From: Roseibium sediminicola
Lineage (GTDB): Bacteria; Pseudomonadota; Alphaproteobacteria; Rhizobiales; Stappiaceae
Assembly (NCBI RefSeq): GCF_023156505.1
Contig: NZ_JALNMJ010000027.1
Location: 1 to 64,000 of the forward strand
Length of the DNA stretch: 64,000 nucleotides
Reading direction: 5' to 3'
Shown here: positions 1 to 64,000 of the stretch, piece after piece
How the letters are laid out: each line of letters starts with the position of its first letter
How positions within the stretch are numbered: position 1 is the first letter of the stretch
Translations under genes and position numbers: made by a program
Notes under the pieces: generated by a model
Told to the model about the DNA's origin: nothing
Seen by the model: the letters and a program-made list of their open reading frames with translations, nothing else
Database searches by the model: none

Positions 1-42
1 GTCCCGGTTATGCTGTCGGCGAGTGATATCATCCCAGGGCAT
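1..42 (-). CDS. Transposase N-terminus, IS5-family-like, cut by window edge
   Basis: Only 14 residues are visible, beginning MPWDDITRRQ and continuing HNRD. IS5-family transposases commonly begin with MPW followed by a run rich in R and polar residues before an RY-SDLTD-EW block, which would lie outside the window. The ATG at 42 is preceded by GGAGGA at a proper distance, which favours it over the in-frame ATG at 54. Too short for a firm family call. Confidence 0.4.
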   Translation of the reverse strand, partial: MPWDDITRRQHNRD

Positions 43-118
43 TCGATCCTCCATCTTCTAGACAAAGACGGTTGAATCACAACCCTTTGATATCACTCAA
101 CTACTTTTAAATCGGGCT
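1..118 (-). mobile_element. End of an IS5-family-like insertion sequence (partial)
   Basis: The minus strand reads from about position 118 towards the window edge as a short A/T-rich leader followed by the start of a transposase-like reading frame. Seen: the sequence from 118 down to about 100 starts GAGCCCGATTTAAAAG, which looks like an IS terminus, and an 11-bp inverted repeat GAGTGATATCA lies at 21-31 and 88-98. The gene to its right stops exactly at this border. The assignment to IS5 rests on only 14 transposase residues and is an inference; most of the element lies outside the window. Confidence 0.45.
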
Positions 119-376
119 CTAAACAGCTCGACCAGCGAGCTCAATTATCCATTCTTTTTCGTCGGGCTGAGTTTCCAATATTGAATCAGGTAGTGAGATC
201 CGAAATCTAAACGAATAAAGTACGTCGCCAAGGTTCTTGGGTAAGGCGATGTCTAGTGCATTTGCCGCGACTTCAATATCGTCGCGAGCAAATTCAAGTT
301 CAGTTGAACCTTCCTCGAACCGGTCAAAAAAAATCTTTTCAATAAGAGCGCCGTAGCGATTAACTGTTTTATCCAT
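119..376 (-). pseudogene. Truncated small protein, possible remnant of a restriction endonuclease
   Basis: 85 residues starting MDKTVNRYGALIEKIFFDRF. The segment around LPKNLGDVLYSFRFR, then LPDSI and EWIIELAGRA, resembles from memory the N-terminal domain of uncharacterised restriction-endonuclease-like proteins found beside C5 methyltransferases; this is an inference. The protein ends abruptly after AGRAV, exactly where the presumed IS end begins. Reading the next frame continues ELFRARFKS before a stop, consistent with a broken 3' part. Its ATG overlaps the stop of the methyltransferase gene by 8 bases, so it was the last gene of a vsr-dcm-this operon. Loss of the endonuclease would leave an orphan methyltransferase. 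Confidence 0.5.
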
Positions 377-1715
377 ACGCCGTCCTTTTGGCGATCAATG
401 TCTCTTCGATTTCTTCTTGTTTACGTTTTTTCGCACCGCTTTTCCTGTCTCTACGTGAGGGAATTGGAGGTACTCCAAACTTTTTCGCTGCCGCCGTAAG
501 GTCCATTTCAAGAAGGCTGCGCCTGCCAAGTTCAATAGCATAGTCCGGTTGCGTGGGAGTAACGCCCAGAGCGTCAATCACTGCGGTCGCAACCGCACGA
601 GCGAGAGGTGGGGGAACTGAGTTGCCAATCTGACGTGCGCCGTGCCATTTGGTTACGTGAAATCGAAACCAATCAGGATACCCGTGCAGACGAGCCATTT
701 CACGCACAGAGATGCAGCGGGGATATTTATAGTGCACTGGTCGAGGGCTGGTGAATGCGCCCCGAGAACCGTCTGTGCCTGCCCGCAGCGTATTCGATAA
801 GCCGTTGGCGGCGAGCTTGTAGAAGCGACTGATGGGTTCAACGCTCCCTGGTTCAGTAGCGGCAAAGCGCTTGCGCGAGATTTCAGTATGTTCAGTTCGA
901 GCGCTTGAGGTTAATTTATTTGGCTGCCAAAGCCTTTGATAGCCGAAGTGCCAAGAATTATTTTCGAGACAGCGCATTTTTTTTCCGTAGGAAGAAAGAG
1001 CGCCAAATTTTACACTATTGACAGTATCGCCGGACAAAAGAGAAGGAAATTGATCGACATCAGGGAGGTCGCCAATAGCTTCCTCTACAGTTGGGCCAAG
1101 CGGTAAACCTTCAATCGGCTTCTTACCATCGGCTGCAGTTGTCACTGCGCCAGGATAATGAGGTAAATTTTCTCCCTTCTTTGCACCTATCAATATTAGC
1201 CGCTCTCGGTGTTGGGGTACGTCGAAATTTGAAGCGTTAAGAACCGTACCCTTCTTGTTCTTAAAGTTTACTTCGTAACCGTGGCTTTCAAATTCGCAGG
1301 CTAATTCTTCTAGAAATTTCTTGTGTTTGCCGACCGTCAAACCTTTGACGTTCTCAAAAACGAATGTGCGTGCATCGAGCTCAGCTACAAGCCTAACAAA
1401 TTCCATCACCAAAGCGTTGCGAGGATCGTCGAAAGCGCGATGCCCAATCAGAGAAAATCCCTGACACGGAGGGCCGCCAAATACGCAATCTACCCGTCTA
1501 TTGCCGATTCCTGCTCGTTCACGGATTTCCACCGCTGATAAACCGACAACGGACTTTGGAATTATTGCAGTCTCTGGAAAGTTAAATTCGTGTACCGCGC
1601 AATGCACCGGATCAATTTCTACTGCGGCAACGACGTCGAAGCCTGCCTGTTCGAAGCCGAGGCTCATACCGCCGGCGCCGGCGAACAGGTCAATACCGAT
1701 CGGTCGTTTGTTCAT
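369..1715 (-). CDS. dcm: DNA (cytosine-5-)-methyltransferase
   Basis: Transfers a methyl group from S-adenosylmethionine to C5 of cytosine in a specific DNA site. Family motifs are in order: motif I DLFAGAGGMSLGFE (residues 9-22), motif IV PPCQGFS with catalytic Cys84, motif VI ENVKG (about 121), motif VIII QHRERL, a variable target-recognition segment, and motif X with GNSVPP. The start at 1715 (MNKRPIGIDL) follows AGAGGGAC; a longer frame opens at 1751 but lacks a good ribosome site. The basic C-terminal tail (about 60 residues, KKRKQEEIEE region) extends past motif X. It lies between vsr upstream and the truncated 85-residue gene downstream, all on one strand and more A/T-rich than the genes to the right, which suggests horizontal acquisition. 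The target sequence cannot be read from the protein. Confidence 0.93.
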   Translation of the reverse strand: MNKRPIGIDLFAGAGGMSLGFEQAGFDVVAAVEIDPVHCAVHEFNFPETAIIPKSVVGLSAVEIRERAGIGNRRVDCVFGGPPCQGFSLIGHRAFDDPRNALVMEFVRLVAELDARTFVFENVKGLTVGKHKKFLEELACEFESHGYEVNFKNKKGTVLNASNFDVPQHRERLILIGAKKGENLPHYPGAVTTAADGKKPIEGLPLGPTVEEAIGDLPDVDQFPSLLSGDTVNSVKFGALSSYGKKMRCLENNSWHFGYQRLWQPNKLTSSARTEHTEISRKRFAATEPGSVEPISRFYKLAANGLSNTLRAGTDGSRGAFTSPRPVHYKYPRCISVREMARLHGYPDWFRFHVTKWHGARQIGNSVPPPLARAVATAVIDALGVTPTQPDYAIELGRRSLLEMDLTAAAKKFGVPPIPSRRDRKSGAKKRKQEEIEETLIAKRTAYG

Positions 1716-1782
1716 GGTATGTCCCTCTTTTGATTCTGCACCATAGCGCAAACGGTTGTGGTTGTCGATCGGAAAAATGGAT

Positions 1783-2187
1783 TTACTCTTGCAGAAAGCT
1801 GCGCAGTTTTTTCTCTAGTGCATCGTGATCGTCGATCTCGCATTGCCAGACGTCTAGCAGACGCCAATCCAGTTCTTCGAGTTCACTTCTTTTTCGAGCA
1901 TCACGTGCCTTATTTGCTGTGATTTTTGGGCCCCAATATTCGAGTCTCGATTTTGGTAACTGACCCTTCGGGCAGCCGTGACCGTGCCAGAAGCAACCAT
2001 TTACATTTATTGCTCTTTTCTTACTTCTAAACACTATGTCGGGCTTGCCAGGAAGGTCTTTCGGATGGAGCCGGAATCTAAAACCCATGGAATGCAGTAG
2101 CTTTCGAACAACTAGCTCAGGCGCGGTATTTTTGCTTTTCACTGACTGCATAATGCGTCGGCGTTGTTCAGGTGTTCTTGTGTCCAT
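1783..2187 (-). CDS. vsr: Very short patch repair endonuclease (Vsr)
   Basis: Nicks DNA 5' of the T in T:G mismatches that arise when 5-methylcytosine deaminates, so it normally accompanies a C5 methyltransferase. Seen: LPGKPDIVF with catalytic Asp50, FWHGHGC with His68, and likely zinc ligands Cys65, His70, Cys72 and Cys115 (VWQCEID). The length of 134 residues matches the family. It is transcribed towards dcm with a gap of 67 bases from the chosen dcm start, so the two are likely one transcript. Codon and base use are A/T-rich like dcm. Confidence 0.93.
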   Translation of the reverse strand: MDTRTPEQRRRIMQSVKSKNTAPELVVRKLLHSMGFRFRLHPKDLPGKPDIVFRSKKRAINVNGCFWHGHGCPKGQLPKSRLEYWGPKITANKARDARKRSELEELDWRLLDVWQCEIDDHDALEKKLRSFLQE

Positions 2188-2297
2188 GGTGCAAAATATA
2201 AGGGGAATCTCAAAAATGTTCCATGATGAGTGAGGGGTTGTACTTGAAAAGTTGAAAGGGCCAGAAGGCCTTAATTAAGGAATGCAGCGAAGCCCCC

Positions 2298-2645
2298 TCA
2301 ATGCCCCACCGCCTTCGAAAACACGTTGATCACCACCACCCCGGCGATGATCAGCCCGAGGCCCAGGATCGCGGGCAGGTCAAGGGTCTGTTTGAAAACC
2401 AGCCAGGCCACAAGCGTGATCAGGACGATGCCGGCGCCGGACCAGACGGCGTAGACGATACCGGTGGGCAGCACACGGATCGGGTAGGAGAGCAGCCAGA
2501 AGGAAATGGCATAACCGATCACCGTGATCAGGCTCGGGGCAAGCTTCGTGAAATTTTCCGTGCGAGCCAGGGCGGAGGTGGCGATGACCTCGGCGAGGAT
2601 GGCGGCGGCGAGGAAGAGATAGGTGGTGAGCGGCGTCGCGGGCAT
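2298..2645 (-). CDS. Small multidrug resistance (SMR) efflux protein, EmrE/Qac subtype
   Basis: A 115-residue, four-helix inner-membrane antiporter protein that should dimerise and exchange protons for cationic compounds. Seen: the first helix carries the essential glutamate in AAAILAEVIATSAL; helix 3 has PTGIVYAVWSGAGIVLI; helix 4 has LPAILGLGLIIAGVVVINV. These match the EmrE/Qac branch better than the Gdx (guanidinium) branch. The start at 2645 (MPATPLTTYL) is chosen because upstream in-frame residues are basic and unlike the family. Substrate unknown. Base composition here returns to the GC-rich norm, marking the edge of the A/T-rich patch. Confidence 0.88.
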   Translation of the reverse strand: MPATPLTTYLFLAAAILAEVIATSALARTENFTKLAPSLITVIGYAISFWLLSYPIRVLPTGIVYAVWSGAGIVLITLVAWLVFKQTLDLPAILGLGLIIAGVVVINVFSKAVGH

Positions 2646-3040
2646 GATGGGGATCCTGGCGTGGCGGATTTCTTGGCGGGCACGCATCGGCGGCGGCCGT
2701 CTTCCCAGTTACCACGAAACCAGCCGGCCCGCGCGGGCGCTCCGGACGCCAGACAGGCCTGAAAACGTCCTCCCGGGTCATGAGGTGCGGGGCGGGCAGC
2801 GTTCAGGTGGGGGCGAGGGACGGGGGGCTTTGACGGCAACGGCCTGGACAAAATGCTCCGGCGGCCGGTCCGCCAGGTGGTTGCCTTGGCGGCAAACGCG
2901 GGCGGTTCAGCGGAGCAGGCGCCTGCCGGTCGATCCGGCGAGCTGCTTTCAAGGCGCGGGTTGTTGTCTGTCCGGTTGTCTTCCGGCCCCTCAAAGTCCT
3001 TCCGGGCTCTGGCGGAAAGCGGCCATCCGCCAGCCAGCCT
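2646..3040. other. 395-base gap without a supported gene
   Basis: Very GC-rich sequence between the SMR gene and the porin-like gene. Several overlapping open frames exist here on both strands, but all are low-complexity, rich in Arg, Pro and Gly and lack family features. No convincing RNA gene, terminator or repeat was seen. Confidence 0.5.
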
Positions 3041-3862
3041 TCAGAACTTGTAGGAACTTTCCAGCAGCAGGCCGTAGCGGTGGTAGTTCTGGTCGAAGAC
3101 GACCTTCTCGCCGGTGACGACATAGCGCCGGTCGAAGTTGGACTTCAGCCACCAGTAACGGCCGCCGACACCCACTTGCCAGTTCTGCGTCAGGTTGGCG
3201 GTCAGCATGGCGTCGGCCTCCAGGCCATAGGCCCAGTTGCTTTCCCAGCTCTGGATCTTGTTATGCGCCCAGGGCACGCCGGCGACATCCACCGACCAGC
3301 CAGCCCGCTGGCCGATATCGCCTTCCGCGCCAAGGCCGACCCGAAGCGCGTGCCAGTCCCGGGATTGCTCGTAGGTGCGGGAGTTGTAGCGCATGGACAG
3401 GTCGTCGGAGAGATACTGGTAGCCGGCAAAGCCCTTCAGGCGCGCATGCCCGCCCGCGAATCGCGCCACCTGCCAGCCGCCGTCGACCACCACATAGCTG
3501 AGCGTTGTGTTGTCCTTCTGGTCCATTTCCACGCCGAGATAGTCCGCTTCGCCGCTGACATTGCGGCCGAGGCCGACATAACCGCGCACAAAGGCGTTCG
3601 TGGTGGTGTCCTCCAGGGTGCCGACAAGTTCCGCCGTGTGCGATTTGACATTGTCGGTGGAAGAGAGATCGAAGCCGGTGCCGAGAAAACTGGAATTGTC
3701 CAGGTCCGACCGGGACTGGCTGTACCAATAGCGCAAGCCGATGCTGCCACGCAGGCTGGAGGTTTGGTAAAGCTGGTTGTCCGCCGGATAAGGATCGGCC
3801 GCAAGGACGGGGGACGCCAGGCAGGTCACCGCCCCAAGCGCCAGGAAAAGTCTTTTCATCAC
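3041..3862 (-). CDS. Outer-membrane beta-barrel protein
   Basis: 273 residues with a signal peptide (MMKRLFLALGAVTCLASPVLA, cleavage before ADPYP) and repeated alternating segments with aromatic girdle residues such as GSIGLRYWYSQSRSD, FVRGYVGLGRN, ARLKGFAGYQYL and WQVGVGGRYWWLKS. It ends in YGLLLESSYKF, a terminal Phe typical of BAM-inserted barrels. Length and strand pattern fit a barrel of about 10 to 12 strands. No specific family could be named. It stands alone between unrelated genes, so the function, perhaps a small porin or surface antigen, stays open. Confidence 0.75.
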   Translation of the reverse strand: MMKRLFLALGAVTCLASPVLAADPYPADNQLYQTSSLRGSIGLRYWYSQSRSDLDNSSFLGTGFDLSSTDNVKSHTAELVGTLEDTTTNAFVRGYVGLGRNVSGEADYLGVEMDQKDNTTLSYVVVDGGWQVARFAGGHARLKGFAGYQYLSDDLSMRYNSRTYEQSRDWHALRVGLGAEGDIGQRAGWSVDVAGVPWAHNKIQSWESNWAYGLEADAMLTANLTQNWQVGVGGRYWWLKSNFDRRYVVTGEKVVFDQNYHRYGLLLESSYKF

Positions 3863-4040
3863 TGAAACACCGTTCGTTCGAAAAGGGATCGATTCGCGTT
3901 ATTGGTGTGCCAGTTTATTGCCACTTATGGTTAATGAGGCGTGAAACCGCACCTGTGAAAAAGGACGATGCCAAGTTCCCGGTTCGGAAGCCGTGCCGGG
4001 AGCGAAGTGCTTGACGCAGAGGCAGAATTCAGGGCTGGCC

Positions 4041-5489
4041 TTAGATCGGATAGCCCTGCGCCGGGTCCTCGATGGTGATCCAGCGCAGCTCGGTGAATTC
4101 GTTGATCCCGGCCGAGCCGCCGAAGCGGCCATAGCCGCTGGCCTTGACGCCGCCGAAGGGCATTTGCGCTTCGTCGAACACCGTCGGGCCGTTGATGTGG
4201 CAGATGCCGGACTGGATCTGCTGCGCCACTTCGAGCGCCCGGCGCGTGTCCTGGCCGAAGACCGCAGCCGACAGGCCATACTCCGTGTCGTTGGCGATCT
4301 CGATGGCATGTTTTGTGTCGCGGGCGCGGATCATGGTGGTGACCGGGCCGAAGCTTTCCTCGCCATAGATGCGCATGTCGGGCGTGACATGATCGACAAT
4401 GGTCGGCGCCATCACCGTGCCGACGTCCGGCACGCCACCGCACAGAAGCTTCGCGCCCTTGTCCAGGGCATCCTCGACCAGCAGGCGGGCATGATCGACC
4501 GTGTCCCGGTCGACCACGGAGCCGATATGGACAGGCGTGTCCGGCGCGCCGACGGTGAGGGCGCCGGCGCTGGCGGCGAATTTTTCCGCAAAGGCATCGG
4601 CGATCCTTGTGTCCACCACGACCTTTTCCGTCGACATGCAGATCTGGCCCTGGTTCATGAAAGCGCCGAAGCGGGCGGCGTTGACGGCCCCGTCCAGGTC
4701 GGCATCGTCCAGCACCACCAGCGAGGCCTTGCCGCCGAGTTCCAGAAGGCAGGGTTTCAGATGCCTTGCGGCACGCTCGGCGATGATCCTGCCGACCCTT
4801 GTGGAGCCGGTGAAATTGATCCGCCGGGTTTTCGGATGGTCGATCAGGGCGTTGACCACTTCCGGCGCATCGGCCGCCTCATGGGTCAGGATGTTGAGCA
4901 CACCCGCCGGCAGGCCGGCATCGGCCATGACGTCGCCAAGCAGGCGGTGCAGCCCGGGGCATTTTTCCGAGGCCTTCATCACCACGGTGTTGCCGCAGGC
5001 GATCGGCAGGGCGAAGCAGCGCACGCCGAGGATCGTCGGCGCGTTCCAGGGCGCCATGCCGACGAGCACGCCGACCGGCTGGCGCAGGGCCATGGAAAAG
5101 GAGCCCGGCTTGTCGGAGGGGATGACCTCGCCCTTGATCTGGGTGGTCGCGGCGGCGGCCTCGCGCAGGATCTTGGCGGCGAACATGTTGTTGAAGCCGA
5201 GCCAGGGTGCGGTCGCGCCGGTTTCCCTGATGCCGACGGCGACAAAGTCCGGGGTGCGCTCTTCCAGGAGATCGGCGGCCTTGTTGAGGACCTTGCGCCT
5301 TTCGCTGGGGCCGGTCTTCGACCAGCCTGCGAAAGCGGCGTCGGCGGCGTTCACGGCCCGGTCGACATCGGTGGCGGTGGCGGCCGCGGCCAGGCTGGCG
5401 CGGTCCCCGGTTACCGGGTTCCTGCGTTCGAACACGGCGCTGGTCGCCGCCGCCCGGTCCTCGTTGTCAATGAAAAGGCCGTAATCCAT
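4041..5489 (-). CDS. NAD(P)-dependent aldehyde dehydrogenase, vanillin/salicylaldehyde dehydrogenase type
   Basis: Oxidises an aldehyde to the acid in the cytoplasm. At 482 residues it has the full family length. Seen: MAPWNAPTILG and VVMKASEKCP (cofactor binding), FTGSTRVGR (Rossmann turn), catalytic Glu in LELGGKAS, catalytic Cys in NQGQICMSTEK, and ESFGPV near the C-terminus. The segments PWNAPTILGVRCFALPIACGN and ICMSTEKVVVD resemble aromatic-aldehyde dehydrogenases (vanillin or salicylaldehyde). The start at 5489 (MDYGLFIDNED) follows AGGAGA; a longer frame runs into the regulator gene. It lies 20 bases downstream of the GntR gene on the same strand and probably shares its promoter. The substrate is inferred only. 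Confidence 0.85.
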   Translation of the reverse strand: MDYGLFIDNEDRAAATSAVFERRNPVTGDRASLAAAATATDVDRAVNAADAAFAGWSKTGPSERRKVLNKAADLLEERTPDFVAVGIRETGATAPWLGFNNMFAAKILREAAAATTQIKGEVIPSDKPGSFSMALRQPVGVLVGMAPWNAPTILGVRCFALPIACGNTVVMKASEKCPGLHRLLGDVMADAGLPAGVLNILTHEAADAPEVVNALIDHPKTRRINFTGSTRVGRIIAERAARHLKPCLLELGGKASLVVLDDADLDGAVNAARFGAFMNQGQICMSTEKVVVDTRIADAFAEKFAASAGALTVGAPDTPVHIGSVVDRDTVDHARLLVEDALDKGAKLLCGGVPDVGTVMAPTIVDHVTPDMRIYGEESFGPVTTMIRARDTKHAIEIANDTEYGLSAAVFGQDTRRALEVAQQIQSGICHINGPTVFDEAQMPFGGVKASGYGRFGGSAGINEFTELRWITIEDPAQGYPI

Positions 5490-5509
5490 GCCGGGTCTCC
5501 TGAAGTCGC

Positions 5510-6226
5510 TTAAGTGTCGTCCTTGCCCGTGAACAGGGCGGAATAGACGAGGGTCTGGTTGGCGTGTTCGCGCATGATCGATTCCGCCCGCTGCGGATCG
5601 CGCTTTGAAATGGCGTCGTAGATCAGCCGGTGCTGCATGTTGCCGAGACGCAGGCGCATCAGGTCCTGTTCCGGCTTGTCGCCGCTGAAGACGACCGTGC
5701 CCAGCTTGACCATCGGCAGGGTTTCCATGCGGTCGAAGGCAAAGCCGATATAGTCGTTGCCGCATTGGCGCATGATGGTTTCGTGAAAGGCGACATTGCC
5801 GTCCTGGTAGCCGGCGATCTTGGCGCCGGTGTCCGTTTCCGCCTCCAGCGCCGCGTCCATCGCGCCGATGACCTCGCGCAGGGTTGCCTCGACGGAAGCG
5901 CTCATGCCGGCCTTGGCCAGCGTACCGGCGGCGAGGCCCTCCAGCACGCCGCGCACCTCGTAGGCATGCTTGATGTCGCCGAGATTGAACTCCTGCACGG
6001 TGAAGCCGCGGCCGTCGCGTTTCTTGATCAAGCCTTCGACTTCCAGGGCGCGCAGGGCGAGGCGCGCGGGCGTGCGCGAGACGTCGAACATGTCGGCAAC
6101 GCTGACTTCGCTGATCTTCGAGCCGGGTGCCAGTTCGCCGTCCATGATCATGCGATGCAGCACCGCCAGAACGCGTTTGTCGGACGGGGAGGCGTCGTTT
6201 GTCTTGGCCGTCATGTCATCTGCCAT
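5510..6226 (-). CDS. GntR-family transcriptional regulator (FCD/FadR subfamily)
   Basis: 238 residues: an N-terminal winged helix (VLAVLHRMIMDGELAPGSKI, then SEVSVADMFDVSRTPARLALRALE) and an all-helical FCD effector domain with EVRGVLEGLAAG and metal-binding type His residues (FHETIMRQCGNDY, NMQHRLIYDAI, MREHANQT). It probably represses its own operon and the facing ABC importer until an aromatic or organic acid ligand binds. The frame stays open to 6298, but that start would place a conserved operator box inside the gene; the ATG at 6226 is preferred, although no clear ribosome site precedes either. Box C of the operator set overlaps this start codon. Confidence 0.85.
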   Translation of the reverse strand: MADDMTAKTNDASPSDKRVLAVLHRMIMDGELAPGSKISEVSVADMFDVSRTPARLALRALEVEGLIKKRDGRGFTVQEFNLGDIKHAYEVRGVLEGLAAGTLAKAGMSASVEATLREVIGAMDAALEAETDTGAKIAGYQDGNVAFHETIMRQCGNDYIGFAFDRMETLPMVKLGTVVFSGDKPEQDLMRLRLGNMQHRLIYDAISKRDPQRAESIMREHANQTLVYSALFTGKDDT

Positions 6227-6381
6227 TTTGGATCCAGAAATCGTCAAGGGCGTCGAACCTAGCACAGGTAATTTTCCATTTATGTATCCAAAAATCATGA
6301 AATGTCATCATTTTATTTCGAAAATTGGCGTAAATGAATTCATTATGTTGCCATGATCAAAATTTATGGATACAAAATTGA
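6225..6381. promoter_or_regulatory. Divergent control region with three GntR-type operator boxes
   Basis: Three copies of a TGNATNCA-type dyad lie between the GntR gene and the importer. Box A at 6276-6295 reads on the minus strand ATTTTTGGATACATAAATGG. Box B at 6362-6381 reads on the plus strand ATTTATGGATACAAAATTGA and matches box A at 16 of 20 positions. Box C has the perfect palindrome TGGATCCA at 6229-6236 in an A/T-rich setting, overlapping the GntR start. Such nTGnATnCAn dyads fit FCD-GntR operators. That the neighbouring GntR protein binds them is inferred. Confidence 0.6.
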
Positions 6382-6423
6382 GGTGCTCGGGTTTGGTCCG
6401 GAGCGCGACTGGGAGGACTTTCG

Positions 6424-7617
6424 ATGCGTAAACTTTTCCTTGGAGCAACGGCGCTCACCGCCGCGCTGCTCGCAACGACCGCCTTCGCGGCGGACCCGAT
6501 CAAGATCGGCCGGGTGGTGCACATGACCGGCCCGGCGGCCGGCGGCGACGCCGTCAGCCACACGCCCAATGTGAAACTCTGGGTGAAGCAGGTGAACGAT
6601 CGCGGCGGCCTCAAGGTCGGCGACGAGATGCGGCTCATCGAGATGGTCGAATATGACGACAAGTCCAATCCGGCAGAGATGATCAAGGCGGTGCAGCGCC
6701 TGGCGACCCAGGACGATGTCGACTTCCTGCTGTCGCCCTGGGGCACGGGCTTCAATGCCGCGGCCGCGCCGATCTTCGCCAAATACGGCTATCCGCAGAT
6801 CTCGGTGACCAACATCACCGACGAGATCCCCGAGCTTTCCGAGCGCTTTCCAGGCATGTTCTTCACCCTTGGCAGCACCACGGGCTTTGTCGAGGGCCTG
6901 CGCGACACGCTGAACAAATTGCGCGACAGTGGCGCCATCGGCAACAAGGTCGCCATGGTCAATGTCGCCGACAGTTTCGGCATCGAGCTCGCCGCCGTTG
7001 CCCGCGAGCTGCTGCCGGCGGCCGGCTACGAGATCGTCTTCGACAAGTCCTATCCGCTCGGCACGGCCGACCTGTCGCCGGTGGTCAAGGGCGCCAAGGC
7101 GGCCGAACCGGATGCCTTCATCGCCTTTTCCTATCCGCCCGATACCTTCGCGCTGACAGAACAGGCGATCATCGAGGACCTGAATGTCGGTGCGTTCTAT
7201 ACCGCCGTTGCCACTGCCTTCCCGGCCTATGCCGGCAAGTTCGGTTCCAAGATCGAGGGCAATCTCGGCGCCGGGGGGGTCAATCTCGACCAGGAGGCGA
7301 TGAAGGCCTACCGGGCGGCCTTCACCAAACACAATGACGGTCCGCCGGAATACTGGGCGGCGGCCACCTATTATGCCGGTCTGCAGGTTCTCGAACAGGC
7401 GATCGAAGGCGCGGGCACCACCGACAGGCAGGCGGTGACCGACTTCATCAAGGCCAATGAATTCGACACGGCCATCGGCGCGATCAGCTTCGACGAGCAC
7501 AACGAGTCCAGGCATTACTGGACGGTCGGTCAATGGAAGGACGGGGCCTTCAACGCGGTCGCGGGCGTTGGCGTTCCGGTCGGCATGGAGCCGGTCGCCA
7601 AGGACGGCTGGAACTGA
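6424..7617 (+). CDS. ABC transporter periplasmic substrate-binding protein (Leu/Ile/Val-type fold)
   Basis: 397 residues with a signal peptide (MRKLFLGATALTAALLATTAFA, cleavage before ADPIK). The type I periplasmic-binding fold is indicated by IKIGRVVHMTGPAAGG, AVQRLATQDDVDFLLSPWG and VAMVNVADSFGIELAAVARELL. It delivers the ligand to the permease and ATPase subunits encoded downstream. The family covers branched-chain amino acids, amides and many aromatic or organic acids; its pairing with an aldehyde dehydrogenase suggests a catabolic substrate rather than leucine. It is divergent from the GntR gene and separated from the permease genes by 584 bases with dispersed repeats. Confidence 0.88.
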   Translation: MRKLFLGATALTAALLATTAFAADPIKIGRVVHMTGPAAGGDAVSHTPNVKLWVKQVNDRGGLKVGDEMRLIEMVEYDDKSNPAEMIKAVQRLATQDDVDFLLSPWGTGFNAAAAPIFAKYGYPQISVTNITDEIPELSERFPGMFFTLGSTTGFVEGLRDTLNKLRDSGAIGNKVAMVNVADSFGIELAAVARELLPAAGYEIVFDKSYPLGTADLSPVVKGAKAAEPDAFIAFSYPPDTFALTEQAIIEDLNVGAFYTAVATAFPAYAGKFGSKIEGNLGAGGVNLDQEAMKAYRAAFTKHNDGPPEYWAAATYYAGLQVLEQAIEGAGTTDRQAVTDFIKANEFDTAIGAISFDEHNESRHYWTVGQWKDGAFNAVAGVGVPVGMEPVAKDGWN

Positions 7618-7711
7618 ACCGGCCGCTACTTCACGGGCCGGTTCGCGCCGGCCCGTTTCTTCTGGCTCGATGCCGAAGAAGGCAGCGCGGAAAGCGGGCA
7701 GCCACCCTCGG

Positions 7712-7765
7712 TGTCACCCCGGACGAGCAACGCGAGATCCGGGGCCCACTCATTTCCAGAGAATT
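7712..7765 (+). repeat. Dispersed intergenic repeat, family 1 (copy 1)
   Basis: A short hairpin (CCCCGG ... CCGGGG) is followed by CCCACTCATTTCCAGAG. The same tail, CCACTCATTTCCAGAG, occurs in inverted orientation at 57314-57329 beside another CCCGG hairpin, so this is a mobile or dispersed palindromic element rather than a gene. It lies between the binding-protein gene and the permease genes. Confidence 0.65.
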
Positions 7766-7934
7766 GGGGCGTGTGGCACGATCTGAGAGATTTGCCAAGC
7801 GGATCTGCGAGTAGGCCGCGGCTCGCGCTGCGCTTGGCCGGGGGGCACCGAAGGGTGCGGTGTGATCGTGCCAGAGAGAGGGCAGTGGTTATTTCGTGTG
7901 TTGAATTGTGAATGGAACCGTCACGTTTGGTCTT

Positions 7935-8090
7935 GCTCCCGTCTCCCCCCTTGCGGGGGAGATGTCTCTGTCAGGAGACAGAGGGGGGGGACGGTCTATC
8001 GGCAATGACTGTGGTCCGAATTCGTGGTGAGGCTTCACCCCCCTCTGTCCGCATAGCGGACATCTCCCCCGTAAGGGGGGAGACAGGAGC
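7935..8090. repeat. Long imperfect inverted repeat, family 2 palindromic element
   Basis: The left arm (7935-7989) and right arm (8036-8090) are inverted copies: both read, on opposite strands, GCTCC(C/T)GTCTCCCCCC, then TT(G/A)CGGGGGAGATGTC, a short variable hairpin, and GACAGAGGGGGG. Each arm also contains its own small stem. This layout is typical of the non-coding palindromic repeats scattered through Rhizobiales-type genomes. It could form a strong hairpin within the transporter transcript and alter expression between the binding protein and permeases. The small open frames here are not genes. Confidence 0.8.
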
Positions 8091-8201
8091 AAGCGGTGAC
8101 GCCTGTTTCGGACAGGAAAAGCGAGGCGCAGTTAAATGCCTTTCTGGAGAACGAAAGCAAATGGGCAACAAGACCCCGGTGCGGGTGAAGTGGAAAGCTG
8201 A

Positions 8202-9065
8202 ATGGACATCCTGATATCCGGCCTGCTGCTGGGCGGGACCTACGCGCTGATCGCCATGGGACTGACGCTGCAATATGGCGTCGCGCGGATCATGAACCTT
8301 GCCAATGGCGAGGTGCTGGTGATCGGCGCGCTGACGGCGTTCCTGGTCTACACCTCGCTGGCGGTCAGTCCGCTGGTGACGGTTCTGGTGATCGCACCGC
8401 TGGCCTTTGCCGCCAGCTGGCTGGTCTACCGCATCCTGCTGCTGCCCCTGGTCAGGCGGGCCAAAAACCAGGGGCAGCTGGAGGTGGATTCGATCCTGGC
8501 GACCTTTGGCATGGGTTTCTTCCTGGTCGGCGGGATGGTGTTCATCTATCCCGAACTCTTCGCCTATTCCTATCTGGCGGTGCCGGTGGATCTCGCCGGC
8601 ACGACGGTCGCCGCCAACCGGCTCGTCGCCTTTGGCGGCGCGGTCCTGATCGGGCTGGCGCTTTATCTGTGGCTGAACCGCACCCGGGCAGGCCTGGCGG
8701 TGCGCGCGGTCGCTGTCAGTCCGCTGGCGGCCGGCCTGGTCGGCATCAATGTCGAAAAGACCAGCGCGCTCGCCTTTGCCATTGGCGGCATGATCACCGC
8801 CATGGGGGGTGTCTTGATCTCCACCTTCATCACGCTCGATCCGTCCTTCGGGGTCATCTTCACCATGAAGGCGCTGATCATCGTCATCATGGGCGGGGTC
8901 GGCGACATTCGCGGCGCCATCGTTGCGGCGCTCATTCTCGGTGTTGTCGAAACCGCGGTGGCGACCCTGATCGATCCGGGCCTGACCCTGGCCGCGGCCT
9001 ATACCATTTTCCTCCTGGTGCTGCTGTTCCGGCCCGAGGGCCTGTTCGGCCGGAGGCCCGCATGA
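8202..9065 (+). CDS. Branched-chain-type ABC transporter permease, LivH class
   Basis: 287 residues, almost entirely hydrophobic helices. Family features include GLLLGGTYALIAMGLTLQYGV at the N-terminus, MNLANGE, and FTMKALIIVIMGGVGDIRGA near the C-terminus, which holds the ATPase-contacting loop. It forms the membrane channel with the next gene product. It ends in ATGA overlapping the start of that gene, so the two are translationally coupled. The start at 8202 gives the usual family N-terminus. Confidence 0.93.
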   Translation: MDILISGLLLGGTYALIAMGLTLQYGVARIMNLANGEVLVIGALTAFLVYTSLAVSPLVTVLVIAPLAFAASWLVYRILLLPLVRRAKNQGQLEVDSILATFGMGFFLVGGMVFIYPELFAYSYLAVPVDLAGTTVAANRLVAFGGAVLIGLALYLWLNRTRAGLAVRAVAVSPLAAGLVGINVEKTSALAFAIGGMITAMGGVLISTFITLDPSFGVIFTMKALIIVIMGGVGDIRGAIVAALILGVVETAVATLIDPGLTLAAAYTIFLLVLLFRPEGLFGRRPA

Positions 9066-9988
9066 TGCCCGCGTCCCTACGTCCGCTCCTGGTGGCCGGG
9101 GGCCTCCTTGGGCTGGCCGGTTTCGTGCCGCTGGTCGCCGACGGCTACTGGCTGTCGATTGCCGTCACCATCCTCATGTATGTGGCGCTCTCGACCTCCT
9201 GGGCGCTGTTTTCCGGCCCGACACACTATATCGCGCTCTCCACCGGGGCCTTTTTCGGCATAGGCGGCTATCTCGTCGGCCTCGGCATGAGCGACTATGA
9301 TCAGAGTTTTTGGGCCATGGCCGCCATCGCTCCGTTTGTCGCGACCGGTCTGGCGGCCCTGATCGGCTGGGCCACCCTGCGCCTCTCCGGCGTCTATTTT
9401 GTCATCTTCACGCTCGGGCTCGCGGAGATGATCCGCAACCTGATCAGCTGGATCCAGAACAATTTCCTCGGCAGCCGCGGGCTTTATGTGCTGACCGACC
9501 TGGACGAGCGCCACATCTACTGGATGTTGCTGGCGATCACCGCCGGTGTCTTCCTGTTCGGCTGGCGGCTCGGGCGCTCGCGGCTGGGCTTCGCGCTGCG
9601 CATTCTCGGCAATGACGAGGAGGTCGCCCGCCATGTCGGCATCAACACGGCGCGAACCAAGATCCTGATGTTCATGACGACCGGTTTTGTCGCCGCCCTG
9701 GTCGGCGCTGTGGTGGCGCCGCGCTATTATTACATCGAGCCGAACGTGGTGTTCTCCCCCGAACTCAGCTTCATCGTGGTGATCATGGCGCTGCTTGGCG
9801 GCACGCGCCGGCTCTATGGGCCTCTGCTCGGCGTCATTCCCTTCACGCTGCTATGGGAAGTGATCTCGGTGTCCTTCCCGAACGCCACCACCATGGTGCT
9901 CGGCCTGACCTTCCTTTTGATCGTCTACGGCATCCCGAACGGCATCACCGGGCTTCTGTCCGGCTTTGCGGCAAGGAGAAGCGCATGA
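9062..9988 (+). CDS. Branched-chain-type ABC transporter permease, LivM class
   Basis: 308 residues with about eight to ten membrane helices. Features: FSGPTHYIALSTGAFFGIGGYLVGL, LRLSGVYFVIFTLGLAEMIRN, LRILGNDEEVARHVGINTARTK (the cytoplasmic coupling loop with the EA-like turn) and VVIMALLGGTRRLYGPLLG. The start at 9062 overlaps the upstream stop in ATGA; a longer open frame beginning at 8669 runs inside the upstream gene and is an artefact. It pairs with the LivH-type permease. Confidence 0.92.
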   Translation: MMPASLRPLLVAGGLLGLAGFVPLVADGYWLSIAVTILMYVALSTSWALFSGPTHYIALSTGAFFGIGGYLVGLGMSDYDQSFWAMAAIAPFVATGLAALIGWATLRLSGVYFVIFTLGLAEMIRNLISWIQNNFLGSRGLYVLTDLDERHIYWMLLAITAGVFLFGWRLGRSRLGFALRILGNDEEVARHVGINTARTKILMFMTTGFVAALVGAVVAPRYYYIEPNVVFSPELSFIVVIMALLGGTRRLYGPLLGVIPFTLLWEVISVSFPNATTMVLGLTFLLIVYGIPNGITGLLSGFAARRSA

Positions 9989-10716
9989 CCCCGGGCGATC
10001 CGATCCTGTTCGTCAACAATGTCACCAAACGCTTCGGCGGTCTGGTCGCGGTCAACAATGTCAGTTTCGAGGTGCGCGAACACGAGGTCATGGGCCTGAT
10101 CGGGCCGAACGGCTCCGGCAAGTCGACCACCATGAACATGATCTCCGGCGCTCTCAAAGCCACCTCCGGCTCGATCACGCTGAAGGGGCACGACCTGACC
10201 CGGGCAAAGACCTTCGAGAATGCGCGCTTTGGTGTCTCGCGCACGTTCCAGCTGGTGCGCATCCTGCCCGAACTCTCCGTGCTGGAAAACGTCATCGCCG
10301 GCGCGGTTTTCGGTCACAAACGGCGCTGGGGCGCCGAGGCGGAAGCGTTCGCGGCCGGACTGCTGGAGCGTGTCGGATTGGCGGAGCGGATCACCGCACC
10401 GGTCGGGTCGCTGACCTATATCGACCAGAAACGGCTGGAGCTTGCCCGCGCGCTTGCCGGAGAGCCGAGCGTGTTGCTGCTGGATGAATGGCTGGCCGGG
10501 CTCAACCCCTCCGAATTGAAGGTCGGCATCGACCTTGTCGCAAGCCTCCGGCAGGAAGGCCGCACGATCATTCTGGTGGAACATGTCATGGACGCCATCC
10601 GTTCGCTCTGTGATCGCTGTCTGGTGATCAATTCCGGCACCAAGATCGCCGAAGGCACACCGGACGCGGTGCTGTCCGACCCGGACGTGATCCGCGCTTA
10701 TCTCGGAGAGGGCTGA
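9985..10716 (+). CDS. ABC transporter ATP-binding protein, LivG class
   Basis: 243 residues. Walker A is GPNGSGKST, the signature region is degenerate (VGSLTYIDQKRLELARALAGEP rather than LSGGQ, as in the LivG group, where this motif often varies), Walker B is VLLLDEWLAGL with D-E retained, and the switch His is in ILVEHVMDAI. It powers the importer from the cytoplasmic side. The ATG at 9985 overlaps the upstream stop in ATGA. Note that the residue after the Walker B Glu is W, whereas many homologues have P. Confidence 0.9.
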   Translation: MTPGDPILFVNNVTKRFGGLVAVNNVSFEVREHEVMGLIGPNGSGKSTTMNMISGALKATSGSITLKGHDLTRAKTFENARFGVSRTFQLVRILPELSVLENVIAGAVFGHKRRWGAEAEAFAAGLLERVGLAERITAPVGSLTYIDQKRLELARALAGEPSVLLLDEWLAGLNPSELKVGIDLVASLRQEGRTIILVEHVMDAIRSLCDRCLVINSGTKIAEGTPDAVLSDPDVIRAYLGEG

Positions 10717-11426
10717 TGCTGGAGATCCGGAACCTCACCGTCACCTACGGACTGCACAAGGCACTGCAAGGCGTCAGTCTGACGGCGGAAAAAGGCGAAG
10801 TGGTCGTCATCCTGGGCGCGAACGGGGCAGGCAAGAGTTCGCTCCTCAGGGCCATTGCCGGCATCAGCGAAGGCGATGTCGCTGGCGACGTTACGCTTGC
10901 CGGTGCATCACTGCGCTCCCTTGGTGCTGACCGGATTGTTGAGCAGGGCATTGCCTTCGTGCCGGAAGGCCGCGGCATTTTCGGCGATCTCAGCGTCTGG
11001 GAGAACCTGATGCTCGGAGCCTATCCGGAGCGCGCGCGGGCGCGCCGCAAGCAGAACCTGGAGCGGGTGGTGTCTCTCTTTCCGAAACTGGCGCAGCGGC
11101 GCGGACAGACGGTGCGCACCATGTCGGGCGGCGAACAGCAGATGGTGGCGATCGGCCGGGCGATCATGTCCAACCCAGACATCCTGATGCTGGACGAACC
11201 GTCCCTCGGCCTGTCGCCGCTGCTCTGCAGGGATCTCTTCGAAAACCTGTCGAAGATCCGCGAGACCGGCATCGGCGTGCTGCTGGTGGAGCAGAACGCC
11301 AAGCAGAGCCTTGCCATGGCCGACCGGGGCTACCTGATCGAGAACGGCCGGATCACCGGCGAGGGCCAGGCGGACGCGCTGCTCAGTGATCCGGCAGTGC
11401 AGAAGGCTTATCTGGGCGGGGTCTGA
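10716..11426 (+). CDS. ABC transporter ATP-binding protein, LivF class
   Basis: 236 residues with Walker A GANGAGKSS, signature MSGGEQQM, Walker B ILMLDEPSLGLSP and switch region LLVEQNAKQSL, which is characteristic of LivF proteins. The ATG at 10716 overlaps the TGA of the upstream gene (TGATG). It completes a five-component importer starting at 6424. No terminator is evident before the copper genes. Confidence 0.93.
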   Translation: MLEIRNLTVTYGLHKALQGVSLTAEKGEVVVILGANGAGKSSLLRAIAGISEGDVAGDVTLAGASLRSLGADRIVEQGIAFVPEGRGIFGDLSVWENLMLGAYPERARARRKQNLERVVSLFPKLAQRRGQTVRTMSGGEQQMVAIGRAIMSNPDILMLDEPSLGLSPLLCRDLFENLSKIRETGIGVLLVEQNAKQSLAMADRGYLIENGRITGEGQADALLSDPAVQKAYLGGV

Positions 11427-11457
11427 AGCGCCCTTTGCGTCTACGCAATTCCCCGTC

Positions 11458-11488
11458 TTGACCTTCCAGTGACTGGAGGTTCTATCTG
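11458..11488 (+). promoter_or_regulatory. CueR/MerR-type promoter of the copper operon
   Basis: A -35 box TTGACC (11458-11463) and a plausible -10 element TATCTG (11483-11488) are separated by 19 bases, the overlong spacer that MerR-family activators correct by twisting DNA. The spacer carries a dyad centred on 11471: GACCTTCCAGT-G-ACTGGAGGTTC, matching at 9 of 11 paired positions. The layout and the ACCTTCC half-site are close to known copA promoters. The -10 match is modest. Confidence 0.75.
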
Positions 11489-11524
11489 CAGGGTCAGCGA
11501 AACGCGATCAGAGCCGTCAGGACC

Positions 11525-13897
11525 ATGCAGGACACAGCAGATACCCCCAACGAAATCCAGCCGGAAGACAAGGTCCAAGACCCGGTCTGCGGCATGTCGG
11601 TCACGCTCGGCAAGGGCAAACCCTCGCTGACATACAAGGGCCGGGACTATCATTTCTGCAATCCCAAGTGCCACGACAAGTTCGAGGCGGACCCGTATTT
11701 CTACGTCTCCGGCAACAATAAGAAGAAAAAACAGCTGGAGGCGGAAAAGGACGCGGGCGGCGCGCTCTATACCTGTCCCATGGATCCGGAAATCGTCCAG
11801 GAAGGCCCCGGCACCTGCCCGATCTGCGGCATGGCCTTGGAGCCGATGAGCGGTGTTTCCGACGAGCCGAACCATGAACTGATCGATTTCACCCGCCGTC
11901 TCTGGGTCAGCGCGCTGGCGGCGATCCCGCTCCTGATCCTGACCATGGGGCCGATGCTGGGCGTGCCGATCCGCAGCTGGATCGGCGAAGGCGTCGCGAT
12001 CTATCTGGAAGCCATCCTGGCAACGCCCGTGGTGCTGTGGGCGGCGCTGCCGTTCTTCCAGCGTGGCTGGACCTCGCTGATCACCCGAAAATTCAACATG
12101 TGGACGCTGATCATGATCGGTGTCGGCGCGGCCTATCTCTATTCCATGGTGGCGGCCTTCCTGCCGTTCCTGTTTCCCGAAGCGCTCAAGAGCGAAACCG
12201 GTCACATGCCGGTCTATTTCGAGGCAGCGGTGGTGATCATCGCGCTGGTCTTTGTCGGCCAGGTGCTGGAGCTGAGGGCACGCGAGCGCACGGGCGACGC
12301 CATCCGGGCTTTGCTGGATCTGGCCCCCAAAACCGCACGGCGGATCACGCCGGAAGGCGATGAGTACGACGCGCCGCTGGAGAACATCCTGGCGGGCGAC
12401 CGGCTGCGGGTGCGGCCGGGCGAAGCGGTGCCGGTGGACGGCGAAGTGCTCGAGGGCGGCTCATCGGTGGATGAAAGCCTTGTCACAGGAGAACCGGTGC
12501 CGGTGGAGAAGAACCCGGGCGACACGGTCACCGGCGGCACGCTCAACAAGACCGGTTCCTTTGTCATGGAGGCCAGGCTGGTCGGTGCCGACACCATGCT
12601 GGCCAAGATCGTCGACATGGTTGCCTCGGCGCAGCGCTCGCGCGCGCCGATCCAGGGCCTGGCCGACAAGGTCGCCGGCTATTTCGTGCCGACTGTTGTC
12701 GGTGTCGCGATCCTTGCCTTTGTCGTCTGGTTGCTTGTCGGACCGAGCCCGGCTCTGGTCCATGCGATCATCGCGGCGGTCTCCGTCCTGATCATCGCCT
12801 GTCCCTGCGCGCTTGGCCTGGCGACGCCGATGTCGATCATGACGGCGACCGGACGTGGCGCCCAGGCGGGCGTCCTGGTCAAGACCGCGGAAGCGCTGGA
12901 GCGTCTCGCCTCGGTTGACACGATTGTCGTCGACAAGACCGGGACCCTGACGGAAGGCAGGCCGGTTGTCAGCGAGCTCGTCGCCGCAAAGGGTGTCTCC
13001 GAGGACGACCTGTTGCGGCTCGCAGGGGCCCTGGAAAAAGGCTCGGAGCATCCGCTGGCTGAATCCATCCTGGCGGAAGTCAACAAACACGGTCTCGACC
13101 TGCCGGATGCTTCGGGCTTCGAGGCGGTTACCGGCAAGGGCGTCCACGCCACAGTCGACGGTGCGGAGATCCTGTTCGGCAATGCCGATTTTGCCGCCGA
13201 CAGCGGTGCCGATCTCTCAAGCCTCAGGGATCGCGGCGAGGAGCTTGCCGAACTGGGCAAGACAGTCATGTATCTGGTCAAAAAGTCGGGCGGTACCGCA
13301 CAGCTGATGGGACTGATTGCCGTTGCCGATCCGGTCAAGGCAAATGCCAAGGCCGCCATCGGCGCCCTGCATGAGGACGGCATCAGGATCGTCATGGCGA
13401 CCGGCGACGCGCCGCGCACGGCCGAAGCCGTTGCCAGGGCGCTCGGCATTGACGAGGTGCGCGCGGGTGTCTTGCCGGAAGGCAAGAAACAGCTCATTGA
13501 AGACCTTAGGGCAAAGGGCAAAGTGGTCGCGATGGCGGGGGACGGCGTCAACGACGCCCCGGCGCTGGCGGCCGCCGATGTCGGCCTCGCCATGGGAACG
13601 GGCGCCGACGTTGCCGTGGAAAGTGCCGGTCTGACCCTTTTGAAAGGCGATCTGGAAGGGATCTTGCGGGCGCGGACGCTGGCGCGCGAGACCGTGCGCA
13701 ACATCCGCCAGAACCTGTTCTTCGCCTTTGTCTATAATGCGGTCGGTGTGCCGATTGCTGCCGGCATTCTCTACCCGGTCTTCGGCATCCTGTTGTCGCC
13801 GATGCTGGCGGCGGCGGCAATGAGCCTGTCGTCGGTGTCGGTGATCAGCAACGCGCTGCGGCTGCGCCGGCTGAAACTCGAAAGGGGCGGGGCATGA
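11525..13897 (+). CDS. copA: Copper-exporting P1B-type ATPase with YHS and heavy-metal-binding N-terminal domains
   Basis: Pumps Cu(I) out of the cytoplasm using ATP. Order of parts: a YHS domain (about 18-60, DPVCGMSV ... [12 protein letters not shown]), a Cys-rich metal-binding domain (about 81-108, YTCPMDPEI ... [10 protein letters not shown]), paired membrane helices, the actuator loop with VTGEPVP, the CPC metal site at Cys426-Pro-Cys428, phosphorylated Asp470 in DKTGT, an HP motif (SEHPLAE), the [10 protein letters not shown] hinge, and last helices with [11 protein letters not shown] and [12 protein letters not shown]. There is no classical HMA (GMTCxxC) domain. At 790 residues it is normal for the group. 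It overlaps cueR by ATGA and is preceded by a MerR-type promoter. Confidence 0.93.
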
Positions 13898-14313
13898 ATA
13901 TCGGTGCGGCGTCCGAGCAAAGCGGCCTGCCGGTCAAGACCATCCGCTACTATGAGGATATCGGACTGGTCCGGCCCGCCCGCAGCGAGAACGGCTACCG
14001 CGAGTTTCTCGACAGCGATCTGCAGCGCCTGAAATTCCTGCAGCGGGCGCGCAGCCTCGGCTTCTCCATCGAGGAATGCCGGGAGCTGCTGTCGCTTTAC
14101 GAGGATCGCAACCGCGCCAGCGCGGATGTGCGGGAAATCACCAAGACCAAGATCAAGGAAGTGGATCGCAAGATTGCCGAACTGCAATCGTTGAAACGGG
14201 TTTTGTCGGACCTGGTCAAGGCCTGCCATGGCGATGACCGGACGGATTGCCCGATCATCGACGATCTTTCCGGCGGCCTCGACACGGCGTTCGAGGACAG
14301 GGGGAAAAGCTGA
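13894..14313 (+). CDS. cueR: Copper-responsive MerR-family regulator CueR
   Basis: 139 residues. The N-terminal helix-turn-helix and wing ([35 protein letters not shown]) are followed by a long dimerisation helix and the metal loop with Cys111 and Cys119 ([13 protein letters not shown]), the spacing used by CueR to bind Cu(I), Ag(I) or Au(I). It should activate the promoter at 11458-11488 and so its own operon. It is coupled to copA by an ATGA overlap and to the next gene by TGATG. Confidence 0.92.
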
Positions 14314-14738
14314 TGCGCAGGACGTTTTTCTATCTGTCGGCCGCCTTGTCCCTGACCGTTCTTGCTGTGCTGGCCTGGGGCTGGCTGACCGAAGAGGACG
14401 CACCTTCAGAAACGGCGGGCGCTGCGATCGTTTCGGTGACGGTGCCGGAGCTGACCGGCGCGGCACTTGAGGGCGAGGCGCTGTTCCAGCAAAACTGCGC
14501 CGTCTGCCATGGCGACAACGCCGCCGGGCGCGACGGCATCGGTCCGCCTTTGGTGCACAAGATCTACGAGCCGGGCCATCACGGCGACGGCGCGTTTTAC
14601 CTGGCGGCGCAACAGGGGGTACGGGCACATCACTGGCCATTTGGAAACATGCCGCCTGTCGAAGATGTGACCCAAAAGGACATTGAAAGCATCATTGCCT
14701 ATGTGCGTAAACTGCAGCGGGCAAACGGAATCAATTGA
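14313..14738 (+). CDS. Membrane-anchored or exported mono-haem cytochrome c
   Basis: 141 residues. An N-terminal hydrophobic segment (residues 4-23, FFYLSAALSLTVLAVLAWGW) acts as signal or anchor; the cytochrome c domain has CAVCH in FQQNCAVCHGDNAAGRDGIGPPL and a likely axial Met in FGNMPPV. It ends with a class I C-terminal helix (VTQKDIESIIAYVRKL). It starts inside the stop of cueR (TGATG), so it belongs to the copper operon. Electron transfer linked to copper detoxification in the periplasm is inferred from position alone. Confidence 0.85.
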   Translation: MRRTFFYLSAALSLTVLAVLAWGWLTEEDAPSETAGAAIVSVTVPELTGAALEGEALFQQNCAVCHGDNAAGRDGIGPPLVHKIYEPGHHGDGAFYLAAQQGVRAHHWPFGNMPPVEDVTQKDIESIIAYVRKLQRANGIN

Positions 14739-14753
14739 CGGAGAGGATGAACC

Positions 14754-15209
14754 ATGCGGATTGGACGGACCGGACTTGTCGTGCTGACGAGCGTTTTTGT
14801 TGCGGGCGCTGCTCTCGCGCATGAAGGCGCAACCGGCGTCGTCAAGGAGCGCATGGACCTGATGTCGGATATCGGCGACCAGATGAAGATCATCGGCACC
14901 ATGATGAAGAGCGGTCCCTACGATACCGCGGCGCTGGCGGCTGCCAGCGGCAAGATCGCCGCGCATGGCGGACCGGCGATGTTGAAACTGTTCCCGGAAG
15001 GCAGCATTCAGGAAAAGAGCGAAGCCAAGCAGGAAATCTGGACCGACTGGCCGAAATTCCAGGCCTATGCCGGTGAACTGGAAGCTTCGGCACAGGCGCT
15101 ACAGGATCTCGCCGAGGAAGGCGCCGGCAAGGAACTGACCGGCCCGGCCTTCGGCACGCTGGCGGGCACCTGCAAGAGCTGCCACGAATCCTTCCGGGTG
15201 AAGAAATAG
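14754..15209 (+). CDS. Cytochrome c' family protein
   Basis: 151 residues with a signal peptide (about 1-22, ending AGAALA before HEGATG) and a four-helix-bundle cytochrome c' pattern: VVKERMDLMSDIGDQMK in helix 1 and the haem motif CKSCHESFRVKK at the extreme C-terminus. Cytochrome c' proteins bind a high-spin haem and can bind NO. It is 15 bases downstream of the preceding cytochrome gene, with GGAGAGG as ribosome site. Its place in a copper operon is unexplained. Confidence 0.87.
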   Translation: MRIGRTGLVVLTSVFVAGAALAHEGATGVVKERMDLMSDIGDQMKIIGTMMKSGPYDTAALAAASGKIAAHGGPAMLKLFPEGSIQEKSEAKQEIWTDWPKFQAYAGELEASAQALQDLAEEGAGKELTGPAFGTLAGTCKSCHESFRVKK

Positions 15210-15339
15210 CCGAGGTGGCTTGATCCACGGACTCGAGCGGTCTTCCCGCTTGCCACATGCGGCAGCATGTTCTACCTCACGGTCAACTTAAACGTTTTTG
15301 TGCTGACGGCGCCGGACCGGCCAGAGGAGATGACACGCC

Positions 15340-15960
15340 ATGACCATCCGCTATCACGAGGGCGATCTGCCCGATCTCTCGGGCTACCAGAGTGCAAAGG
15401 CTGTGGCGGTCGACAGCGAGACCCTCGGGCTCAATCCGCACCGGGACCGGCTGTGCGTGGTGCAGCTCTCGGCGGGCGACGGCTCGGCGGATGTGGTTCA
15501 GATCGCCAAGGGGCAGACCGGCGCGCCGAACCTCAAGGCGTTGTTCGAAGATCCGTCCAAGCCGAAAATTTTCCACTTCGCACGATTTGATGTTGCGGTG
15601 CTCCGGCACTATCTGGGAATTCAGGTCACGCCGGTCTGGTGTACGAAGATCGCCTCCAAGCTGGTCAGGACCTACACGGACCGGCACGGATTGAAGGACA
15701 TTACGCGCGAACTGCTCGGAGTAGAGCTGTCGAAACAGCAGCAGAGTTCCGACTGGGCCGCCGAGACCTTGAGCGATGCGCAGCTTGCTTACGCGGCCTC
15801 CGACGTTCTGCATTTGCATGACCTGAAGGAAAAACTGGAATTCATGCTTTCCCGGGAAGACCGCGGCCATATTGCCGACGCATGTTTCCGGTTTCTTCCC
15901 GTTCGCGCCGAGCTCGACCTGAAGGGCTGGGAAGAAAACGATATTTTTGCCCATTCGTAA
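15340..15960 (+). CDS. Ribonuclease D-like 3'-5' exonuclease
   Basis: 206 residues consisting of the DEDDy exonuclease domain only: Asp25 and Glu27 (AVDSETLGL), Asp84 (HFARFDVAVL) and Tyr151/Asp155 (YAASDVLHL). The HRDC domains of full-length RNase D are absent, as is common for alphaproteobacterial single-domain homologues. It likely trims RNA 3' ends. It precedes the LPS export genes with a gap of 62 bases. A GAGGAG ribosome site precedes the start. Confidence 0.88.
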   Translation: MTIRYHEGDLPDLSGYQSAKAVAVDSETLGLNPHRDRLCVVQLSAGDGSADVVQIAKGQTGAPNLKALFEDPSKPKIFHFARFDVAVLRHYLGIQVTPVWCTKIASKLVRTYTDRHGLKDITRELLGVELSKQQQSSDWAAETLSDAQLAYAASDVLHLHDLKEKLEFMLSREDRGHIADACFRFLPVRAELDLKGWEENDIFAHS

Positions 15961-16022
15961 TCGATAACGGGCCCGCCAGCCGAGCCCGGGGGCCATTCGC
16001 GGAGACGCCGTTGACTGCAGCC

Positions 16023-16661
16023 ATGGATCAATTAGGGGGAGAGGCTCCCAAACGGCGCTACAGCCGCGCGCAACGCGCCGCCCGGAGGCACAGCCTCCTT
16101 GTGCATGTGATGCGCTGGCTGTTTCCCGGGATCGGCCTTGCGATCCTCGCGGGCATGATCGGCCTTGTGGTTCTGTTCAACATCCTGAGCGGCTTTGGCG
16201 CGTCCAACGTGATGCTGACAAGCGAAGGCCTGGTCATGGACCAGCCGGAGCTTTCCGGCCATGACGGTGAGCGCTCCTACAAGGTGACGGCGACCCGGGC
16301 GATCCAGCGTCTCAGCGATCCGCGCATCATCGATCTGGAAACCATCCGGGCCGATATCGTGCTCTCCAAGGACCAGCGCGCGGAGATAATCGCGCTCAAG
16401 GGCACCTACAACAACGCAGCCGAGACACTCCGGCTCTACGAGGGCATCCAGCTGGAGTGGAGCGAAGGCTACACTGTCGACCTTTCGGAAGTGGAGATCG
16501 ACCTCAACAACGGCGCCCTGTCAACGTCCGAGCCGGTCTCCATCCGTTCAGCTCAGGGTCATGTTGTCTCCGGCAAACTCGATTATGATCAGACCAAGGG
16601 ACTGGTGCGGTTTTCCGACAGCATCAAGATGACCCTCAATCCGGCCTCGCAAGGACAATAG
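16023..16661 (+). CDS. lptC: LPS export protein LptC
   Basis: 212 residues: a basic N-terminus, one membrane anchor (VMRWLFPGIGLAILAGMIGLV region) and a periplasmic beta-jellyroll of LptC type (SYKVTATRAIQ, ADIVLSKDQRAEIIALKGTY). It hands LPS from the LptBFG extractor to LptA. The ATG at 16023 is chosen, but a TTG at 16011 sits better behind GGAGA and could be the true start. Three bases separate its stop from lptA. Confidence 0.87.
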   Translation: MDQLGGEAPKRRYSRAQRAARRHSLLVHVMRWLFPGIGLAILAGMIGLVVLFNILSGFGASNVMLTSEGLVMDQPELSGHDGERSYKVTATRAIQRLSDPRIIDLETIRADIVLSKDQRAEIIALKGTYNNAAETLRLYEGIQLEWSEGYTVDLSEVEIDLNNGALSTSEPVSIRSAQGHVVSGKLDYDQTKGLVRFSDSIKMTLNPASQGQ

Positions 16662-16664
16662 GCA

Positions 16665-17243
16665 ATGACATTTTTCAAACGCTTGATGATTGCATCGGCA
16701 GCAGCGGTCCTGTTCGCGGGGGCGGCGCAGGCCCAGACCTTTTCCGATGCCTTCGCCGGCTTCGGCTCCAATGACGGCGAACCGATCGACATCGAAGCCA
16801 GCGAGCTCAGGGTCGAGGACAACAACTCCACCGCGACCTTTGTCGGCAACGTGGTTGTAACCCAGGGCGAAACCAGCCTGAAAACCCAGCGTCTCAAGGT
16901 GTTCTATATCGGCTCCGGCGCCGAGCAGTCCAAGGACAGCGCGGTTCAGCAGCGCATCTCCCGCCTGGAAGCAGCCGGCGGCGTCTATATCACCTCCAAG
17001 GACCAGACCGCGCGCGGCGATGCCGCCAGTTTCGATATGACCCGAGAAGTCATGGTCATGACCGGCAAGGAAGTGGTGCTGAGCCAGGGGCCGAATGTGG
17101 TTGTCGGCAACAAGCTCACCGTCAACCTGAAGACCGGCCAGGCGAATCTTTCCGCCGGCAGCGGCAACGTCTCCGGGCAGGGCGGTGGCAGCGGCCGGGT
17201 CAAGGTTCGCATCCAGCCCAACAGCGTGCAGGACGGAAATTAA
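16665..17243 (+). CDS. lptA: LPS transport periplasmic protein LptA
   Basis: 192 residues with a signal peptide (about 1-24, ending GAAQAQT) and an OstA/LptA jellyroll: IDIEASELRVEDNNSTATFVGNVVVTQGE, then RLKVFYIGSG, ARGDAASFDMTREVMVMTGKEVVL and GNKLTVNLKTGQANL. It forms the periplasmic bridge that carries LPS to the outer membrane. It lies between lptC and lptB in the usual order. Confidence 0.92.
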   Translation: MTFFKRLMIASAAAVLFAGAAQAQTFSDAFAGFGSNDGEPIDIEASELRVEDNNSTATFVGNVVVTQGETSLKTQRLKVFYIGSGAEQSKDSAVQQRISRLEAAGGVYITSKDQTARGDAASFDMTREVMVMTGKEVVLSQGPNVVVGNKLTVNLKTGQANLSAGSGNVSGQGGGSGRVKVRIQPNSVQDGN

Positions 17244-17326
17244 TTGCGGCTGGTATAAGTTTGTTTGCGGGCTCCGACTCGACACTCTGGCCCGCAGACC
17301 TTATGTGAAGCCGCGACAACGAATGC

Positions 17327-18139
17327 ATGGACAACGCATCAGTGAACAGAATTCCCCCGGACGATAACGATTTGCAGGGAAGCATGCCGGGTTCCGCCTA
17401 TGCGGCGGAAGACCTGAGCCAGGCCCTGGTCGTGGACGGCATCGGCAAGACCTATGGCCGCCGTCAGGTGGTGAAATATGTCTCCTTGACCGTGAAGCCC
17501 GGGGAAGCCGTCGGATTGCTCGGACCGAACGGCGCCGGCAAGACCACGACCTTCTACATGATCACCGGCCTGATCCGGCCTGACCAGGGCCAGATCTCCC
17601 TGGAAGGCTTCAACATCACCCGCATGCCCATGTACCGGCGCGCCCGTCTCGGCATCGGTTATCTGCCCCAGGAAGCCTCGATCTTCCGCGGCCTCACGGT
17701 CGAGGAAAACATCCGTGCGGTTCTCGAGGTGATCGAGCCGAACCGCCAGAAACGCCGCGAGGAACTCGACGAGCTCCTGGCCGAATTCGGTCTCACACAC
17801 CTGCGCAAATCGCCAAGCATCGCGCTGTCCGGCGGTGAGCGCCGGCGCGTAGAAATCGCCCGTGCTCTGGCCAGCCGGCCGTCCTTCATGCTGCTTGACG
17901 AACCCTTTGCCGGCATCGATCCCATTGCCGTCGGCGACATCCAGCAGCTTGTGCGGCACCTGACCCAGCGCGGCATCGGCGTGTTGATCACCGATCACAA
18001 TGTCCGCGAGACCCTCGGTCTGATCGACCGTGCCTATATCATTGCGGCGGGTGAGGTTCTGACCGAAGGTCTGCCGCAGGAAATCGTCACCAATCCGGAT
18101 GTGCGCCGGCTTTATCTGGGTGAACAGTTTACCCTCTGA
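17327..18139 (+). CDS. lptB: LPS export ABC ATPase LptB
   Basis: 270 residues, with Walker [25 protein letters not shown], Walker [14 protein letters not shown] and switch DHNVRETL, all characteristic of LptB. An N-terminal extension of about 30 residues precedes the ATPase core ([15 protein letters not shown]), so an internal start cannot be excluded, but the ATG at 17327 is the only well-placed one. It powers LPS extraction together with LptF and LptG, which are not in the window. Confidence 0.92.
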
Positions 18140-18228
18140 TGACAGGTTAGGCTCTAAGCTATACACTCGGTCTGCAACAAATAAGCAAGAAGCAGACCAA
18201 CTGGGTAAAGCGGGCACCTAAGAGTCAG

Positions 18229-19782
18229 ATGGCCATTTCAACAAAACTGGAGATGCGGCAGAGCCAGTCGCTGGTGATGACGCCGCAATTGATGCAGGCG
18301 ATCAAGCTCCTGCAGATGTCCAATCTCGATCTGGTCTCTTACGTCGAAGCCGAGCTGGAACGCAATCCACTGCTGGAAAAGAGCGACGCCTCCGACGCGG
18401 CGCCGGAAAGCGGCAATGGCGCGGACAACCAGGCGGAAGCCTTCGCTGAAGCAGCGGAGCCACAATCCGGCAGCACCGACGAGCCGGGCTCCGGCGACTG
18501 GATGCAGAACGATCTGGAGACCGGGTCGGAGGCCATCGCCTCGCGCATGGACACCGATCTCGGCAATGTCTTCCCGGATGAGCCCGGGGTGCCGGCTTCG
18601 CCCGATCCCGCCATCCTGAAGGCCGGCGACAGTTACAAGAACGTCTCCAGCGGCGGTGCGTCCGAGGACTACAATCTGGAGGCCTTTGTCGCCGATGAAG
18701 CCTCGCTGGTGAATTCTCTGGAAGAGCAGATGCATCTGGCGCTGAACGATGAAGCGGACAAGATGATCGCCGGGCACCTGATCAATTCGCTGGATGAAAA
18801 CGGCTATCTCTATCTCGACCTCGGCGAGACCGCGGAACTCCTTGGTGTAGAGCTGGAGCGCGTCGAAAGCGTTCTGGCCGTCTTGCAGACCTTCGAACCG
18901 GCCGGCGTGTTCGCGCGCGATCTCGCGGAATGCCTGAAGCTGCAGCTGATCGACAAGAACCGGTACGACCCGGCCATGGAAGCGTTGATCGACAATCTCG
19001 AGCTGCTGGCGAAACGCGACCTGAACGCGCTGCGCAAGGTCTGCGGTGTCGACGATGAAGACCTGATCGACATGATCGCCGAAATCCGGGCGCTCGACCC
19101 CAAGCCCGGCAGCGTTTTCGGCTCGTCCCTGGTGCAGCCCGTCGTGCCGGATGTGTTTGTGCGGCCAGCCAATGACGGCACCTGGGCGATAGAACTGAAT
19201 TCCGACACCTTGCCGAAGGTGCTGGTCAACCAGACCTATTTTGCCAAGGTCATCAAGACCGCACGCAACGAGACGGAAAAGGAATACCTGACCGACTCGC
19301 TTCAGACCGCCAACTGGCTGGCCAAGAGCCTCGACCAGCGCGCCAAGACGATCCTGAAAGTGTCGACGGAAATCGTTCGTCAGCAGGACGGCTTTCTGAC
19401 CTACGGCATCGCCCATTTGCGTCCGCTCAACCTAAAGACGGTCGCCGAGGCCATCGGCATGCATGAATCAACTGTCAGCCGGGTGACCTCGAACAAGTTC
19501 ATGGCCACGCCGCGCGGCATTTACGAGCTCAAATATTTCTTCTCCTCGGCCATCTCGGCAACCGTCGGCGGCGACGCCCATTCGGCGGAATCCGTCCGGC
19601 ACAGGATCAAGCAGATGATCGATGCCGAGGACCCCAAGGCCATCCTGTCGGATGACACGCTTGTCAAAATTCTGAAGGATGACGGCATCGATATCGCCCG
19701 GAGAACAGTGGCGAAATACCGCGAAGCCATGAAAATCGGCTCGTCGGTGCAGCGGCGGCGGGAGAAAAACAGCCGTTTGTAG
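18229..19782 (+). CDS. rpoN: RNA polymerase sigma-54 factor
   Basis: 517 residues. Region I is Gln/Leu-rich (LEMRQSQSLVMTPQLMQAIKLL); an acidic region II follows (about 60-140); region III holds core binding and the helix-turn-helix (LKTVAEAIGMHESTVSRVTS); the RpoN box ARRTVAKYRE lies at about 490-499. It directs transcription from -24/-12 promoters with enhancer-binding proteins. Its position between lptB and hpf-ptsN is the classic proteobacterial arrangement. Confidence 0.96.
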   Translation: MAISTKLEMRQSQSLVMTPQLMQAIKLLQMSNLDLVSYVEAELERNPLLEKSDASDAAPESGNGADNQAEAFAEAAEPQSGSTDEPGSGDWMQNDLETGSEAIASRMDTDLGNVFPDEPGVPASPDPAILKAGDSYKNVSSGGASEDYNLEAFVADEASLVNSLEEQMHLALNDEADKMIAGHLINSLDENGYLYLDLGETAELLGVELERVESVLAVLQTFEPAGVFARDLAECLKLQLIDKNRYDPAMEALIDNLELLAKRDLNALRKVCGVDDEDLIDMIAEIRALDPKPGSVFGSSLVQPVVPDVFVRPANDGTWAIELNSDTLPKVLVNQTYFAKVIKTARNETEKEYLTDSLQTANWLAKSLDQRAKTILKVSTEIVRQQDGFLTYGIAHLRPLNLKTVAEAIGMHESTVSRVTSNKFMATPRGIYELKYFFSSAISATVGGDAHSAESVRHRIKQMIDAEDPKAILSDDTLVKILKDDGIDIARRTVAKYREAMKIGSSVQRRREKNSRL

Positions 19783-19908
19783 GCGCAAGTTGCACCGCGT
19801 CGCCAGGGGTCAGACGCAACTTTCCCAAAGTTTCAGAGATTTCCACCGAAACAATACCTTGGAATTACACGGTGGTTTCTGAACATTGTTACGATATTTC
19901 ATAATCAA

Positions 19909-19937
19909 TTGACTCTTTGATCCGGCGCAATTATAGC
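19909..19937 (+). promoter_or_regulatory. Sigma-70-type promoter for hpf
   Basis: TTGACT (19909-19914), a 17-base spacer and TATAGC (19932-19937) lie in a clearly A/T-rich stretch after rpoN, about 130 bases before hpf. The intervening leader is GC-rich with self-complementary GCGCCGGCGC, which may fold. This suggests hpf-ptsN can be transcribed independently of rpoN. Confidence 0.6.
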
Positions 19938-20069
19938 ACCGCCCTCGTGACGTAATCAGGGGATGGCGCTTCGGCGCTGACTGGTCCATTCTGTAGGCTT
20001 GAAACGTTTCGCGTTTCAGCGCCGGCGCTCGCCGGTGACCCGCGGTCAATAGAAAAAGAAGAGGTCCCC

Positions 20070-20657
20070 ATGGCTTTGCGGATTTCGGGTAAGAATGTTG
20101 ATGTTGGCGATGCAATGCGCGAACACATCACAGACCGAATCGAAGACGCTCTGGAAAAATATTTCGCAGGCGGATTTACAGGCCACGTTACGCTGAGCAG
20201 GGAGGGCACCGGTTTCAAATCGGAATGCAGCCTGCACCTGGACACTGGAATTGTGCTTCAAGTGTCCGCGCAGGATCAGGACCCGCGCAACAGCTTCGAT
20301 CAGGCTGCTGACAAGATCGAAAAACGGTTGCGGCGCTATAAGCGCAAGCTGAAGGATCATCACGGCCACAACGGGGCCGACCGGGAAGCCATGGAAGCAG
20401 CGTCTTACGTGCTGGCTTCACCGGAGGAAGACGAGGAAGTGCCGGCGGATTTCAATCCGCTCGTCATTGCCGAGACTTCCGCGAAAGTTAAAACGATGAC
20501 CGTCGGAATGGCGGTCATGGAGCTGGATCTGACCGAAGCGCCGGTTGTCATGTTCAAAAACGCGGCAAATGGCGGTGTCAATGTTGTTTATCGCAGATCC
20601 GATGGCAATATAGGCTGGATTGACCCAGCACTGGTGGCCACTGTGGCCGCCGAATAG
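20070..20657 (+). CDS. hpf: Ribosome hibernation promoting factor, long form
   Basis: 195 residues: an N-terminal ribosome-binding domain (LRISGKNVDVGDAMREHITDRI, then RLRRYKRKLKDHH) joined by a linker to a C-terminal dimerisation domain (TMTVGMAVMELDLTEAPVVMF, GGVNVVYRRSDGNIGWIDP). Long forms pair two ribosomes into inactive 100S particles in stationary phase or stress. The neighbours rpoN and ptsN are the usual partners. A GAAGAGG ribosome site precedes the ATG. Confidence 0.94.
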   Translation: MALRISGKNVDVGDAMREHITDRIEDALEKYFAGGFTGHVTLSREGTGFKSECSLHLDTGIVLQVSAQDQDPRNSFDQAADKIEKRLRRYKRKLKDHHGHNGADREAMEAASYVLASPEEDEEVPADFNPLVIAETSAKVKTMTVGMAVMELDLTEAPVVMFKNAANGGVNVVYRRSDGNIGWIDPALVATVAAE

Positions 20658-20717
20658 TGATGCGGACGGGACCGGCTTCCATGGGGAAGCCGGTTTCCGA
20701 AACGAGTAGGCGAACTG

Positions 20718-21185
20718 ATGGATCTTAGTGATCTTCTGGGTAAAGACGCAGTGATTGCCGGCCTGAAGGCCAAAAGCAAGAAACAGGCAATCCAGGAACT
20801 TGCAGGCAAGGCAGCGGAGCTGACCGGCCTTTCGGAGCGGGAAATTTTCGACACGCTCCTGCAACGCGAGCGCCTGGGCTCCACGGGTGTGGGCCACGGT
20901 ATTGCCATTCCTCACGGCAAGCTGACGCGCCTGGACCGGCTCGTCGGTCTGTTTGCGAAGCTGGACAAGCCGGTCGATTTCGATTCGCTCGACGATGAAC
21001 CGGTCGATCTGGTGTTTCTGCTGCTGGCGCCGGAAGGCGCGGGCGCCGACCATCTCAAGGCCCTTGCCCGGATTGCGCGCCAGCTGCGCGACGGCTCGGT
21101 TACGAAAGGCCTGCGCGGGTCTTCCGACAAGCAGGAAATCTACGATCTCCTGACCCAGCCGTTGACCTCGTCCAACGCAGCTTAA
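20718..21185 (+). CDS. ptsN: Nitrogen PTS enzyme IIA (PtsN)
   Basis: 155 residues with the EIIA-Ntr fold and phosphorylatable His66 in GHGIAIPHGKL. It is part of the regulatory PTS (EI-Ntr, NPr, PtsN) that senses nitrogen and potassium status rather than moving sugars. It lies 60 bases downstream of hpf and is followed by a strong terminator. Confidence 0.94.
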   Translation: MDLSDLLGKDAVIAGLKAKSKKQAIQELAGKAAELTGLSEREIFDTLLQRERLGSTGVGHGIAIPHGKLTRLDRLVGLFAKLDKPVDFDSLDDEPVDLVFLLLAPEGAGADHLKALARIARQLRDGSVTKGLRGSSDKQEIYDLLTQPLTSSNAA

Positions 21186-21210
21186 TCGATTCAGTTGTAG
21201 CGGCATGAAA

Positions 21211-21236
21211 AAAGACCGGCCAAGGGCCGGTCTTTT
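21211..21236. terminator. Bidirectional rho-independent terminator between ptsN and opgH
   Basis: A perfect 11-bp stem AAAGACCGGCC / GGCCGGTCTTT with a three-base loop AAG is flanked by A residues on the left and T residues on the right. It can end transcription from both the plus-strand ptsN operon and the minus-strand opgH gene that converge here. Confidence 0.9.
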
Positions 21237-21258
21237 CGCGTTTTCGGGACAGTTTTTC

Positions 21259-23082
21259 TTAAGCTTCGACCGGCTTGGCGTCGCCTTGACCGAGATCGGA
21301 CTGCGTGGCCATCGGGGCCGTTCCCTTGGTGAGGGCGGGCAAATGCAGGGCCTGCAGCTCTTCCGGCGGCGTGGTTTCTTCCGGTATGCGCCACAGGGTC
21401 GAGCGGACGGCGATCCTGCCGAGGGTCGGCGTGGAGGTTCCGATCGCGATGATCGTGGCCAGAAGCGGACCAATGGCCACCGGGATGACCGGCCACACCA
21501 GGGCAAGGTCCTGGCCTGACAGCCACGCCAGACCGGCAAGCCCGAACAGGGTCTGGGGCCACAGCTTTTGCAAGGTCAAAAGCACCGGCAAACGCTGGAC
21601 GCCGCGCGCCTGGGCGCCCCAGCCGATGGACTTGCCGAACAGCAGTCCGCCCATGAAAAGGGTGTGGGCGACCGCCATGATCGGCGCCAGCATGGCGGCA
21701 TAGACGATTTCCGCGCCGACGCTGAGAAGAACGCGCACCGGGCCGCCAAAGGCACGGCGCAGATCCTTGCGCGCCAGCACATCCGCGACGGTCGCAAGTT
21801 TCGGCGCGAACACCATGGTCAGAACGGTGAAGAACAGCGCTGCGCCCGTGTCGGCCCGGTAAGGCATGTAGTCGGTGACCATGCCGAGAATGGCGGCGGC
21901 GGTCATGAAACCGATCCAGGCCGGCGAGCCCAGGAACATCAGGATGGCCAGCACCAGCTGGGCACGGCTGATCGGTTTCAGGCCGGGCAGGCCGAGCAGG
22001 CGGCGGTATTGCAGATTGCCCTGGCACCAGCGCAGGTCCCGGCGGATGAACTCCAGCAGATGTGGTGGATTGGCCTCGTAGCTGCCCGTTTCCAGCGGCA
22101 GCACGCGAACTTCAAAGCCCGCCCGGCGCATCAGCACGGCTTCCACCTGGTCATGCGACAGAATGGTGCCTGACAAGGGACCTTTGCCCGGCAGTTCCGG
22201 CAGGCGGCAATGCTCCTTGAAGGGCTGGATCCTCAAGATCGCGTTGTGCCCCCAATAGGGACCGCAATCGCCCTGCCACCAGGCGCTGCCGATTGTGTAG
22301 GAGCGCATACCGAGACGCATGCCGAACTGGAAGACACGGGCAAAGGCGCTGTCCGTCGGCAGGCCGACGACGAGGCTCTGCAGGATGCCCACCTTCGGAT
22401 TGGCTTCCATGCGCCGCACCAGGCCCGTGATCGCCTCCGCGGACATGTAGCTGTCCGCATCCAGCACCAGCGCGAAGTCGTGCCGGTCACCCCAACGGTC
22501 GCAGAAATCCTCGATATTGCCGGCCTTGAAGCCTCTGTTGTTGCTGCGGCGGCGATAGATGACTTCCATCTGCCCGGCGAAACGCTCCGTGAGCCGTGCC
22601 GTCATCTGCTGTTCTTGCAGCGCGATGTCGTTCATGTCTGTGTCGCTGAGGACATAGAGCGTGAAATGTCGGGCCTCGTCCGCGCGAATGAGCTGCGCCA
22701 CCATCGCACTCAGATTGGCCTCAAGGGACGCGGCGTCTTCGTTCCGGACGCAGGACAGAAGCGCCGTGGAGCTGGTCAGCCGCCGGTCAGCGTTGCCGTG
22801 CTCGATCGGGCAGACGGCATCGACCGGGTTTTTGGCAAGCCGCATGACCAGAAGTCCGATCACGGCGTTCCAGAAACCGATGATCGTCCAGGGCAGCGTG
22901 ATCAGGAAACAGGCCAGGATGAACAGATCCAGCGGTGTGTATCCGCCGGGTGACAGCGTCACGGTCATCAAGGCGCCGAGGCCGACGAAGCTGACGGCGA
23001 GGAGGGCAAAAAAGAGGACGCGTCGGGCGGTCATGGAGGCGATCGATCCTTTAAAAGCAGTCATGTCGAAGACTCGAAACAT
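21259..23082 (-). CDS. opgH: Glucans biosynthesis glucosyltransferase (OpgH/MdoH)
   Basis: 607 residues, inner-membrane GT2 enzyme that polymerises the glucose backbone of osmoregulated periplasmic glucans from UDP-glucose. Two N-terminal helices (about 20-40, 55-80) precede the catalytic domain with SCVRNEDAA, DADSYMSAE, and the processive-type R-D-L-R-W motif (RRDLRWCQGNLQY); several helices follow (FLGSPAWIGFMTAAAILG and others). The start at 23082 (MFRVFDM) follows GGAAG; the TTG five codons upstream is less likely. No opgG is visible nearby. Confidence 0.9.
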   Translation of the reverse strand: MFRVFDMTAFKGSIASMTARRVLFFALLAVSFVGLGALMTVTLSPGGYTPLDLFILACFLITLPWTIIGFWNAVIGLLVMRLAKNPVDAVCPIEHGNADRRLTSSTALLSCVRNEDAASLEANLSAMVAQLIRADEARHFTLYVLSDTDMNDIALQEQQMTARLTERFAGQMEVIYRRRSNNRGFKAGNIEDFCDRWGDRHDFALVLDADSYMSAEAITGLVRRMEANPKVGILQSLVVGLPTDSAFARVFQFGMRLGMRSYTIGSAWWQGDCGPYWGHNAILRIQPFKEHCRLPELPGKGPLSGTILSHDQVEAVLMRRAGFEVRVLPLETGSYEANPPHLLEFIRRDLRWCQGNLQYRRLLGLPGLKPISRAQLVLAILMFLGSPAWIGFMTAAAILGMVTDYMPYRADTGAALFFTVLTMVFAPKLATVADVLARKDLRRAFGGPVRVLLSVGAEIVYAAMLAPIMAVAHTLFMGGLLFGKSIGWGAQARGVQRLPVLLTLQKLWPQTLFGLAGLAWLSGQDLALVWPVIPVAIGPLLATIIAIGTSTPTLGRIAVRSTLWRIPEETTPPEELQALHLPALTKGTAPMATQSDLGQGDAKPVEA

Positions 23083-23180
23083 TTTTGTGACTTCCAATCG
23101 CGGCGGTCATCGCAATAGTGCGCATGTCAAAATGTCCTAAGATTGACGGAGCCAGGGTTGATGACCGGAGAGGATAAAGC

Positions 23181-24194
23181 ATGACCGCGGACACACCGGT
23201 GACGTGCGACACAGGCAATTCCAGGGCACTGTGGTACACGGGCCCCGAGCAATGCGGGTTGGAGCAGGCGGCGGTCGCCGGCGTTAAGGCCGGCGAGGTC
23301 CTTGTCCGCTCGCTTTTCAGCGGCATCAGCCGCGGCACCGAAGGGCTTGTGTTCCGGGGAGAGGTTCCGATGAGCGAATGGCAGCGGATGCGCGCGCCCT
23401 TTCAGGCCGGCGACTTCCCGTTTCCCGTCAAATACGGTTACGCCAATGTCGGCGAGGTCCTGGAGGGCGACCCCGGACTTGCCGGTCGTATCGTTTTTTC
23501 GCTCTATCCGCATCAAAGCGTCTTTACTCTCCCGTCAGATGCCTGCGTTCCGCTTCCGGACGGTGTACCGGCCGAACGTGCTGTTCTGGCGGCCAATATG
23601 GAAACGGCACTTAACGCTTTATGGGACGGAAAACCATCACCTGGGGATCACATCTGCGTGGTCGGCGGTGGTGTCGTCGGCCTTTTGACCGCATACGTTG
23701 CCGGGCGGCTGCCTGGATCAAAAGTGACGCTGGTCGATCGATATCCCGGTCGTTCTGCCGTAGCGGAAGCTTTGGGGCTTGGTTTTGCCCTGCCGGAGGA
23801 CGCACCGCGCGACCAGGATCTTGTCTTTCATGCCAGCGCGACGTCCGCAGGGCTCGCCACCGCGCTGCAATGCGCCGGCGACGGTACCTCCGTCGTCGAG
23901 ATGAGCTGGTATGGGGCCAATGAGGTCCAGGTGCCGCTCGGCGCCGATTTCCATTGCCGCCGTCTCAAGCTGGTGTCCAGCCAGGTCGGAACCATTCCGG
24001 TCGAGCGGCAGGCGCGCTGGAGCTACCGCCGGCGCCTGGAAACGGCAATGACCCTGCTCTGCGATCCCGCACTGGATCGTCTGATCAGCCATCGCCTGCC
24101 TTTTGCCGACCTGCCGCAGCGCCTTCCCGAAGTGTTGAACAAAGCGTCAGATGTCTTGGCGGCCGTGGTCGTCTATGAACCGGAAAGCCACTGA
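23181..24194 (+). CDS. Medium-chain dehydrogenase/reductase (zinc-type alcohol dehydrogenase-like)
   Basis: 337 residues. An N-terminal GroES-like domain (GEVLVRSLFSGISRGTE, VKYGYANVGEVLEG) and a Rossmann domain with VVGGGVVGLLTAYVAGR fit the MDR superfamily. The classical catalytic zinc ligands (Cys-His pair and GHE) and the structural zinc Cys cluster are not evident, so it may be zinc-independent or bind a single ion differently. It is 48 bases ahead of a pterin-synthase-like gene and probably starts a five-gene unit. Substrate unknown. A divergent region of 98 bases separates it from opgH. Confidence 0.75.
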   Translation: MTADTPVTCDTGNSRALWYTGPEQCGLEQAAVAGVKAGEVLVRSLFSGISRGTEGLVFRGEVPMSEWQRMRAPFQAGDFPFPVKYGYANVGEVLEGDPGLAGRIVFSLYPHQSVFTLPSDACVPLPDGVPAERAVLAANMETALNALWDGKPSPGDHICVVGGGVVGLLTAYVAGRLPGSKVTLVDRYPGRSAVAEALGLGFALPEDAPRDQDLVFHASATSAGLATALQCAGDGTSVVEMSWYGANEVQVPLGADFHCRRLKLVSSQVGTIPVERQARWSYRRRLETAMTLLCDPALDRLISHRLPFADLPQRLPEVLNKASDVLAAVVVYEPESH

Positions 24195-24242
24195 CATCTC
24201 TGAACGACCCATCGAAGACCCAGTTATTTCAGGACGATAAGC

Positions 24243-24641
24243 ATGTTTGCAGTTGAAGTACGCGACCACGTGATGATTGCCCATTCCTTCAAGGGGGACC
24301 TGTTCGGTCCGGCCCAGGCCCTGCATGGCGCCACCTTTGTCATCGACGCGGCCTTCCTGGCCGAGAGCCTGGATGCCAACGGGGTTGTCATCGATATCGG
24401 CCGGGCGCACCAAGCCCTGAAGGAAGTGCTCGAGTCGCTCAATTACAAGAACCTCGATGAAGTTCCCGAATTTTCCGGCATCAACACCACGACCGAGTTC
24501 CTGACCAAACATGTCCACGATCACCTGGCTCAGGCGGCCCGGGACAACCGGCTGGGCCGGCCCGGCCCGGAGCTGGCCGCCATCCGCGTGACGATCTCCG
24601 AAAGTCATGTGGCGCGCGCCTGGTATGAAGCGGCGATCTGA
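24243..24641 (+). CDS. 6-pyruvoyl-tetrahydropterin synthase/QueD-family homologue with altered active site
   Basis: 132 residues of the T-fold PTPS/QueD family: FAVEVRDHVMIAHSFKGDLFGPAQALHGATF, DIGRAHQALKEVLE, LNYKNLDEVPEFSGINTTTEFL, and VTISESHVARAWYE (binding Glu). Canonical enzymes have Cys-x3-His-Gly-His; here His14 and His28 are kept, but the second His of HGH is Ala30 and the catalytic Cys position is Ala24. A different reaction or metal geometry is likely. Flanked by a dehydrogenase, a glycosyltransferase and a methyltransferase. Eight bases separate its stop from the next start. Confidence 0.8.
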   Translation: MFAVEVRDHVMIAHSFKGDLFGPAQALHGATFVIDAAFLAESLDANGVVIDIGRAHQALKEVLESLNYKNLDEVPEFSGINTTTEFLTKHVHDHLAQAARDNRLGRPGPELAAIRVTISESHVARAWYEAAI

Positions 24642-24648
24642 TCGGCCG

Positions 24649-25707
24649 ATGCCCTGCTTCTATTTTGCCTATCCGGGCGATCTGGACACGCCCACCGGCG
24701 GGTACGGCTACGACCGGCGCATCCTCGACGGGTTGCGCGCCCTCGGCTGGCGGGTGGAGCTGGTGCCGCTCGGCGACGGGTTTCCTTTTCCGAATGCCGG
24801 AACGATGACCGCCGCCGGCGACCGGCTTGCGGCGCTGCCGGATGACGCGCTTGTCGTTGTGGACGGGCTGGCCTATGGCGTTTTGGGAGAGGCCGCGGCT
24901 GCCCACGGCGACCGTCTCCGTCTGATCGCGCTTGTCCATCACCCCTTGTGCAAGGAAAACGGTCTCGACGAAGGCTCGGCAAGCGCACTGTTCAGAAGCG
25001 AGCAGGCAGCCTTGCAACATGTTCGGCATGTGATCGTGACCAGCCCGGCCACTGCCGCGCAGGTGCGGGAGCTGTTTGACGTTCCGAGCGGTCGGATCTC
25101 CACGATCCTGCCCGGTACAGACAAGCCGGAACCCTATCCGCGTTCGTCAGGCGAGTTGGTCAAGCTGCTATCTGTGGGCACGATCGTGCCGCGCAAGGGC
25201 TATGACCTGCTGTTCGAGGCCCTGGCAGAACTGGACGGACCGGATGCCGGCTGGCGCCTCGACATTGTCGGCGGGCTGGACGCCGATCCGGCCTGTTACG
25301 AGACCTTGCTGAAACAGGTGTCCGATCTCGGACTGGGGGCCAGGGTGACGTTTCACGGCGCCGTTCCGGCGGAGCGTCTGCCGGAGTTCTACCGCGCGGC
25401 GCATGTGTTTGTTCTGGCTAGCCGCTATGAGGGATACGGCATGGCCTATACCGAGGCGCTGGCCCATGGTCTGCCGGTGATCGGCAGCGGCGGCGGCGCG
25501 GTGCGCGACACCCTTCCGGAAGGGGCCGCGCTTTATTGCGGTACTGAAAATGTCGGGGCTCTGCGTAAGGCCCTGGAGCGGCTGATCTGTCATCCGCAGG
25601 AACGGGCAAAATTCGAAAAAGCAGCGAGAGTAGCCGCGCAAGGCTTGCCGAACTGGCAGGGCGCAGCGGCCGGTTTTGCCGAAATACTGAAAGGGGCCGG
25701 GAAATGA
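24649..25707 (+). CDS. Glycosyltransferase family 4 protein
   Basis: 352 residues with the GT-B fold: an N-terminal Gly-rich loop (TPTGGYGYDRRILDGLRALGW) and a C-terminal nucleotide-sugar site (LLSVGTIVPRKGYDLLFEAL, FVLASRYEGYGMAYTEALAHGLPVIG with the EX7E-type motif). The start at 24649 avoids the overlap produced by the frame opening at 24607. It likely adds a sugar to the product of the preceding pterin-like enzyme. It overlaps the next gene by ATGA. Confidence 0.87.
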   Translation: MPCFYFAYPGDLDTPTGGYGYDRRILDGLRALGWRVELVPLGDGFPFPNAGTMTAAGDRLAALPDDALVVVDGLAYGVLGEAAAAHGDRLRLIALVHHPLCKENGLDEGSASALFRSEQAALQHVRHVIVTSPATAAQVRELFDVPSGRISTILPGTDKPEPYPRSSGELVKLLSVGTIVPRKGYDLLFEALAELDGPDAGWRLDIVGGLDADPACYETLLKQVSDLGLGARVTFHGAVPAERLPEFYRAAHVFVLASRYEGYGMAYTEALAHGLPVIGSGGGAVRDTLPEGAALYCGTENVGALRKALERLICHPQERAKFEKAARVAAQGLPNWQGAAAGFAEILKGAGK

Positions 25708-26492
25708 GCGGGTTTTCGTCCGACTGGCTCGCCTTGCGCGAACCGCTCGATTTGGCAGCGCGCAACAGCGACGCGGAAATGGTATTCTTCGACGCGTTGC
25801 CTGAGGGTCCCGTCCGCATCCTGGATCTTGCCAGCGGCGCCGGGTCGACGGTCGCAGCCCTCACGTCGCGCCTCGGCCGGGCAGCGGACTGGCAGTTGAC
25901 CGACTATGATCCGGCGTTGCTGGCGATTGCTCAGAAGCGCTGGCCCGGTGTGATCGCGTGCCGCCGGATCGATCTTCAAACGGATCTGGAACAGTTGCCG
26001 TTCGACGATGTCGACGCAGTGACGACGTCCGCCTTTCTGGATCTTGTGTCGGCTCCGTTTCTGGAGCGGCTGGCCGGGCATGTGGTGTCCGCGCAAAAGC
26101 CGTTTCTCGCGAGCCTTACCTATGATGGCCGCACGAACTTCGAGCCCGCGCATCCGATGGACGAGACGCTGTTGACGGCGCTCAACCGGCATCAGCGCAC
26201 CGACAAGGGGTTTGGACCGGCCCTGGGACCCGAGGCGGCACAAACGGCGATATCCCTTTTTGAAGCCAAAGGCTGCCGTGTCGTGCAGGGTCACTCCGAC
26301 TGGGAGATCACGCCGGGGTCCTCCGGTTTCCTGATGGAGTTCCTCGGAGGTTGGCTTCGGGTCGGGCGGGAGCTGAAGCTGCCCGAGGACACTTTGCTGG
26401 ACTGGTGGCGTGACCGGGAGGCCATGATCCGCTCCGGGAAGCTCTCCATGAGTGTCGGTCACATCGATTTTGTTGCGCTGCCACCCGCTTGA
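25704..26492 (+). CDS. Class I SAM-dependent methyltransferase
   Basis: 262 residues. Seen: motif I ILDLASGAGSTVAAL (about 40-54), an acidic end of strand 2 (QLTDYDPALL), and DAVTTSAFLDLV as motif IV region. No further family signature. ATGA overlap with the glycosyltransferase gene shows translational coupling, so methylation of the same small molecule or glycoside is a reasonable inference. Confidence 0.8.
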   Translation: MSGFSSDWLALREPLDLAARNSDAEMVFFDALPEGPVRILDLASGAGSTVAALTSRLGRAADWQLTDYDPALLAIAQKRWPGVIACRRIDLQTDLEQLPFDDVDAVTTSAFLDLVSAPFLERLAGHVVSAQKPFLASLTYDGRTNFEPAHPMDETLLTALNRHQRTDKGFGPALGPEAAQTAISLFEAKGCRVVQGHSDWEITPGSSGFLMEFLGGWLRVGRELKLPEDTLLDWWRDREAMIRSGKLSMSVGHIDFVALPPA

Positions 26493-26563
26493 AGTGGCTT
26501 GCAGGCTTGTTCAATTTGCCGAGCCTGCCTAGGATAGTGGCCTTCGGGAGAGGAGAGGCGCGC

Positions 26564-27094
26564 ATGGCGGACGTCAACGAACGCTATAGCCTGATTGCTC
26601 GGTCGATCCATTGGTTGACGGCGCTCATGGTGCTGACCATGGTGCCTGCCGGTCTGATCATGATCCGCATCGGCGGCGGCAGTCTTCAGAACCAGCTGTT
26701 CGACTTCCACCGCTCGGTCGGTATCGTGCTGATGGTCCTGACCGTTCTGCGTCTTGCCTACCGGCTCACGCACCCGCCCGCGCCTCTTCCGGACAGCATG
26801 CCCGGCTGGCAGAAATTTGCCGCCAAGGCCACACATGTCTTCCTCTATGGCTTTTTGCTGGTCAATCCGTTCCTCGGCTGGTTGGCGACATCCGCCTATG
26901 GTGCGAAGATCTCGGTCTTTGGCCTGTTCACCATGCCGGAAATCATCGCCAAGGACCGCGTGTTGTCCGAACAGCTGTTCCAGATCCATCTGGTTCTGGG
27001 CCTGCTTTTCACCGCGGCTGTCCTGATGCACATCGGAGCGGCACTCTATCACGGTCTCATTCGCCGTGACGGTGTCCTAAGCCGCATGATATGA
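26564..27094 (+). CDS. Cytochrome b561-type di-haem membrane protein
   Basis: 176 residues with four membrane helices and paired haem-ligand histidines: ARSIHWLTALMVL (helix 1), FDFHRSVGIVLMVL (helix 2), THVFLYGFLLVNP (helix 3) and QIHLVLGLLFTAAVLMHIGAALYH (helix 4). It belongs to the bacterial b561 family that moves electrons between quinol and periplasmic partners. The start at 26564 follows GAGAGGAGAGG. It follows the methyltransferase by 71 bases and may or may not share its role. Confidence 0.87.
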   Translation: MADVNERYSLIARSIHWLTALMVLTMVPAGLIMIRIGGGSLQNQLFDFHRSVGIVLMVLTVLRLAYRLTHPPAPLPDSMPGWQKFAAKATHVFLYGFLLVNPFLGWLATSAYGAKISVFGLFTMPEIIAKDRVLSEQLFQIHLVLGLLFTAAVLMHIGAALYHGLIRRDGVLSRMI

Positions 27095-27309
27095 GGCGTG
27101 CCGGCGCGTAACTCTACCTTTTGGTTGAAGTTGAAGCCTTCCGAGTTTCAATGATTAAAGAAAGATTAACTTAAGAAATTTTAATCCTGCTTCTTTTGTA
27201 ATTTTTTACCATGCCCTTTAAGTGCAGTTTATTCTTTTTTGCACTAAATGACGCTTCGGAACATAGGCACAGGTTCCCGGCGAACCGAAAGACAGTGGCA
27301 AGGACTATT
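27095..27309 (+). other. A/T-rich promoter-like region before the carrier-protein operon
   Basis: 215 bases with sharply higher A/T content than the surroundings, including runs such as AACTTAAGAAATTTTAATCC and a T-rich stretch. It is the obvious place for the promoter of the carrier-protein operon, but no confident -35/-10 pair could be fixed. A spurious reading frame opens at 27211. Confidence 0.45.
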
Positions 27310-27558
27310 ATGAAACAGACCATTCGGACCCTCCTGGCAAAACACGGCAACCTGCCTGTCTCGATCGAAGACGTCGCCGACGGCGCCGATCTCTACGACA
27401 CGGGCCTGTCCTCCTTCGCGTCTGTGCAGGTGATGCTGGCTCTGGAAGAGGAGTTCGACATCGAGTTCCCGGAACATCTCCTGAACCGCAAATCCTTTTC
27501 CTCCGTCGAGGCAATCGAAGCGGCTCTGACCGAGATCCTCGAAGACCAGGCAGCCTGA
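27310..27558 (+). CDS. Acyl carrier protein (aminoacyl-accepting type)
   Basis: 82 residues, acidic, four-helix carrier fold. The phosphopantetheine attachment site lies in DTGLSSFASVQ: Ser35 (second Ser) is the probable modified residue, in place of the usual DSL. ALEEEFDIEFPEHLLNRKSFSSV is typical of carriers partnered with amino acid:carrier-protein ligases. Three bases separate it from the acyl-CoA dehydrogenase gene. It probably holds an amino acid or its derivative as a thioester. Confidence 0.88.
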   Translation: MKQTIRTLLAKHGNLPVSIEDVADGADLYDTGLSSFASVQVMLALEEEFDIEFPEHLLNRKSFSSVEAIEAALTEILEDQAA

Positions 27559-27561
27559 TCC

Positions 27562-28743
27562 ATGACCGCTGCAGCCAAGATCACGGCGCTGGGCCTGGCC
27601 GAGCGCGCGAAACGCGCGGCCAAGGCCGCCACTGAGTTTGCCGATCGGGTCGATGTCGAAGGCAGGTTCCCGGCCGAAGGCATGGAGGCCCTGAAATCCG
27701 AACGTCTGATGGGCATCATGATCCGCCCGGAATTCGGAGGAGAAGGCGCCAGTCTGACCGAGGTTGCCGATGTCTGCGCCATCCTCGGCCAGGCCTGTGC
27801 AGCCACCGCGATGACCTACGCCATGCACCAGATCCAGATCGCCAGCTTGGCCGATTATGCCGTTGGCAGCGCCTGGCACGAGGCGTTTCAGCGCCGGATC
27901 TGTGCCGAGCAGCTGCTGATCGCCTCCGCCACCAGCGAGGCCGGCATCGGCGGCAATCTGCGCAATTCGCTTTGCGCAATCGAGGTTGACGGCGACACCG
28001 CGCGGCTTACCAAGGATGCCACCGTGATTTCCTATGGCGCCAATGCGGATGCCATCATGGTGACCTCGCGCCGCCATCCGGACGCAGCCCATTCCGATCA
28101 GGTCGCTACGATCTTCCTGAAGGACCAGTATACGCTCGAGCAGACCAGCAAATGGGATACGCTCGGCATGCGCGGCACCTGTTCCGACGGCTACATCTTC
28201 AAGGCCGAAGCGCCGGCCGAACAGATCCTGCCGCGTCCGTTTGCCGAAATCGCCGCGCAGTCCATGCTTGCCGTCTCGCACCTCCTGTGGGGTTCGCTGT
28301 GGTATGGCATTGCCGCGGACGCCGTTGCCCGCGCCCAGAGCTTCGTGAAGGCAGCCGCGCGCAAGTCGCCCGGCCAGGTGCCCCCTGGCGCGCTGCGTCT
28401 GGCGGAAGCCTCCAGCCTGTTGCAGCTGGTCAAGGCCAATGTGGTCGCTGGCCTGAAACAGTTCGAAGGCTGCAAGGGCGACAGCGATGCGCTGAACGCG
28501 ATGAGCTTTTCGGTGGCCATGAACAACATCAAGATCGGCACCTCGCAGACCATCCTCGAGATCATCAATCACTGCATGCTGATCTGCGGAATCGCCGGAT
28601 ACAAGAACGGCACGCCGTTCAGTCTCGGCCGCCATCTGCGCGACGCCCATTCGGCACAGCTGATGATTTCCAACGACCGGATCCTCGGCAATACGTCGAC
28701 AATGCTTTTGGTCAACAAGCAAGACACGAGCCTTTTGGGGTGA
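27562..28743 (+). CDS. Acyl-CoA dehydrogenase-family flavoprotein
   Basis: 393 residues with ACAD fold segments: [48 protein letters not shown] (FAD/substrate loop), [17 protein letters not shown] and a C-terminal [32 protein letters not shown] cannot place the catalytic glutamate of true acyl-CoA dehydrogenases with confidence. Beside a carrier protein and its loading ligase, it likely oxidises or hydroxylates a carrier-bound aminoacyl group, as in some peptide synthetase pathways. The stop overlaps the next start (TGATG). Confidence 0.8.
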
Positions 28744-29654
28744 TGATGGACGCGCAGGTTTCCTTTCTCGATCAGTTGTTCAATGAAGGCGTTTTGCATG
28801 ACAGCGGCGTGGACGGGCTCTATGCCCGCAGCGGCGAATTTGAGGACGTCATCGCCCGCTTTGAAAAATTCGCCCTGACCTATGGCCAGGACGAGATTTC
28901 CGAAGCCATGGTGTTCCCGCCGGGCATGACGATGCAGGACTTCGAAACCAGCGGCTACATGAAGAGTTTTCCGCAGCTGGCCGGTACCGTCCACGCCTTT
29001 TGCGGCAACGATCACGACCATATGGGCCTGCTGCAATGCATGGCCGCCGGTGACGACTGGTCGGAACATCAGAAACCAACCCAGGTGGCGCTGACGCCGG
29101 CCGCCTGCTATCCGCTCTACCCGATCCTGTCGCGGCGCGGACAGCTTCCCGCCGATGGCGCCTATGTCGCCCTGCAGTCCTACTGCTTCCGGCATGAGCC
29201 CTCCAAGGACCCTGCCCGGATGCAGATGTTCCGCCAGCGCGAATATGTCCGGGTCGGCTCCGCCGAGCAGACCATGGCCTTCCGGGAAACCTGGAAAGAG
29301 CGTGGCCAGGACATGATGAAGCGCCTGGAACTGCCCCATCATGTCGACGTCGCCAACGATCCGTTTTTCGGCCGGGCCGGCAAGATCATGGCGTCCGGCC
29401 AGAGGGAACAGGAACTGAAGTTCGAGATGCTGGTGCCGATCACGTCGGAGGAAAATCCGACGGCCTGCATGAGCTTCAACTACCACATGGACAATTTCGG
29501 CAAGGCCTGGAACATCCGCCAGGCCGACGGCGAACCCGCTCACACCGCCTGCGTCGGCTTTGGCCTGGAGCGGCTGGCGCTCGCCCTGTTCCGGCATCAT
29601 GGTTTCGACACCTCGAAATGGCCGGACGGCGTCCGCGCGACGCTTTGGGGCTGA
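28743..29654 (+). CDS. Amino acid:[carrier protein] ligase (class II tRNA-synthetase homologue)
   Basis: 303 residues, resembling atypical seryl-tRNA synthetases without a tRNA-binding domain. These enzymes activate an amino acid with ATP and load it on the phosphopantetheine of a carrier protein. Seen: motif 2 [20 protein letters not shown] (163-182), motif 3 [12 protein letters not shown] (272-283), and the expected zinc ligands Cys122 (AACYPLYP), Glu167 and Cys270 (HTACVGFG). The nearest described relatives are the rhizobial aa:CP ligases that load glycine or alanine; specificity here is unknown. A longer frame from 28152 is an artefact; the ATG at 28743 overlaps the previous stop. The carrier lies two genes upstream. 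Confidence 0.88.
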
Positions 29655-29667
29655 GGGAAAACGCTTG

Positions 29668-30693
29668 ATGACTGAAGCCGTCTTCGACCGCCTCAGCGCG
29701 GCCAGCTACGTGCGCAGCCCGCTCCATTCCCAGGAGCGGGACTGGCCGGAAACCAATTGTTATCTCGACGTCTGGATCGAGCTGCTGCCGTCCCTCGGCC
29801 TGCCGCCGGAAGCCTGTCTTGCCTATTCGGTCACCCAGGATTTCGAGGGCGACCAGTTCACCTTCTTCAAGGTGCCGCTGGAGGACCTGGAAGCGCTCTA
29901 CGGGCTGAAGGTCACGGAGCTGGCGATTTATGACCGGGTCGAGACCCACGTCCAGCAGCAGATCGGGCGGGGCCGGGTTTCCCTGGTCGAGGTCGACAGC
30001 TATTTCCTGCCGGACACGCAGGGCGTCGGTTATCACGAGGCCCATGGCAAGACCACGATCGCGGTCAACCGGATGGATTTCGAGGCACGCACCATGGAAT
30101 ATTTCCATGGCCTTGGCCTGCACCGTCTGGAAGGTGACGATTTCGACGGCATCTTCCAGCGCGGAGCGCATGCGCAGCCTTTGCCGTTCCTGCCCTATAC
30201 CGAATTCGTGAAGTTTCCGGAGGTTCTGCCGACGCCAGAGCATATTCTCTCGGTGTCCGAAGACCTGCTGCGCCATCACCTCAAGCGCCGCCCCGCCGAC
30301 AACCCGATCGCGGCTTTCGCAAGCGTGTTCCCGGCTCAGGTGGAAAAGGTCAGCGAACGCGACTTCGGCTTCTTCCACCTTTACGCCTTCAACACGCTGC
30401 GCCAGCTCGGCGCGAATTTCGAGCTGTTCTCCGCCTATCTGGACTGGCTCGCAGGACAGGGGCGTTCAGAGCTTGCTGAAGGCGTGGACCTGGCCAAGAC
30501 CATCTCGTCGACGTGCAAGATGGTCCAGTTCAAGCTCGCCCGTGCGGTGATGCGCAAGAAGTTCCAGGGCCTGGATGAGGGCCTGAACCCGGCCGTCGAG
30601 GCCTGGGACAACCTGATGCAGCTTTTGGATCGCCATTACGGTCAGGATCAGAAGCCCCGCTTTGCCCCCGTCGTCAGCGCCGCCGGGGCATGA
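29668..30693 (+). CDS. DUF1839-family protein, partner of the aminoacyl-carrier system
   Basis: 341 residues. I recognise the DUF1839 group, which recurs beside amino acid:carrier-protein ligases, but no function is established. Seen: a conserved N-terminal HSQERDWPETNCYLDVWIELL with a Cys (TNCY), FEGDQFTFFKVPLEDLEALYG, and EVDSYFLPDTQGVGYHEAHGKTTIAV, which resembles a papain-like or transglutaminase-like Cys...His arrangement (Cys31 and the later His); that reading is speculative. It could release or transfer the carrier-bound aminoacyl group. Fourteen bases follow the ligase gene. Confidence 0.75.
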   Translation: MTEAVFDRLSAASYVRSPLHSQERDWPETNCYLDVWIELLPSLGLPPEACLAYSVTQDFEGDQFTFFKVPLEDLEALYGLKVTELAIYDRVETHVQQQIGRGRVSLVEVDSYFLPDTQGVGYHEAHGKTTIAVNRMDFEARTMEYFHGLGLHRLEGDDFDGIFQRGAHAQPLPFLPYTEFVKFPEVLPTPEHILSVSEDLLRHHLKRRPADNPIAAFASVFPAQVEKVSERDFGFFHLYAFNTLRQLGANFELFSAYLDWLAGQGRSELAEGVDLAKTISSTCKMVQFKLARAVMRKKFQGLDEGLNPAVEAWDNLMQLLDRHYGQDQKPRFAPVVSAAGA

Positions 30694-30734
30694 CCTGCAT
30701 TTGCAAGGATCAACAACCGACGCTTCACCCAAAG

Positions 30735-30841
30735 CGTCATCCTGAGGAGGACCTTCAGGTCCGTCTCGAAGGATGGGCCACTCGTCAGGGAGCTTGTTGC
30801 AGATCCTTCGAGACGGGCTTGCAGCCCTCCTCAGGATGACG
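30735..30841. repeat. Dispersed palindromic repeat, family 3 (inverted pair)
   Basis: Two inverted copies of the same unit: CGTCATCCTGAGGAG, a small stem, then GTCTCGAAGGAT (30735-30774), and its reverse complement at 30803-30841. The unit recurs once more at 57407-57446. It sits between the DUF1839 gene and the GH2 gene and may form a long hairpin in RNA. Confidence 0.8.
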
Positions 30842-30935
30842 ACATGGGGCGGCCACCTGGTCTGTCGGGAAATTGGATTGAACGTCAGGCAAAGAACAAG
30901 GTTTCGCCTTGCCTGACCAAATTGAAAGGGTCCGG

Positions 30936-33413
30936 ATGATCGATCTGTCCGGAATAAACTGGACGCTGTCGGTAACCGAAGCAGGCGCTTTCGGCTCACC
31001 GCTGGTCACGGGGCATCAATGGGACTTCGTGCCGGCGGCCGTGCCCGGAACCGTTGCCGGTGCGCTTGCCGAGGCGGGCCGGTTCGATCCGGACGCGCCC
31101 ACCCCGCTGCATGACAAGGACGTCTGGTACGAGGGCTGGTTCGAGGCCGAACCTGGAGCCTATCGCCTGTGTCTCGACGGCCTCGCGACCATTGCCGAAG
31201 TCTATCTGAACGATGTCCTGGTGCTCGACAGCCGCAACATGTTCCGGCGCCACGAGAGACCGGTCGAGCTTCAGGGCAACAACGTTCTGAAACTCTGTTT
31301 CCGCGCCCTGGCACCGCATCTGAATGCCAAGGGATCGCGCGCCCGCTGGAAACCGCAGCTGGCCACCTCGCAAGGGTTGCGCCTGATCCGCACGACCCTG
31401 CTCGGTCACATGCCCGGCTGGTGTCCGGAAATTCATGCGGTCGGTCCCTACCGGCCGATCCGGATCGAACCGGCGGACCGTCCGCGGATTTCAGAAAAGA
31501 CCATTCTTGCCGATTTGGCGCCGGACGGCAGTGCGTCCTTGAGCGTTTCGGTCCGGCTCGAAAATATCGGCGCCGTGCCCGTCCTGTCCTGTGCCGGCAC
31601 CTCTGCGGAAATGGCCTTGCAGGAGGATGGTTCCTTCGCCGCGACGTTGCGTCCGGGCACCGTGACGCCGTGGATGCCGCACACGCATGGCACAGCGGCG
31701 CTTTACGAGGTGACCATCGACGCCGGTGGCGACCAGTTTTGTCTCGGCAGGACCGGCTTCCGCCGGCTGGAGACGGATGCGGGCGAAGACGGCAAGGGCT
31801 TTGGCCTCAAGGTCAATGGCGTCCCTGTCTTCTGCCGCGGCGCGGTCTGGACCAGTGCCGATCTTCTGGGGCTGTCTGGAGACGCCGAGATCTACCGGCC
31901 GCTGCTTGAAGCCGCCCGCGACGCCGGCATGAACATGCTGCGCATCGGCGGCACCATGCTCTATGAGACAAGGGCCTTTTTCGAGCTTTGTGACGAACTC
32001 GGGTTGCTCGTCTGGCAGGACTTCCAATTCGCCAATTACGACTACCCCGTCAAGGACGAGGCCTTTGTTGCGGAAGTCGAGGCCGAAATCCGCGACCAGC
32101 TCGCGATCTCCATGGGCTGCCCGTCGCTGGCCGTTCTGTGCGGTGGCAGCGAGATCTACCAGCAGGGCGCCATGATGGGCCTCCCCGAGGAGCGCTGGAA
32201 GGGACCGCTTTGCGAGGAAATCCTGCCGGCTCTGGCAACGGACCTGAGGCCGGACGTACCCTATGCTCCGAATTCGCCCTCTGGCGGTGTGCTGCCGTTC
32301 TCGCCCAATGAAGGCATTGCCCATTATTACGGCGTCGGCGCCTACCTGAGACCGCTGGAAGACGCCCGCAGGGCGGAGGTCCGGTTCGCGGGTGAATGCC
32401 TGGCCTTTTCCAATATTCCCGATCGGCAAAGTCTTGATGAACACCTGCCGGTCAAGCCGGTCCATGACCCGCGTTGGAAAGCACGGGTGCCGCGCGACCG
32501 CGGTGCGGGCTGGGACTTCGAGGACGTGCGCGATCACTATCTGAAAACGCTCTATGACGTTGAGCCCGCAGACCTGCGCTATGGCGATCCGGACCGCTAT
32601 CTGGATCTTGGGCGGGCGGTAACGGGCGAGGTCATGGAAAAGACCTTTGCCGAATGGCGCCGGCCGGGATCGCCCTGCCAGGGCGCTCTGGTCTGGACCT
32701 TCCAGGACCTGGCGCCGGGGGCGGGCTGGGGCGTGATCGATGCCGGCGGCCAGTCCAAACCGGCTTATTATGCGCTCAAACGCGCTTTCCGGCCGCTTCA
32801 GTTGGCTCTCACCGACGAGGGCACCAACGGCCTTGCCGTTCATGTTCTTAATGACGGTCCCGAGGAGAGAGCGGTCACGCTGTCGCTGACCTGCCTGCGC
32901 GATGGCCAGGTGCCGGTGGTGTCTGGCAAGATTGATCTGGCGCTTGCGCCGCACAGCGCCCGGACGCTGAATGCTGTTGAGCTGATCGGCGCCTTTTTCG
33001 ACGTCACCTATGCCTATCGCTTCGGTCCGTTGTCCCATGATGTCACGGTGGTCGAGCTGAGAGACCAGGGAAGCGGAGACCTGATCGCGGACGCCTATCA
33101 CCTGACCGGGAGCGGCCTGTCGCCGATGCATTTCGACCTGCCCGATATCGAGCTCAGGCCGGACGCGGCTGGCGGCTGGCTGTTGTGTCTGGCCGCGCGG
33201 CGGTTTCTGCAATCGGTGTCCTTGTCCATTCCCGGATTTCAGCCAGAGGACAACGGCTTCCACCTGGCACCCGGGATTGCTAAACAAATCGGGCTGAAGC
33301 GCAGCCTGTGTTGCGAGCCGTCGACCGCGCCGGCAGGTGTGCTGCGAGCCCTGAACCTGCGCGGTCAGGCCAGTTTCAAACCGACTGAATCAAGTGACCG
33401 GGAACCAAGCTGA
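30936..33413 (+). CDS. Glycoside hydrolase family 2 protein (beta-mannosidase-like)
   Basis: 825 residues without an evident signal peptide, so probably cytoplasmic. A sugar-binding domain (WYEGWFEAEPGAYRLCLDGL, EVYLNDVLVLDSRNMFRRHE), an immunoglobulin-like domain and the catalytic TIM barrel are in GH2 order. Probable acid/base is Glu406 in VLCGGSEIYQQG; probable nucleophile is Glu487 in FAGECLAFSNIP. The motifs fit beta-mannosidases (GNNE/EFG pattern) loosely. It may trim or recycle the locus's oligosaccharide. The start at 30936 (MIDLSGINW) follows GAAAGGG; the TTG nine codons upstream is unlikely. Confidence 0.8.
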   Translation: MIDLSGINWTLSVTEAGAFGSPLVTGHQWDFVPAAVPGTVAGALAEAGRFDPDAPTPLHDKDVWYEGWFEAEPGAYRLCLDGLATIAEVYLNDVLVLDSRNMFRRHERPVELQGNNVLKLCFRALAPHLNAKGSRARWKPQLATSQGLRLIRTTLLGHMPGWCPEIHAVGPYRPIRIEPADRPRISEKTILADLAPDGSASLSVSVRLENIGAVPVLSCAGTSAEMALQEDGSFAATLRPGTVTPWMPHTHGTAALYEVTIDAGGDQFCLGRTGFRRLETDAGEDGKGFGLKVNGVPVFCRGAVWTSADLLGLSGDAEIYRPLLEAARDAGMNMLRIGGTMLYETRAFFELCDELGLLVWQDFQFANYDYPVKDEAFVAEVEAEIRDQLAISMGCPSLAVLCGGSEIYQQGAMMGLPEERWKGPLCEEILPALATDLRPDVPYAPNSPSGGVLPFSPNEGIAHYYGVGAYLRPLEDARRAEVRFAGECLAFSNIPDRQSLDEHLPVKPVHDPRWKARVPRDRGAGWDFEDVRDHYLKTLYDVEPADLRYGDPDRYLDLGRAVTGEVMEKTFAEWRRPGSPCQGALVWTFQDLAPGAGWGVIDAGGQSKPAYYALKRAFRPLQLALTDEGTNGLAVHVLNDGPEERAVTLSLTCLRDGQVPVVSGKIDLALAPHSARTLNAVELIGAFFDVTYAYRFGPLSHDVTVVELRDQGSGDLIADAYHLTGSGLSPMHFDLPDIELRPDAAGGWLLCLAARRFLQSVSLSIPGFQPEDNGFHLAPGIAKQIGLKRSLCCEPSTAPAGVLRALNLRGQASFKPTESSDREPS

Positions 33414-33414
33414 C

Positions 33415-34479
33415 ATGACATTTCCGTCGAAGGGACCATCTCGGGTCACCATGCAGATCAACACCTATCCGCTGGATCTGCCGCATTTTGAAGCGACTCT
33501 GGACCACAAGATGCGCACTTTCGGGTCTCAGGTGGACAGGACCATCGTCACCGTCGACGTGCGGCCGCCTCAGTCCGGCCGCTACAAGGGTGACCCGAAA
33601 GCCAATCGGTACATGCACAGCCTGGAGACCTTCCGCGGGCTCTACCCCATTCTCGAAGACCGCTACGAGAACCTCTCCTTTCACGAAGTGGATTATAGCG
33701 CGGCGGAAAAGGCCAAGGTGTCGAAATATTTCCTCGGCTCGGAGGAAATGCCGGACAAGGCCTGGGACGGTGGCCCGTTCTATTGCTACTTCCAGGGTAT
33801 TCTGGATGCGGACAGCGACTATGTGCTGCATATGGATGCCGACATGCTGTTCGGTGGCCAGAGCCAGACCTGGGTGGAGGAATCCATCGCCTTGCTGCAG
33901 CAGCGCGAAGACCTGCTCTTCACCAGCCCGTTGCCCGGGCCGCCCGATCCCGGCGGTCTGAAGGGAAAACATGAGGGTGCCGATCACGCCTTTGACGAGG
34001 ACACTGTCGACGGCCGTCTGGCCTATCGCTTCCACTTTGTCAGCACGCGTGTCTTTCTCATGGACATGAAGCGCTTCAAGGCGCTGGTCGGCACGCTGCA
34101 CCTAGACACGCCGCCATTGACCTATCGCTTGCGCGGCAAGCTGCTCGGCAATCCGATCAAGGCACTCAGCGCGGAACAGGTGCTGAGCCTGACCCTGCAG
34201 AGACACAAGCTTGGCAACATGTGTTTCGAGGGGGCAGGGGACGGCATGTATTCACTGCATCCGCCGTTCCATTTTCCGGCGCTTCACGCCGCGCTTCCCG
34301 ACTTGATCGAACGGATCGAGCAAGGGGATATCCCGGACGGACAACGCGGCGACTATGACATCAACGACAGTCTGTTTGACATGTCGGAGGCTCGCCAGCA
34401 GCATGCGCGCCACAGGCGCATCAAGAGGCGGTTGAAGGATTTCATTGCCTATTGGAGCGCGCGGCTGAAAGTCTCCTGA
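33415..34479 (+). CDS. Putative GT-A-fold glycosyltransferase
   Basis: 354 residues. The middle has a DxD-type motif, YVLHMDADMLFGG (about 136-148), and PFYCYFQGILDADSDYV; a C-terminal basic region (RRIKRRLKDF) may contact membrane or partner. No signal peptide or membrane helix. I do not recognise a specific family. It starts one base after the GH2 stop, so both are co-translated, and it belongs to the same polysaccharide locus. Confidence 0.6.
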   Translation: MTFPSKGPSRVTMQINTYPLDLPHFEATLDHKMRTFGSQVDRTIVTVDVRPPQSGRYKGDPKANRYMHSLETFRGLYPILEDRYENLSFHEVDYSAAEKAKVSKYFLGSEEMPDKAWDGGPFYCYFQGILDADSDYVLHMDADMLFGGQSQTWVEESIALLQQREDLLFTSPLPGPPDPGGLKGKHEGADHAFDEDTVDGRLAYRFHFVSTRVFLMDMKRFKALVGTLHLDTPPLTYRLRGKLLGNPIKALSAEQVLSLTLQRHKLGNMCFEGAGDGMYSLHPPFHFPALHAALPDLIERIEQGDIPDGQRGDYDINDSLFDMSEARQQHARHRRIKRRLKDFIAYWSARLKVS

Positions 34480-34497
34480 GAACCTGGTCCCCGGAGA

Positions 34498-35817
34498 CTA
34501 TGGGGTGCCGGGGCTGCTGGGTTTCGCGCTGACCTGTGACCTCTTGCGCCCGATCAGCCCCCAGGTCAGCGCAACGATGCATGCCTGCAGCGCCATGCGT
34601 GACAGCACGGCCCCTTCCAGGCCACCAAGGTCACAGCCGACCCAGACCACGCCGACAATGACGAAATTCGACAGGAACACGAGGATCACCCGAGTTCCTT
34701 GCATGCCGATGGAGCGCATGATGTCCGCGCCGATACCCGCTGCGCCGAGCAACAGCGGATAAGCTGCAAGCAGGCGGATGAGCCCGATCGCCGGCTCATA
34801 TTCGCTGCCAAGCAGGAAAGGCACGTAGCCGGCTATGAGGATGATGAAGACGGCAACGGCAATTCCCAGTCCCGAAATCACCGGCAGAACGCGCAGTCCG
34901 AAGGCAATGCCGTGTTCGGCGCCCTTGTCGGCATGGCGGAAATAGCGGGTATAGGTGGCGTATAGCGCGGCCTTGATCGGTGTCGTAGCCGCATCGATGA
35001 TTCGGAAGGCGGCGGTATAGATACCGGCCTGGACAGGGCCAAGCAGTTGCACCACGACCGGCTTGTCGAGGTCGCGTATGCCGGACACGGAGGTGAACTC
35101 GAGGCTGAGCAGAAAGCCCTGCCTGAACTCGAAACCGGAAAAGACGGGCCGGGGCAGACCGTAGTCTTTCAACACCATCATCAGCGAGACGCCCGAGGCC
35201 AGCAGGCTGGCACAGACATACCACATCGCCCAGGTATCCAGATCAACCGTGTCGGCCGTCAGCGTGAGCGCCGCGACTGCCAGGAACCTGAGGATCATGA
35301 TGGCATTGTCGACCGCAAACTGCTTTCCGGCCCGGTCATGCGCCATATAGGTTGCCGAGCACAGAAACGAGATTTTCCGGAAAATACACTCCGCCGCCAG
35401 GATGCACAGCAACCCGAAAAAGCTGAAGGTCCCCGTGTCGAGGAAGTAGAATACGCCGAAGGCAAACACGATTGCCGGCACGAAAGTCATCAGCATCATG
35501 GCAAGCGCGCGGCCGAAATAGCGTGCAAAAGCATCCTTGTCGACCGCCAGTCTCTGGATTAGCAAGTGGTCGCTGCCCAGGCCGACAAAGACGCTGACCA
35601 TCAGGGCAATGGCCGACACGCTGGCAAAAATGCCGTAGCCGCCCGGACCGAGCGCACGGCTGATCAGTGCGAAGAAGCCGAACTGGGTGAGGATCTGCAG
35701 ACCGAAATTGATGCCGTAAAAGACAGTATTGCGCACTACCGGCTGGGCGCTGACCTCGCGAATTTTTTCGATCATGCCGGACGGTTTGCGCGGGTGCTGC
35801 TCTGTCTCGTCACGCAC
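34498..35817 (-). CDS. Oligosaccharide flippase / polysaccharide transporter (MOP superfamily, Wzx-like)
   Basis: 439 residues with about twelve membrane helices. N-terminal family segment: NTVFYGINFGLQILTQFGFFALISRALGPGGYGIFASVSAI; later FGRALAMMLMTFVPAIVFAF and PIKAALYATYTRYFRHADKG. It moves lipid-linked repeat units across the inner membrane. It converges with the glycosyltransferase gene (18-base gap) and is divergent from the polysaccharide deacetylase gene. An internal start at 35775 is possible. Confidence 0.85.
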   Translation of the reverse strand: MRDETEQHPRKPSGMIEKIREVSAQPVVRNTVFYGINFGLQILTQFGFFALISRALGPGGYGIFASVSAIALMVSVFVGLGSDHLLIQRLAVDKDAFARYFGRALAMMLMTFVPAIVFAFGVFYFLDTGTFSFFGLLCILAAECIFRKISFLCSATYMAHDRAGKQFAVDNAIMILRFLAVAALTLTADTVDLDTWAMWYVCASLLASGVSLMMVLKDYGLPRPVFSGFEFRQGFLLSLEFTSVSGIRDLDKPVVVQLLGPVQAGIYTAAFRIIDAATTPIKAALYATYTRYFRHADKGAEHGIAFGLRVLPVISGLGIAVAVFIILIAGYVPFLLGSEYEPAIGLIRLLAAYPLLLGAAGIGADIMRSIGMQGTRVILVFLSNFVIVGVVWVGCDLGGLEGAVLSRMALQACIVALTWGLIGRKRSQVSAKPSSPGTP

Positions 35818-36056
35818 AGTCTGGCCTCTCGGCTGGGATGTGGATCGGCATCACAGGACTCGGCATCGGGTTTGTTGGCTCATCTGTCTGAGAAAAGGGC
35901 GGGTGCGTAGCATGAGTTTGCGACCCATATCATTGCATCGGTTAACATTCTGACCCGGTGATGTTTTTTTCAAGGTATTGCCGTTTATGATCCGACGGAA
36001 TCAAGTACGGATCGTGTCTGCTAGACCGGTCGCAACTGACAAAGGTAGCGCAGCGC
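35818..36056. promoter_or_regulatory. Divergent control region between flippase and deacetylase genes
   Basis: 239 bases between two outward-facing genes, so it must hold promoters for both. The part around 35930-35980 is A/T-richer (GGTTAACATTCTGACC, TTTTTTTCAAGG). No clear operator or promoter pair was fixed. Confidence 0.35.
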
Positions 36057-36737
36057 ATGTTTGCCAGGACCCAATTTCTCACATTTCATGGCATTGGAAC
36101 GCCTGCAGTCGCGATTGCCTCAGATGAACAACGTTTTTTTGTCTCGGCAGAGACCTACCGTCGGACCATTGGCCGTTTGGGGGAATTGGAACAGCGGCAC
36201 AGTGTGCGCCTGGAGGTCACCTTTGACGACGGCAACCTGTCCGATTTCACCATTGGTTTGCCGGCATTGGTGGAGGCTGGCAGATCTGGGCGGTTCTTTG
36301 TGCTGGCAGGACGGATCGGCACAAAGGGTTATCTGAGCGCGGATCAGATGCGGCAGATCCTTGCAGCGGGGTCCACAATAGGCAGTCACGGCCACGATCA
36401 CGTCGATTGGCGCAAACTGGATGCGGTTGGCATTCAGCACGAGCTGGTGGATGCGCGGCGGAGAATCGAAGACACCGTCGGGACAGCGGTTACGGAAGCG
36501 GCTATCCCTTTTGGAGCGTTTGACCGACGGGTGCTACATCTGCTGAGGACGGCAGGCTACAGCCGGATTTACACCAGCACCTCAGGTCTCGCCTATGATC
36601 AGGCCTGGTTTTGCCCACGTTGGTCTGTGACCGACAAATTCGATCCGGACCGGGATGTCGAACCTCGGCTTGCCATGAAACAGAAAATCCGCAGTTCGCT
36701 CTATGCGATGGCCAGGCGGGTCCGTTACCGGATTTAG
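36057..36737 (+). CDS. Polysaccharide deacetylase-family protein (NodB homology)
   Basis: 226 residues of the carbohydrate esterase 4 type. Motif 1 TFDDG with Asp57/Asp58, motif 2 SHGHDH with metal ligands His111 and His115, then AIPFGAFDRR (motif 3) and the C-terminal GYSRIYTSTSG. It should remove acetyl groups from N-acetylated sugars of the glycan or a precursor. No signal peptide is evident, suggesting cytoplasmic action. It converges with the next gene, five bases away. Confidence 0.85.
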   Translation: MFARTQFLTFHGIGTPAVAIASDEQRFFVSAETYRRTIGRLGELEQRHSVRLEVTFDDGNLSDFTIGLPALVEAGRSGRFFVLAGRIGTKGYLSADQMRQILAAGSTIGSHGHDHVDWRKLDAVGIQHELVDARRRIEDTVGTAVTEAAIPFGAFDRRVLHLLRTAGYSRIYTSTSGLAYDQAWFCPRWSVTDKFDPDRDVEPRLAMKQKIRSSLYAMARRVRYRI

Positions 36738-36742
36738 GGAAG

Positions 36743-37651
36743 CTATTCCGTTTTTTTGTAAAGCTCTGCCAAGGGCAAGCTGAGCACCGCACGCAGCTTG
36801 CCCGTGTTGAGCGCAAGCTTCTGCCGCATGCGAAAGGACCGCGGACGGTTGAATATCCGCAACCCAACGGCAAGCAAACCCGCCGCTGCGCATTTGGTGA
36901 GCGCCGCCAACGCGAAAAAGATGTGCCAGACGGGATCTGGATGACGCGTCAGCCGCATCTGACCATAAGATTGACCCGAGCGGACGGCTCGGCTCAGGAT
37001 GTAATTCACGGACAATCGATCCGAAGGGACGTGTTCGCGGGCGATTGCATCATCGGTGGCAAAGATTCGGGCGCCTCTCTCGGCGGCCTGGCCGAAAAAG
37101 ATCGTATCTTCACCGCCTGTCCGGCCATAGGCTTCATCGAAGCGAAGCTGAAGCGAGCGGATAAGGTCGACCCTGACCAGGGTGTTGCCACCGCGCCCGG
37201 TATAGAGCCGTTTGCCGCGTGAGCCCCAGTCGCTGTAAAGGGGGTTGGCTTCTTGCAGCCAGGCCGGGGTGCCGTCGGGATAAACCGGATGCACCGGCCC
37301 GATCACCACGTCGGCCTCGAACTCTTTCTGACAGAGAAACAGCTTCTCCAGCCAGTTCGGTTCCACCCATTCGTCGTCATCGACAAAGATCAGCCAGTCA
37401 CCTTCGGCCGCATCGATGAGCGCGTTGCGCGCCGTCGAGATATTGCCGCTGGCGACGGTCAGACAGGTGACCTGAAGGTTCTTGATTGGGTGCGCGGCAA
37501 CAAGCTTCGTCGCGTCGCCGTCGCTGGAATCGTCGGCAATCAGGACATCCAGAACCATCTCCTCGGGCAGCCGGACCGCTGCGACCGACCGAAGCGTGTC
37601 GAGCAGGGTCTCTCGGCCGATACTGGCGATGGCAACGGATGCTCTGGTCAT
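36743..37651 (-). CDS. Glycosyltransferase family 2 protein
   Basis: 302 residues with the GT-A catalytic domain: VAIASIGRETLLDTLRSV, IADDSSDGD, NISTARNALIDAAEGDWLIFVDDDEWV (DDD motif) and GGEDTIFFGQAAERGA. A C-terminal hydrophobic segment (HIFFALAALTKCAAAGLLAVGL) may anchor it. The start at 37651 (MTRASVAIASIG) is chosen because the open frame upstream of it codes a low-complexity tail overlapping the divergent hydrolase gene. The layout resembles ExoA-type enzymes of exopolysaccharide loci. Confidence 0.8.
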   Translation of the reverse strand: MTRASVAIASIGRETLLDTLRSVAAVRLPEEMVLDVLIADDSSDGDATKLVAAHPIKNLQVTCLTVASGNISTARNALIDAAEGDWLIFVDDDEWVEPNWLEKLFLCQKEFEADVVIGPVHPVYPDGTPAWLQEANPLYSDWGSRGKRLYTGRGGNTLVRVDLIRSLQLRFDEAYGRTGGEDTIFFGQAAERGARIFATDDAIAREHVPSDRLSVNYILSRAVRSGQSYGQMRLTRHPDPVWHIFFALAALTKCAAAGLLAVGLRIFNRPRSFRMRQKLALNTGKLRAVLSLPLAELYKKTE

Positions 37652-37796
37652 TTCATCTTTGCTCCGAACGCGGGTTAAGACTGTCTTGAGACGGACTGTG
37701 CTTTGTAATGCAACGAAGACCCCTGCCGCATTATTAAGATTGGTGCGGCAGGTCCGGGGAAGATAGAGCTGTTTTGTCCGGGGCAACGACGAACGC

Positions 37797-39608
37797 ATGG
37801 GTAGCCGGAGCACGCGTTCAGAAATGGACCAACAAGTGATCGACAACCAATTCGAAACGGCGCCCGGTGAAAAATCGAGCCCTGCACACCCGTATTTCTT
37901 TGACGGGCTTGCCGGATATTTTCACCCTGCCGGCGGACGCACGGCCATCTTGTTGCTGAGCCCCTGGGGCTATGAGGAGCTGTGTTCGCGCAAGAGCTAC
38001 CGGATGCTGGGCGAAAAACTGGCCGCGTCCGGCTATCCTTGCCTGCGTTTCGACTATCCGGCGACCGGGCATTCGCAAGGAAATCCATCTGAACTGAATC
38101 ACAGCAACGCCTGGCGCGGTGCCGTCACGAGTGCCTTGGCGGAGCTCCGGCAACACAGCGGCGCCGACCGCATTGTTGTCGTCGGGCAAGGTATCGGCGC
38201 AAGCCTTGCCGCCGATCTGGCACAAAGCGAGCCGGTGGCGGGACTGGTGCTACTTGCCCCCGTCGCACAGGGCCGCGCTTATCTGCGCGAGCTGGCTGCC
38301 TGGACCGCCATGACCCAGCCAACTTTCCTGGTCAGCGCGTCGGACGGGCCGGAAGGCGGGTTGATGGCAGGAGGCTTCGTGCTCTCCAGCGCGACATCTG
38401 AAGAAATCAAGGCACTCAATCTTTTCAAGATGAAAATGCCGGCCAAGGTCCCGACTCTGTTGCTGGAACGCAAAGACCATCCGGGCGATGACAAGCTTGC
38501 ACAGCATTTGGCGGCATCAGATGTTCCGGCCGACCGTATGGAGTTCGAGGGCTATGTCGACTACGTGTCCGATCCGACCCTGTCGATCGCGCCGGAGGCA
38601 ACGCTCGATCGAATTGTCGAATGGGTGAGGGGCACTTTCCCTTCCGAGGAAAAAATGGCCCCTACGGCCGCCTGCCGCATCCCGACCGGGCCTTTGTCGG
38701 ACCCGGGGTATCGTGAAGACCTGGTACGGTTCGGCCCCGGTGACATGTTTTTTGGGGCGCTGACGCGGCCGCACAACGGCACGCCTGACACCGCCGTCCT
38801 GTTTCTGAATTCCGGCTATGATCATGCCATTGGCTGGGCTCGTATGACCGTCGGTTTCTCAAGGGCATTGGCTGCTGATGGGGCAGCTGTTCTGCGCATG
38901 GACCTCGCCGGCATCGGAGAAAGCCGATATTGGCCGGATCAACCGCCTCAGGTGCTCTACTCGGACCGGCAGGTGGACGACGTCCGGGCGGCCATCGATT
39001 GGTTGCAAAGTCACATGAAGGCTGAGCGGATCATCCTGGCGGGGCGCTGCAGCGGTGCCTATCTGACGCTGCTGGCGGCGGCGCGGGACGAGCGTGTGAA
39101 CGGCGCCTTCCTGATCAACCCCCGCCGTCTCGTTTGGGATCCGGACGAGGACGTTGATCAGGCGATCCGCGAGCCGATCCAGACGCTCGAGACCTACAGC
39201 CGCAAGATATTCGATCGGGAGACGGTCAAACGGGTTCTGTCCGGTGAAATCAATCCGGTCTCGGCGGGCAACAAGCTCTCGCGTGCATTGGCAACGAAGT
39301 CGGACCGGGTCTTCGCGCCGGTTCTGCGCAATTTCTCCAGGCATCATCGGCTGTCAATGACCCTTTTCAATCGACTTGACGCATTGAAGGAGCGCGGCAT
39401 TCCTGTGCACCTGGTTTATAGCGTAGGCGATCGTGGACTGACGGAATTGGATCTCTGGTTCGGAAACGATCGTGAGGGATTGGCAGCCTATTCAAATCTG
39501 ACGGTCAGCAGCATCGCCGACGCGGATCACAACCTGACCCCGCTCAAATCGCGCCAGGACGTGCAGGCGCTGTTGCGCGCATTTGTATTCGGCTCCGGCG
39601 GGGAATGA
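37797..39608 (+). CDS. Tandem alpha/beta-hydrolase protein with non-standard nucleophile elbows
   Basis: 603 residues in two hydrolase-like halves. Half 1 (about 30-280): LLSPWGYEELCSRKSYRMLG, LRFDYPATGHSQG and an elbow GQGIG at 130-134, with Gly132 where Ser is expected. Half 2 (about 310-600): LFLNSGYDHAIGWARM, LRMDLAGIGESR and elbow GRCSG at 416-420, placing Cys418 as possible nucleophile. Half 1 is thus probably inactive, and half 2 would use Cys as in dienelactone-hydrolase-like enzymes. Similar hydrolases accompany exosortase/EPS loci (family knowledge). An internal ATG at 37824 is an alternative start. It may take acyl groups from the carrier-protein system. Confidence 0.7.
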   Translation: MGSRSTRSEMDQQVIDNQFETAPGEKSSPAHPYFFDGLAGYFHPAGGRTAILLLSPWGYEELCSRKSYRMLGEKLAASGYPCLRFDYPATGHSQGNPSELNHSNAWRGAVTSALAELRQHSGADRIVVVGQGIGASLAADLAQSEPVAGLVLLAPVAQGRAYLRELAAWTAMTQPTFLVSASDGPEGGLMAGGFVLSSATSEEIKALNLFKMKMPAKVPTLLLERKDHPGDDKLAQHLAASDVPADRMEFEGYVDYVSDPTLSIAPEATLDRIVEWVRGTFPSEEKMAPTAACRIPTGPLSDPGYREDLVRFGPGDMFFGALTRPHNGTPDTAVLFLNSGYDHAIGWARMTVGFSRALAADGAAVLRMDLAGIGESRYWPDQPPQVLYSDRQVDDVRAAIDWLQSHMKAERIILAGRCSGAYLTLLAAARDERVNGAFLINPRRLVWDPDEDVDQAIREPIQTLETYSRKIFDRETVKRVLSGEINPVSAGNKLSRALATKSDRVFAPVLRNFSRHHRLSMTLFNRLDALKERGIPVHLVYSVGDRGLTELDLWFGNDREGLAAYSNLTVSSIADADHNLTPLKSRQDVQALLRAFVFGSGGE

Positions 39609-39705
39609 GCAAGGGCGCTTCCAGGAAATCGGGTGGCGATGCCATAGACGCTTTCCAGCTCGAAGTTTCTGGCAACGATCCGTTGGAACGCTACCGTGCG
39701 CCAGT

Positions 39706-40182
39706 CTACCATCCGTCTCTGCGGCCGGAGACATATCGGGAATCGCCGGTCACAGGTGTACCGGTCGATCCGGATTTCAGCCAGCAGGCCCGCCGTTTGC
39801 CGCTGTCAGAATGAGATGCCCGCGCGTAGGTAAAGGCCTTGCAGCTGGAATCCTGTTCGCAGGCCGTCACGCATTCCTGGACACTGCTGACCTTCAGCTC
39901 ATCGTAATCGCCACCTGGAATGTCGACATTGTCCCGAACCTCGAGAATGTCGCTTGTCACTGCCGTGTCCGCATCCTGAAACGCAGCCCATTCCTGCTCG
40001 GTGAGCAACCAGCCGTCATCATAGGTGGGAAGCGTCCGGTCTTGCGGAGTGCCCGGCAGCCCGACCAGCTTTTTGATTTGTGATCTGAAGGTCAGGCCAA
40101 CCGCGGTCGCCACGGCTCCGCCGACGGCGATGCCGGTGAAGCCAAGTAGAAGATCCCGTCTTGAAAGAGGCGCTTTTTTCAT
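39706..40182 (-). CDS. PAN/Apple-domain protein with Tat-type signal
   Basis: 158 residues. The N-terminus has a twin-arginine motif SRRDLLLGF (7-15) and a hydrophobic stretch, so folded export or membrane anchoring is likely. The C-terminal half fits a PAN_4 domain: PGGDYDELKVSSVQECVTACEQDSSCKAFTY and CWLKSG, with Cys pairs for disulfides. PAN domains bind carbohydrate or protein. Its ATG overlaps the stop of the GMC oxidoreductase gene (ATGA), linking the two. Confidence 0.75.
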   Translation of the reverse strand: MKKAPLSRRDLLLGFTGIAVGGAVATAVGLTFRSQIKKLVGLPGTPQDRTLPTYDDGWLLTEQEWAAFQDADTAVTSDILEVRDNVDIPGGDYDELKVSSVQECVTACEQDSSCKAFTYARASHSDSGKRRACWLKSGSTGTPVTGDSRYVSGRRDGW

Positions 40183-41561
40183 GAGGTCCCGGAAATCTTG
40201 TCGCCCAGCCTCGCGGCGAGGGCCATGAGTGTCAGGGTGGGGTTGGCATACCCGCCAGACGTGAACACGGAGGACCCGGCCACAAACAGATTGCCGTATC
40301 CATGGACGCGGCAGTCCCTGTCCACGACGCTGGTTCGCGGTGAATCGCCCATTCTGGTTGTGCCCATCGTGTGTCCGCCGCCGGTCACGTTGCGGGCAAT
40401 TTCTTCGTTGCGGATAGCCAGTCGGGAGGGACCGGCTTCGACAAGCGTGTCGCTGAGGAACTCGAGGGCGGAATCCACCGCTCGGAACGTGTCTGTGCCG
40501 ATGTAACAGATAGCTCTGAGGCGGCGCAGACCCGCCGGATCATGACCCTCTGCCACCTTGAGGCGGTTTTCTGCCTCGGGTGGCATTTCGGACCGGACGT
40601 TCAACTCGTATGCGATCGGGGGTGTTGTGAAATTGCCCACCAGGAACCTCTCGACCGGATCGTCGAGGTCCACGTCGCTGTCGAGGAGTTCAATCGACAG
40701 ATCGATCGATCCAAGTTGGTCGTAGAGCGCGTCGTCAGGTGCGACGGCGGGAATAGCGATGCCAAAGTCCTCGGGCAGTTTCGGAAGGATGTGGTCCGCG
40801 GATGCGAGAATGCGCGCGCAATTGTAAAAATGCGGATGCTCCATCAGATAGCGCCCGACCTGATCCTCCTCGTTGCCGACGGCTTGTCCTGACTCGCTGG
40901 AGGAACTGAGCAGGATCTGAGCGTTGCCGACACCGCCTGCGGCAAGCACCACCGTCTGCCCCTCGCGCAGCTTCACAAGCATGTCCGGACCGTCCGGCGT
41001 ATAGATCGAGATCGCATCGATCGAGCGCCGGTCGTCAGAAGGATGCAATTCCTTGAGCGTTGTTGTCAGCGCGATGTCGGCCAGTGAGAGCTCTTCAAGG
41101 AGGTCAGGCTCGGAATTCAGATTGAGGGCCGGTTCGGCGGACAGCGGCCGATAGTCAAAGCCGGGAACAAAGGGTTTGTCGTAGGTGAGAAACGCGTCCG
41201 TTCTGCGCAAATACCCGGCAGCAAGCAGGTAGTAGGGATCGAGATCCTTTCGCGAGATTGGCCAGTCGCGGAAATTGCGTTCGGTCAATGGCGTGCACCA
41301 GCCTGCCCAGAAGGCTGAGGTGCCGCCAAGCATGCGACCCCAATGTAATGGCCAGTACTGGGCGTCAAAATGCCCGCGACCGAACATCGTCGTGAAATCT
41401 TCCTGGAGCGTGCCGTCATATTCCAGCATGCCGCTCTCCAGGATGAGAGCGGACTTGCCGCCGCGGGCAAGACGTTTCACCAAGGCATAGGCCGCCAGGC
41501 CGGAGCCGGCGACAATGACATCGTATTTCTCAATCTGAATTTCGCGAATATTGACGAACAT
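40179..41561 (-). CDS. GMC-family FAD-dependent oxidoreductase
   Basis: 460 residues. N-terminal FAD-binding motif VIVAGSGLAAYALVKRLARGG, GGTSAFWAGWCTPL (GMC signature region), AAGGVGNAQILLSSS, and a C-terminal GGGHTMGTTRMGDSPRTSVVD, HGYGNLFVAGSSVFTSGGYANPTLT, which match glucose-methanol-choline oxidoreductases. It should oxidise a hydroxyl group, probably on a sugar or its modification. The start at 41561 (MFVNIREIQIE) gives the normal N-terminus; the frame opens earlier at 41630. It is translationally coupled to the Tat-type PAN protein gene. Confidence 0.85.
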   Translation of the reverse strand: MFVNIREIQIEKYDVIVAGSGLAAYALVKRLARGGKSALILESGMLEYDGTLQEDFTTMFGRGHFDAQYWPLHWGRMLGGTSAFWAGWCTPLTERNFRDWPISRKDLDPYYLLAAGYLRRTDAFLTYDKPFVPGFDYRPLSAEPALNLNSEPDLLEELSLADIALTTTLKELHPSDDRRSIDAISIYTPDGPDMLVKLREGQTVVLAAGGVGNAQILLSSSSESGQAVGNEEDQVGRYLMEHPHFYNCARILASADHILPKLPEDFGIAIPAVAPDDALYDQLGSIDLSIELLDSDVDLDDPVERFLVGNFTTPPIAYELNVRSEMPPEAENRLKVAEGHDPAGLRRLRAICYIGTDTFRAVDSALEFLSDTLVEAGPSRLAIRNEEIARNVTGGGHTMGTTRMGDSPRTSVVDRDCRVHGYGNLFVAGSSVFTSGGYANPTLTLMALAARLGDKISGTS

Positions 41562-41725
41562 TGAACGAGTCCGGTTGGAAGCTTCAGTATGAGGGCGTGT
41601 CCGGCAGGAGATGAAGCTTGGAAATGGCAAACGCGAATTTTGTCTAAGCCATGGGCTTTAAGATTGTGTTGTCGGGCATCACGCACGCCTGACCCGTAAC
41701 AAGTCCTTGTTGTTCTTCTACAGCA

Positions 41726-44065
41726 TCAAGCGTATTTGCGCCTTTTTGGTGATGTCGCGCCGGTCATCGTACGGACCAAGCCGGCTGTCCGGTTTCCGGC
41801 GATTGTCAGCAAGTCCCGCGCAAGGATCGGCATCGAGATCTGGCCTTCCTCGCGCTCGGCCACTGTCACGAGGAAATTGGTGGACAGGCCTACAAGCGGG
41901 TCATCGTCGGCAAGCTGGGGCAACGCCACGCCGTCAATGATGACGAGGTCGTAATCGCGGGCAATGTCTGCGAACTCGAAAGCCTCACGGATGTTCATGC
42001 GGTGGTGTTTGTATTTCGGCAGGCCCGAGACCAGTGAAACGAAGGAAATCCCGAGCTCCTCGTAGTCCGTGACCCGGTCGCGCAACGGCCCGGCTTGCTC
42101 GTCCGGATCGACGCTCAGATCGTGACTGAGCATGCGTTGTTTCGGTTCTCCGTCGGCCAGAAGGACATCGAGGTCGCGCTGAGCGGCACTGAGGGCGAGT
42201 GCGAATGCCGTCACGGTCTGTCCGTGACCAAGCGTCGGCGAGGTCAGGAAGGAAATGCGGGCCGAGTTTTCCACCGGGGTCTTCAGAATATCCGTGACAA
42301 TCCGGTCGACCTCACGCGCGAAACGCTGGTTGGGGCCTTTCCGGCCGGCGGCGAAACGCTCGATGGTCTCCTGGACCGCCGAGATGGCATCTGACGATAG
42401 CGGCCTTGTATTGCCCGCCCGATCGGTCTGCGACAGCCATGGCAACTTCGCAACTTCCCGAAGTTCCGGCGTTGCGTCGCGGCTCTTCAGGCTTTGGGTG
42501 CGTCTGGAAACACGCAGCTGGGCCAGTTTGCTTGCTGGTCCTGCAGTGCCCGTCGCGCTCTCTTCCAGACGGACAGGCGAGCTGGCAGGCTCGGCCAGCA
42601 CGGCAGAGGGCGCCGCCATAACGGGAAACTCGCTGAGAAGGCGTCGCTTCGCAATCCGGAGAGCCTCTCCACTCACGGCCAGGATCGTACCGATCACCAG
42701 CCCGAGCATGCCGGCGAGAATCACCATGATTTTTCTTTTCGGATAAATCGGGCTTTCCGGGGGTGTTGCCGGGGAAATGATCCGGGCGTTCGGCAGGACG
42801 ACCTGTTCGAGCTGGGAAATCTCCTTGGCTCTGCTCAGGGCTATCTCATAGAGCTGACGGGTCGCCTGGGCCTCCGTCTCCAGTTCGCGCAGCTTGATCG
42901 AAGCTGCTTCGTCCACATTGGACAGGCCTCTGGTCGAATCGAGCTGTTGCTCGAGTTTGGCGACCTGTTCCTGGCTGACCTGAAGGTCGATGCGGGTGGA
43001 TTCGGCGATCCGCCTGACCTCGTCGCGAATGAGAGCACGCAGGCTCTCCAATTGCGAGCGGGCGCGGATCGCGGAGGGATGGGACGGCAGCAGTTCGGCC
43101 AGCAGTTGCGCTTCGTTCCTGGCAGCTTGAGCATATTGCTGGCGCAACGAGGAAATGGTCGATGAATTGACAACATCGCCGATGGCTTCCGCGTCGACGC
43201 CATTGCTCAGGACGCGCTGGATTTCGTCATATTTGGCGGTTGCCTGCGCAAGCGCCGACCTGGCGTCGATCAGGCGCGAGTTCACGCCCGACAACTCCTG
43301 TTCCGTCAGCAGCAGGCCTTCGTTGGAACTCTGCAGCTTGTTGTCTGCCTTGAACTTCTGGATATCCGATTCAGCCTGGCGCAACCGCTCGCGCAGATCG
43401 ATCAGCCTGTCGTCTATCTGGGAGGCCGCCTCGTTGGAGACGCGGCTGGCTTGCCGCTTCTGATCCGACAGATAGCTTTCGGCAATGGCGTTTGCCAGGA
43501 CGGCAGCCTGCGTCGGCGACGGCGATTCGGCGGAAATGCTGATGACATAGGTCTGACCGACCCGTTTCACCACCGTTGCATCCGCCAGCGCTTCGACGGT
43601 TGCCGATTCCTGGGCTTCGAGTGTTGCGGCATCCTTTTGGGTGTTGCCGGTGAAAAGGCTCTTGAGCTGGCTGAAAAGGCCGGGACGTCCTTCGCCGAAA
43701 AAAGGATCGTCAACTAGGTTGTTGTCACGGGCCACCGGCCGCAGGACCGTGTCCGAATGAATGACCGAGATCTGACTGTCGATCACTTCCGAGCTCTGGC
43801 CGGTGCGGTTGGGCCGGTTCGGGTCGTCAAACGGCTGGCGCACCAGTGGATCGAACAGGACCTGGGACGAGGCGCTGAAGATCGGCGTGAGCGTCAGCGA
43901 ATAACCGGCGGTCAGAACCGCGAAAACAAACGCCAACGCCAGAATCAGCGGAATCCGCCGGCGGACAATTTGAAGGATCGACAGCACGTCAAGCGCAAGG
44001 TTGTCGCGCTCCTGCGAGCGCGTGTCAGCGTTATCCGGATCTGCGATATACGGGGGTGTCACCAA
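41726..44065 (-). CDS. Wzz/ExoP-type polysaccharide co-polymerase with degenerate BY-kinase domain
   Basis: 779 residues. A Wzz domain with two membrane helices (RRRIPLILALAFVFAVL near 35; KIMVILAGMLGLVIGTI near 450) encloses a long periplasmic coiled coil. The cytoplasmic C-terminal domain has the BY-kinase fold but Walker A reads GHGQT at 613-617, with Gln616 replacing the essential Lys; Walker A' is LLADGEP and Walker B LVIIDG. The tail has only one Tyr (RRKYA) instead of a Tyr cluster. It likely sets chain length without autophosphorylation. It is upstream of the GMC gene and downstream of the polymerase-like gene on one strand. Confidence 0.85.
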   Translation of the reverse strand: MVTPPYIADPDNADTRSQERDNLALDVLSILQIVRRRIPLILALAFVFAVLTAGYSLTLTPIFSASSQVLFDPLVRQPFDDPNRPNRTGQSSEVIDSQISVIHSDTVLRPVARDNNLVDDPFFGEGRPGLFSQLKSLFTGNTQKDAATLEAQESATVEALADATVVKRVGQTYVISISAESPSPTQAAVLANAIAESYLSDQKRQASRVSNEAASQIDDRLIDLRERLRQAESDIQKFKADNKLQSSNEGLLLTEQELSGVNSRLIDARSALAQATAKYDEIQRVLSNGVDAEAIGDVVNSSTISSLRQQYAQAARNEAQLLAELLPSHPSAIRARSQLESLRALIRDEVRRIAESTRIDLQVSQEQVAKLEQQLDSTRGLSNVDEAASIKLRELETEAQATRQLYEIALSRAKEISQLEQVVLPNARIISPATPPESPIYPKRKIMVILAGMLGLVIGTILAVSGEALRIAKRRLLSEFPVMAAPSAVLAEPASSPVRLEESATGTAGPASKLAQLRVSRRTQSLKSRDATPELREVAKLPWLSQTDRAGNTRPLSSDAISAVQETIERFAAGRKGPNQRFAREVDRIVTDILKTPVENSARISFLTSPTLGHGQTVTAFALALSAAQRDLDVLLADGEPKQRMLSHDLSVDPDEQAGPLRDRVTDYEELGISFVSLVSGLPKYKHHRMNIREAFEFADIARDYDLVIIDGVALPQLADDDPLVGLSTNFLVTVAEREEGQISMPILARDLLTIAGNRTAGLVRTMTGATSPKRRKYA

Positions 44066-44176
44066 ATTTCACCTAAGGACCTTACGGGCACATCTCATAC
44101 TGCTTGTAAGCACTTATGGTTAGTGAACTGCTAATTTGAGGCGACAGTGCGATGCGGTCGATCCTGGCAAGCACTG

Positions 44177-45520
44177 CTAAGCCGAGCCGGCGTGCCTCCA
44201 GGTGCGCGTCATTGCGTGCGGCAGGAGCGCTGCAATCATGAAGATGATCCAGTTGAGCGAATAGGCCCGGAACCAGCTGCTTTCCAGCAAGTTGTGGCAG
44301 ATCACAAAAATCAACAGCGCATAACACAGGAAGGCCATCCGGCGATCCAGCCTTACGACTCGTGCTGCGGAAAACAGGGAGGCGAGGATCAGGAACACCA
44401 GAAAGACCAGGCCGACCAGGCCGAGTTCCACCAGCACGTCAAGGTACCCATTATGCGCCTGTGTCAGTGCCTCGATAAATCCGGGAGCTTCCCGGAAGGC
44501 GATTGAGTCCGTCCCCGTCGCCCAGAAGGAGGCATAGCCCTGGCCCAGGATCGGCGCTCTGGAGATCACGTCGAGGACGAAGGCCCAGATGAAGGTTCTG
44601 CCCGTAAAGGTTTCGTCGTTGAATATGAGGACCGACAGGTCGGCGAAATCAAACCGGGTCACCGTGGAAATGAACGACCACAAGAGCGCGACTGTGAGCG
44701 CTCCGAACAGAAGCAGGACAGCCGCATTGATGCGGAAGATAAAAGCCATGCCGACGAGGAGATAGGCGATCATGGGCGCGACAAAGGCCAGTCCAAGCGA
44801 CGTCTTTGATTGGCTCAAAAAGAGCAAGGCGATCGCCAGCGCAGAAATGACCAGCATGACAAACCGTTTCCAGCGGCCGGTTGCCGTCATCAAACCGTAG
44901 AGGTTGAAAAGGAAGGCCAGGGCCATGATCGCGCCAAGGGTGTTCTTTTGCGAATAGATGCCGGCATGCCCGATGGGGGTGGGCGGAAGAACCGCGACGG
45001 CAGCGGTGTTCATCAGGACCACGACGCTCATCAGGACCATGAGCCGTCCGAGCAGGGCACGGGCATCGTCCGTAAAGGAGACCGCGAGGACAAGACTGAG
45101 CACGATGATGATCTGCAGGACCACACGGCGGAACGCGATGCCGGGAGCCGGGGACCACAGGACGCTCATCACGGCCAGCGTCAGATAGGCAAGGAGCAGC
45201 CAGACCACCGGACTGCGCAAGACCGCGAAGGCCTGCAAGAGACGCCTTCCGGAGCACACCAGCGTGAGGCCAAAAAGGCCGATCCAGAACAGCTGATTCA
45301 GGGCGTTGGAATGCGATCGTCTGAGGTTCGCCGGCCCGTCCGACTCGCCGGAAAACTCGGCCAGGAAAGGTGCGATCAGTATCGGGTAGGCAAGCAAAAT
45401 CACCGGAATCAAGTTGAAGATCCGGTCCCGGAGTGTCCCCTTGTGCCCGCCGGCCTTTGGCCGGGAGTGTTCAACAGGATGAACTGTCAAAGCCTTCTCC
45501 AGATTAACCTGGCAGCTCAT
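44177..45520 (-). CDS. O-antigen ligase/polymerase-family membrane protein (Wzy/WaaL/ExoQ-like)
   Basis: 447 residues, about twelve membrane helices, with the family's large periplasmic loop containing LGQGYASFWATGTDS and the conserved AHNGYLDVLVELGLVG. These proteins either polymerise repeat units or ligate them to an acceptor; adjacency to a Wzz-type protein favours polymerase. It lies in a minus-strand run GT4-GH5-this-Wzz-GMC-PAN. Confidence 0.87.
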   Translation of the reverse strand: MSCQVNLEKALTVHPVEHSRPKAGGHKGTLRDRIFNLIPVILLAYPILIAPFLAEFSGESDGPANLRRSHSNALNQLFWIGLFGLTLVCSGRRLLQAFAVLRSPVVWLLLAYLTLAVMSVLWSPAPGIAFRRVVLQIIIVLSLVLAVSFTDDARALLGRLMVLMSVVVLMNTAAVAVLPPTPIGHAGIYSQKNTLGAIMALAFLFNLYGLMTATGRWKRFVMLVISALAIALLFLSQSKTSLGLAFVAPMIAYLLVGMAFIFRINAAVLLLFGALTVALLWSFISTVTRFDFADLSVLIFNDETFTGRTFIWAFVLDVISRAPILGQGYASFWATGTDSIAFREAPGFIEALTQAHNGYLDVLVELGLVGLVFLVFLILASLFSAARVVRLDRRMAFLCYALLIFVICHNLLESSWFRAYSLNWIIFMIAALLPHAMTRTWRHAGSA

Positions 45521-45595
45521 GTGCTTCCAGGATAAGAGCCTATTGCTCCATTGCCCGGCTCGTGACGGGGAAGTCGATCTCCGTTGTCCCGGACG

Positions 45596-46927
45596 TTATG
45601 GCCCGACCGGCAGCTTCGCGGCTTCGGCATTGAGGCCGAGCGCGTCGACGATGCCCGGATCGATCGTTTTCGTGTCCCTGTCCGTCAACAGGCCGAACTC
45701 GGTATCGTAGGACCAGAGCGCCCATCCGTACCCCAGCTCCTCCACGATCGTGCGCACATCGTTGATCCAGGCCAGTCTGCTGCCGTCGTCGGGGATACCC
45801 TTCGGGGGTCTGATGGCGCTGAATTCGCCCAAAACGATCCGCTCGGAGGCAATACCATATTTCTCCGACCATTGTGCCAGAGTGTCGAAGCGGCCTGCAA
45901 CATAGGCCCGGTCCGGACGCTTGCGGTTGTAATAGTCCCTTATGCCCGACATCGCCTTGTCGAAGGCATCGTCCGGCAGCTCTTTACCCTGCTCTTTCAA
46001 CAGCTCCTGATATCGCCGCGTGAGCTTCTCGGCGGATTCGATGCTGCCGTTTGTCCACGGATAGGTCAGGCCGGCGATGTAGCGGAGCGGAAACTGGGAC
46101 CAGGAAATGGACTGGTGGGTCAGGTAATAGGGGTCATAGAAATGAAAATCGAAAACGGTCCGGCCATCGTAGCCTTCAAGGCTCATGTTTTCGAGCCCTC
46201 CCAGGGTGTGCCAGCACGCGGGTGTAAGCACGATGACAAGCTCCGGCGCGGCACTGCGCACACTGTCGAAAAGCCGTTTCTGGGTCACCGACCAGTCTTC
46301 GCCGTCGTCCCGGTAGCAGGGAGACTGGGGCTCGTTCATGAGCTCCAGGGCAACTTTGTCGGCGGGCAGATCGCGCAGCCGCTTGGCAACATCGACGAGA
46401 AACGTCTGATAAGCCTGGAACCGCGGGCCGTGCGTGTCGGCAAGGATGTCCTTGGGTTTCCAATCCGAGCTGTAAGTGGCCGGATGACTGTCAACCATCA
46501 CGGAAAAACCGGCCTCGATCAGCCGCAGTATCAGGGTCTTCAGGTCGTCCAGCAGAATGCGCCGTTCCGTGTCGGTTGCAGCCAGAAAAACACCGGCGTC
46601 GACCGGTAGCCTGAAAAAATCCATTCCAAGTGCCTTCAACCGGTCAAGTTCGCTGTCTGAAATGCTTGACAGGGGGCCTCGAAAAGGCGGCCAAAGATAT
46701 TTGCCGGGACGGTCAGGGTCGCGATAGGCATAGTTCTGCAGGCGGGACAGGTTGATGCCGCGCTGGAAATGGGGAAGGACCACGTCTTCGCTGCTGATGG
46801 CCTGTACGATGTCCGCACGGATGCGCTGGGCCCGAACCTGCATGATCAGGGCGCCGGCAAGAATGCAAATCAGGACCAGGCCGGAAAACACAAGCCAGAA
46901 GAGGGACCGTCTGGTCCTGAAGGTCAT
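45596..46927 (-). CDS. Membrane-anchored glycoside hydrolase family 5 (cellulase-like)
   Basis: 443 residues. An N-terminal anchor or uncleaved signal (about 10-30, FWLVFSGLVLICILAGALIM) precedes a GH5 barrel: RGINLSRLQN, GMDFFRLPVD, VALELMNEP with acid/base Glu199, FDFHFYDPYYLTHQ, and IVLGEFSAI with nucleophile Glu368. It probably cuts the locus's beta-linked polymer in the periplasm during synthesis or turnover, as endoglucanases do in many EPS loci. ATGA overlap with the GT4 gene upstream. Confidence 0.87.
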   Translation of the reverse strand: MTFRTRRSLFWLVFSGLVLICILAGALIMQVRAQRIRADIVQAISSEDVVLPHFQRGINLSRLQNYAYRDPDRPGKYLWPPFRGPLSSISDSELDRLKALGMDFFRLPVDAGVFLAATDTERRILLDDLKTLILRLIEAGFSVMVDSHPATYSSDWKPKDILADTHGPRFQAYQTFLVDVAKRLRDLPADKVALELMNEPQSPCYRDDGEDWSVTQKRLFDSVRSAAPELVIVLTPACWHTLGGLENMSLEGYDGRTVFDFHFYDPYYLTHQSISWSQFPLRYIAGLTYPWTNGSIESAEKLTRRYQELLKEQGKELPDDAFDKAMSGIRDYYNRKRPDRAYVAGRFDTLAQWSEKYGIASERIVLGEFSAIRPPKGIPDDGSRLAWINDVRTIVEELGYGWALWSYDTEFGLLTDRDTKTIDPGIVDALGLNAEAAKLPVGP

Positions 46928-48156
46928 GTCGCGTGGCTCCGCTGCTGAGGGATTGCCAGAAGGTCTTCAATATCCTGACGATAGACCGCGCCGATCATTT
47001 CAGGGTTGAACCGGTCGTGCAAGAGTCTGGAACTGGACGCAATTTCCTTGCGGAAATAGGCATTTTTTTCAAGCAATTTCTCAAAGGCCTCGGCGATGCC
47101 GCGAATGTCGCCGGGCCGCACCGAGACCCCGGCCTGAACGTCGTCGAGATATCCGTCGATGCCGGTGTCCTTGCCGTAGGCAATCGGGATGCCTGCGAAG
47201 AGCGCTTCGAGATACACCATCCCGAAGGTCTCATTGTGGCTGAGGAGCGCCATGCCGAGATAACCGGGCAGAGCCGCGAACAGCGCGTCGCTGTCCATGG
47301 GGCCGAGAAGGCGCACGCTGTCCTGCAGGCCCAGGCGAGTGATTTCCTGGTCAATAGCTTCTACGGAGTCAGGGCTGCCGGGCCCAATCAGGTCCAGGCC
47401 GATATCGGGATGGGAATGCCGGAACTGCGCAAATCCCTTCAAAAGGGCCGAAGCGCCTTTTCTGCGGCGGATATCCAGGTTGAACACGCTGGTGAAGCGG
47501 TTTCCTGCCGGACGCGTCCGAACCTCGGTGGTCGTGTTGGCGACGATGTTCGGCAACAACCGTTCTTTGTCCGGTTGCTCAGGCAGATAGGTGTGAAAGG
47601 TTTCACGGAACCAGGCGGACACATGGTAGATCCGGTCGGATCTTGCGGCGATCCGGCGCATCAGGCGCCGGTAGGTCGGCTTGAAAAGGAGGATCTTCCG
47701 GTCTGCTTCACCGCGCACCGACACCATCAGCTTGACGTCCTGCCCAAGGCGATCACACAGCCAAAGGGCCGAAATGCCCTCGAAGGCGAATTTATGCGCA
47801 TGAATGATATCGGGCAGGAGCTGTTCCTGTTCCAGGAAGGCCGCCACACGCCGCGCCACGACGCGCATGCAACTGGCCAGAAACAACCCCATCGGAGGGG
47901 CGAAATAGCGGTAGGCAATCACGCGGACATTGTCGGTCGCCCCGCAATCGATGAAATGGGTCTTTACCGGATTGCCGCTTCTGGAAAGGGAGATCACGAT
48001 GTGGTCCGAGTCCGGCGCTTTTTTCACAAGCCGTTCGACCGCCGTTGTGGACCTGTCTCTATGAGGATTGGGATAGTCGGCACTCAAATGCAGGATGAGC
48101 GGGCGGTTTCCGCCGCGCGCTTCTTGCTGTTGTTGAAGACTGGATTCGGTGCTCAA
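46924..48156 (-). CDS. Glycosyltransferase family 4 protein
   Basis: 410 residues, GT-B fold. N-terminal LILHLSADYPNPHRD; C-terminal donor site FNLDIRRRKGASALLKGFAQF, LGMALLSHNETFGMVYLEALFAGIPIAYG (EX7E motif). The start at 48156 is TTG (MSTESSLQQQQEARGG); AAGGC lies upstream, and no better ATG exists in the N-terminal part. First gene of the minus-strand run through the PAN gene. Confidence 0.85.
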   Translation of the reverse strand: MSTESSLQQQQEARGGNRPLILHLSADYPNPHRDRSTTAVERLVKKAPDSDHIVISLSRSGNPVKTHFIDCGATDNVRVIAYRYFAPPMGLFLASCMRVVARRVAAFLEQEQLLPDIIHAHKFAFEGISALWLCDRLGQDVKLMVSVRGEADRKILLFKPTYRRLMRRIAARSDRIYHVSAWFRETFHTYLPEQPDKERLLPNIVANTTTEVRTRPAGNRFTSVFNLDIRRRKGASALLKGFAQFRHSHPDIGLDLIGPGSPDSVEAIDQEITRLGLQDSVRLLGPMDSDALFAALPGYLGMALLSHNETFGMVYLEALFAGIPIAYGKDTGIDGYLDDVQAGVSVRPGDIRGIAEAFEKLLEKNAYFRKEIASSSRLLHDRFNPEMIGAVYRQDIEDLLAIPQQRSHAT

Positions 48157-48587
48157 CGTTTTGGATTGCCTTGGGCGTGACTGTCGGTACCGGTTCGTCG
48201 GCCTTGCGCCGATCGGACAACAGCATAGTGTCGCTGATCATCCTCGGACAGGTGGGGAAATGGGTTCTTAACTGCTTTGCGTGAAGGCTTTGTTACTGCA
48301 AAGGCTAACCATTCTTGTTTCCGTGAGCCTTTCGGCCAAAGGCAAGGAATTGTAAATGTGCCGATGTGACAGGTGCACATAACGGGCTCTACCCCACAAA
48401 CGGGAGCATTGCGACGCGACAATCCCGGTCCGGGAGATCCTTCAAGCGGACCGGCCCGTCGATCAATTGTTTACCTTCGCTGCAAATCCATCGACGAAAT
48501 TAAAGATTTGTCATGCCCTACAGGATAGGCATGTCAGTGCTTACCTAAACACCTACCCATCGTTGTGACCGGGTTGCCGGAGCGGGA
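48157..48587. promoter_or_regulatory. 431-base divergent intergenic region upstream of the WecG/TagA gene
   Basis: No gene is supported here. Near the right end, A/T-richer sequence precedes a hairpin: CATGCCCTA (48512-48520), five-base loop, TAGGCATG (48526-48533), pairing apart from one bulged C, about 55 bases before the downstream start. A weaker dyad ATGTG-N7-CACAT lies at 48364-48380. Both GT4 and WecG-type promoters must be here; no hexamers were fixed with confidence. Confidence 0.4.
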
Positions 48588-49370
48588 ATGCTAGCCAGAG
48601 ACACGGAATTCGAGACGTCAGCGGAAACGGCCGGTCCCATCGCGATCGGACCCTTTGCCATGCAAAGATTTCAGCTGGCTGATGTCGTCGCCTTGGTTCG
48701 CTCCCACGTGCAGCAGCGCAAACCGCTCGACATCGCCATCTGCAATGCCCACACCATTTTGACGGCGCTGGACGATCCGGACTATGCCGACACGCTGCAG
48801 AAGATGACCTTGCTGAATGACGGCATCGGCATCAGTCTCGCCAACCGGTTTCTGCATGGACAGTCCTTCCCGGAAAACCTGAACGGCACGGATCTCATTC
48901 CGAACATTCTGGCAGATATCGGCTTGCCCCTGCGGATCTACCTGCTGGGCGCCCGGGAAGAGCAGGTCACCGGTGCCAGGGCGCAAATCGAAGCGACCTA
49001 CCCGATGCACGAGGTGGTCGGTTGCCGCGACGGCTATTTCGGAGCGGACGAGACCGACGAGATCTGCGCTGCCATCAACGAGGCCAAGCCGGATCTTCTG
49101 CTGGTCGCGATGGGCAATCCGCGCCAGGAGTTTTTCATCACAAGCAACCGGTTGCGGCTGGACGTGCCGGTGGCGATCGGTGTCGGCGCGCTGTTCGACT
49201 TTCTGTCCGGCGCCGTCGTGCGGGCGCCCAGGGCCGTGCAGAAACTGGGTCTGGAATGGCTGTTCCGCCTGCTTCAGGAGCCCCGCCGCCTGTTCCGGCG
49301 ATACGTGATCGGTATTCCGCGTTTTCTGTTTGAGATGGCCAAGGTCAAATACCGAAGACCGGCCGAATAA
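48588..49370 (+). CDS. WecG/TagA/CpsF-family glycosyltransferase (GT26)
   Basis: 260 residues. Family segments: AICNAHTILTALDDPDYADTL, LLNDGIGISLANRFLHG, NLNGTDLIPNIL, LRIYLLGAREEQV, and LLLVAMGNPRQEFFI with VAIGVGALFDFLSGAVVRAPR. These enzymes transfer N-acetylmannosamine-type sugars to lipid-linked GlcNAc and complete the linkage unit early in glycan assembly. GGAGCGGGA precedes the ATG. It is the only plus-strand gene of this part of the locus. Confidence 0.9.
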   Translation: MLARDTEFETSAETAGPIAIGPFAMQRFQLADVVALVRSHVQQRKPLDIAICNAHTILTALDDPDYADTLQKMTLLNDGIGISLANRFLHGQSFPENLNGTDLIPNILADIGLPLRIYLLGAREEQVTGARAQIEATYPMHEVVGCRDGYFGADETDEICAAINEAKPDLLLVAMGNPRQEFFITSNRLRLDVPVAIGVGALFDFLSGAVVRAPRAVQKLGLEWLFRLLQEPRRLFRRYVIGIPRFLFEMAKVKYRRPAE

Positions 49371-49378
49371 TCCTGATC

Positions 49379-50131
49379 CTAACCGGTCAGGAGAGGCCGG
49401 AGCCGCTTCAGAATGTCTTCGACGGTGTCGGCAGTTTCGGCTTCGGGCAAGGCCGGGCGGTCGACCATCAGAACCGGCAGAGCCAACCGGCGCGCGGCCT
49501 CGATCTTGGCATGGGCGCGGGTTCCGCCGCTGTTTTTCGTGACCAGATGCGTGATCCGATTGCGTTCCAGCAGCGCGATCTCCTCATCCGCCGTTTGCGC
49601 CGGCCGCGCCAGAACCAGCTGCCAATGATCGGGGAGCTCGGCACTGGGCGGCTCGATCATGCGCGCCAGTCCGAAGAGATCGCTCCGGTGGGTGAAAAGC
49701 CCGAAGTCCTTGCGTCCGACCGACAGAAACACCCGCGCCTCGGCCGGCAACACGCTTGCGGCCTCTTCCAGCGAGGCCATCGTCTGCCAAATGTCGTCCT
49801 CGACAGGGCGCCAGGCCGGCCGCTCCAGCCGCAGCAGCGCCGTACCGGCAACTGCCGCTGCGGCGGCCGCATTGCGGCTCATCTGTGCGGCAAAGGGATG
49901 GGTGGCGTCGATCAGAACCGTCACGGCTTCGGCCCTGAGATAGGCCTCGAGGCCTTGGGGCCCGCCGAAGCCGCCGACACGCGTTGGCACGCCGAGATCG
50001 GGCAGATCGGCGACAACGCCGGCGAAGGAGGCGGTGACGCGCGCTGCAGGGAACTGCTCGGCAAGCGCCCGGGCCAGCAACCTGGCCTCAAAAGTGCCGG
50101 CCAGGAGCAGGATATGATCAGGCTTCGTCAA
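49379..50131 (-). CDS. cobK: Precorrin-6x / cobalt-precorrin-6A reductase
   Basis: 250 residues; NADPH-dependent reduction of the corrin macrocycle in B12 synthesis. Family marks: ILLLAGTFEARLLARALAEQFPA, RVGGFGGPQGLEAYLRAEAVTVLIDATHPFAAQMSRNA, FLSVGRKDF, and THLVTKNSGGTRAHAKIEAARRLALPVLMVDRP. The start at 50131 is TTG, inside the end of cbiD (14-base overlap), behind GGGAGAATGC. Coupled with cbiD. Confidence 0.93.
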   Translation of the reverse strand: MTKPDHILLLAGTFEARLLARALAEQFPAARVTASFAGVVADLPDLGVPTRVGGFGGPQGLEAYLRAEAVTVLIDATHPFAAQMSRNAAAAAAVAGTALLRLERPAWRPVEDDIWQTMASLEEAASVLPAEARVFLSVGRKDFGLFTHRSDLFGLARMIEPPSAELPDHWQLVLARPAQTADEEIALLERNRITHLVTKNSGGTRAHAKIEAARRLALPVLMVDRPALPEAETADTVEDILKRLRPLLTG

Positions 50132-51215
50132 AACCGCATTCTCCCAGAACCTCGCCGGACCGGTCGGTGATCAGGATTTCCACCGCAACCGGTGCATCTC
50201 TGAGGATCTCCCGCACAGCTGATCTCGTGCGCAGCGCCAGCGGTCCGCTCAAGTCGATCCCGGTGCTGAGCGCCCGGTCGAGCACTTCCTTGGCCGTGTT
50301 GGCGGTGGCGGCGGCGCGGATCTGATCCTCCGGCGCCCCGGCATCCGTCAGCAATTGCTGCAAGAAGCCGAAATCGACGGAACTGCGGGCGGAATGCAGG
50401 TCGAGCGCGCCCTGGGCCAGCTTGGTGAACTTGGCGAAACCGCCGGACAGCGTCAGCTTCTCGACCGGATGGCTGCGCAGGTATTTCAGGAGCCCGCCGG
50501 CAAAATCGCCCATGTCGAGAAAGGCGGTCTCATCGAGATCGTAGCGCGCCCGGACGGCGTCTTCGGAGGCAGATCCGGTCGCGCCGACAACATGGGTGAG
50601 GCCAACGGCACGGGCGACGTCGATGCCGCGATGGATCGAGGCGATCCAGGCCGCGCAGGAAAACGGCCGCACGATGCCGGTCGTGCCGAGCACGGACAGA
50701 CCGCCGACAATGCCAAGGCGCGGGTTCATGGTCTTGAGGGCAAGTGTCTCTCCGCCGGCAATCGAAACTTCGATTTCGACATCGCCCGAGCCGCCATGCT
50801 GTTCGGCAATTTCCGCGATGGCCATCTGCATCATCTGCCGCGGCACCGGATTGATGGCCGGTTCCCCGGGCGGGATCGGCAGACCGGGCCGCGTCACGGT
50901 GCCGACACCGGTGCCGGCCTTGAAGACCACGCCCGTTCCTGCCGGCAGCAACCGTACGGTCGAGGTGATCAAAGCGCCATGAGTGACATCGGGATCGTCA
51001 CCGGCATCCTTGGTGATTGTTGCAATCGCCGTGTCGCCGGACAGGTCGTGCCGGGTCAGGACGAAATCCACTGTGCCGCCCCGTGGCAGCGTGATTTCCA
51101 CGGGGTCGGGAAAGGACCCGCTCAGGAGCGCGCAATAGGCCGCCTTGGCGGCGGCCGTCGCACAGGCCCCCGTCGTCCAACCCCGTCGCAATTCCTTTGG
51201 TTCGCCCTTTGACAT
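50118..51215 (-). CDS. cbiD: Cobalt-precorrin-5B (C1)-methyltransferase
   Basis: 365 residues. Family marks: RRGWTTGACATAAAKAA at the N-terminus, GAGVGTVT-like segment KAGTGVGTVTRPGLPIPPGEPAINPVPRQM, LGTTGIVRPFS and FAKFTKLAQGALDLHSARSSVD. CbiD methylates C1 in the oxygen-independent pathway. The start at 51215 (MSKGEPKEL) has GAGGA upstream; the frame opens earlier at 51479 across the divergent promoter. Its presence, with cbiG and cbiX, argues for the cobalt-early route. Confidence 0.94.
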   Translation of the reverse strand: MSKGEPKELRRGWTTGACATAAAKAAYCALLSGSFPDPVEITLPRGGTVDFVLTRHDLSGDTAIATITKDAGDDPDVTHGALITSTVRLLPAGTGVVFKAGTGVGTVTRPGLPIPPGEPAINPVPRQMMQMAIAEIAEQHGGSGDVEIEVSIAGGETLALKTMNPRLGIVGGLSVLGTTGIVRPFSCAAWIASIHRGIDVARAVGLTHVVGATGSASEDAVRARYDLDETAFLDMGDFAGGLLKYLRSHPVEKLTLSGGFAKFTKLAQGALDLHSARSSVDFGFLQQLLTDAGAPEDQIRAAATANTAKEVLDRALSTGIDLSGPLALRTRSAVREILRDAPVAVEILITDRSGEVLGECGFDEA

Positions 51216-51345
51216 TCGTCCTCTATAGCGGAACTTCGGCGGCTTTGCCTCCCTTGTGGCGGCTGCGCGATAAAATGTCGTAATCCGTTTGTTTTGGTTC
51301 GCGGAATCGCTTGGCGCTGTTGGCCCGGGCAGGTAAACAGGAAGC

Positions 51346-52224
51346 ATGAACGACGACAAACACATCTCTTCAGGGCCGGGCACACTGCCGGCCGGGCTGC
51401 CTGACTTCGAGCCGGGATGGGTCTGGCTTGCCGGTGCCGGGCCGGGCGATCCGGGCCTGTTGACCCTGCACGCGCTCAACGGCCTGCGGCAGGCCGATGT
51501 TGTCGTCTATGACGCTCTTGTCGACCAGAGTATTCTCGCCTGGGTCAAACCCGGCGCCATCACCGATTACGGGGGCAAGCGCGGCGGCAAACCCAGCCCA
51601 AAGCAGCGCGACATCACGCTGAAGCTGATCGACTATGCCAAGGAAGGCAAACGGGTGCTGCGCCTGAAGGGCGGCGATCCGTTCGTCTTCGGCCGTGGCG
51701 GCGAAGAAGCGCTCGGCCTGGTCGAGGCGGGCGTGCCGTTCCGGATCATTCCCGGCATCACCGCTGGCATCGGCGGCCTGGCCTATGCCGGCATTCCGGC
51801 GACCCATCGCGACTGCAACCAGGCGGTCACCTTCCTGACCGGCCATGACCAGACCGGTCTGACGCCGGACGCGGTCAACTGGGACGGCATTGCCAAGGGC
51901 TCGCCGGTGATCGTCATGTATATGGCGATGAAGCACCTGGAAGCGATCGCCGGCAAACTCATAGCCGGTGGACGGTCTGTGGACGAGCCTGTGGGCATCG
52001 TGTGCAACGCTTCGTTGGCCGGGCAACAGGTTCTGGAAACAACGCTGGGCAAGTGTTTCACCGACGCCGCAGCCGCCGGAATCGAGCCGCCGGCTATTGT
52101 CTGCGTCGGTGAGGTGGTGCGCCTGCGCAACGGTCTGGACTGGCTCGGCGCCTTGTCCGGCAAGGTGCTGGAGAGCGATCCGCTGGGCTTGCGTGCAGAC
52201 CGCCGTTCGGCCGATGCCGGCTGA
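51346..52224 (+). CDS. cobA: Uroporphyrinogen-III C-methyltransferase (SUMT)
   Basis: 292 residues. Converts uroporphyrinogen III to precorrin-2, the branch point to B12. Marks: WLAGAGPGDPGLLTLHALNGL, VKPGAITDYGGKRGG, RLKGGDPFVFGRGGEEA and PGITAGIGGLAYAGIPATHR. AGGAAG precedes the ATG. Divergent from cbiD with 130 bases between; I see no cobalamin riboswitch core there. The C-terminus overlaps cobB by 11 bases. Confidence 0.94.
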   Translation: MNDDKHISSGPGTLPAGLPDFEPGWVWLAGAGPGDPGLLTLHALNGLRQADVVVYDALVDQSILAWVKPGAITDYGGKRGGKPSPKQRDITLKLIDYAKEGKRVLRLKGGDPFVFGRGGEEALGLVEAGVPFRIIPGITAGIGGLAYAGIPATHRDCNQAVTFLTGHDQTGLTPDAVNWDGIAKGSPVIVMYMAMKHLEAIAGKLIAGGRSVDEPVGIVCNASLAGQQVLETTLGKCFTDAAAAGIEPPAIVCVGEVVRLRNGLDWLGALSGKVLESDPLGLRADRRSADAG

Positions 52225-53533
52225 CCCTCCCGCTTCAAGGTCTCGCGGGCTTCTGATCGCCGCGCCGTCTTCCGGCGCCGGCAAGACCACGCTGACCCTG
52301 GCGCTGTTGCGCGCGCTGAAATCAGCCAGCAAGTCGGTGGTCTCCGCCAAGTCCGGCCCCGACTATATCGATCCGAAGTTCCACGAAGCCGCCAGCGGCG
52401 CGCCTTGCGTCAATCTCGATGCCTGGGCAATGACGTCAGAAACGCTGGCAACGCTGGCCGCTGAGCAGGCCAGGAGACATGACCTTCTGGTGGTCGAGGG
52501 CGCGATGGGGCTCTTTGACGGGGCCGCCAGCGGCAGGGGCTCGGCGGCGGATCTTGCCGCCACGCTCGGCCTGCCGGTGGTGCTGGTGGTCGATTGCGCA
52601 AAGCAGGCGCAGTCCGTTGCAGCGTTGGTCCATGGCTTCCGGAGCTTCCGGCAGGATGTCACCATTGCCGGTGTCATCCTCAACCGGGTCGGCAGCCCCC
52701 GGCACGAGGCAATGTTGCGCACGGCCCTGTCGCCTTTGCAAGTCGAGGTTCTCGGTGCTCTGCCGCGCTCGGACGCCCTGATCCTGCCCGAACGCCATCT
52801 GGGCCTGGTCCAGGCCGGCGAGCATCCGGATCTGGACCGTTTCCTGGACGATGCGGCTGAACTCTGCCGCAGCCATGTCGATCTGGAAAGGCTGGATCAG
52901 GTGGCCGGAGGGCTCGTGACCTCCATTTCCGGAGACCGGCATCTGCCCGCCCCGCTGGGGCAAAGGATCGCAATTGCCCGCGACACGGCCTTTGCCTTTT
53001 CCTATCCGCATCTGCTGGATTTCTGGCGGGCGGCCGGCGCGGACCTGTCCTTCTTTTCACCGCTTGCCAATGAGCCGCCCGCGCTTGATGCCGATGCCAT
53101 CTATCTGCCGGGCGGCTATCCGGAACTTCATGCAGGCGAGCTGGCCGGTGCGTCGTCGTTCAAATCCGGCATGCGGGCGGCAAAGGACACGGGCAAGCTG
53201 ATCTATGGCGAGTGCGGCGGCTACATGACCCTAGGAACGGGACTTGTCGATGCGGCGGGCACCCGACACGAGATGCTTGGCCTGCTGCCGCTGGAAACCT
53301 CGTTCCAGACTCGCAAGCGCCATCTCGGCTATCGCAAACTTCGCCCGTTGGGTGGCCTGCCCTGGACGGGAGACCTCACGGCCCACGAGTTCCATTACGC
53401 CTCGATTGTCTCGGAAGGCGCCTCGGACCGGCTCTTTGCCGCCGAGGATGCGGAAGGCACCGTGTTGGCCGGAATGGGCCTTCGCAACGGCGCCGTCATG
53501 GGCTCCTTTGCCCATGTGATTGCTTCCGCCTGA
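52214..53533 (+). CDS. cobB: Cobyrinate a,c-diamide synthase
   Basis: 439 residues, ATP- and glutamine-dependent amidation of the corrin a and c side chains. Walker A-like APSSGAGKTTLTLALLRAL, KSGPDYIDPKFH, VEGAMGLFDGA, and the class I glutaminase part with IYLPGGYPELHAGEL and nucleophilic Cys in IYGECGGYMTLG. The start at 52214 (MPADPPASR) overlaps cobA; a longer frame from 51968 lies inside cobA. Confidence 0.94.
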   Translation: MPADPPASRSRGLLIAAPSSGAGKTTLTLALLRALKSASKSVVSAKSGPDYIDPKFHEAASGAPCVNLDAWAMTSETLATLAAEQARRHDLLVVEGAMGLFDGAASGRGSAADLAATLGLPVVLVVDCAKQAQSVAALVHGFRSFRQDVTIAGVILNRVGSPRHEAMLRTALSPLQVEVLGALPRSDALILPERHLGLVQAGEHPDLDRFLDDAAELCRSHVDLERLDQVAGGLVTSISGDRHLPAPLGQRIAIARDTAFAFSYPHLLDFWRAAGADLSFFSPLANEPPALDADAIYLPGGYPELHAGELAGASSFKSGMRAAKDTGKLIYGECGGYMTLGTGLVDAAGTRHEMLGLLPLETSFQTRKRHLGYRKLRPLGGLPWTGDLTAHEFHYASIVSEGASDRLFAAEDAEGTVLAGMGLRNGAVMGSFAHVIASA

Positions 53534-53645
53534 GCCCTCTGCACAAAAACTGCCGGCAATTCCTCCAAAGCGCCTGAACCGCTCGCGGCTTTCTGCACGC
53601 TCTCCTGCGCCTAGTCCCCATGGGGCCCAAGGAGAGTTTTCGAAT

Positions 53646-55241
53646 ATGCGTATTCTGATCGTCAATCCGCCGCACACCGCCATTGGCAGCCGCATTCCGG
53701 ATGATCACCTGCCGCCGCTCGGGCTGCTATCCATTGCCGGACCGCTGATTGACGACGGCCACCATGTGGAGTTGCTCGACGCGGAATTCGGCCCGATGAG
53801 CGTCGAGGAGACGGTCGAGCGGATCGCCGCTTCGGGATGCGATCTGCTGCTGCTCGGACATTCGGGTTCGACCTCCGCCCATCCGACCGTGGCCGAGATC
53901 GCGCAGCTGGCAAAGCTGGTCTGTCCGGGTCTCAAGATCATTTATGGCGGTGTGTTCCCAACCTATCACTGGCGCGAGATCCTGGCCAAGGAACCGCAAT
54001 TCGACGTGATCGTGCGTGGTGAGGGCGAAGAGACCTGCCGGCAGCTCGTCACGGCCCTGGACGAGGGCCGGGCGCTGGCCACGGTCAACGGACTGGCCTA
54101 CCGTCATGGCGGCAAGGTTGTTTCGACGCCACCGCAGGTGATGATCCGCGACCTCGACCACTATCGCATCGCCTGGGAACTGATCGACTTTTCCCGCTAT
54201 TCCTATTGGGGCGGAAAGCGCGCGGTCGTGGTGCAGTTTTCACGGGGCTGCCCGCATCCCTGCACCTATTGCGGTCAGCGCGGCTTCTGGACCCAGTGGC
54301 GTCATCGCAATCCGGAGATTTTCGCCGCGGAAATCGCCTGGCTGCACAGGGCGCATGGCGTCGAGGTGTTCAATTTCGCCGACGAGAACCCGACTTCCTC
54401 GAAACGCATGTGGCGGCGTTTTCTGGATGCGCTCATTGCCGAAGACATCGATATCACCCTGGTCGGCTCGACCCGTGCCGACGACATTGTCCGCGACCGG
54501 GATCAACTGCATCTCTACAAGAAAGCCGGGGTCGAACGATTTCTGATGGGCATGGAGCACACCGATCAGACCGTCTTGTCAAAGATCCGCAAGGGCGGCT
54601 CGACCAGCACGGACCGGGAGGCAATCAAGCTGATGCGCGCGCACGGCATGCTCTCCATGGCGACCTGGGTGGTCGGTTTCGAAGAGGAGCGGGACCGGGA
54701 TTATCTCAGGGTCCTGCGGCTGCTGCTCGCCTATGACCCGGACCAGATCCAGTCGCTCTATGTCACCCCGCATCGCTGGACACCGCTCTTTGCAGATATC
54801 GGCCACCGCCGGGTCATTCAATTGGATCAACGCAAATGGGACTACAAGCACCAGGTGCTGGCAACCCGCCATGTGCCGCCGTGGCGCGTGTTCCTGTGGG
54901 TGAAGGCAATCGAGTTCATCGTGCAATCGCGGCCGAAGGCGCTCTTGCGGCTTCTGACGATGCGCGATCCGAAACTGAAACACGCCCATCGCTGGTATTA
55001 CCAGATGGGGCGGCGGGTCTGGTTCCACGAGCTCTTCGGCTTCCTGTTCCGCGACAGGCGCGTCCGGAACGGCCCGACGGTGACCGAATTCTGGGGCGCG
55101 AGCCGTGACGGCGAAGACGCACTGGCGCGCAAGGGAGCCGAGCCTCTGGCCAGCCCCGGTCAACCGTCTCTGAAGGCTGTTGGCCTTGGTCAGATCACCT
55201 GCAGCACCACCAGTTCGCAGAAAACGTCTTCCTTGGTGTGA
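53646..55241 (+). CDS. bchE: B12-binding radical SAM protein, BchE-like Mg-protoporphyrin ester cyclase
   Basis: 531 residues. A cobalamin-binding-type N-terminal domain (1-140, ILIVNPPH ... GGVFPTYHWREIL) precedes a radical SAM domain with the 4Fe-4S motif Cys202-x3-Cys206-x2-Cys209 (SRGCPHPCTYCGQRGFW). The later part, with MATWVVGFEEERDRDYL, LYVTPHRWTP and WDYKHQVLATRHVPPWRV, closely recalls BchE, which closes ring E of bacteriochlorophyll without oxygen. ATG 53646 follows AAGGAGAG; a 10-bp palindrome CCCCATGGGG lies just upstream (53616-53625). The last 50 bases overlap the convergent methyltransferase gene. No other bch gene is visible, so a role outside photosynthesis remains possible. 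Confidence 0.75.
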   Translation: MRILIVNPPHTAIGSRIPDDHLPPLGLLSIAGPLIDDGHHVELLDAEFGPMSVEETVERIAASGCDLLLLGHSGSTSAHPTVAEIAQLAKLVCPGLKIIYGGVFPTYHWREILAKEPQFDVIVRGEGEETCRQLVTALDEGRALATVNGLAYRHGGKVVSTPPQVMIRDLDHYRIAWELIDFSRYSYWGGKRAVVVQFSRGCPHPCTYCGQRGFWTQWRHRNPEIFAAEIAWLHRAHGVEVFNFADENPTSSKRMWRRFLDALIAEDIDITLVGSTRADDIVRDRDQLHLYKKAGVERFLMGMEHTDQTVLSKIRKGGSTSTDREAIKLMRAHGMLSMATWVVGFEEERDRDYLRVLRLLLAYDPDQIQSLYVTPHRWTPLFADIGHRRVIQLDQRKWDYKHQVLATRHVPPWRVFLWVKAIEFIVQSRPKALLRLLTMRDPKLKHAHRWYYQMGRRVWFHELFGFLFRDRRVRNGPTVTEFWGASRDGEDALARKGAEPLASPGQPSLKAVGLGQITCSTTSSQKTSSLV

Positions 55242-55819
55242 TAGGGGCTGTGGGTGATTTCCAGCGTCTTCGTTTTACCGTCCTGTTCCAGCTGCTCGAT
55301 CTTGTCCTTGAAGCCGTCCGCTTCCCAGGCGCTGTCTCGCACCGTGATGACGATGGCAGCGCCCGGCTTGGCGACCCGGATCAGTTCCTCAAGGCCTTCC
55401 GGACCGACATGACCGTTGGTGAACACGCCGGCGCTGACGATGCCGTCATAGGTGTCGTCGCCGATGTCATAGAGCGGTCCGCCCATATCGGCGATGTTCA
55501 GCTTGCGATAGGGCCCCTTTGAACGCGATTGCGCCAGCATGGCCGGCGTCAGGTCGATGCCGTCGATGGTCAGGTCCCATTTGCGCTTGATCAGTTCGAT
55601 CCCGACCAGACCGGTTCCGCAGCCCGCATCCAGGATCAACGCCGTGTCGGAAACGTGTTTGACCAGCGCCTCCGCCGCGATTTCAGGGCCGACATAGCCG
55701 ATCGCGAGCAGCAGGTCGTTGTCGTAATGCTCCGACCAGTCCTCATAGAACTCGCGGATCGCGTCGGGATCGCCGCCAAGCGAGATCGCCTGTTTCAGAA
55801 GCTGGTTTTCGTCCGGCAT
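55190..55819 (-). CDS. Class I SAM-dependent methyltransferase
   Basis: 209 residues with motif I ILDAGCGTGLVGIELIKRKW, then IDGIDLTPAMLAQSRSKGPY and DGIVSAGVFTNGHVGPEGLEELIRVAKPG. It resembles the small Wbscr27-type group; the substrate is unknown. The start at 55819 (MPDENQLLK) follows GGAG; a longer frame reaches the Crp/Fnr gene. It is probably cotranscribed with that regulator. Confidence 0.82.
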   Translation of the reverse strand: MPDENQLLKQAISLGGDPDAIREFYEDWSEHYDNDLLLAIGYVGPEIAAEALVKHVSDTALILDAGCGTGLVGIELIKRKWDLTIDGIDLTPAMLAQSRSKGPYRKLNIADMGGPLYDIGDDTYDGIVSAGVFTNGHVGPEGLEELIRVAKPGAAIVITVRDSAWEADGFKDKIEQLEQDGKTKTLEITHSPYHTKEDVFCELVVLQVI

Positions 55820-55872
55820 GGCGGTCTCCTGTTTGGGTGAGGAAGTCAATCTAGGCGAGGGCGGGATGGCAA

Positions 55873-56466
55873 TCAAACTTCGCGCAGCAACCGGTAACGG
55901 TTTTCCGTCCGCTCGATCCGTTTTTCCCGGACAAGTCTGCTGAGCGCCCGGTAGATCGCCTCATGGGTGAGGCCCAGTGTTCTGCCGATGTCCGTCCAGG
56001 CAAGGCCCGGTTCCCGCCAGCCTTCGCCATCCGCCGGCAGCAGGGCCAGGTAGGCCAGCACCCGGTCGTCGGCGCGTTTGATGTTGCGCAGCTCGATCTG
56101 GCCTCTGAGATCCCGGATCGTGCGGGAATAGATCTTCAGCGCAGCGAACGAGACCTCGGGCCTGCTTAACGCGGCCAGGATCGCCTGTTTTTCGAAAACG
56201 GCGCATTCAACGTCCGTCTCGCAGATTGCGTCGCAATGGTAGCGCTCGGCAAACAGGGAGGCCTCGGCAAGAAGCTCGCCCGGTCCGGCGCGTTGGACAG
56301 CGACTTCCTGGCCGGATTCCAGCGTGCGCACCATGGTGAGCAGACCTTTTTGTACAAAATACATGCGCGTGATCGAGTCACCCGTCCAGAACAGATGGTC
56401 GCCGGACGCAAGACTGAGCTGGATGGACTCCAGTCCGGCCTGTTTCAGAATATCGGTGATGTCCAC
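55873..56466 (-). CDS. Crp/Fnr-family transcriptional regulator
   Basis: 197 residues: a cyclic-nucleotide-binding-like beta roll (GDHLFWTGDSITRMYFVQKGLLTMVR, AGPGELLAEASLFAERYHCDA) and a winged helix (WTDIGRTLGLTHEAIYRALSRLVREKRI). No N-terminal Cys cluster of Fnr type is present; Cys residues occur in the beta roll (HCDAICETDVECAVF). The recognition helix keeps E and R (HEAIYR) as in Fnr-type proteins, which fits TGAT/ATCA half-sites. A perfect palindrome of this type lies just upstream, suggesting autoregulation. Confidence 0.88.
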   Translation of the reverse strand: MDITDILKQAGLESIQLSLASGDHLFWTGDSITRMYFVQKGLLTMVRTLESGQEVAVQRAGPGELLAEASLFAERYHCDAICETDVECAVFEKQAILAALSRPEVSFAALKIYSRTIRDLRGQIELRNIKRADDRVLAYLALLPADGEGWREPGLAWTDIGRTLGLTHEAIYRALSRLVREKRIERTENRYRLLREV

Positions 56467-56498
56467 CCTGGCCCCTCAAAGGTGAATTGAACGTCATG

Positions 56499-56518
56499 CA
56501 TATGATCGCGATCATATG
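56499..56518. promoter_or_regulatory. Perfect 20-bp palindrome, FNR/CRP-type operator
   Basis: CATATGATCGCGATCATATG is its own reverse complement. Its core TGAT-N4-ATCA matches the half-site layout of Fnr-type boxes. It lies 33 bases before the Crp/Fnr start on one side and 62 bases before the Spy-like gene on the other, so it can control both. Confidence 0.75.
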
Positions 56519-56580
56519 AGAACGCTTCGGGATTTGCCACACTTGACCCACAAAGCCCCATCGACCTGCGAGAAGCACGC

Positions 56581-57150
56581 ATGTTACCGATAATCCCACA
56601 CAAGGCTTCGGCCATACTCGGAATATGCCTCTGCTTCTCGCATTTTTCTTCCGCACAAAGCGCGTCGCTGCTGCAGCCCTATGCCGGCGAAGAAACGCGG
56701 CAGATCAAGTCGTTGTCCGAGAAGGACATCGAGGATCTGCGTGCCGGGCGCGGCTGGGGGCTTGCCAAACCGGCTGAGCTGAACGGTTATCCGGGGCCAG
56801 CGCATGTGCTTGAAGCGGCCGAAGAACTCCAGTTGTCCTCGGAAACGAAAGCGCGCATCCAGGGCATTTTTGACGAGATGAATGCGGAAGCCCGCCGTCT
56901 CGGCGCGCTCTATGTCGATGCGGAACAACAGCTGGAGACAGCCTTATCCGATGGAACGGTTGAGGCAGCCAAGCTCGAGATCCTGCTGGCGGACGCCGAA
57001 TCGCTGCGCACGGATCTCCGCCGGGCGCATCTTCAGGCCCATCTGGAGACGGCCCCGCTGCTGACACGGCACCAGAAGAAGCTTTATTCAAAACTGCGCG
57101 GTTACGACTCTGGCGGCGGACACGGGCTGGGGCATGGCGGAGCCCACTAA
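56581..57150 (+). CDS. Spy/CpxP-like periplasmic protein
   Basis: 189 residues with a signal peptide (about 1-28, ending SAQSAS). The mature part is helical, with LRAGRGWGLAKPAELNGYPGPAHVLEAAEELQLSSETKARIQ and a later LLTRHQKKLYSKLRGY that recalls the LTxxQ motif of Spy/CpxP and metal-resistance sensors. The tail is Gly/His-rich (GGGHGLGHGGAH) and may bind metal. It is divergent from the Crp/Fnr gene and shares its palindrome. The exact role is unknown. Confidence 0.7.
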   Translation: MLPIIPHKASAILGICLCFSHFSSAQSASLLQPYAGEETRQIKSLSEKDIEDLRAGRGWGLAKPAELNGYPGPAHVLEAAEELQLSSETKARIQGIFDEMNAEARRLGALYVDAEQQLETALSDGTVEAAKLEILLADAESLRTDLRRAHLQAHLETAPLLTRHQKKLYSKLRGYDSGGGHGLGHGGAH

Positions 57151-57215
57151 TGGGGCGAGCGCCCGGTTTAGATTTCTCCGATATGTTTTGAGCAAATCAG
57201 ACCCTCACCCTCAGG

Positions 57216-57354
57216 GTCTTCCCGGCCTTGAGCCGGGATACAATCCGCGTTGCCACGCACGCAGAGGACCGATTTTGAAAGAGGGTTCAAACAGCTCACA
57301 CTGAATATGATTGGCTCTGGAAATGAGTGGATCCCGGCTCGAGGCCGGGATGAC
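57216..57354. repeat. Dispersed palindromic repeat, family 1 (inverted pair)
   Basis: Arms at 57216-57242 and 57329-57354 both read TCCCGGCC(T)GAGCCGGGAT-like stems in inverted orientation, and the right arm is followed, on the minus strand, by CCACTCATTTCCAGAG, the same tail as the copy at 7712-7765. The 353-base stretch 57151-57502 holds only this and the family 3 copy; no gene is supported. Confidence 0.75.
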
Positions 57355-57406
57355 TTCGGTTGGAGGCGAAGCGCATTGCCAATACAGCCTCAACAACAAG
57401 CAACAA

Positions 57407-57446
57407 CGTCAACCTGAGGAGCCCGCTTGCGCGCGTCTCGAAGGAT
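57407..57446 (+). repeat. Dispersed palindromic repeat, family 3 (single copy)
   Basis: CGTCAACCTGAGGAG, a short stem of variable sequence, then CGTCTCGAAGGAT: the same unit as at 30735-30841 with one changed base in the left block. It lies downstream of cobM on the opposite side. Confidence 0.7.
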
Positions 57447-57502
57447 CAGCCGCGCGATCCTGAGCCGTGGATCGTTTCAGTCTTTCGAGGAACCTTGCCT
57501 GC

Positions 57503-58276
57503 TCAGGCTTTCGCCTTTTTCTTCGGCCGCAGAACATGCACATGTTCGGCGTCATATAGCGCGCTGTCGCGGAAATCCGCCTCCGGTTCCAGGGCATGGC
57601 CGACAAAGACCAGCGCGGTGCGGGTGATCTTGGCCACGCGCACCTTGGCCGCGATCGTCGACAGGGTACCGTGGATGAAGGCCTCGTCCGGCCAGCCGAC
57701 CCGGTAGGCGACGATCACCGGGCAGTCCGCGCCGTAATGCGGCGTCAGCTGGCGTTCGACCTCGCGCAGGTTGCGGATCGACAGGTGGATGGCCAGCGTC
57801 GCGCCGCTCTTGCCGAGCGTGTCGAGATCCTCGTTGTTCGGCATGGCCGAGGATTGCATCGCCGTGCGGGTGACGATGATCGTCTGCGCCACTTCCGGAA
57901 TGGTCAGTTCCTTTTTCAGCGCCGCAGCGGCCGCGGCAAAGGCCGGCACGCCCGGGGTGACGTCATAGTCGATGCCGAGCTGGTTGAGCCGGCGCATCTG
58001 TTCCGCCGTTGCGCCGTAGATCGAGGGATCTCCGGAATGCACCCGGGCAACGTCCTGGCCCTTGTCGTGCGCCGCCTTGATCTCTTCGATGATCTCGTCG
58101 AGCGTCAGCGGGGCGGTGTCGATGACCCGCGCGTCTTCCGGTGCGGCGGCAACGATCTGTTCCGGCACCAGCGACCCGGCATAAAGGCAGACCGGGCAGG
58201 ACTGGATCAGTTTCAGCCCGCGCACGGTGATGAGATCCGGATCGCCCGGACCGGCGCCGATGAAATGAACGGTCAT
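57503..58276 (-). CDS. cobM: Precorrin-4 C11-methyltransferase
   Basis: 257 residues. Marks: VHFIGAGPGDPDLITVRGLKLIQ, ARVIDTAPLTLDEI, VARVHSGDPSIYGATAEQMR, YDVTPGVPAFAAAAAALKKELT and PVIVAYRVGWPDE. Methylates C11 of the corrin ring. ATGA overlap with the upstream cbiG/cobJ gene. Last gene of the minus-strand operon. Confidence 0.95.
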   Translation of the reverse strand: MTVHFIGAGPGDPDLITVRGLKLIQSCPVCLYAGSLVPEQIVAAAPEDARVIDTAPLTLDEIIEEIKAAHDKGQDVARVHSGDPSIYGATAEQMRRLNQLGIDYDVTPGVPAFAAAAAALKKELTIPEVAQTIIVTRTAMQSSAMPNNEDLDTLGKSGATLAIHLSIRNLREVERQLTPHYGADCPVIVAYRVGWPDEAFIHGTLSTIAAKVRVAKITRTALVFVGHALEPEADFRDSALYDAEHVHVLRPKKKAKA

Positions 58277-60192
58277 TGTTTCTCTTCCGTTTCTGGAACG
58301 TCAGGCTGGGCGGTGGCTTCCTCGGCCGGTGCAAGGTCGGTGACCGGCACCTGTTGTGCGGCGGCATCATCTGCCCGCGGCGCATCGATCCGTTTGGCGT
58401 AACCGCGCGGGGTGTAAACGAACGGCTTGCCGTCGCCGCGCATCACCGTGCGCGTGTTGGTCGAGCCGACCAGCACGGTGGTCAGCATGTCGACATCATC
58501 GACGGAGAGTGCATGCAGGCTCGTGACCCGGATGCTTTCCTCCGGCCGGCCGAGATTGACCCCGAGAATGACCGGGGTTGCCGCCGAGCGGTGCTCCAGC
58601 AGGATTTCCTTGGCGGCGGCCAGCTGGGTCCGGCGGCGCTTGGACACCGGATTGTAGAAGGCTATGACGAAGTCGCCCTCGGCGGCAGCCCGGAGGCGCT
58701 TTTCGATTGCTTCCCACGGGGTCAGCAGGTCGGACAGGGAAATCGCGCAGAAGTCGTGGCCGAGCGGCGCGCCGATCCGGGCCGAACAGGCCTGCAGCGC
58801 GGAAATGCCCGGTGCGTTGGTGACGCTGACCCGCTTGGCCGCGTCCGAGACCCCGCCATATTCTTCGTTCCGGTGCAGCAATTCATAGACCAGCGAGCCC
58901 ATGGCGTAGATGCCGGCATCGCCGGAAGAAATCAGCGCGACATTCTTGCCCTTGCCGGCTTCCTCCAGGGCGAAGCGAACCCGGTCCTCTTCCGCGCCGA
59001 GCGGGAAATTGTGGTGCTTCTTGCCGGTGATATGGTGTTCGACAATGTCGAGATAGAGCGAATAGCCGACGACGTCGGTCGCCTCTGCCAGAAGCTTGGT
59101 GGCTTCGGGCGTGCGCCAGTCGTCCTTGCCCGGACCGATACCGATGACGGAAAGATGTCCGCGCGCGCGGCCGGCCATCTTGATGTCGATGGTCTTTGGC
59201 GAGCGGGTGATGGCGCAGGTGGCGTTCTCGGTCTTCTGCTTTTCCACTTTCAGCGTGGCGAAGGGACCGGCGGCGGCGAGCGCCGCGCCTTCCGAGACGC
59301 CATAACAGCCGACTTCCTTGAAGACGACATTGGACGGGTTCTTCAGCCGTGGCGTCTCGCGCTGCAGTTCTTCCGCGCTAAAGACCCGCAAGGGCACGTC
59401 CAGGTGCTTTGCCAGCGCATTGACAGCGGCCTCGTCGGCCTTCAGGTCAATGGTCGCGATACAGGCAACCGCGCCTGGCGCGATATCGGCTTCCGCAAGC
59501 TGTGCCTCGACAAGATCGATCAGTTCCTGGGTCTCGCAGCCCCGGGCACAGCCGACGCCGACCGCATAGCGCTGCGGGTGATAGACCAGCCGGGTCGGGC
59601 TTCCTTCGTCGGGCTGTTCCGTTGCGACCAGCGAGATCGCTGCGTCTTCTTCTTCCGACAATTTGGCGTCGCGCAGCCAGTCGGCACGGCCTTCGATGCG
59701 CACGCTTGCGCCCGACAGCAGTTCCGCCATCACCGGCTTGGCGTCTTCCGGATTGGCAAGGCGCCAGCCTTCCGGCGGCACATCGAGCGCAATGCCGAGC
59801 TTGGTGTCGCCGGCCGTGGTGATGGCCGCGTGGCCGCCGAGGGCCCGGGCGAGCAGGCGCGCCAGTTCATTGGCGCCGCGATGGCCGCCGAGCAGCGGCA
59901 CCACGCTGGAGCCGTCCTCGGAGACCGCGATCACAGGCGGCTCGGTGGTCTTGTCCGACAGGATCGGCGCGAGCGCCCGGATCAGGATGCCGCTGGCACA
60001 GAAGCCGACGATCGGGTGGCCGGCCTGGAACAGGAGGCGGATGTGATCGATGGTCTCGTTGAACTGGGTGTCCGCCGTCGGCACGCGTCCGGCCAGACCG
60101 TGGATACGGGCGGTGGAAAAGCGCTTGGCGATGTCTTCGGCGGCGCCGAGGCCGGCTTCGTTCAGGACGAGTAGGATGGGGGAAGCGTCCAC
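58273..60192 (-). CDS. cobJ: CbiG-CobJ fusion: cobalt-precorrin-5A hydrolase / precorrin-3B C17-methyltransferase
   Basis: 639 residues. Part 1 (about 1-330) is CbiG: IVGFCASGILIRALAPIL, VIAVSEDGSSVVPLLGGHRGANELAR, then the CbiG C-terminal/CobE domain with GVGCARGCETQELIDLVEA. Part 2 (about 345-600) is CobJ: LSVIGIGPGKDDWRTPEA, GYSLYLDIV, SSGDAGIYAMGSLVYEL, TNAPGISALQACSARIGAPLGHDF and FVIAFYNPVSKRR. It opens the delta-lactone and contracts the ring. The GTG start at 60192 follows GGGAGACG and overlaps cobI by 31 bases. The C-terminal 40 residues are Ala/Pro/Glu-rich and unlike the core. Confidence 0.94.
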   Translation of the reverse strand: MDASPILLVLNEAGLGAAEDIAKRFSTARIHGLAGRVPTADTQFNETIDHIRLLFQAGHPIVGFCASGILIRALAPILSDKTTEPPVIAVSEDGSSVVPLLGGHRGANELARLLARALGGHAAITTAGDTKLGIALDVPPEGWRLANPEDAKPVMAELLSGASVRIEGRADWLRDAKLSEEEDAAISLVATEQPDEGSPTRLVYHPQRYAVGVGCARGCETQELIDLVEAQLAEADIAPGAVACIATIDLKADEAAVNALAKHLDVPLRVFSAEELQRETPRLKNPSNVVFKEVGCYGVSEGAALAAAGPFATLKVEKQKTENATCAITRSPKTIDIKMAGRARGHLSVIGIGPGKDDWRTPEATKLLAEATDVVGYSLYLDIVEHHITGKKHHNFPLGAEEDRVRFALEEAGKGKNVALISSGDAGIYAMGSLVYELLHRNEEYGGVSDAAKRVSVTNAPGISALQACSARIGAPLGHDFCAISLSDLLTPWEAIEKRLRAAAEGDFVIAFYNPVSKRRRTQLAAAKEILLEHRSAATPVILGVNLGRPEESIRVTSLHALSVDDVDMLTTVLVGSTNTRTVMRGDGKPFVYTPRGYAKRIDAPRADDAAAQQVPVTDLAPAEEATAQPDVPETEEKQ

Positions 60193-60887
60193 GCTTCGTC
60201 TCCCTTGTAGATGAGGATCATGGAAAAATAGGGGGCGGCGTCCACCTCGAGGTCAACGAGGCGGTGAACTTTCTGTTCGGGCAGACTGGCCCGTTCGACA
60301 TATCCGGCCTTGTCGAGAAGACCCATGCCGTCCAAGAGCGCCTTCAGACGCGGCAGATGGCGGCCGACCTTCATGATGGCAACGGCCTGGGCTTCCTCGA
60401 TCTTGGCCCGGATATCGAGGTCCGGCAACGGACCCGGAATGACGGTGAGCACGTCATTGCGCGCGGTCAGCGGCCGGCGCAGCTGGGCGGCGCAGGCGGT
60501 CAGCGAGGTTACGCCCGGCACCACCTCGATGGGGAAGCGGTCCGAGAGACGTTCGAACAGATACATGAAGGAGCCGAAGAAGAACGGGTCACCCTCGCAA
60601 AGCGTGACAACGTCCTCGCCGGTTTCCAGCACCGCGGCAATGTCCTCTGCCGCCTTGTCGTAGATTTCCTGCGCCGGAAACCGGTCGACGCGCATCGGCA
60701 CAACGATCGGGATTTCGCGCACGCCCTCGGGCAGAGCATTGGCGGCAATCGAGCGGGCGAAGCTGTCGCCGCTGTCGGGCGCCGGATAGGCGATCACCCG
60801 GGCATTGGAAATCAGCCGGTGCGCCTTCAGGGTCATCAGCTCCGGATCGCCGGGGCCAAGACCGATGCCGTAGAGGGTTCCGCTCAT
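60162..60887 (-). CDS. cobI: Precorrin-2 / cobalt-precorrin-2 C20-methyltransferase
   Basis: 241 residues. Marks: LYGIGLGPGDPELMTLKAHRLI, VVTLCEGDPFFFGSFMYLFERL, EVVPGVTSLTACAAQLRRPL and AVAIMKVGRHLPRLKALLDGMGL. Methylates C20 in early corrin synthesis. The ATG at 60887 (MSGTLYGIG) is preferred; a GTG six codons earlier is possible. Overlaps cobL by four bases. Confidence 0.94.
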   Translation of the reverse strand: MSGTLYGIGLGPGDPELMTLKAHRLISNARVIAYPAPDSGDSFARSIAANALPEGVREIPIVVPMRVDRFPAQEIYDKAAEDIAAVLETGEDVVTLCEGDPFFFGSFMYLFERLSDRFPIEVVPGVTSLTACAAQLRRPLTARNDVLTVIPGPLPDLDIRAKIEEAQAVAIMKVGRHLPRLKALLDGMGLLDKAGYVERASLPEQKVHRLVDLEVDAAPYFSMILIYKGDEAWTLPPSYSS

Positions 60888-62083
60888 GGTTTGGTGTAGC
60901 TCCACTGGGTGACGGGCATCAAAGGCCGCCAGCCGGTCAGCCCACCGACCGCACTGGCCTGGTGGACGGAGAGTTTCTTCAGATCGCCGCCAAGGGCCTG
61001 ATAGGCGCCGAGCAGCACAAGTTCACTTTCCAGCGTCACGGCATTGGCAACAAGCCGGCCGCCGGAGGGCAGCGCGTCCAGCGCGGCCTCGACAAGCCCG
61101 GGTACCGTCAACCCGCCGCCGATGAAAACGGCATCGGGTGCGGGAAGGTCCTTGAGGCCATCCGGCGCACTGGTATCCCGGAGGTCCAGGTGCGGCACAC
61201 CGAGGGCGATGGCGTTTTCGGCGGCCATGCGGCGGCGCTCGGCATGCGGTTCCAGGCCGATGGCCTGGGTACGCGGTGCCGCGCGCAGCCACTCGATGGC
61301 AACCGAGCCGCATCCGGCGCCGATGTCCCACAGAAGCGCGCCCGGATAGGGCTTCAATTCCGCCAGGGTGACGGCACGGATGTCCTGCTTGGTCATCTTG
61401 CCGTCATGGTGGAAGGCCTCGTCCGGAAGACCCGGGGTGCGACCACGAAAACGGATGCCGGGATCGGCGATCACGTCCAGCGCCAACGTATGAAAATCGG
61501 CAACAGTCTCCGACCAGGTCTCGGCGGACCCGTCGACGCGCCGTTCCTTCCCGCCGCCCAGATGCTCCAGCGCGGTCATCCTGGTGCGGCCATAGCCTTC
61601 ATCGGCAAGCAGGTCGGCCACCTGTTGCGGGGTCTCGGCGTTGCTGGTCAGAACCAGAAGACGCGCGCCGGGATAAAGCGCGGCGCGCAGCAGGTCGACG
61701 GGGCGGCCATGCAAGGAGAGGCAGTCCGTCTCCTGAAGCGCCCAGCCCATGCGGCCGGCGGCCAGCTGAAAGGCCGAGGGCGACGGCAGAACGGACATTT
61801 CCCGCGGCTCGAAATGCTTCAGCAGGGAGGCCCCGATGCCGAACCACATCGGATCGCCGGTGGCCAGCACCGCCACCCGCCGGGCTTTCAGTTGTGCAAG
61901 CTCACCGAAGACGGAGGAAAACGGGCTCGGCCAGATGCGTTTCTCGGCGGAGATCTCCCCGGCAAGTTCCAGATGGCGCGCACCGCCATAGACGATGTCA
62001 GCCCGGGCGAGGGCATCCGAACCGCCGGGCGCAAGCACACCGTCTTCGCCGATGCCGACGAGAGTCAGCCAGGGCGCGGTCAT
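60884..62083 (-). CDS. cobL: Precorrin-6Y C5,15-methyltransferase (decarboxylating), CbiE-CbiT fusion
   Basis: 399 residues. The CbiE half (about 1-200) has LTLVGIGEDGVLAPGGSDALARAD, VAVLATGDPMWFGIG and LSLHGRPVDLLRAAL. The CbiT half (about 215-399) has TPGLPDEAFHHDGKMTKQDIRAV and motif I LLWDIGAGCGSVAIEWL. It methylates C5 and C15 and decarboxylates the acetate at C12. The ATG overlaps the stop of the small upstream gene (ATGA). Confidence 0.95.
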   Translation of the reverse strand: MTAPWLTLVGIGEDGVLAPGGSDALARADIVYGGARHLELAGEISAEKRIWPSPFSSVFGELAQLKARRVAVLATGDPMWFGIGASLLKHFEPREMSVLPSPSAFQLAAGRMGWALQETDCLSLHGRPVDLLRAALYPGARLLVLTSNAETPQQVADLLADEGYGRTRMTALEHLGGGKERRVDGSAETWSETVADFHTLALDVIADPGIRFRGRTPGLPDEAFHHDGKMTKQDIRAVTLAELKPYPGALLWDIGAGCGSVAIEWLRAAPRTQAIGLEPHAERRRMAAENAIALGVPHLDLRDTSAPDGLKDLPAPDAVFIGGGLTVPGLVEAALDALPSGGRLVANAVTLESELVLLGAYQALGGDLKKLSVHQASAVGGLTGWRPLMPVTQWSYTKP

Positions 62084-62328
62084 TTGTCCTCCAGCGAATA
62101 GGGGCGGATTTTCGGTTTCACTGAAAGGTCCTGTGGCTTGCCGTCGGAAGTGACAAAGACCTGGCGCGCGCCCCGGGACCGGTGGTGCTTTGAGTTTTCT
62201 GCCGCATCACTGGTCTCACCGGTCGAAACGCTGACCTTCCCGCCCGGTGCGGACAGAAAGCCGCGCGAGCGAAGCGGCTTGGTGCCGGCAACCGATTTGA
62301 GCGGGTTCTTCGGAGGCGTCGCCGACAT
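62080..62328 (-). CDS. Small basic protein of unknown function within the cobalamin operon
   Basis: 82 residues (MSATPPKNPLKSVAGTKPLR ... IRPYSLEDK). No signal peptide, membrane helix or recognised domain; rich in Lys, Arg, Ser and Pro, likely partly disordered, ending in a short motif PYSLEDK. Evidence that it is real: it starts one base after the cobH stop (TGACATG) and its stop overlaps the cobL start (ATGA), so it is embedded in a translationally coupled operon. I do not recognise its function. A longer frame from 62481 runs into cobH and is discounted. Confidence 0.65.
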   Translation of the reverse strand: MSATPPKNPLKSVAGTKPLRSRGFLSAPGGKVSVSTGETSDAAENSKHHRSRGARQVFVTSDGKPQDLSVKPKIRPYSLEDK

Positions 62329-62329
62329 G

Positions 62330-62986
62330 TCAGCGCTCCTCCGGCAGGCCGGCAGCCAGCGCATTGACGGCGGCAGCGGCCATGGCGGACCCACCCCGGC
62401 GGCCACGCACGGCAAGATAGGGAACGCCGAAAGGGTTCTCAGCCAGGGCGTCTTTCGATTCCGCCGCGCCGACAAATCCAACCGGAAAGCCCAGGATCAG
62501 AGCCGGCTTCGGTCCGCCTTCCGCGATCATTTCCAGCAAATGGAACAGCGCGGTCGGCGCATTGCCGATGGCAACAACCGCGCCTTGGAGCCGGTCACGC
62601 CACAGCTCGACCGCGGCCGCCGAGCGGGTCGTTCCTAGGTCCTTGGCCAGTCCGGGCACCCGGCGGTCATTCAACGTGCAGATCACGTCGCAGCTTTCCG
62701 GCAGGCGCGAGCGGATGATGCCATGGGCGACCATTTCCACGTCACAGAGGACCGGCGCCCCCTCAGCGAAGGCGGCCTGCGCGGCACCCAGAACATCGTC
62801 CGACCACGTCAGATCCTGCGGCAGATCGGTCATGCCGCAGGCATGGATCAGCCGCACCGCGACGGGCTTCAGCCCGTCCGGCAAATGCGCAAGGTCCGCT
62901 TCCGCCCGCACGGTCGAGAAGGACTGGCGATAGATCGCCGCCGGATCCTTTTCATAATCGTAGTGCGGCATCGTGTCGGTGCTCAC
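62330..62986 (-). CDS. cobH: Precorrin-8X methylmutase
   Basis: 218 residues. Moves a methyl group from C11 to C12. Marks: YEKDPAAIYRQSFSTVRAEADL, RLIHACGMTDLPQDLTWSDDV (catalytic His), VLCDVEMVAHGI, GNAPTALFHLLEM and PVGFVGAAESKDAL, VPYLAVRGRRGGSAMAAAAVNAL. Starts at a GTG (62986) behind AGGGAAGG; an ATG five codons later lacks a ribosome site. Seven bases after cbiX. Confidence 0.95.
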   Translation of the reverse strand: MSTDTMPHYDYEKDPAAIYRQSFSTVRAEADLAHLPDGLKPVAVRLIHACGMTDLPQDLTWSDDVLGAAQAAFAEGAPVLCDVEMVAHGIIRSRLPESCDVICTLNDRRVPGLAKDLGTTRSAAAVELWRDRLQGAVVAIGNAPTALFHLLEMIAEGGPKPALILGFPVGFVGAAESKDALAENPFGVPYLAVRGRRGGSAMAAAAVNALAAGLPEER

Positions 62987-62993
62987 GAGGTGC

Positions 62994-64000
62994 CTAGCCT
63001 TCCCTGTTCAGCGATTTCGGACCATGTGGATGGTCCGCATGCGGATAGGGATGGTGGTGGTGACCGTGATCGTGGTCATGATCATGATGGTGATGATGGC
63101 CGTGATCGTGATCATGAGAGTGCCCGTGATCATGAGAGTGCCCGTGATCATGGGAATGGTCATGATGATGATGGTGACCGCCGGCTCGGACCTGCTTCTC
63201 GCAGGCGCCGGTGCAGATCTCGTCGCAGAGCTGGCATTCGGCTTCCGCACCGAGGCCTTCGACGTGATGGTGGTGGCTTTCTTGGGCTAGCCCCACTTCG
63301 GCCTCGAAGCCGAGCACCTGTTCGCGGTACTTGCACATCTGGCAGTTCATCAGGTTGGCGCCCTGCAGGATTTCCTGCACCCGGTCGGCCATGGTGTCGA
63401 TCACCTGCGGATGGTCATTGAGATAACCGGCCTTCAGGAACTCGATCTCCGGGTGACGCTCTGCGACTTCGTCCGTGGTGCCGTAGATCCGCTGCACCAG
63501 CACGCCGGTGAAGAGAAAATACGGGAATACGATGACGCGCTTGTAGCCGAGCTTGGCGGCGTGCTCGAGACCCGGGCCGACCAGCGGGAAGGTGACGCCG
63601 GAATAACAGGTCTCGGCCCAGCCGAAGCCGAAGCCTTCCCACAACATGCGGGTGATCTTGGCGACATTGGAATTGGCGTCCGGATCGGACGCACCGCGGC
63701 CAACCACCATCAGCAGGGTCTCGTGCAGCGGCACGTCGCTGTCGGCGGCGTCGATCGCTTCCTGGATGCGGGCGGCGGCGGCCTTGACCATGCGCGTGTC
63801 GACGGCCAGCTCGCGGCCATAGGAGATGGTCATCTCCGGGTGCATTGCCTGATAGGTGTTCAGCACCGACGGGATGTCGTTCTTGGCGTGTCCCGCGGCA
63901 AACAGCATGCCCGGGACGGCCAGCACGCGGGTGCAGCCGGCTTCGCGCAGCTTGTTCAGACCGTCGTGGATCACCGGATTGGCAAATTCCAGATAGCCGT
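62994..64000 (-). CDS. cbiX: Sirohydrochlorin/precorrin cobaltochelatase CbiX with Fe-S motif and His-rich tail (5' end outside window)
   Basis: The visible 335 residues lack the true N-terminus; the frame runs off the right edge (GYLEFANPVIHDGLNKL). Seen: the chelatase repeat VLAVPGMLFAAGHAKNDIP with likely metal-binding His, a second CbiX-like half (LLMVVGRGASDPDANSNVAKI, VIVFPYFLFTGVLVQRIYG), an MxCxxC motif (MNCQMCKYREQV) as in large CbiX proteins that bind a 4Fe-4S centre, another Cys cluster (CQLCDEICTGAC), and a tail of over 50 residues that is mostly His and Asp. It inserts cobalt early in the pathway; the tail may store or deliver metal. First visible gene of the minus-strand operon. 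Confidence 0.93.
   Translation of the reverse strand, partial: GYLEFANPVIHDGLNKLREAGCTRVLAVPGMLFAAGHAKNDIPSVLNTYQAMHPEMTISYGRELAVDTRMVKAAAARIQEAIDAADSDVPLHETLLMVVGRGASDPDANSNVAKITRMLWEGFGFGWAETCYSGVTFPLVGPGLEHAAKLGYKRVIVFPYFLFTGVLVQRIYGTTDEVAERHPEIEFLKAGYLNDHPQVIDTMADRVQEILQGANLMNCQMCKYREQVLGFEAEVGLAQESHHHHVEGLGAEAECQLCDEICTGACEKQVRAGGHHHHHDHSHDHGHSHDHGHSHDHDHGHHHHHDHDHDHGHHHHPYPHADHPHGPKSLNREG

Follow-up and report, generated by a model that had tools for sequence, protein, structure and literature searches.

Genes at the locus

The window analysed here is a 64,000-nt stretch of the Roseibium sediminicola genome (contig NZ_JALNMJ010000027.1, positions 1 to 64,000), in which the following genes were assigned.

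27310..27558, + strand: aminoacyl carrier protein (ACP), Atu2571-like, 82 aa, phosphopantetheine motif GLSS (PP-binding)
27562..28743, + strand: flavoprotein of the acyl-CoA dehydrogenase (ACAD) fold, 393 aa, in which both known catalytic Glu residues of ACADs are missing (Acyl-CoA_dh_N)
28743..29654, + strand: amino acid:carrier-protein ligase, 303 aa, class II SerRS-like (NF005479, PDB 4h2w/3mey)
29668..30693, + strand: DUF1839 protein, 341 aa, papain-like fold plus helical bundle (PF08893, AF2 model)
30936..33413, + strand: GH2 beta-mannosidase-like protein, fifth gene of the unit (PF22666)
33394..34479, + strand: accessory ORF, 361 aa, glycosyltransferase-like by eye (YVLHMDADMLF), without Pfam match
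34498..35817, − strand: Wzx-type flippase, a context gene that is not co-conserved with the unit (PF13440/PF01943)
36057..36737, + strand: polysaccharide deacetylase, context (PF01522)
36743..37846, − strand: GT2 glycosyltransferase, context (PF00535)
37797..39608, + strand: tandem alpha/beta hydrolase, 603 aa (PF00561, two stretches)
40179..49370, both strands: context genes, namely GMC oxidoreductase (−), Wzz/GNVR (−), Wzy (−), GH5 (−), GT4 (−) and WecG-type transferase (+)

The four coupled genes described in an earlier sequence-only reading were confirmed: ACP, ACAD-like protein, ligase and DUF1839 are open frames on the + strand, exactly placed in the ORF check, with profile matches for all four and intergenic gaps of 3, −1 and 13 nt (the ligase start overlaps the ACAD stop by 1 nt). 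The accessory ORF overlaps the GH2 end by 20 nt, and the true start of GT2 probably lies inside its ORF. That reading had also placed the module at the head of a polysaccharide locus. Glycan genes do occupy about 33.4–49.4 kb, but they lie on both strands and are therefore neighbours of the unit rather than part of one operon. The four-gene module itself needs correction, as the GH2 gene belongs to the conserved unit, which thus consists of ACP, ACAD-like flavoprotein, ligase, DUF1839 and GH2, often with the tandem alpha/beta hydrolase.

Distribution of the conserved unit

ACP, ACAD and GH2 were each present in all 52 dereplicated DUF1839 loci and the ligase in 49 of them; an ACP match was found in 98 of 100 loci. 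The core gene order was fixed, with GH2 beginning at most 400 nt past DUF1839 in 50/52 dereplicated loci, and it recurs in Rhizobiales, Azospirillum and Burkholderiales, which shows that the arrangement is not a matter of chance. Presence was patchy (12 of 24 other genomes of the genus; 16 of 398 in the phylum sample), and DUF1839 and the close ligase type occurred in the same 16 of the 398 genomes. Another 16 genomes had distant ligase-like matches only (29–36%), five of which were inspected, as were six of the 59 plasmid records with a match (one without annotation). Relatives of the neighbouring genes were found in few loci: the accessory ORF in 2/100, the Wzx-type flippase and the polysaccharide deacetylase in 9/100 each, and GT2 in 14/100 (eight of these over >60% of its length). 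The invariant unit contains no exporter or sugar-nucleotide gene, and no amino-sugar synthesis gene was seen among its five genes; about half of 30 flanking clusters were identified.

In three separate Roseibium branches the ligase was absent and the other unit genes remained open. A search of these three genomes for ligases of this family returned nothing at E 1e-5 (completeness 99% for one), so loading is not always performed by this ligase. Related ACP/ACAD/ligase triads also occur in loci without DUF1839, which makes DUF1839 at most one of several outlets. One distant, natural-product-like locus carries an aaRS-like ligase and a BtrH_N protein 1.4 kb apart. Separately, in three of eight type II loci a 290-aa protein directly follows the type II ligase, and a fourth relative lies at a greater distance; by eye it suggested an acetyltransferase, and the one tested had no Pfam or NCBIfam match.

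Ligase and carrier protein

The ligase scored 495.7 bits against NF005479, 'amino acid--[acyl-carrier-protein] ligase' (cut-off 357), and its PDB relatives were 4h2w and 3mey (Bll0957; E 6e-90 and 1e-87). The residues that the sequence-only reading had quoted as zinc ligands, Cys122/Glu167/Cys270 (counted from ATG 28743), were confirmed and are C/E/C in 96/96 aligned ligases; we take them to be candidate Zn ligands. The dedicated ACP lies two genes upstream, has 4h2w chain C and 2jq4 (Atu2571) as PDB relatives (E ~5e-26), and retains the second Ser of GLSS (Ser35) in 99/99 sequences. By sequence, ligase and ACP belong to the structurally solved Bll0957/Atu2571 families. A 2022 review still gives the biological role of amino acid:carrier-protein ligases as unknown. 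Atu2573 is mentioned in one paper, solely as a co-expression hub.

ACAD-fold flavoprotein

At the two positions that we take, from MCAD and IVD, to hold the catalytic Glu of ACADs, the alignment has Ile369 (C-terminal motif) and Ser/Ala/Cys239 (helix G), each in 99/99 members; Glu is absent at both, which argues against a catalytic acyl-CoA dehydrogenase. By comparison, in ACADs of the same genome one of these positions is acidic in 10/10 usable rows (left out were L191, a wrong-frame ORF and one of 11, and L137, an extra row with a stop inside). KijD3/nitrososynthase chains took ranks 1–3 and 5 among the PDB sequence matches (E 3e-14 to 8e-11) and a butyryl-CoA dehydrogenase rank 4. The best of 13 NCBIfam matches was acyl-CoA dehydrogenase FadE16 (92 bits, cut-off 600), the RedW and PigA families were weaker, and all were below cut-off. 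The ACAD C-terminal domain was matched by 38 of 39 members (E up to 1). The fold search with the ACAD model gave Z ties between dehydrogenases and oxygenases (ColB1, Z 36.1) and did not separate the two.

The protein probably works as an oxygenase or oxidase on the aminoacyl group held by the carrier. Without the dehydrogenase base, oxygenation appears likelier than desaturation, although this is contested. The 'oxidised derivative' of the earlier reading is accordingly retained as a possible oxidation, and with the base absent at both positions the group would more likely be oxygenated.

DUF1839

The fourth gene product matched PF08893 at 430.8 bits, and its AF2 model had a pLDDT of 84.1. In the fold comparison the model matched CcbD with Z 20.0 (rmsd 3.4, 291 of 342 residues, 9–11% identity), a chain of the AziU2-U3 complex with Z 17.3 and CtaG with Z 16.2; these three occupied Foldseek ranks 1–19, and the next entry scored 8.6. 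Unrelated chains reached at most Z 8.6; the papain-like PeiR and Lpg2622 gave 6.6 and 6.5. The fold match comprises a papain-like domain and a C-terminal helical domain, as in CcbD/BtrH-type acyltransferases. The alignment behind the model omits five DUF1839 rows in which the match crossed a stop. The candidate catalytic residues are Cys32 (100/101) and His148 (101/101), with His127 as an alternative His (Asn in 2/101); Cys32, Thr131 and His148 follow alignment numbering, which is one less when counted from ATG 29668. A Cys-less DUF1839 stands beside a Cys-bearing copy in Cupriavidus campinensis and two other genomes, and residues 32 and 131 are both altered in these three paralogues.

Sequence searches did not recover this relationship. 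A phmmer search against solved proteins gave four unconvincing matches at E up to 1, and a profile search against PDB sequences (E up to 10) yielded a single chance-level match, 43 residues to a cysteine protease (E 0.38), and no CcbD-type chain. Pfam detected no BtrH_N (PF14399) match in DUF1839 at E 0.001, and the genome itself had 0 matches; hhalign against 12 BtrH_N proteins gave a probability of 3.9% (five column-shuffled controls, 0.1–0.4%; ACAD, 0.1%). Since the sequence comparisons with BtrH_N were negative, the link is one of fold alone. DUF1839 is predicted on this model to be an aminoacyl-carrier-protein acyltransferase of the CcbD fold. A 2023 survey (PMC10318531) assigns DUF1839 a papain-like fold and a C(T/S)H triad and offers glycan processing as a guess.

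GH2 protein and tandem hydrolase

The PDB relatives of the GH2 protein were the beta-mannosidases 5n6u and 2vjx/2je8. The acid/base and nucleophile Glu, placed by alignment to these structures, were each conserved in 99/99; the NE motif before the acid/base reads SE in 97/99, with Asn in 2/99. No obvious signal peptide was seen and the protein is probably cytosolic. The tandem alpha/beta hydrolase matched hydr1_PEP and hydr2_PEP with its two domains, in both cases below the cut-off. Its cluster was present in 35/52 loci, and a tblastn match lay near 43 of 57 loci (none near 14/57) and near 0/20 controls; in many loci it follows GH2 directly, on either strand.

Link to polysaccharide genes

Co-occurrence was analysed in 57 loci (52 dereplicated and five near-duplicates kept for matching), which are related by descent, with a glycan panel built partly from the tested loci and hence biased towards them. 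Glycan-assembly genes were found in 35/57 loci, and 22/57 had no panel gene in stretches that mostly covered ~10 kb on each side; in the matched comparison they were near the module in 8/19 loci and in 0/20 controls. The six-gene set of two Azospirillum species and of Mycetohabitans has no Wzx/Wzy-type cluster beside it, as judged from incomplete gene tables; the flanks of two of these three plasmid loci do carry annotated GT9, ArnT-like transferase and LTA synthase genes. A tie to polysaccharide assembly is thus not obligatory.

The check proposed in the sequence-only reading, co-occurrence with glycan genes, cut both ways: enrichment was found and GH2 accompanies the unit in 52/52 loci, but the module also occurs without panel glycan genes nearby, which weakens the link. 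Its suggestion that a carrier-bound amino acid decorates the polysaccharide gains from the CcbD fold and the enrichment and loses its generality with the 22 loci that have no panel gene. Decoration by the unit is plausible, not general.

Proposed pathway and alternative explanations

With slightly more than even confidence, we propose that the operon produces an aminoacyl-carrier-protein donor independently of ribosome, tRNA and NRPS and also consumes it, with DUF1839 handing the acyl group to a sugar amine. The SerRS-like ligase would activate a small amino acid and load holo-ACP, as others have shown for relatives. The ACAD-fold flavoenzyme would then oxidise the tethered group, most likely by oxygenation. 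DUF1839 may take the acyl onto Cys32, with His148 and Thr131 as other active-site residues, and could pass it to a sugar amine in the manner of CcbD in celesticetin biosynthesis, as fold, conserved residues and operon suggest. In the weakest step, GH2 and the tandem hydrolase might trim or proof-read the glycoside. In the window bacterium a precursor of the neighbouring Wzx/Wzy polysaccharide is a plausible acceptor; elsewhere the product may be a separate glycoconjugate. A more specific version, which we offer tentatively and hold to be doubtful, is a translation-derived, NRPS-free route: glycine or alanine on the ACP would undergo N- or C-oxygenation and then be joined to a sugar through an amide, with DUF1839 as a new acyltransferase family that has a permuted Cys-Thr/Ser-His triad and sometimes a Cys-less partner. 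On this view a second ligase would also be able to charge the carrier, which would explain the three separate ligase absences.

The operon might instead yield a diffusible small molecule, either a glycoside or an aminoacyl natural product, that GH2 and the hydrolase release or activate, much as a deprotection step does in butirosin biosynthesis. Patchy presence, the 22/57 loci without panel glycan genes, the Azospirillum and Mycetohabitans cassettes without Wzx/Wzy-type clusters and the fold relatives of DUF1839 (CcbD, AziU2-U3 and CtaG are natural-product enzymes) are in keeping with such a product. The glycan-assembly genes in 35/57 loci (8/19 matched against 0/20 controls), the invariant unit without exporter or sugar-nucleotide gene and the GT9, ArnT-like and LTA-synthase genes at two of three plasmid loci speak against it, and we consider it possible but on the unlikely side. 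Non-ribosomal peptide synthesis, a proposal attributed to the 2010 ligase paper, would accommodate carrier loading by a tRNA-synthetase homologue; it is very improbable given an invariant unit without condensation, elongation or second adenylation gene and with a glycosidase in 52/52 loci.

Two further alternatives concern single enzymes. The ACAD homologue may be a true dehydrogenase and convert the carrier-bound residue to a dehydro-amino acid, in the way RedW/PigA act on prolyl-PCP. Its fold with tied Z scores, FadE16 as best NCBIfam match, the C-terminal domain and ColB1, which dehydrogenates carrier-bound cysteine, among the fold matches would suit this role; the loss of both Glu positions, the acidic residue kept by the ACADs of the same genome and nitrososynthase chains as the best three PDB relatives make it rather improbable. 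DUF1839 could also be a hydrolase (editing thioesterase or peptidase), with some other protein, for instance the tandem alpha/beta hydrolase, carrying out the transfer. Its fold is papain-like, a CcbD-type fold by itself does not prove transfer and the tandem hydrolase is near 43/57 loci; yet the two-domain CcbD match spans 291/342 residues against Z 6.6 for PeiR and 6.5 for Lpg2622, no tandem hydrolase was found near 14/57 loci, and we judge this quite unlikely.

Transfer by DUF1839 is our preferred reading. The gene set is widespread in bacteria, and a name can now be put to the enzyme that likely makes the transfer. If the pathway holds, root-associated and marine-type bacteria would possess a new kind of aminoacyl glycoconjugate, and with ACP-tethered glycine or alanine oxygenation these glycoconjugates would carry an undescribed oxidised aminoacyl group.

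Comparison with known systems

The sequence-only reading regarded the module as an undescribed system, which does not stand: operon and idea were already published as a prediction. A 2010 note in proof (Biol Direct, PMC2922099) names genes of this kind and predicts that Atu2574 (DUF1839) makes an aminoacyl amide on a cell-surface amino sugar, with monooxygenation. Shared with our unit are ACP, redox enzyme, SerRS-like ligase, conserved ORF (Atu2574) and glycosidase. The redox enzyme is called Rossmann-fold there and is ACAD-fold here; the main text assigns the ORF neither a structure nor an active site, whereas DUF1839 is here tied to CcbD by fold. Searches of an open-licence paper collection turned up no experimental study of the operon. 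New here are the DUF1839–CcbD fold match, the Glu-less flavoprotein, the ligase absence in three Roseibium branches and the Cys-less DUF1839 paralogues.

CcbD joins CP-bound proline to an amino sugar by a ping-pong Cys-His-Glu mechanism. CcbD/LmbD and DUF1839 share the papain-like domain with C-terminal helices, the catalytic Cys and, putatively for DUF1839, a carrier-protein substrate, whereas the triad reported for DUF1839 is Cys-Thr/Ser-His. The carrier is loaded by an aaRS-like ligase here and by the adenylation domain LmbC in lincosamides. PMC10318531 suggested an acyl-CoA-dependent role for DUF1839; the donor here would be a dedicated ACP.

Butirosin biosynthesis (BtrI, BtrJ, BtrO, BtrH) is alike in its ACP-borne amino acid, flavin monooxygenase and papain-like ACP:aminoglycoside acyltransferase. 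It differs in that DUF1839 has no BtrH_N match and the unit has no decarboxylase; the butirosin ligase and oxygenase are also of other families than those of the unit. The nitrososynthases KijD3, ORF36 and DnmZ, which include the closest PDB sequences of the flavoprotein, act on dTDP-amino sugars, whereas the likely substrate of the flavoprotein is ACP-bound.

Organisation and conservation of the gene unit

The four coupled genes proposed in the sequence-only reading were confirmed as a tightly packed run on one strand, followed by a GH2 gene and, further downstream, by a hydrolase gene:

27310-27558, + strand, carrier protein (ACP)
27562-28743, + strand, acyl-CoA dehydrogenase (ACAD)-like flavoprotein
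28743-29654, + strand, amino acid:carrier-protein ligase
29668-30693, + strand, DUF1839 protein
30936-33413, GH2 protein, 3' of DUF1839
37797-39608, tandem alpha/beta hydrolase, its halves matching exosortase-A-associated hydrolases 1 and 2 below cut-offs

The host genome (6.35 Mb) contained one match each to DUF1839 and to the ligase of the window. Among the matches listed from named contigs, this DUF1839 was closest to copies from Stappia, Labrenzia and Roseibium (up to 85%). Counted at coverage over 60%, homologues of the genes at 23181-27094, upstream of the unit (oxidoreductase, GT4, methyltransferase and cytochrome b561), accompanied the module in 8-19 of 100 loci, largely from Roseibium relatives.

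Conservation was evaluated by tblastn in 100 pooled DUF1839 loci, of which 20 were genome stretches and 80 were named contigs, taken as the top 80 of at least 576 confirmed; the two sets share some genomes, and certain contigs stop early. ACP and ACAD were each detected in 98, the ligase in 96 and GH2 in 99 of these loci. After dereplication at 88% identity, with only loci of at least 13 kb retained, 52 loci remained; ACP, ACAD and GH2 were present in all of them, the ligase in 49 and the tandem hydrolase in 35, and GH2 started no more than 400 nt 3' of DUF1839 in 50. Annotated plasmids carried the five unit genes in the same order in Rhizobium gallicum, and six genes in order, hydrolase included, in Azospirillum lipoferum, A. 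argentinense and Mycetohabitans. One module copy in R. leguminosarum was fragmentary and adjoined a transposase gene. On the R. gallicum plasmid pRGM101a, the module (12334-18506 of the locus) lies directly 3' of nif genes (nifHDK, nifNX, fdxB) and of a gene annotated as an exopolysaccharide production repressor.

Across 398 genomes from the phylum, 16 had DUF1839 and 44 had a member of the ligase family. The close ligase type (at least 56% identity) occurred in exactly the 16 DUF1839-bearing genomes, a second type (43-49%) in 12 further genomes, and distant relatives alone (29-36%) in another 16. Second-type loci were fetched for 8 of the 12 genomes; ACAD lay directly upstream of the ligase in all eight and a divergent ACP was present in seven, and neither DUF1839 nor GH2 was matched in these stretches. 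The ACP-ACAD-ligase triad therefore appears to be a donor module, and DUF1839 plus GH2 one of its outlets. The neighbours of these second-type triads (L174-L181) varied, and included a 290-aa protein outside the known families, an AMP-binding protein together with an SDR, and a cupin.

DUF1839 as a candidate acyltransferase

An AlphaFold2 model of DUF1839 was built from 34 sequences (mean pLDDT 84.1). Chains of the AziU2-U3 complex, CtaG and CcbD occupied Foldseek ranks 1-19, and VIA-align gave Z 20.0 for CcbD (rmsd 3.4, 291 residues), 17.3 for an AziU2-U3 chain and 16.2 for CtaG, with the first unrelated entry at Z 8.6. According to a 2025 review (PMC12945683), CcbD and LmbD, the lincosamide condensing enzymes, couple an amino acid held on a carrier protein to an amino sugar through an amide bond, via an acyl-Cys intermediate. 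In alignment numbering (one less when counted from the ATG at 29668), Cys32 was conserved in 100/101 sequences, Asp111 and His148 in 101/101 and His127 in 99/101. Three copies carried Gln or Arg at the active-site Cys:

L033, 4736-5665, Cys-less DUF1839
L047, 9482-10408, Cys-less DUF1839
L137, 23397-24323, Cys-less DUF1839

These copies lie inside the ligase operon of Cupriavidus campinensis and two other genomes, each of which has a Cys-bearing copy elsewhere. Thr131 was changed in all three and both His were retained; the joint loss of Cys and Thr131 fits the Cys-Thr/Ser-His triad proposed in a 2023 survey (PMC10318531). Profile search of PDB sequences and hhalign gave no link between DUF1839 and BtrH_N (PF14399), and the assignment as a putative CcbD-like acyltransferase thus has its basis in the fold, the active site and the operon. 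A supporting side case (n = 1) came from a natural-product-like locus in one sampled genome (L187, 4734-13634), where 1.4 kb separates a BtrH_N protein from a distant ligase (29%). A MatE transporter stands between the two, with ATP-grasp, class III aminotransferase, carbamoyltransferase and ketosynthase genes as neighbours.

Flavoprotein, glycosidase and hydrolase

The flavoprotein matched the ACAD N-terminal domain. The catalytic base of ACADs, a Glu, sits either in the C-terminal motif or at the alternative helix-G position; in 99/99 flavoproteins the former was Ile and the latter Ser, Ala or Cys. Other ACADs of the host genome had Glu or Asp at one of the two positions in 10/10 usable rows. 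The top PDB sequence relatives were KijD3/nitrososynthase chains. Against an oxygenase reading, butyryl-CoA dehydrogenase ranked fourth in the PDB, the top NCBIfam match, at 92 bits against a cut-off of 600, was to the FadE16 family of acyl-CoA dehydrogenases, and fold scores tied between oxygenases and dehydrogenases. Action by oxygenation is favoured without certainty, in line with the 2010 note in proof (PMC2922099).

Beta-mannosidases were the closest relatives of GH2, which retained both catalytic Glu in 99/99 sequences; Ser replaced the usual Asn of the NE motif in 97/99, which may indicate that the sugar at the site of cleavage is unusual. A crude hydropathy check revealed no strongly hydrophobic stretch at the GH2 N-terminus. 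The tandem hydrolase has the look of two fused exosortase-A-associated hydrolases; exosortase clusters also carry an ACP and a ligase.

Loci without a ligase

Three Roseibium loci (L057, L058 and L063) lacked the ligase gene between ACAD and DUF1839, and a search of their whole genomes at E 1e-5 gave no other member of this ligase family. Their ACP, ACAD, DUF1839 and GH2 had no stop in the matched stretches. In a tree of ACAD, DUF1839 and GH2, these loci occupied three separate positions: L057 grouped with L053 (support 100) and L058 with L056 (85), and L063 stood apart. Their pN/pS against the window fell within the span seen in five relatives that have the ligase, or under it, a weak test because dS was near saturation. 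The explanation is either a second loader or retention of the module for another reason.

Association with polysaccharide genes

The sequence-only reading had tied the module to glycan assembly, and this held as an enrichment and failed as a general rule. A protein panel covering flippases, chain-length proteins, polymerases, transferases and deacetylases detected assembly genes in 35/57 module loci and none in 22/57; the matched comparison gave 8/19 module loci vs 0/20 control stretches (19 of them from contigs of matched loci; Fisher p 0.0012), all figures being indicative because the panel was partly built from the tested loci and the loci are related. Relatives of the Wzx, deacetylase and GT2 of the window occurred in 9, 9 and 14 of 100 loci, respectively. 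The Azospirillum and Mycetohabitans plasmids had no annotated Wzx/Wzy-type cluster; within 15 kb of the unit, a GT9 gene was annotated in A. argentinense, and an ArnT-like transferase and an LTA synthase in Mycetohabitans. The association is real, yet not obligatory. On the Mycetohabitans megaplasmid (L136), ACP is immediately preceded by an Acyl_transf_3 acyltransferase gene (11052-12293), and a gene with the annotation 4-amino-L-arabinose lipid A transferase (2390-4219) is located some 8 kb before the unit.

Comparison with known systems

The module is real, conserved and functionally coherent, and had already been published as a prediction; the view of it as an undescribed system was therefore abandoned. 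In the note in proof of PMC2922099, the ligase was grouped with the conserved ORF Atu2574, an ACP, a redox enzyme described as Rossmann-fold, liposaccharide genes and a glycosidase, and the ORF was predicted to make an amide on an amino sugar, with monooxygenation. From operon order, we infer that Atu2574 is a DUF1839 protein. A 2022 review (PMC9437257) states the role of these ligases as unknown. The reading of DUF1839 as a CcbD-like acyltransferase, based on the model, is new here and would be the best lever on the predicted system. ACP, redox enzyme, ligase, conserved ORF and glycosidase all recur in the window, and its module is treated as a member of the system predicted in 2010.
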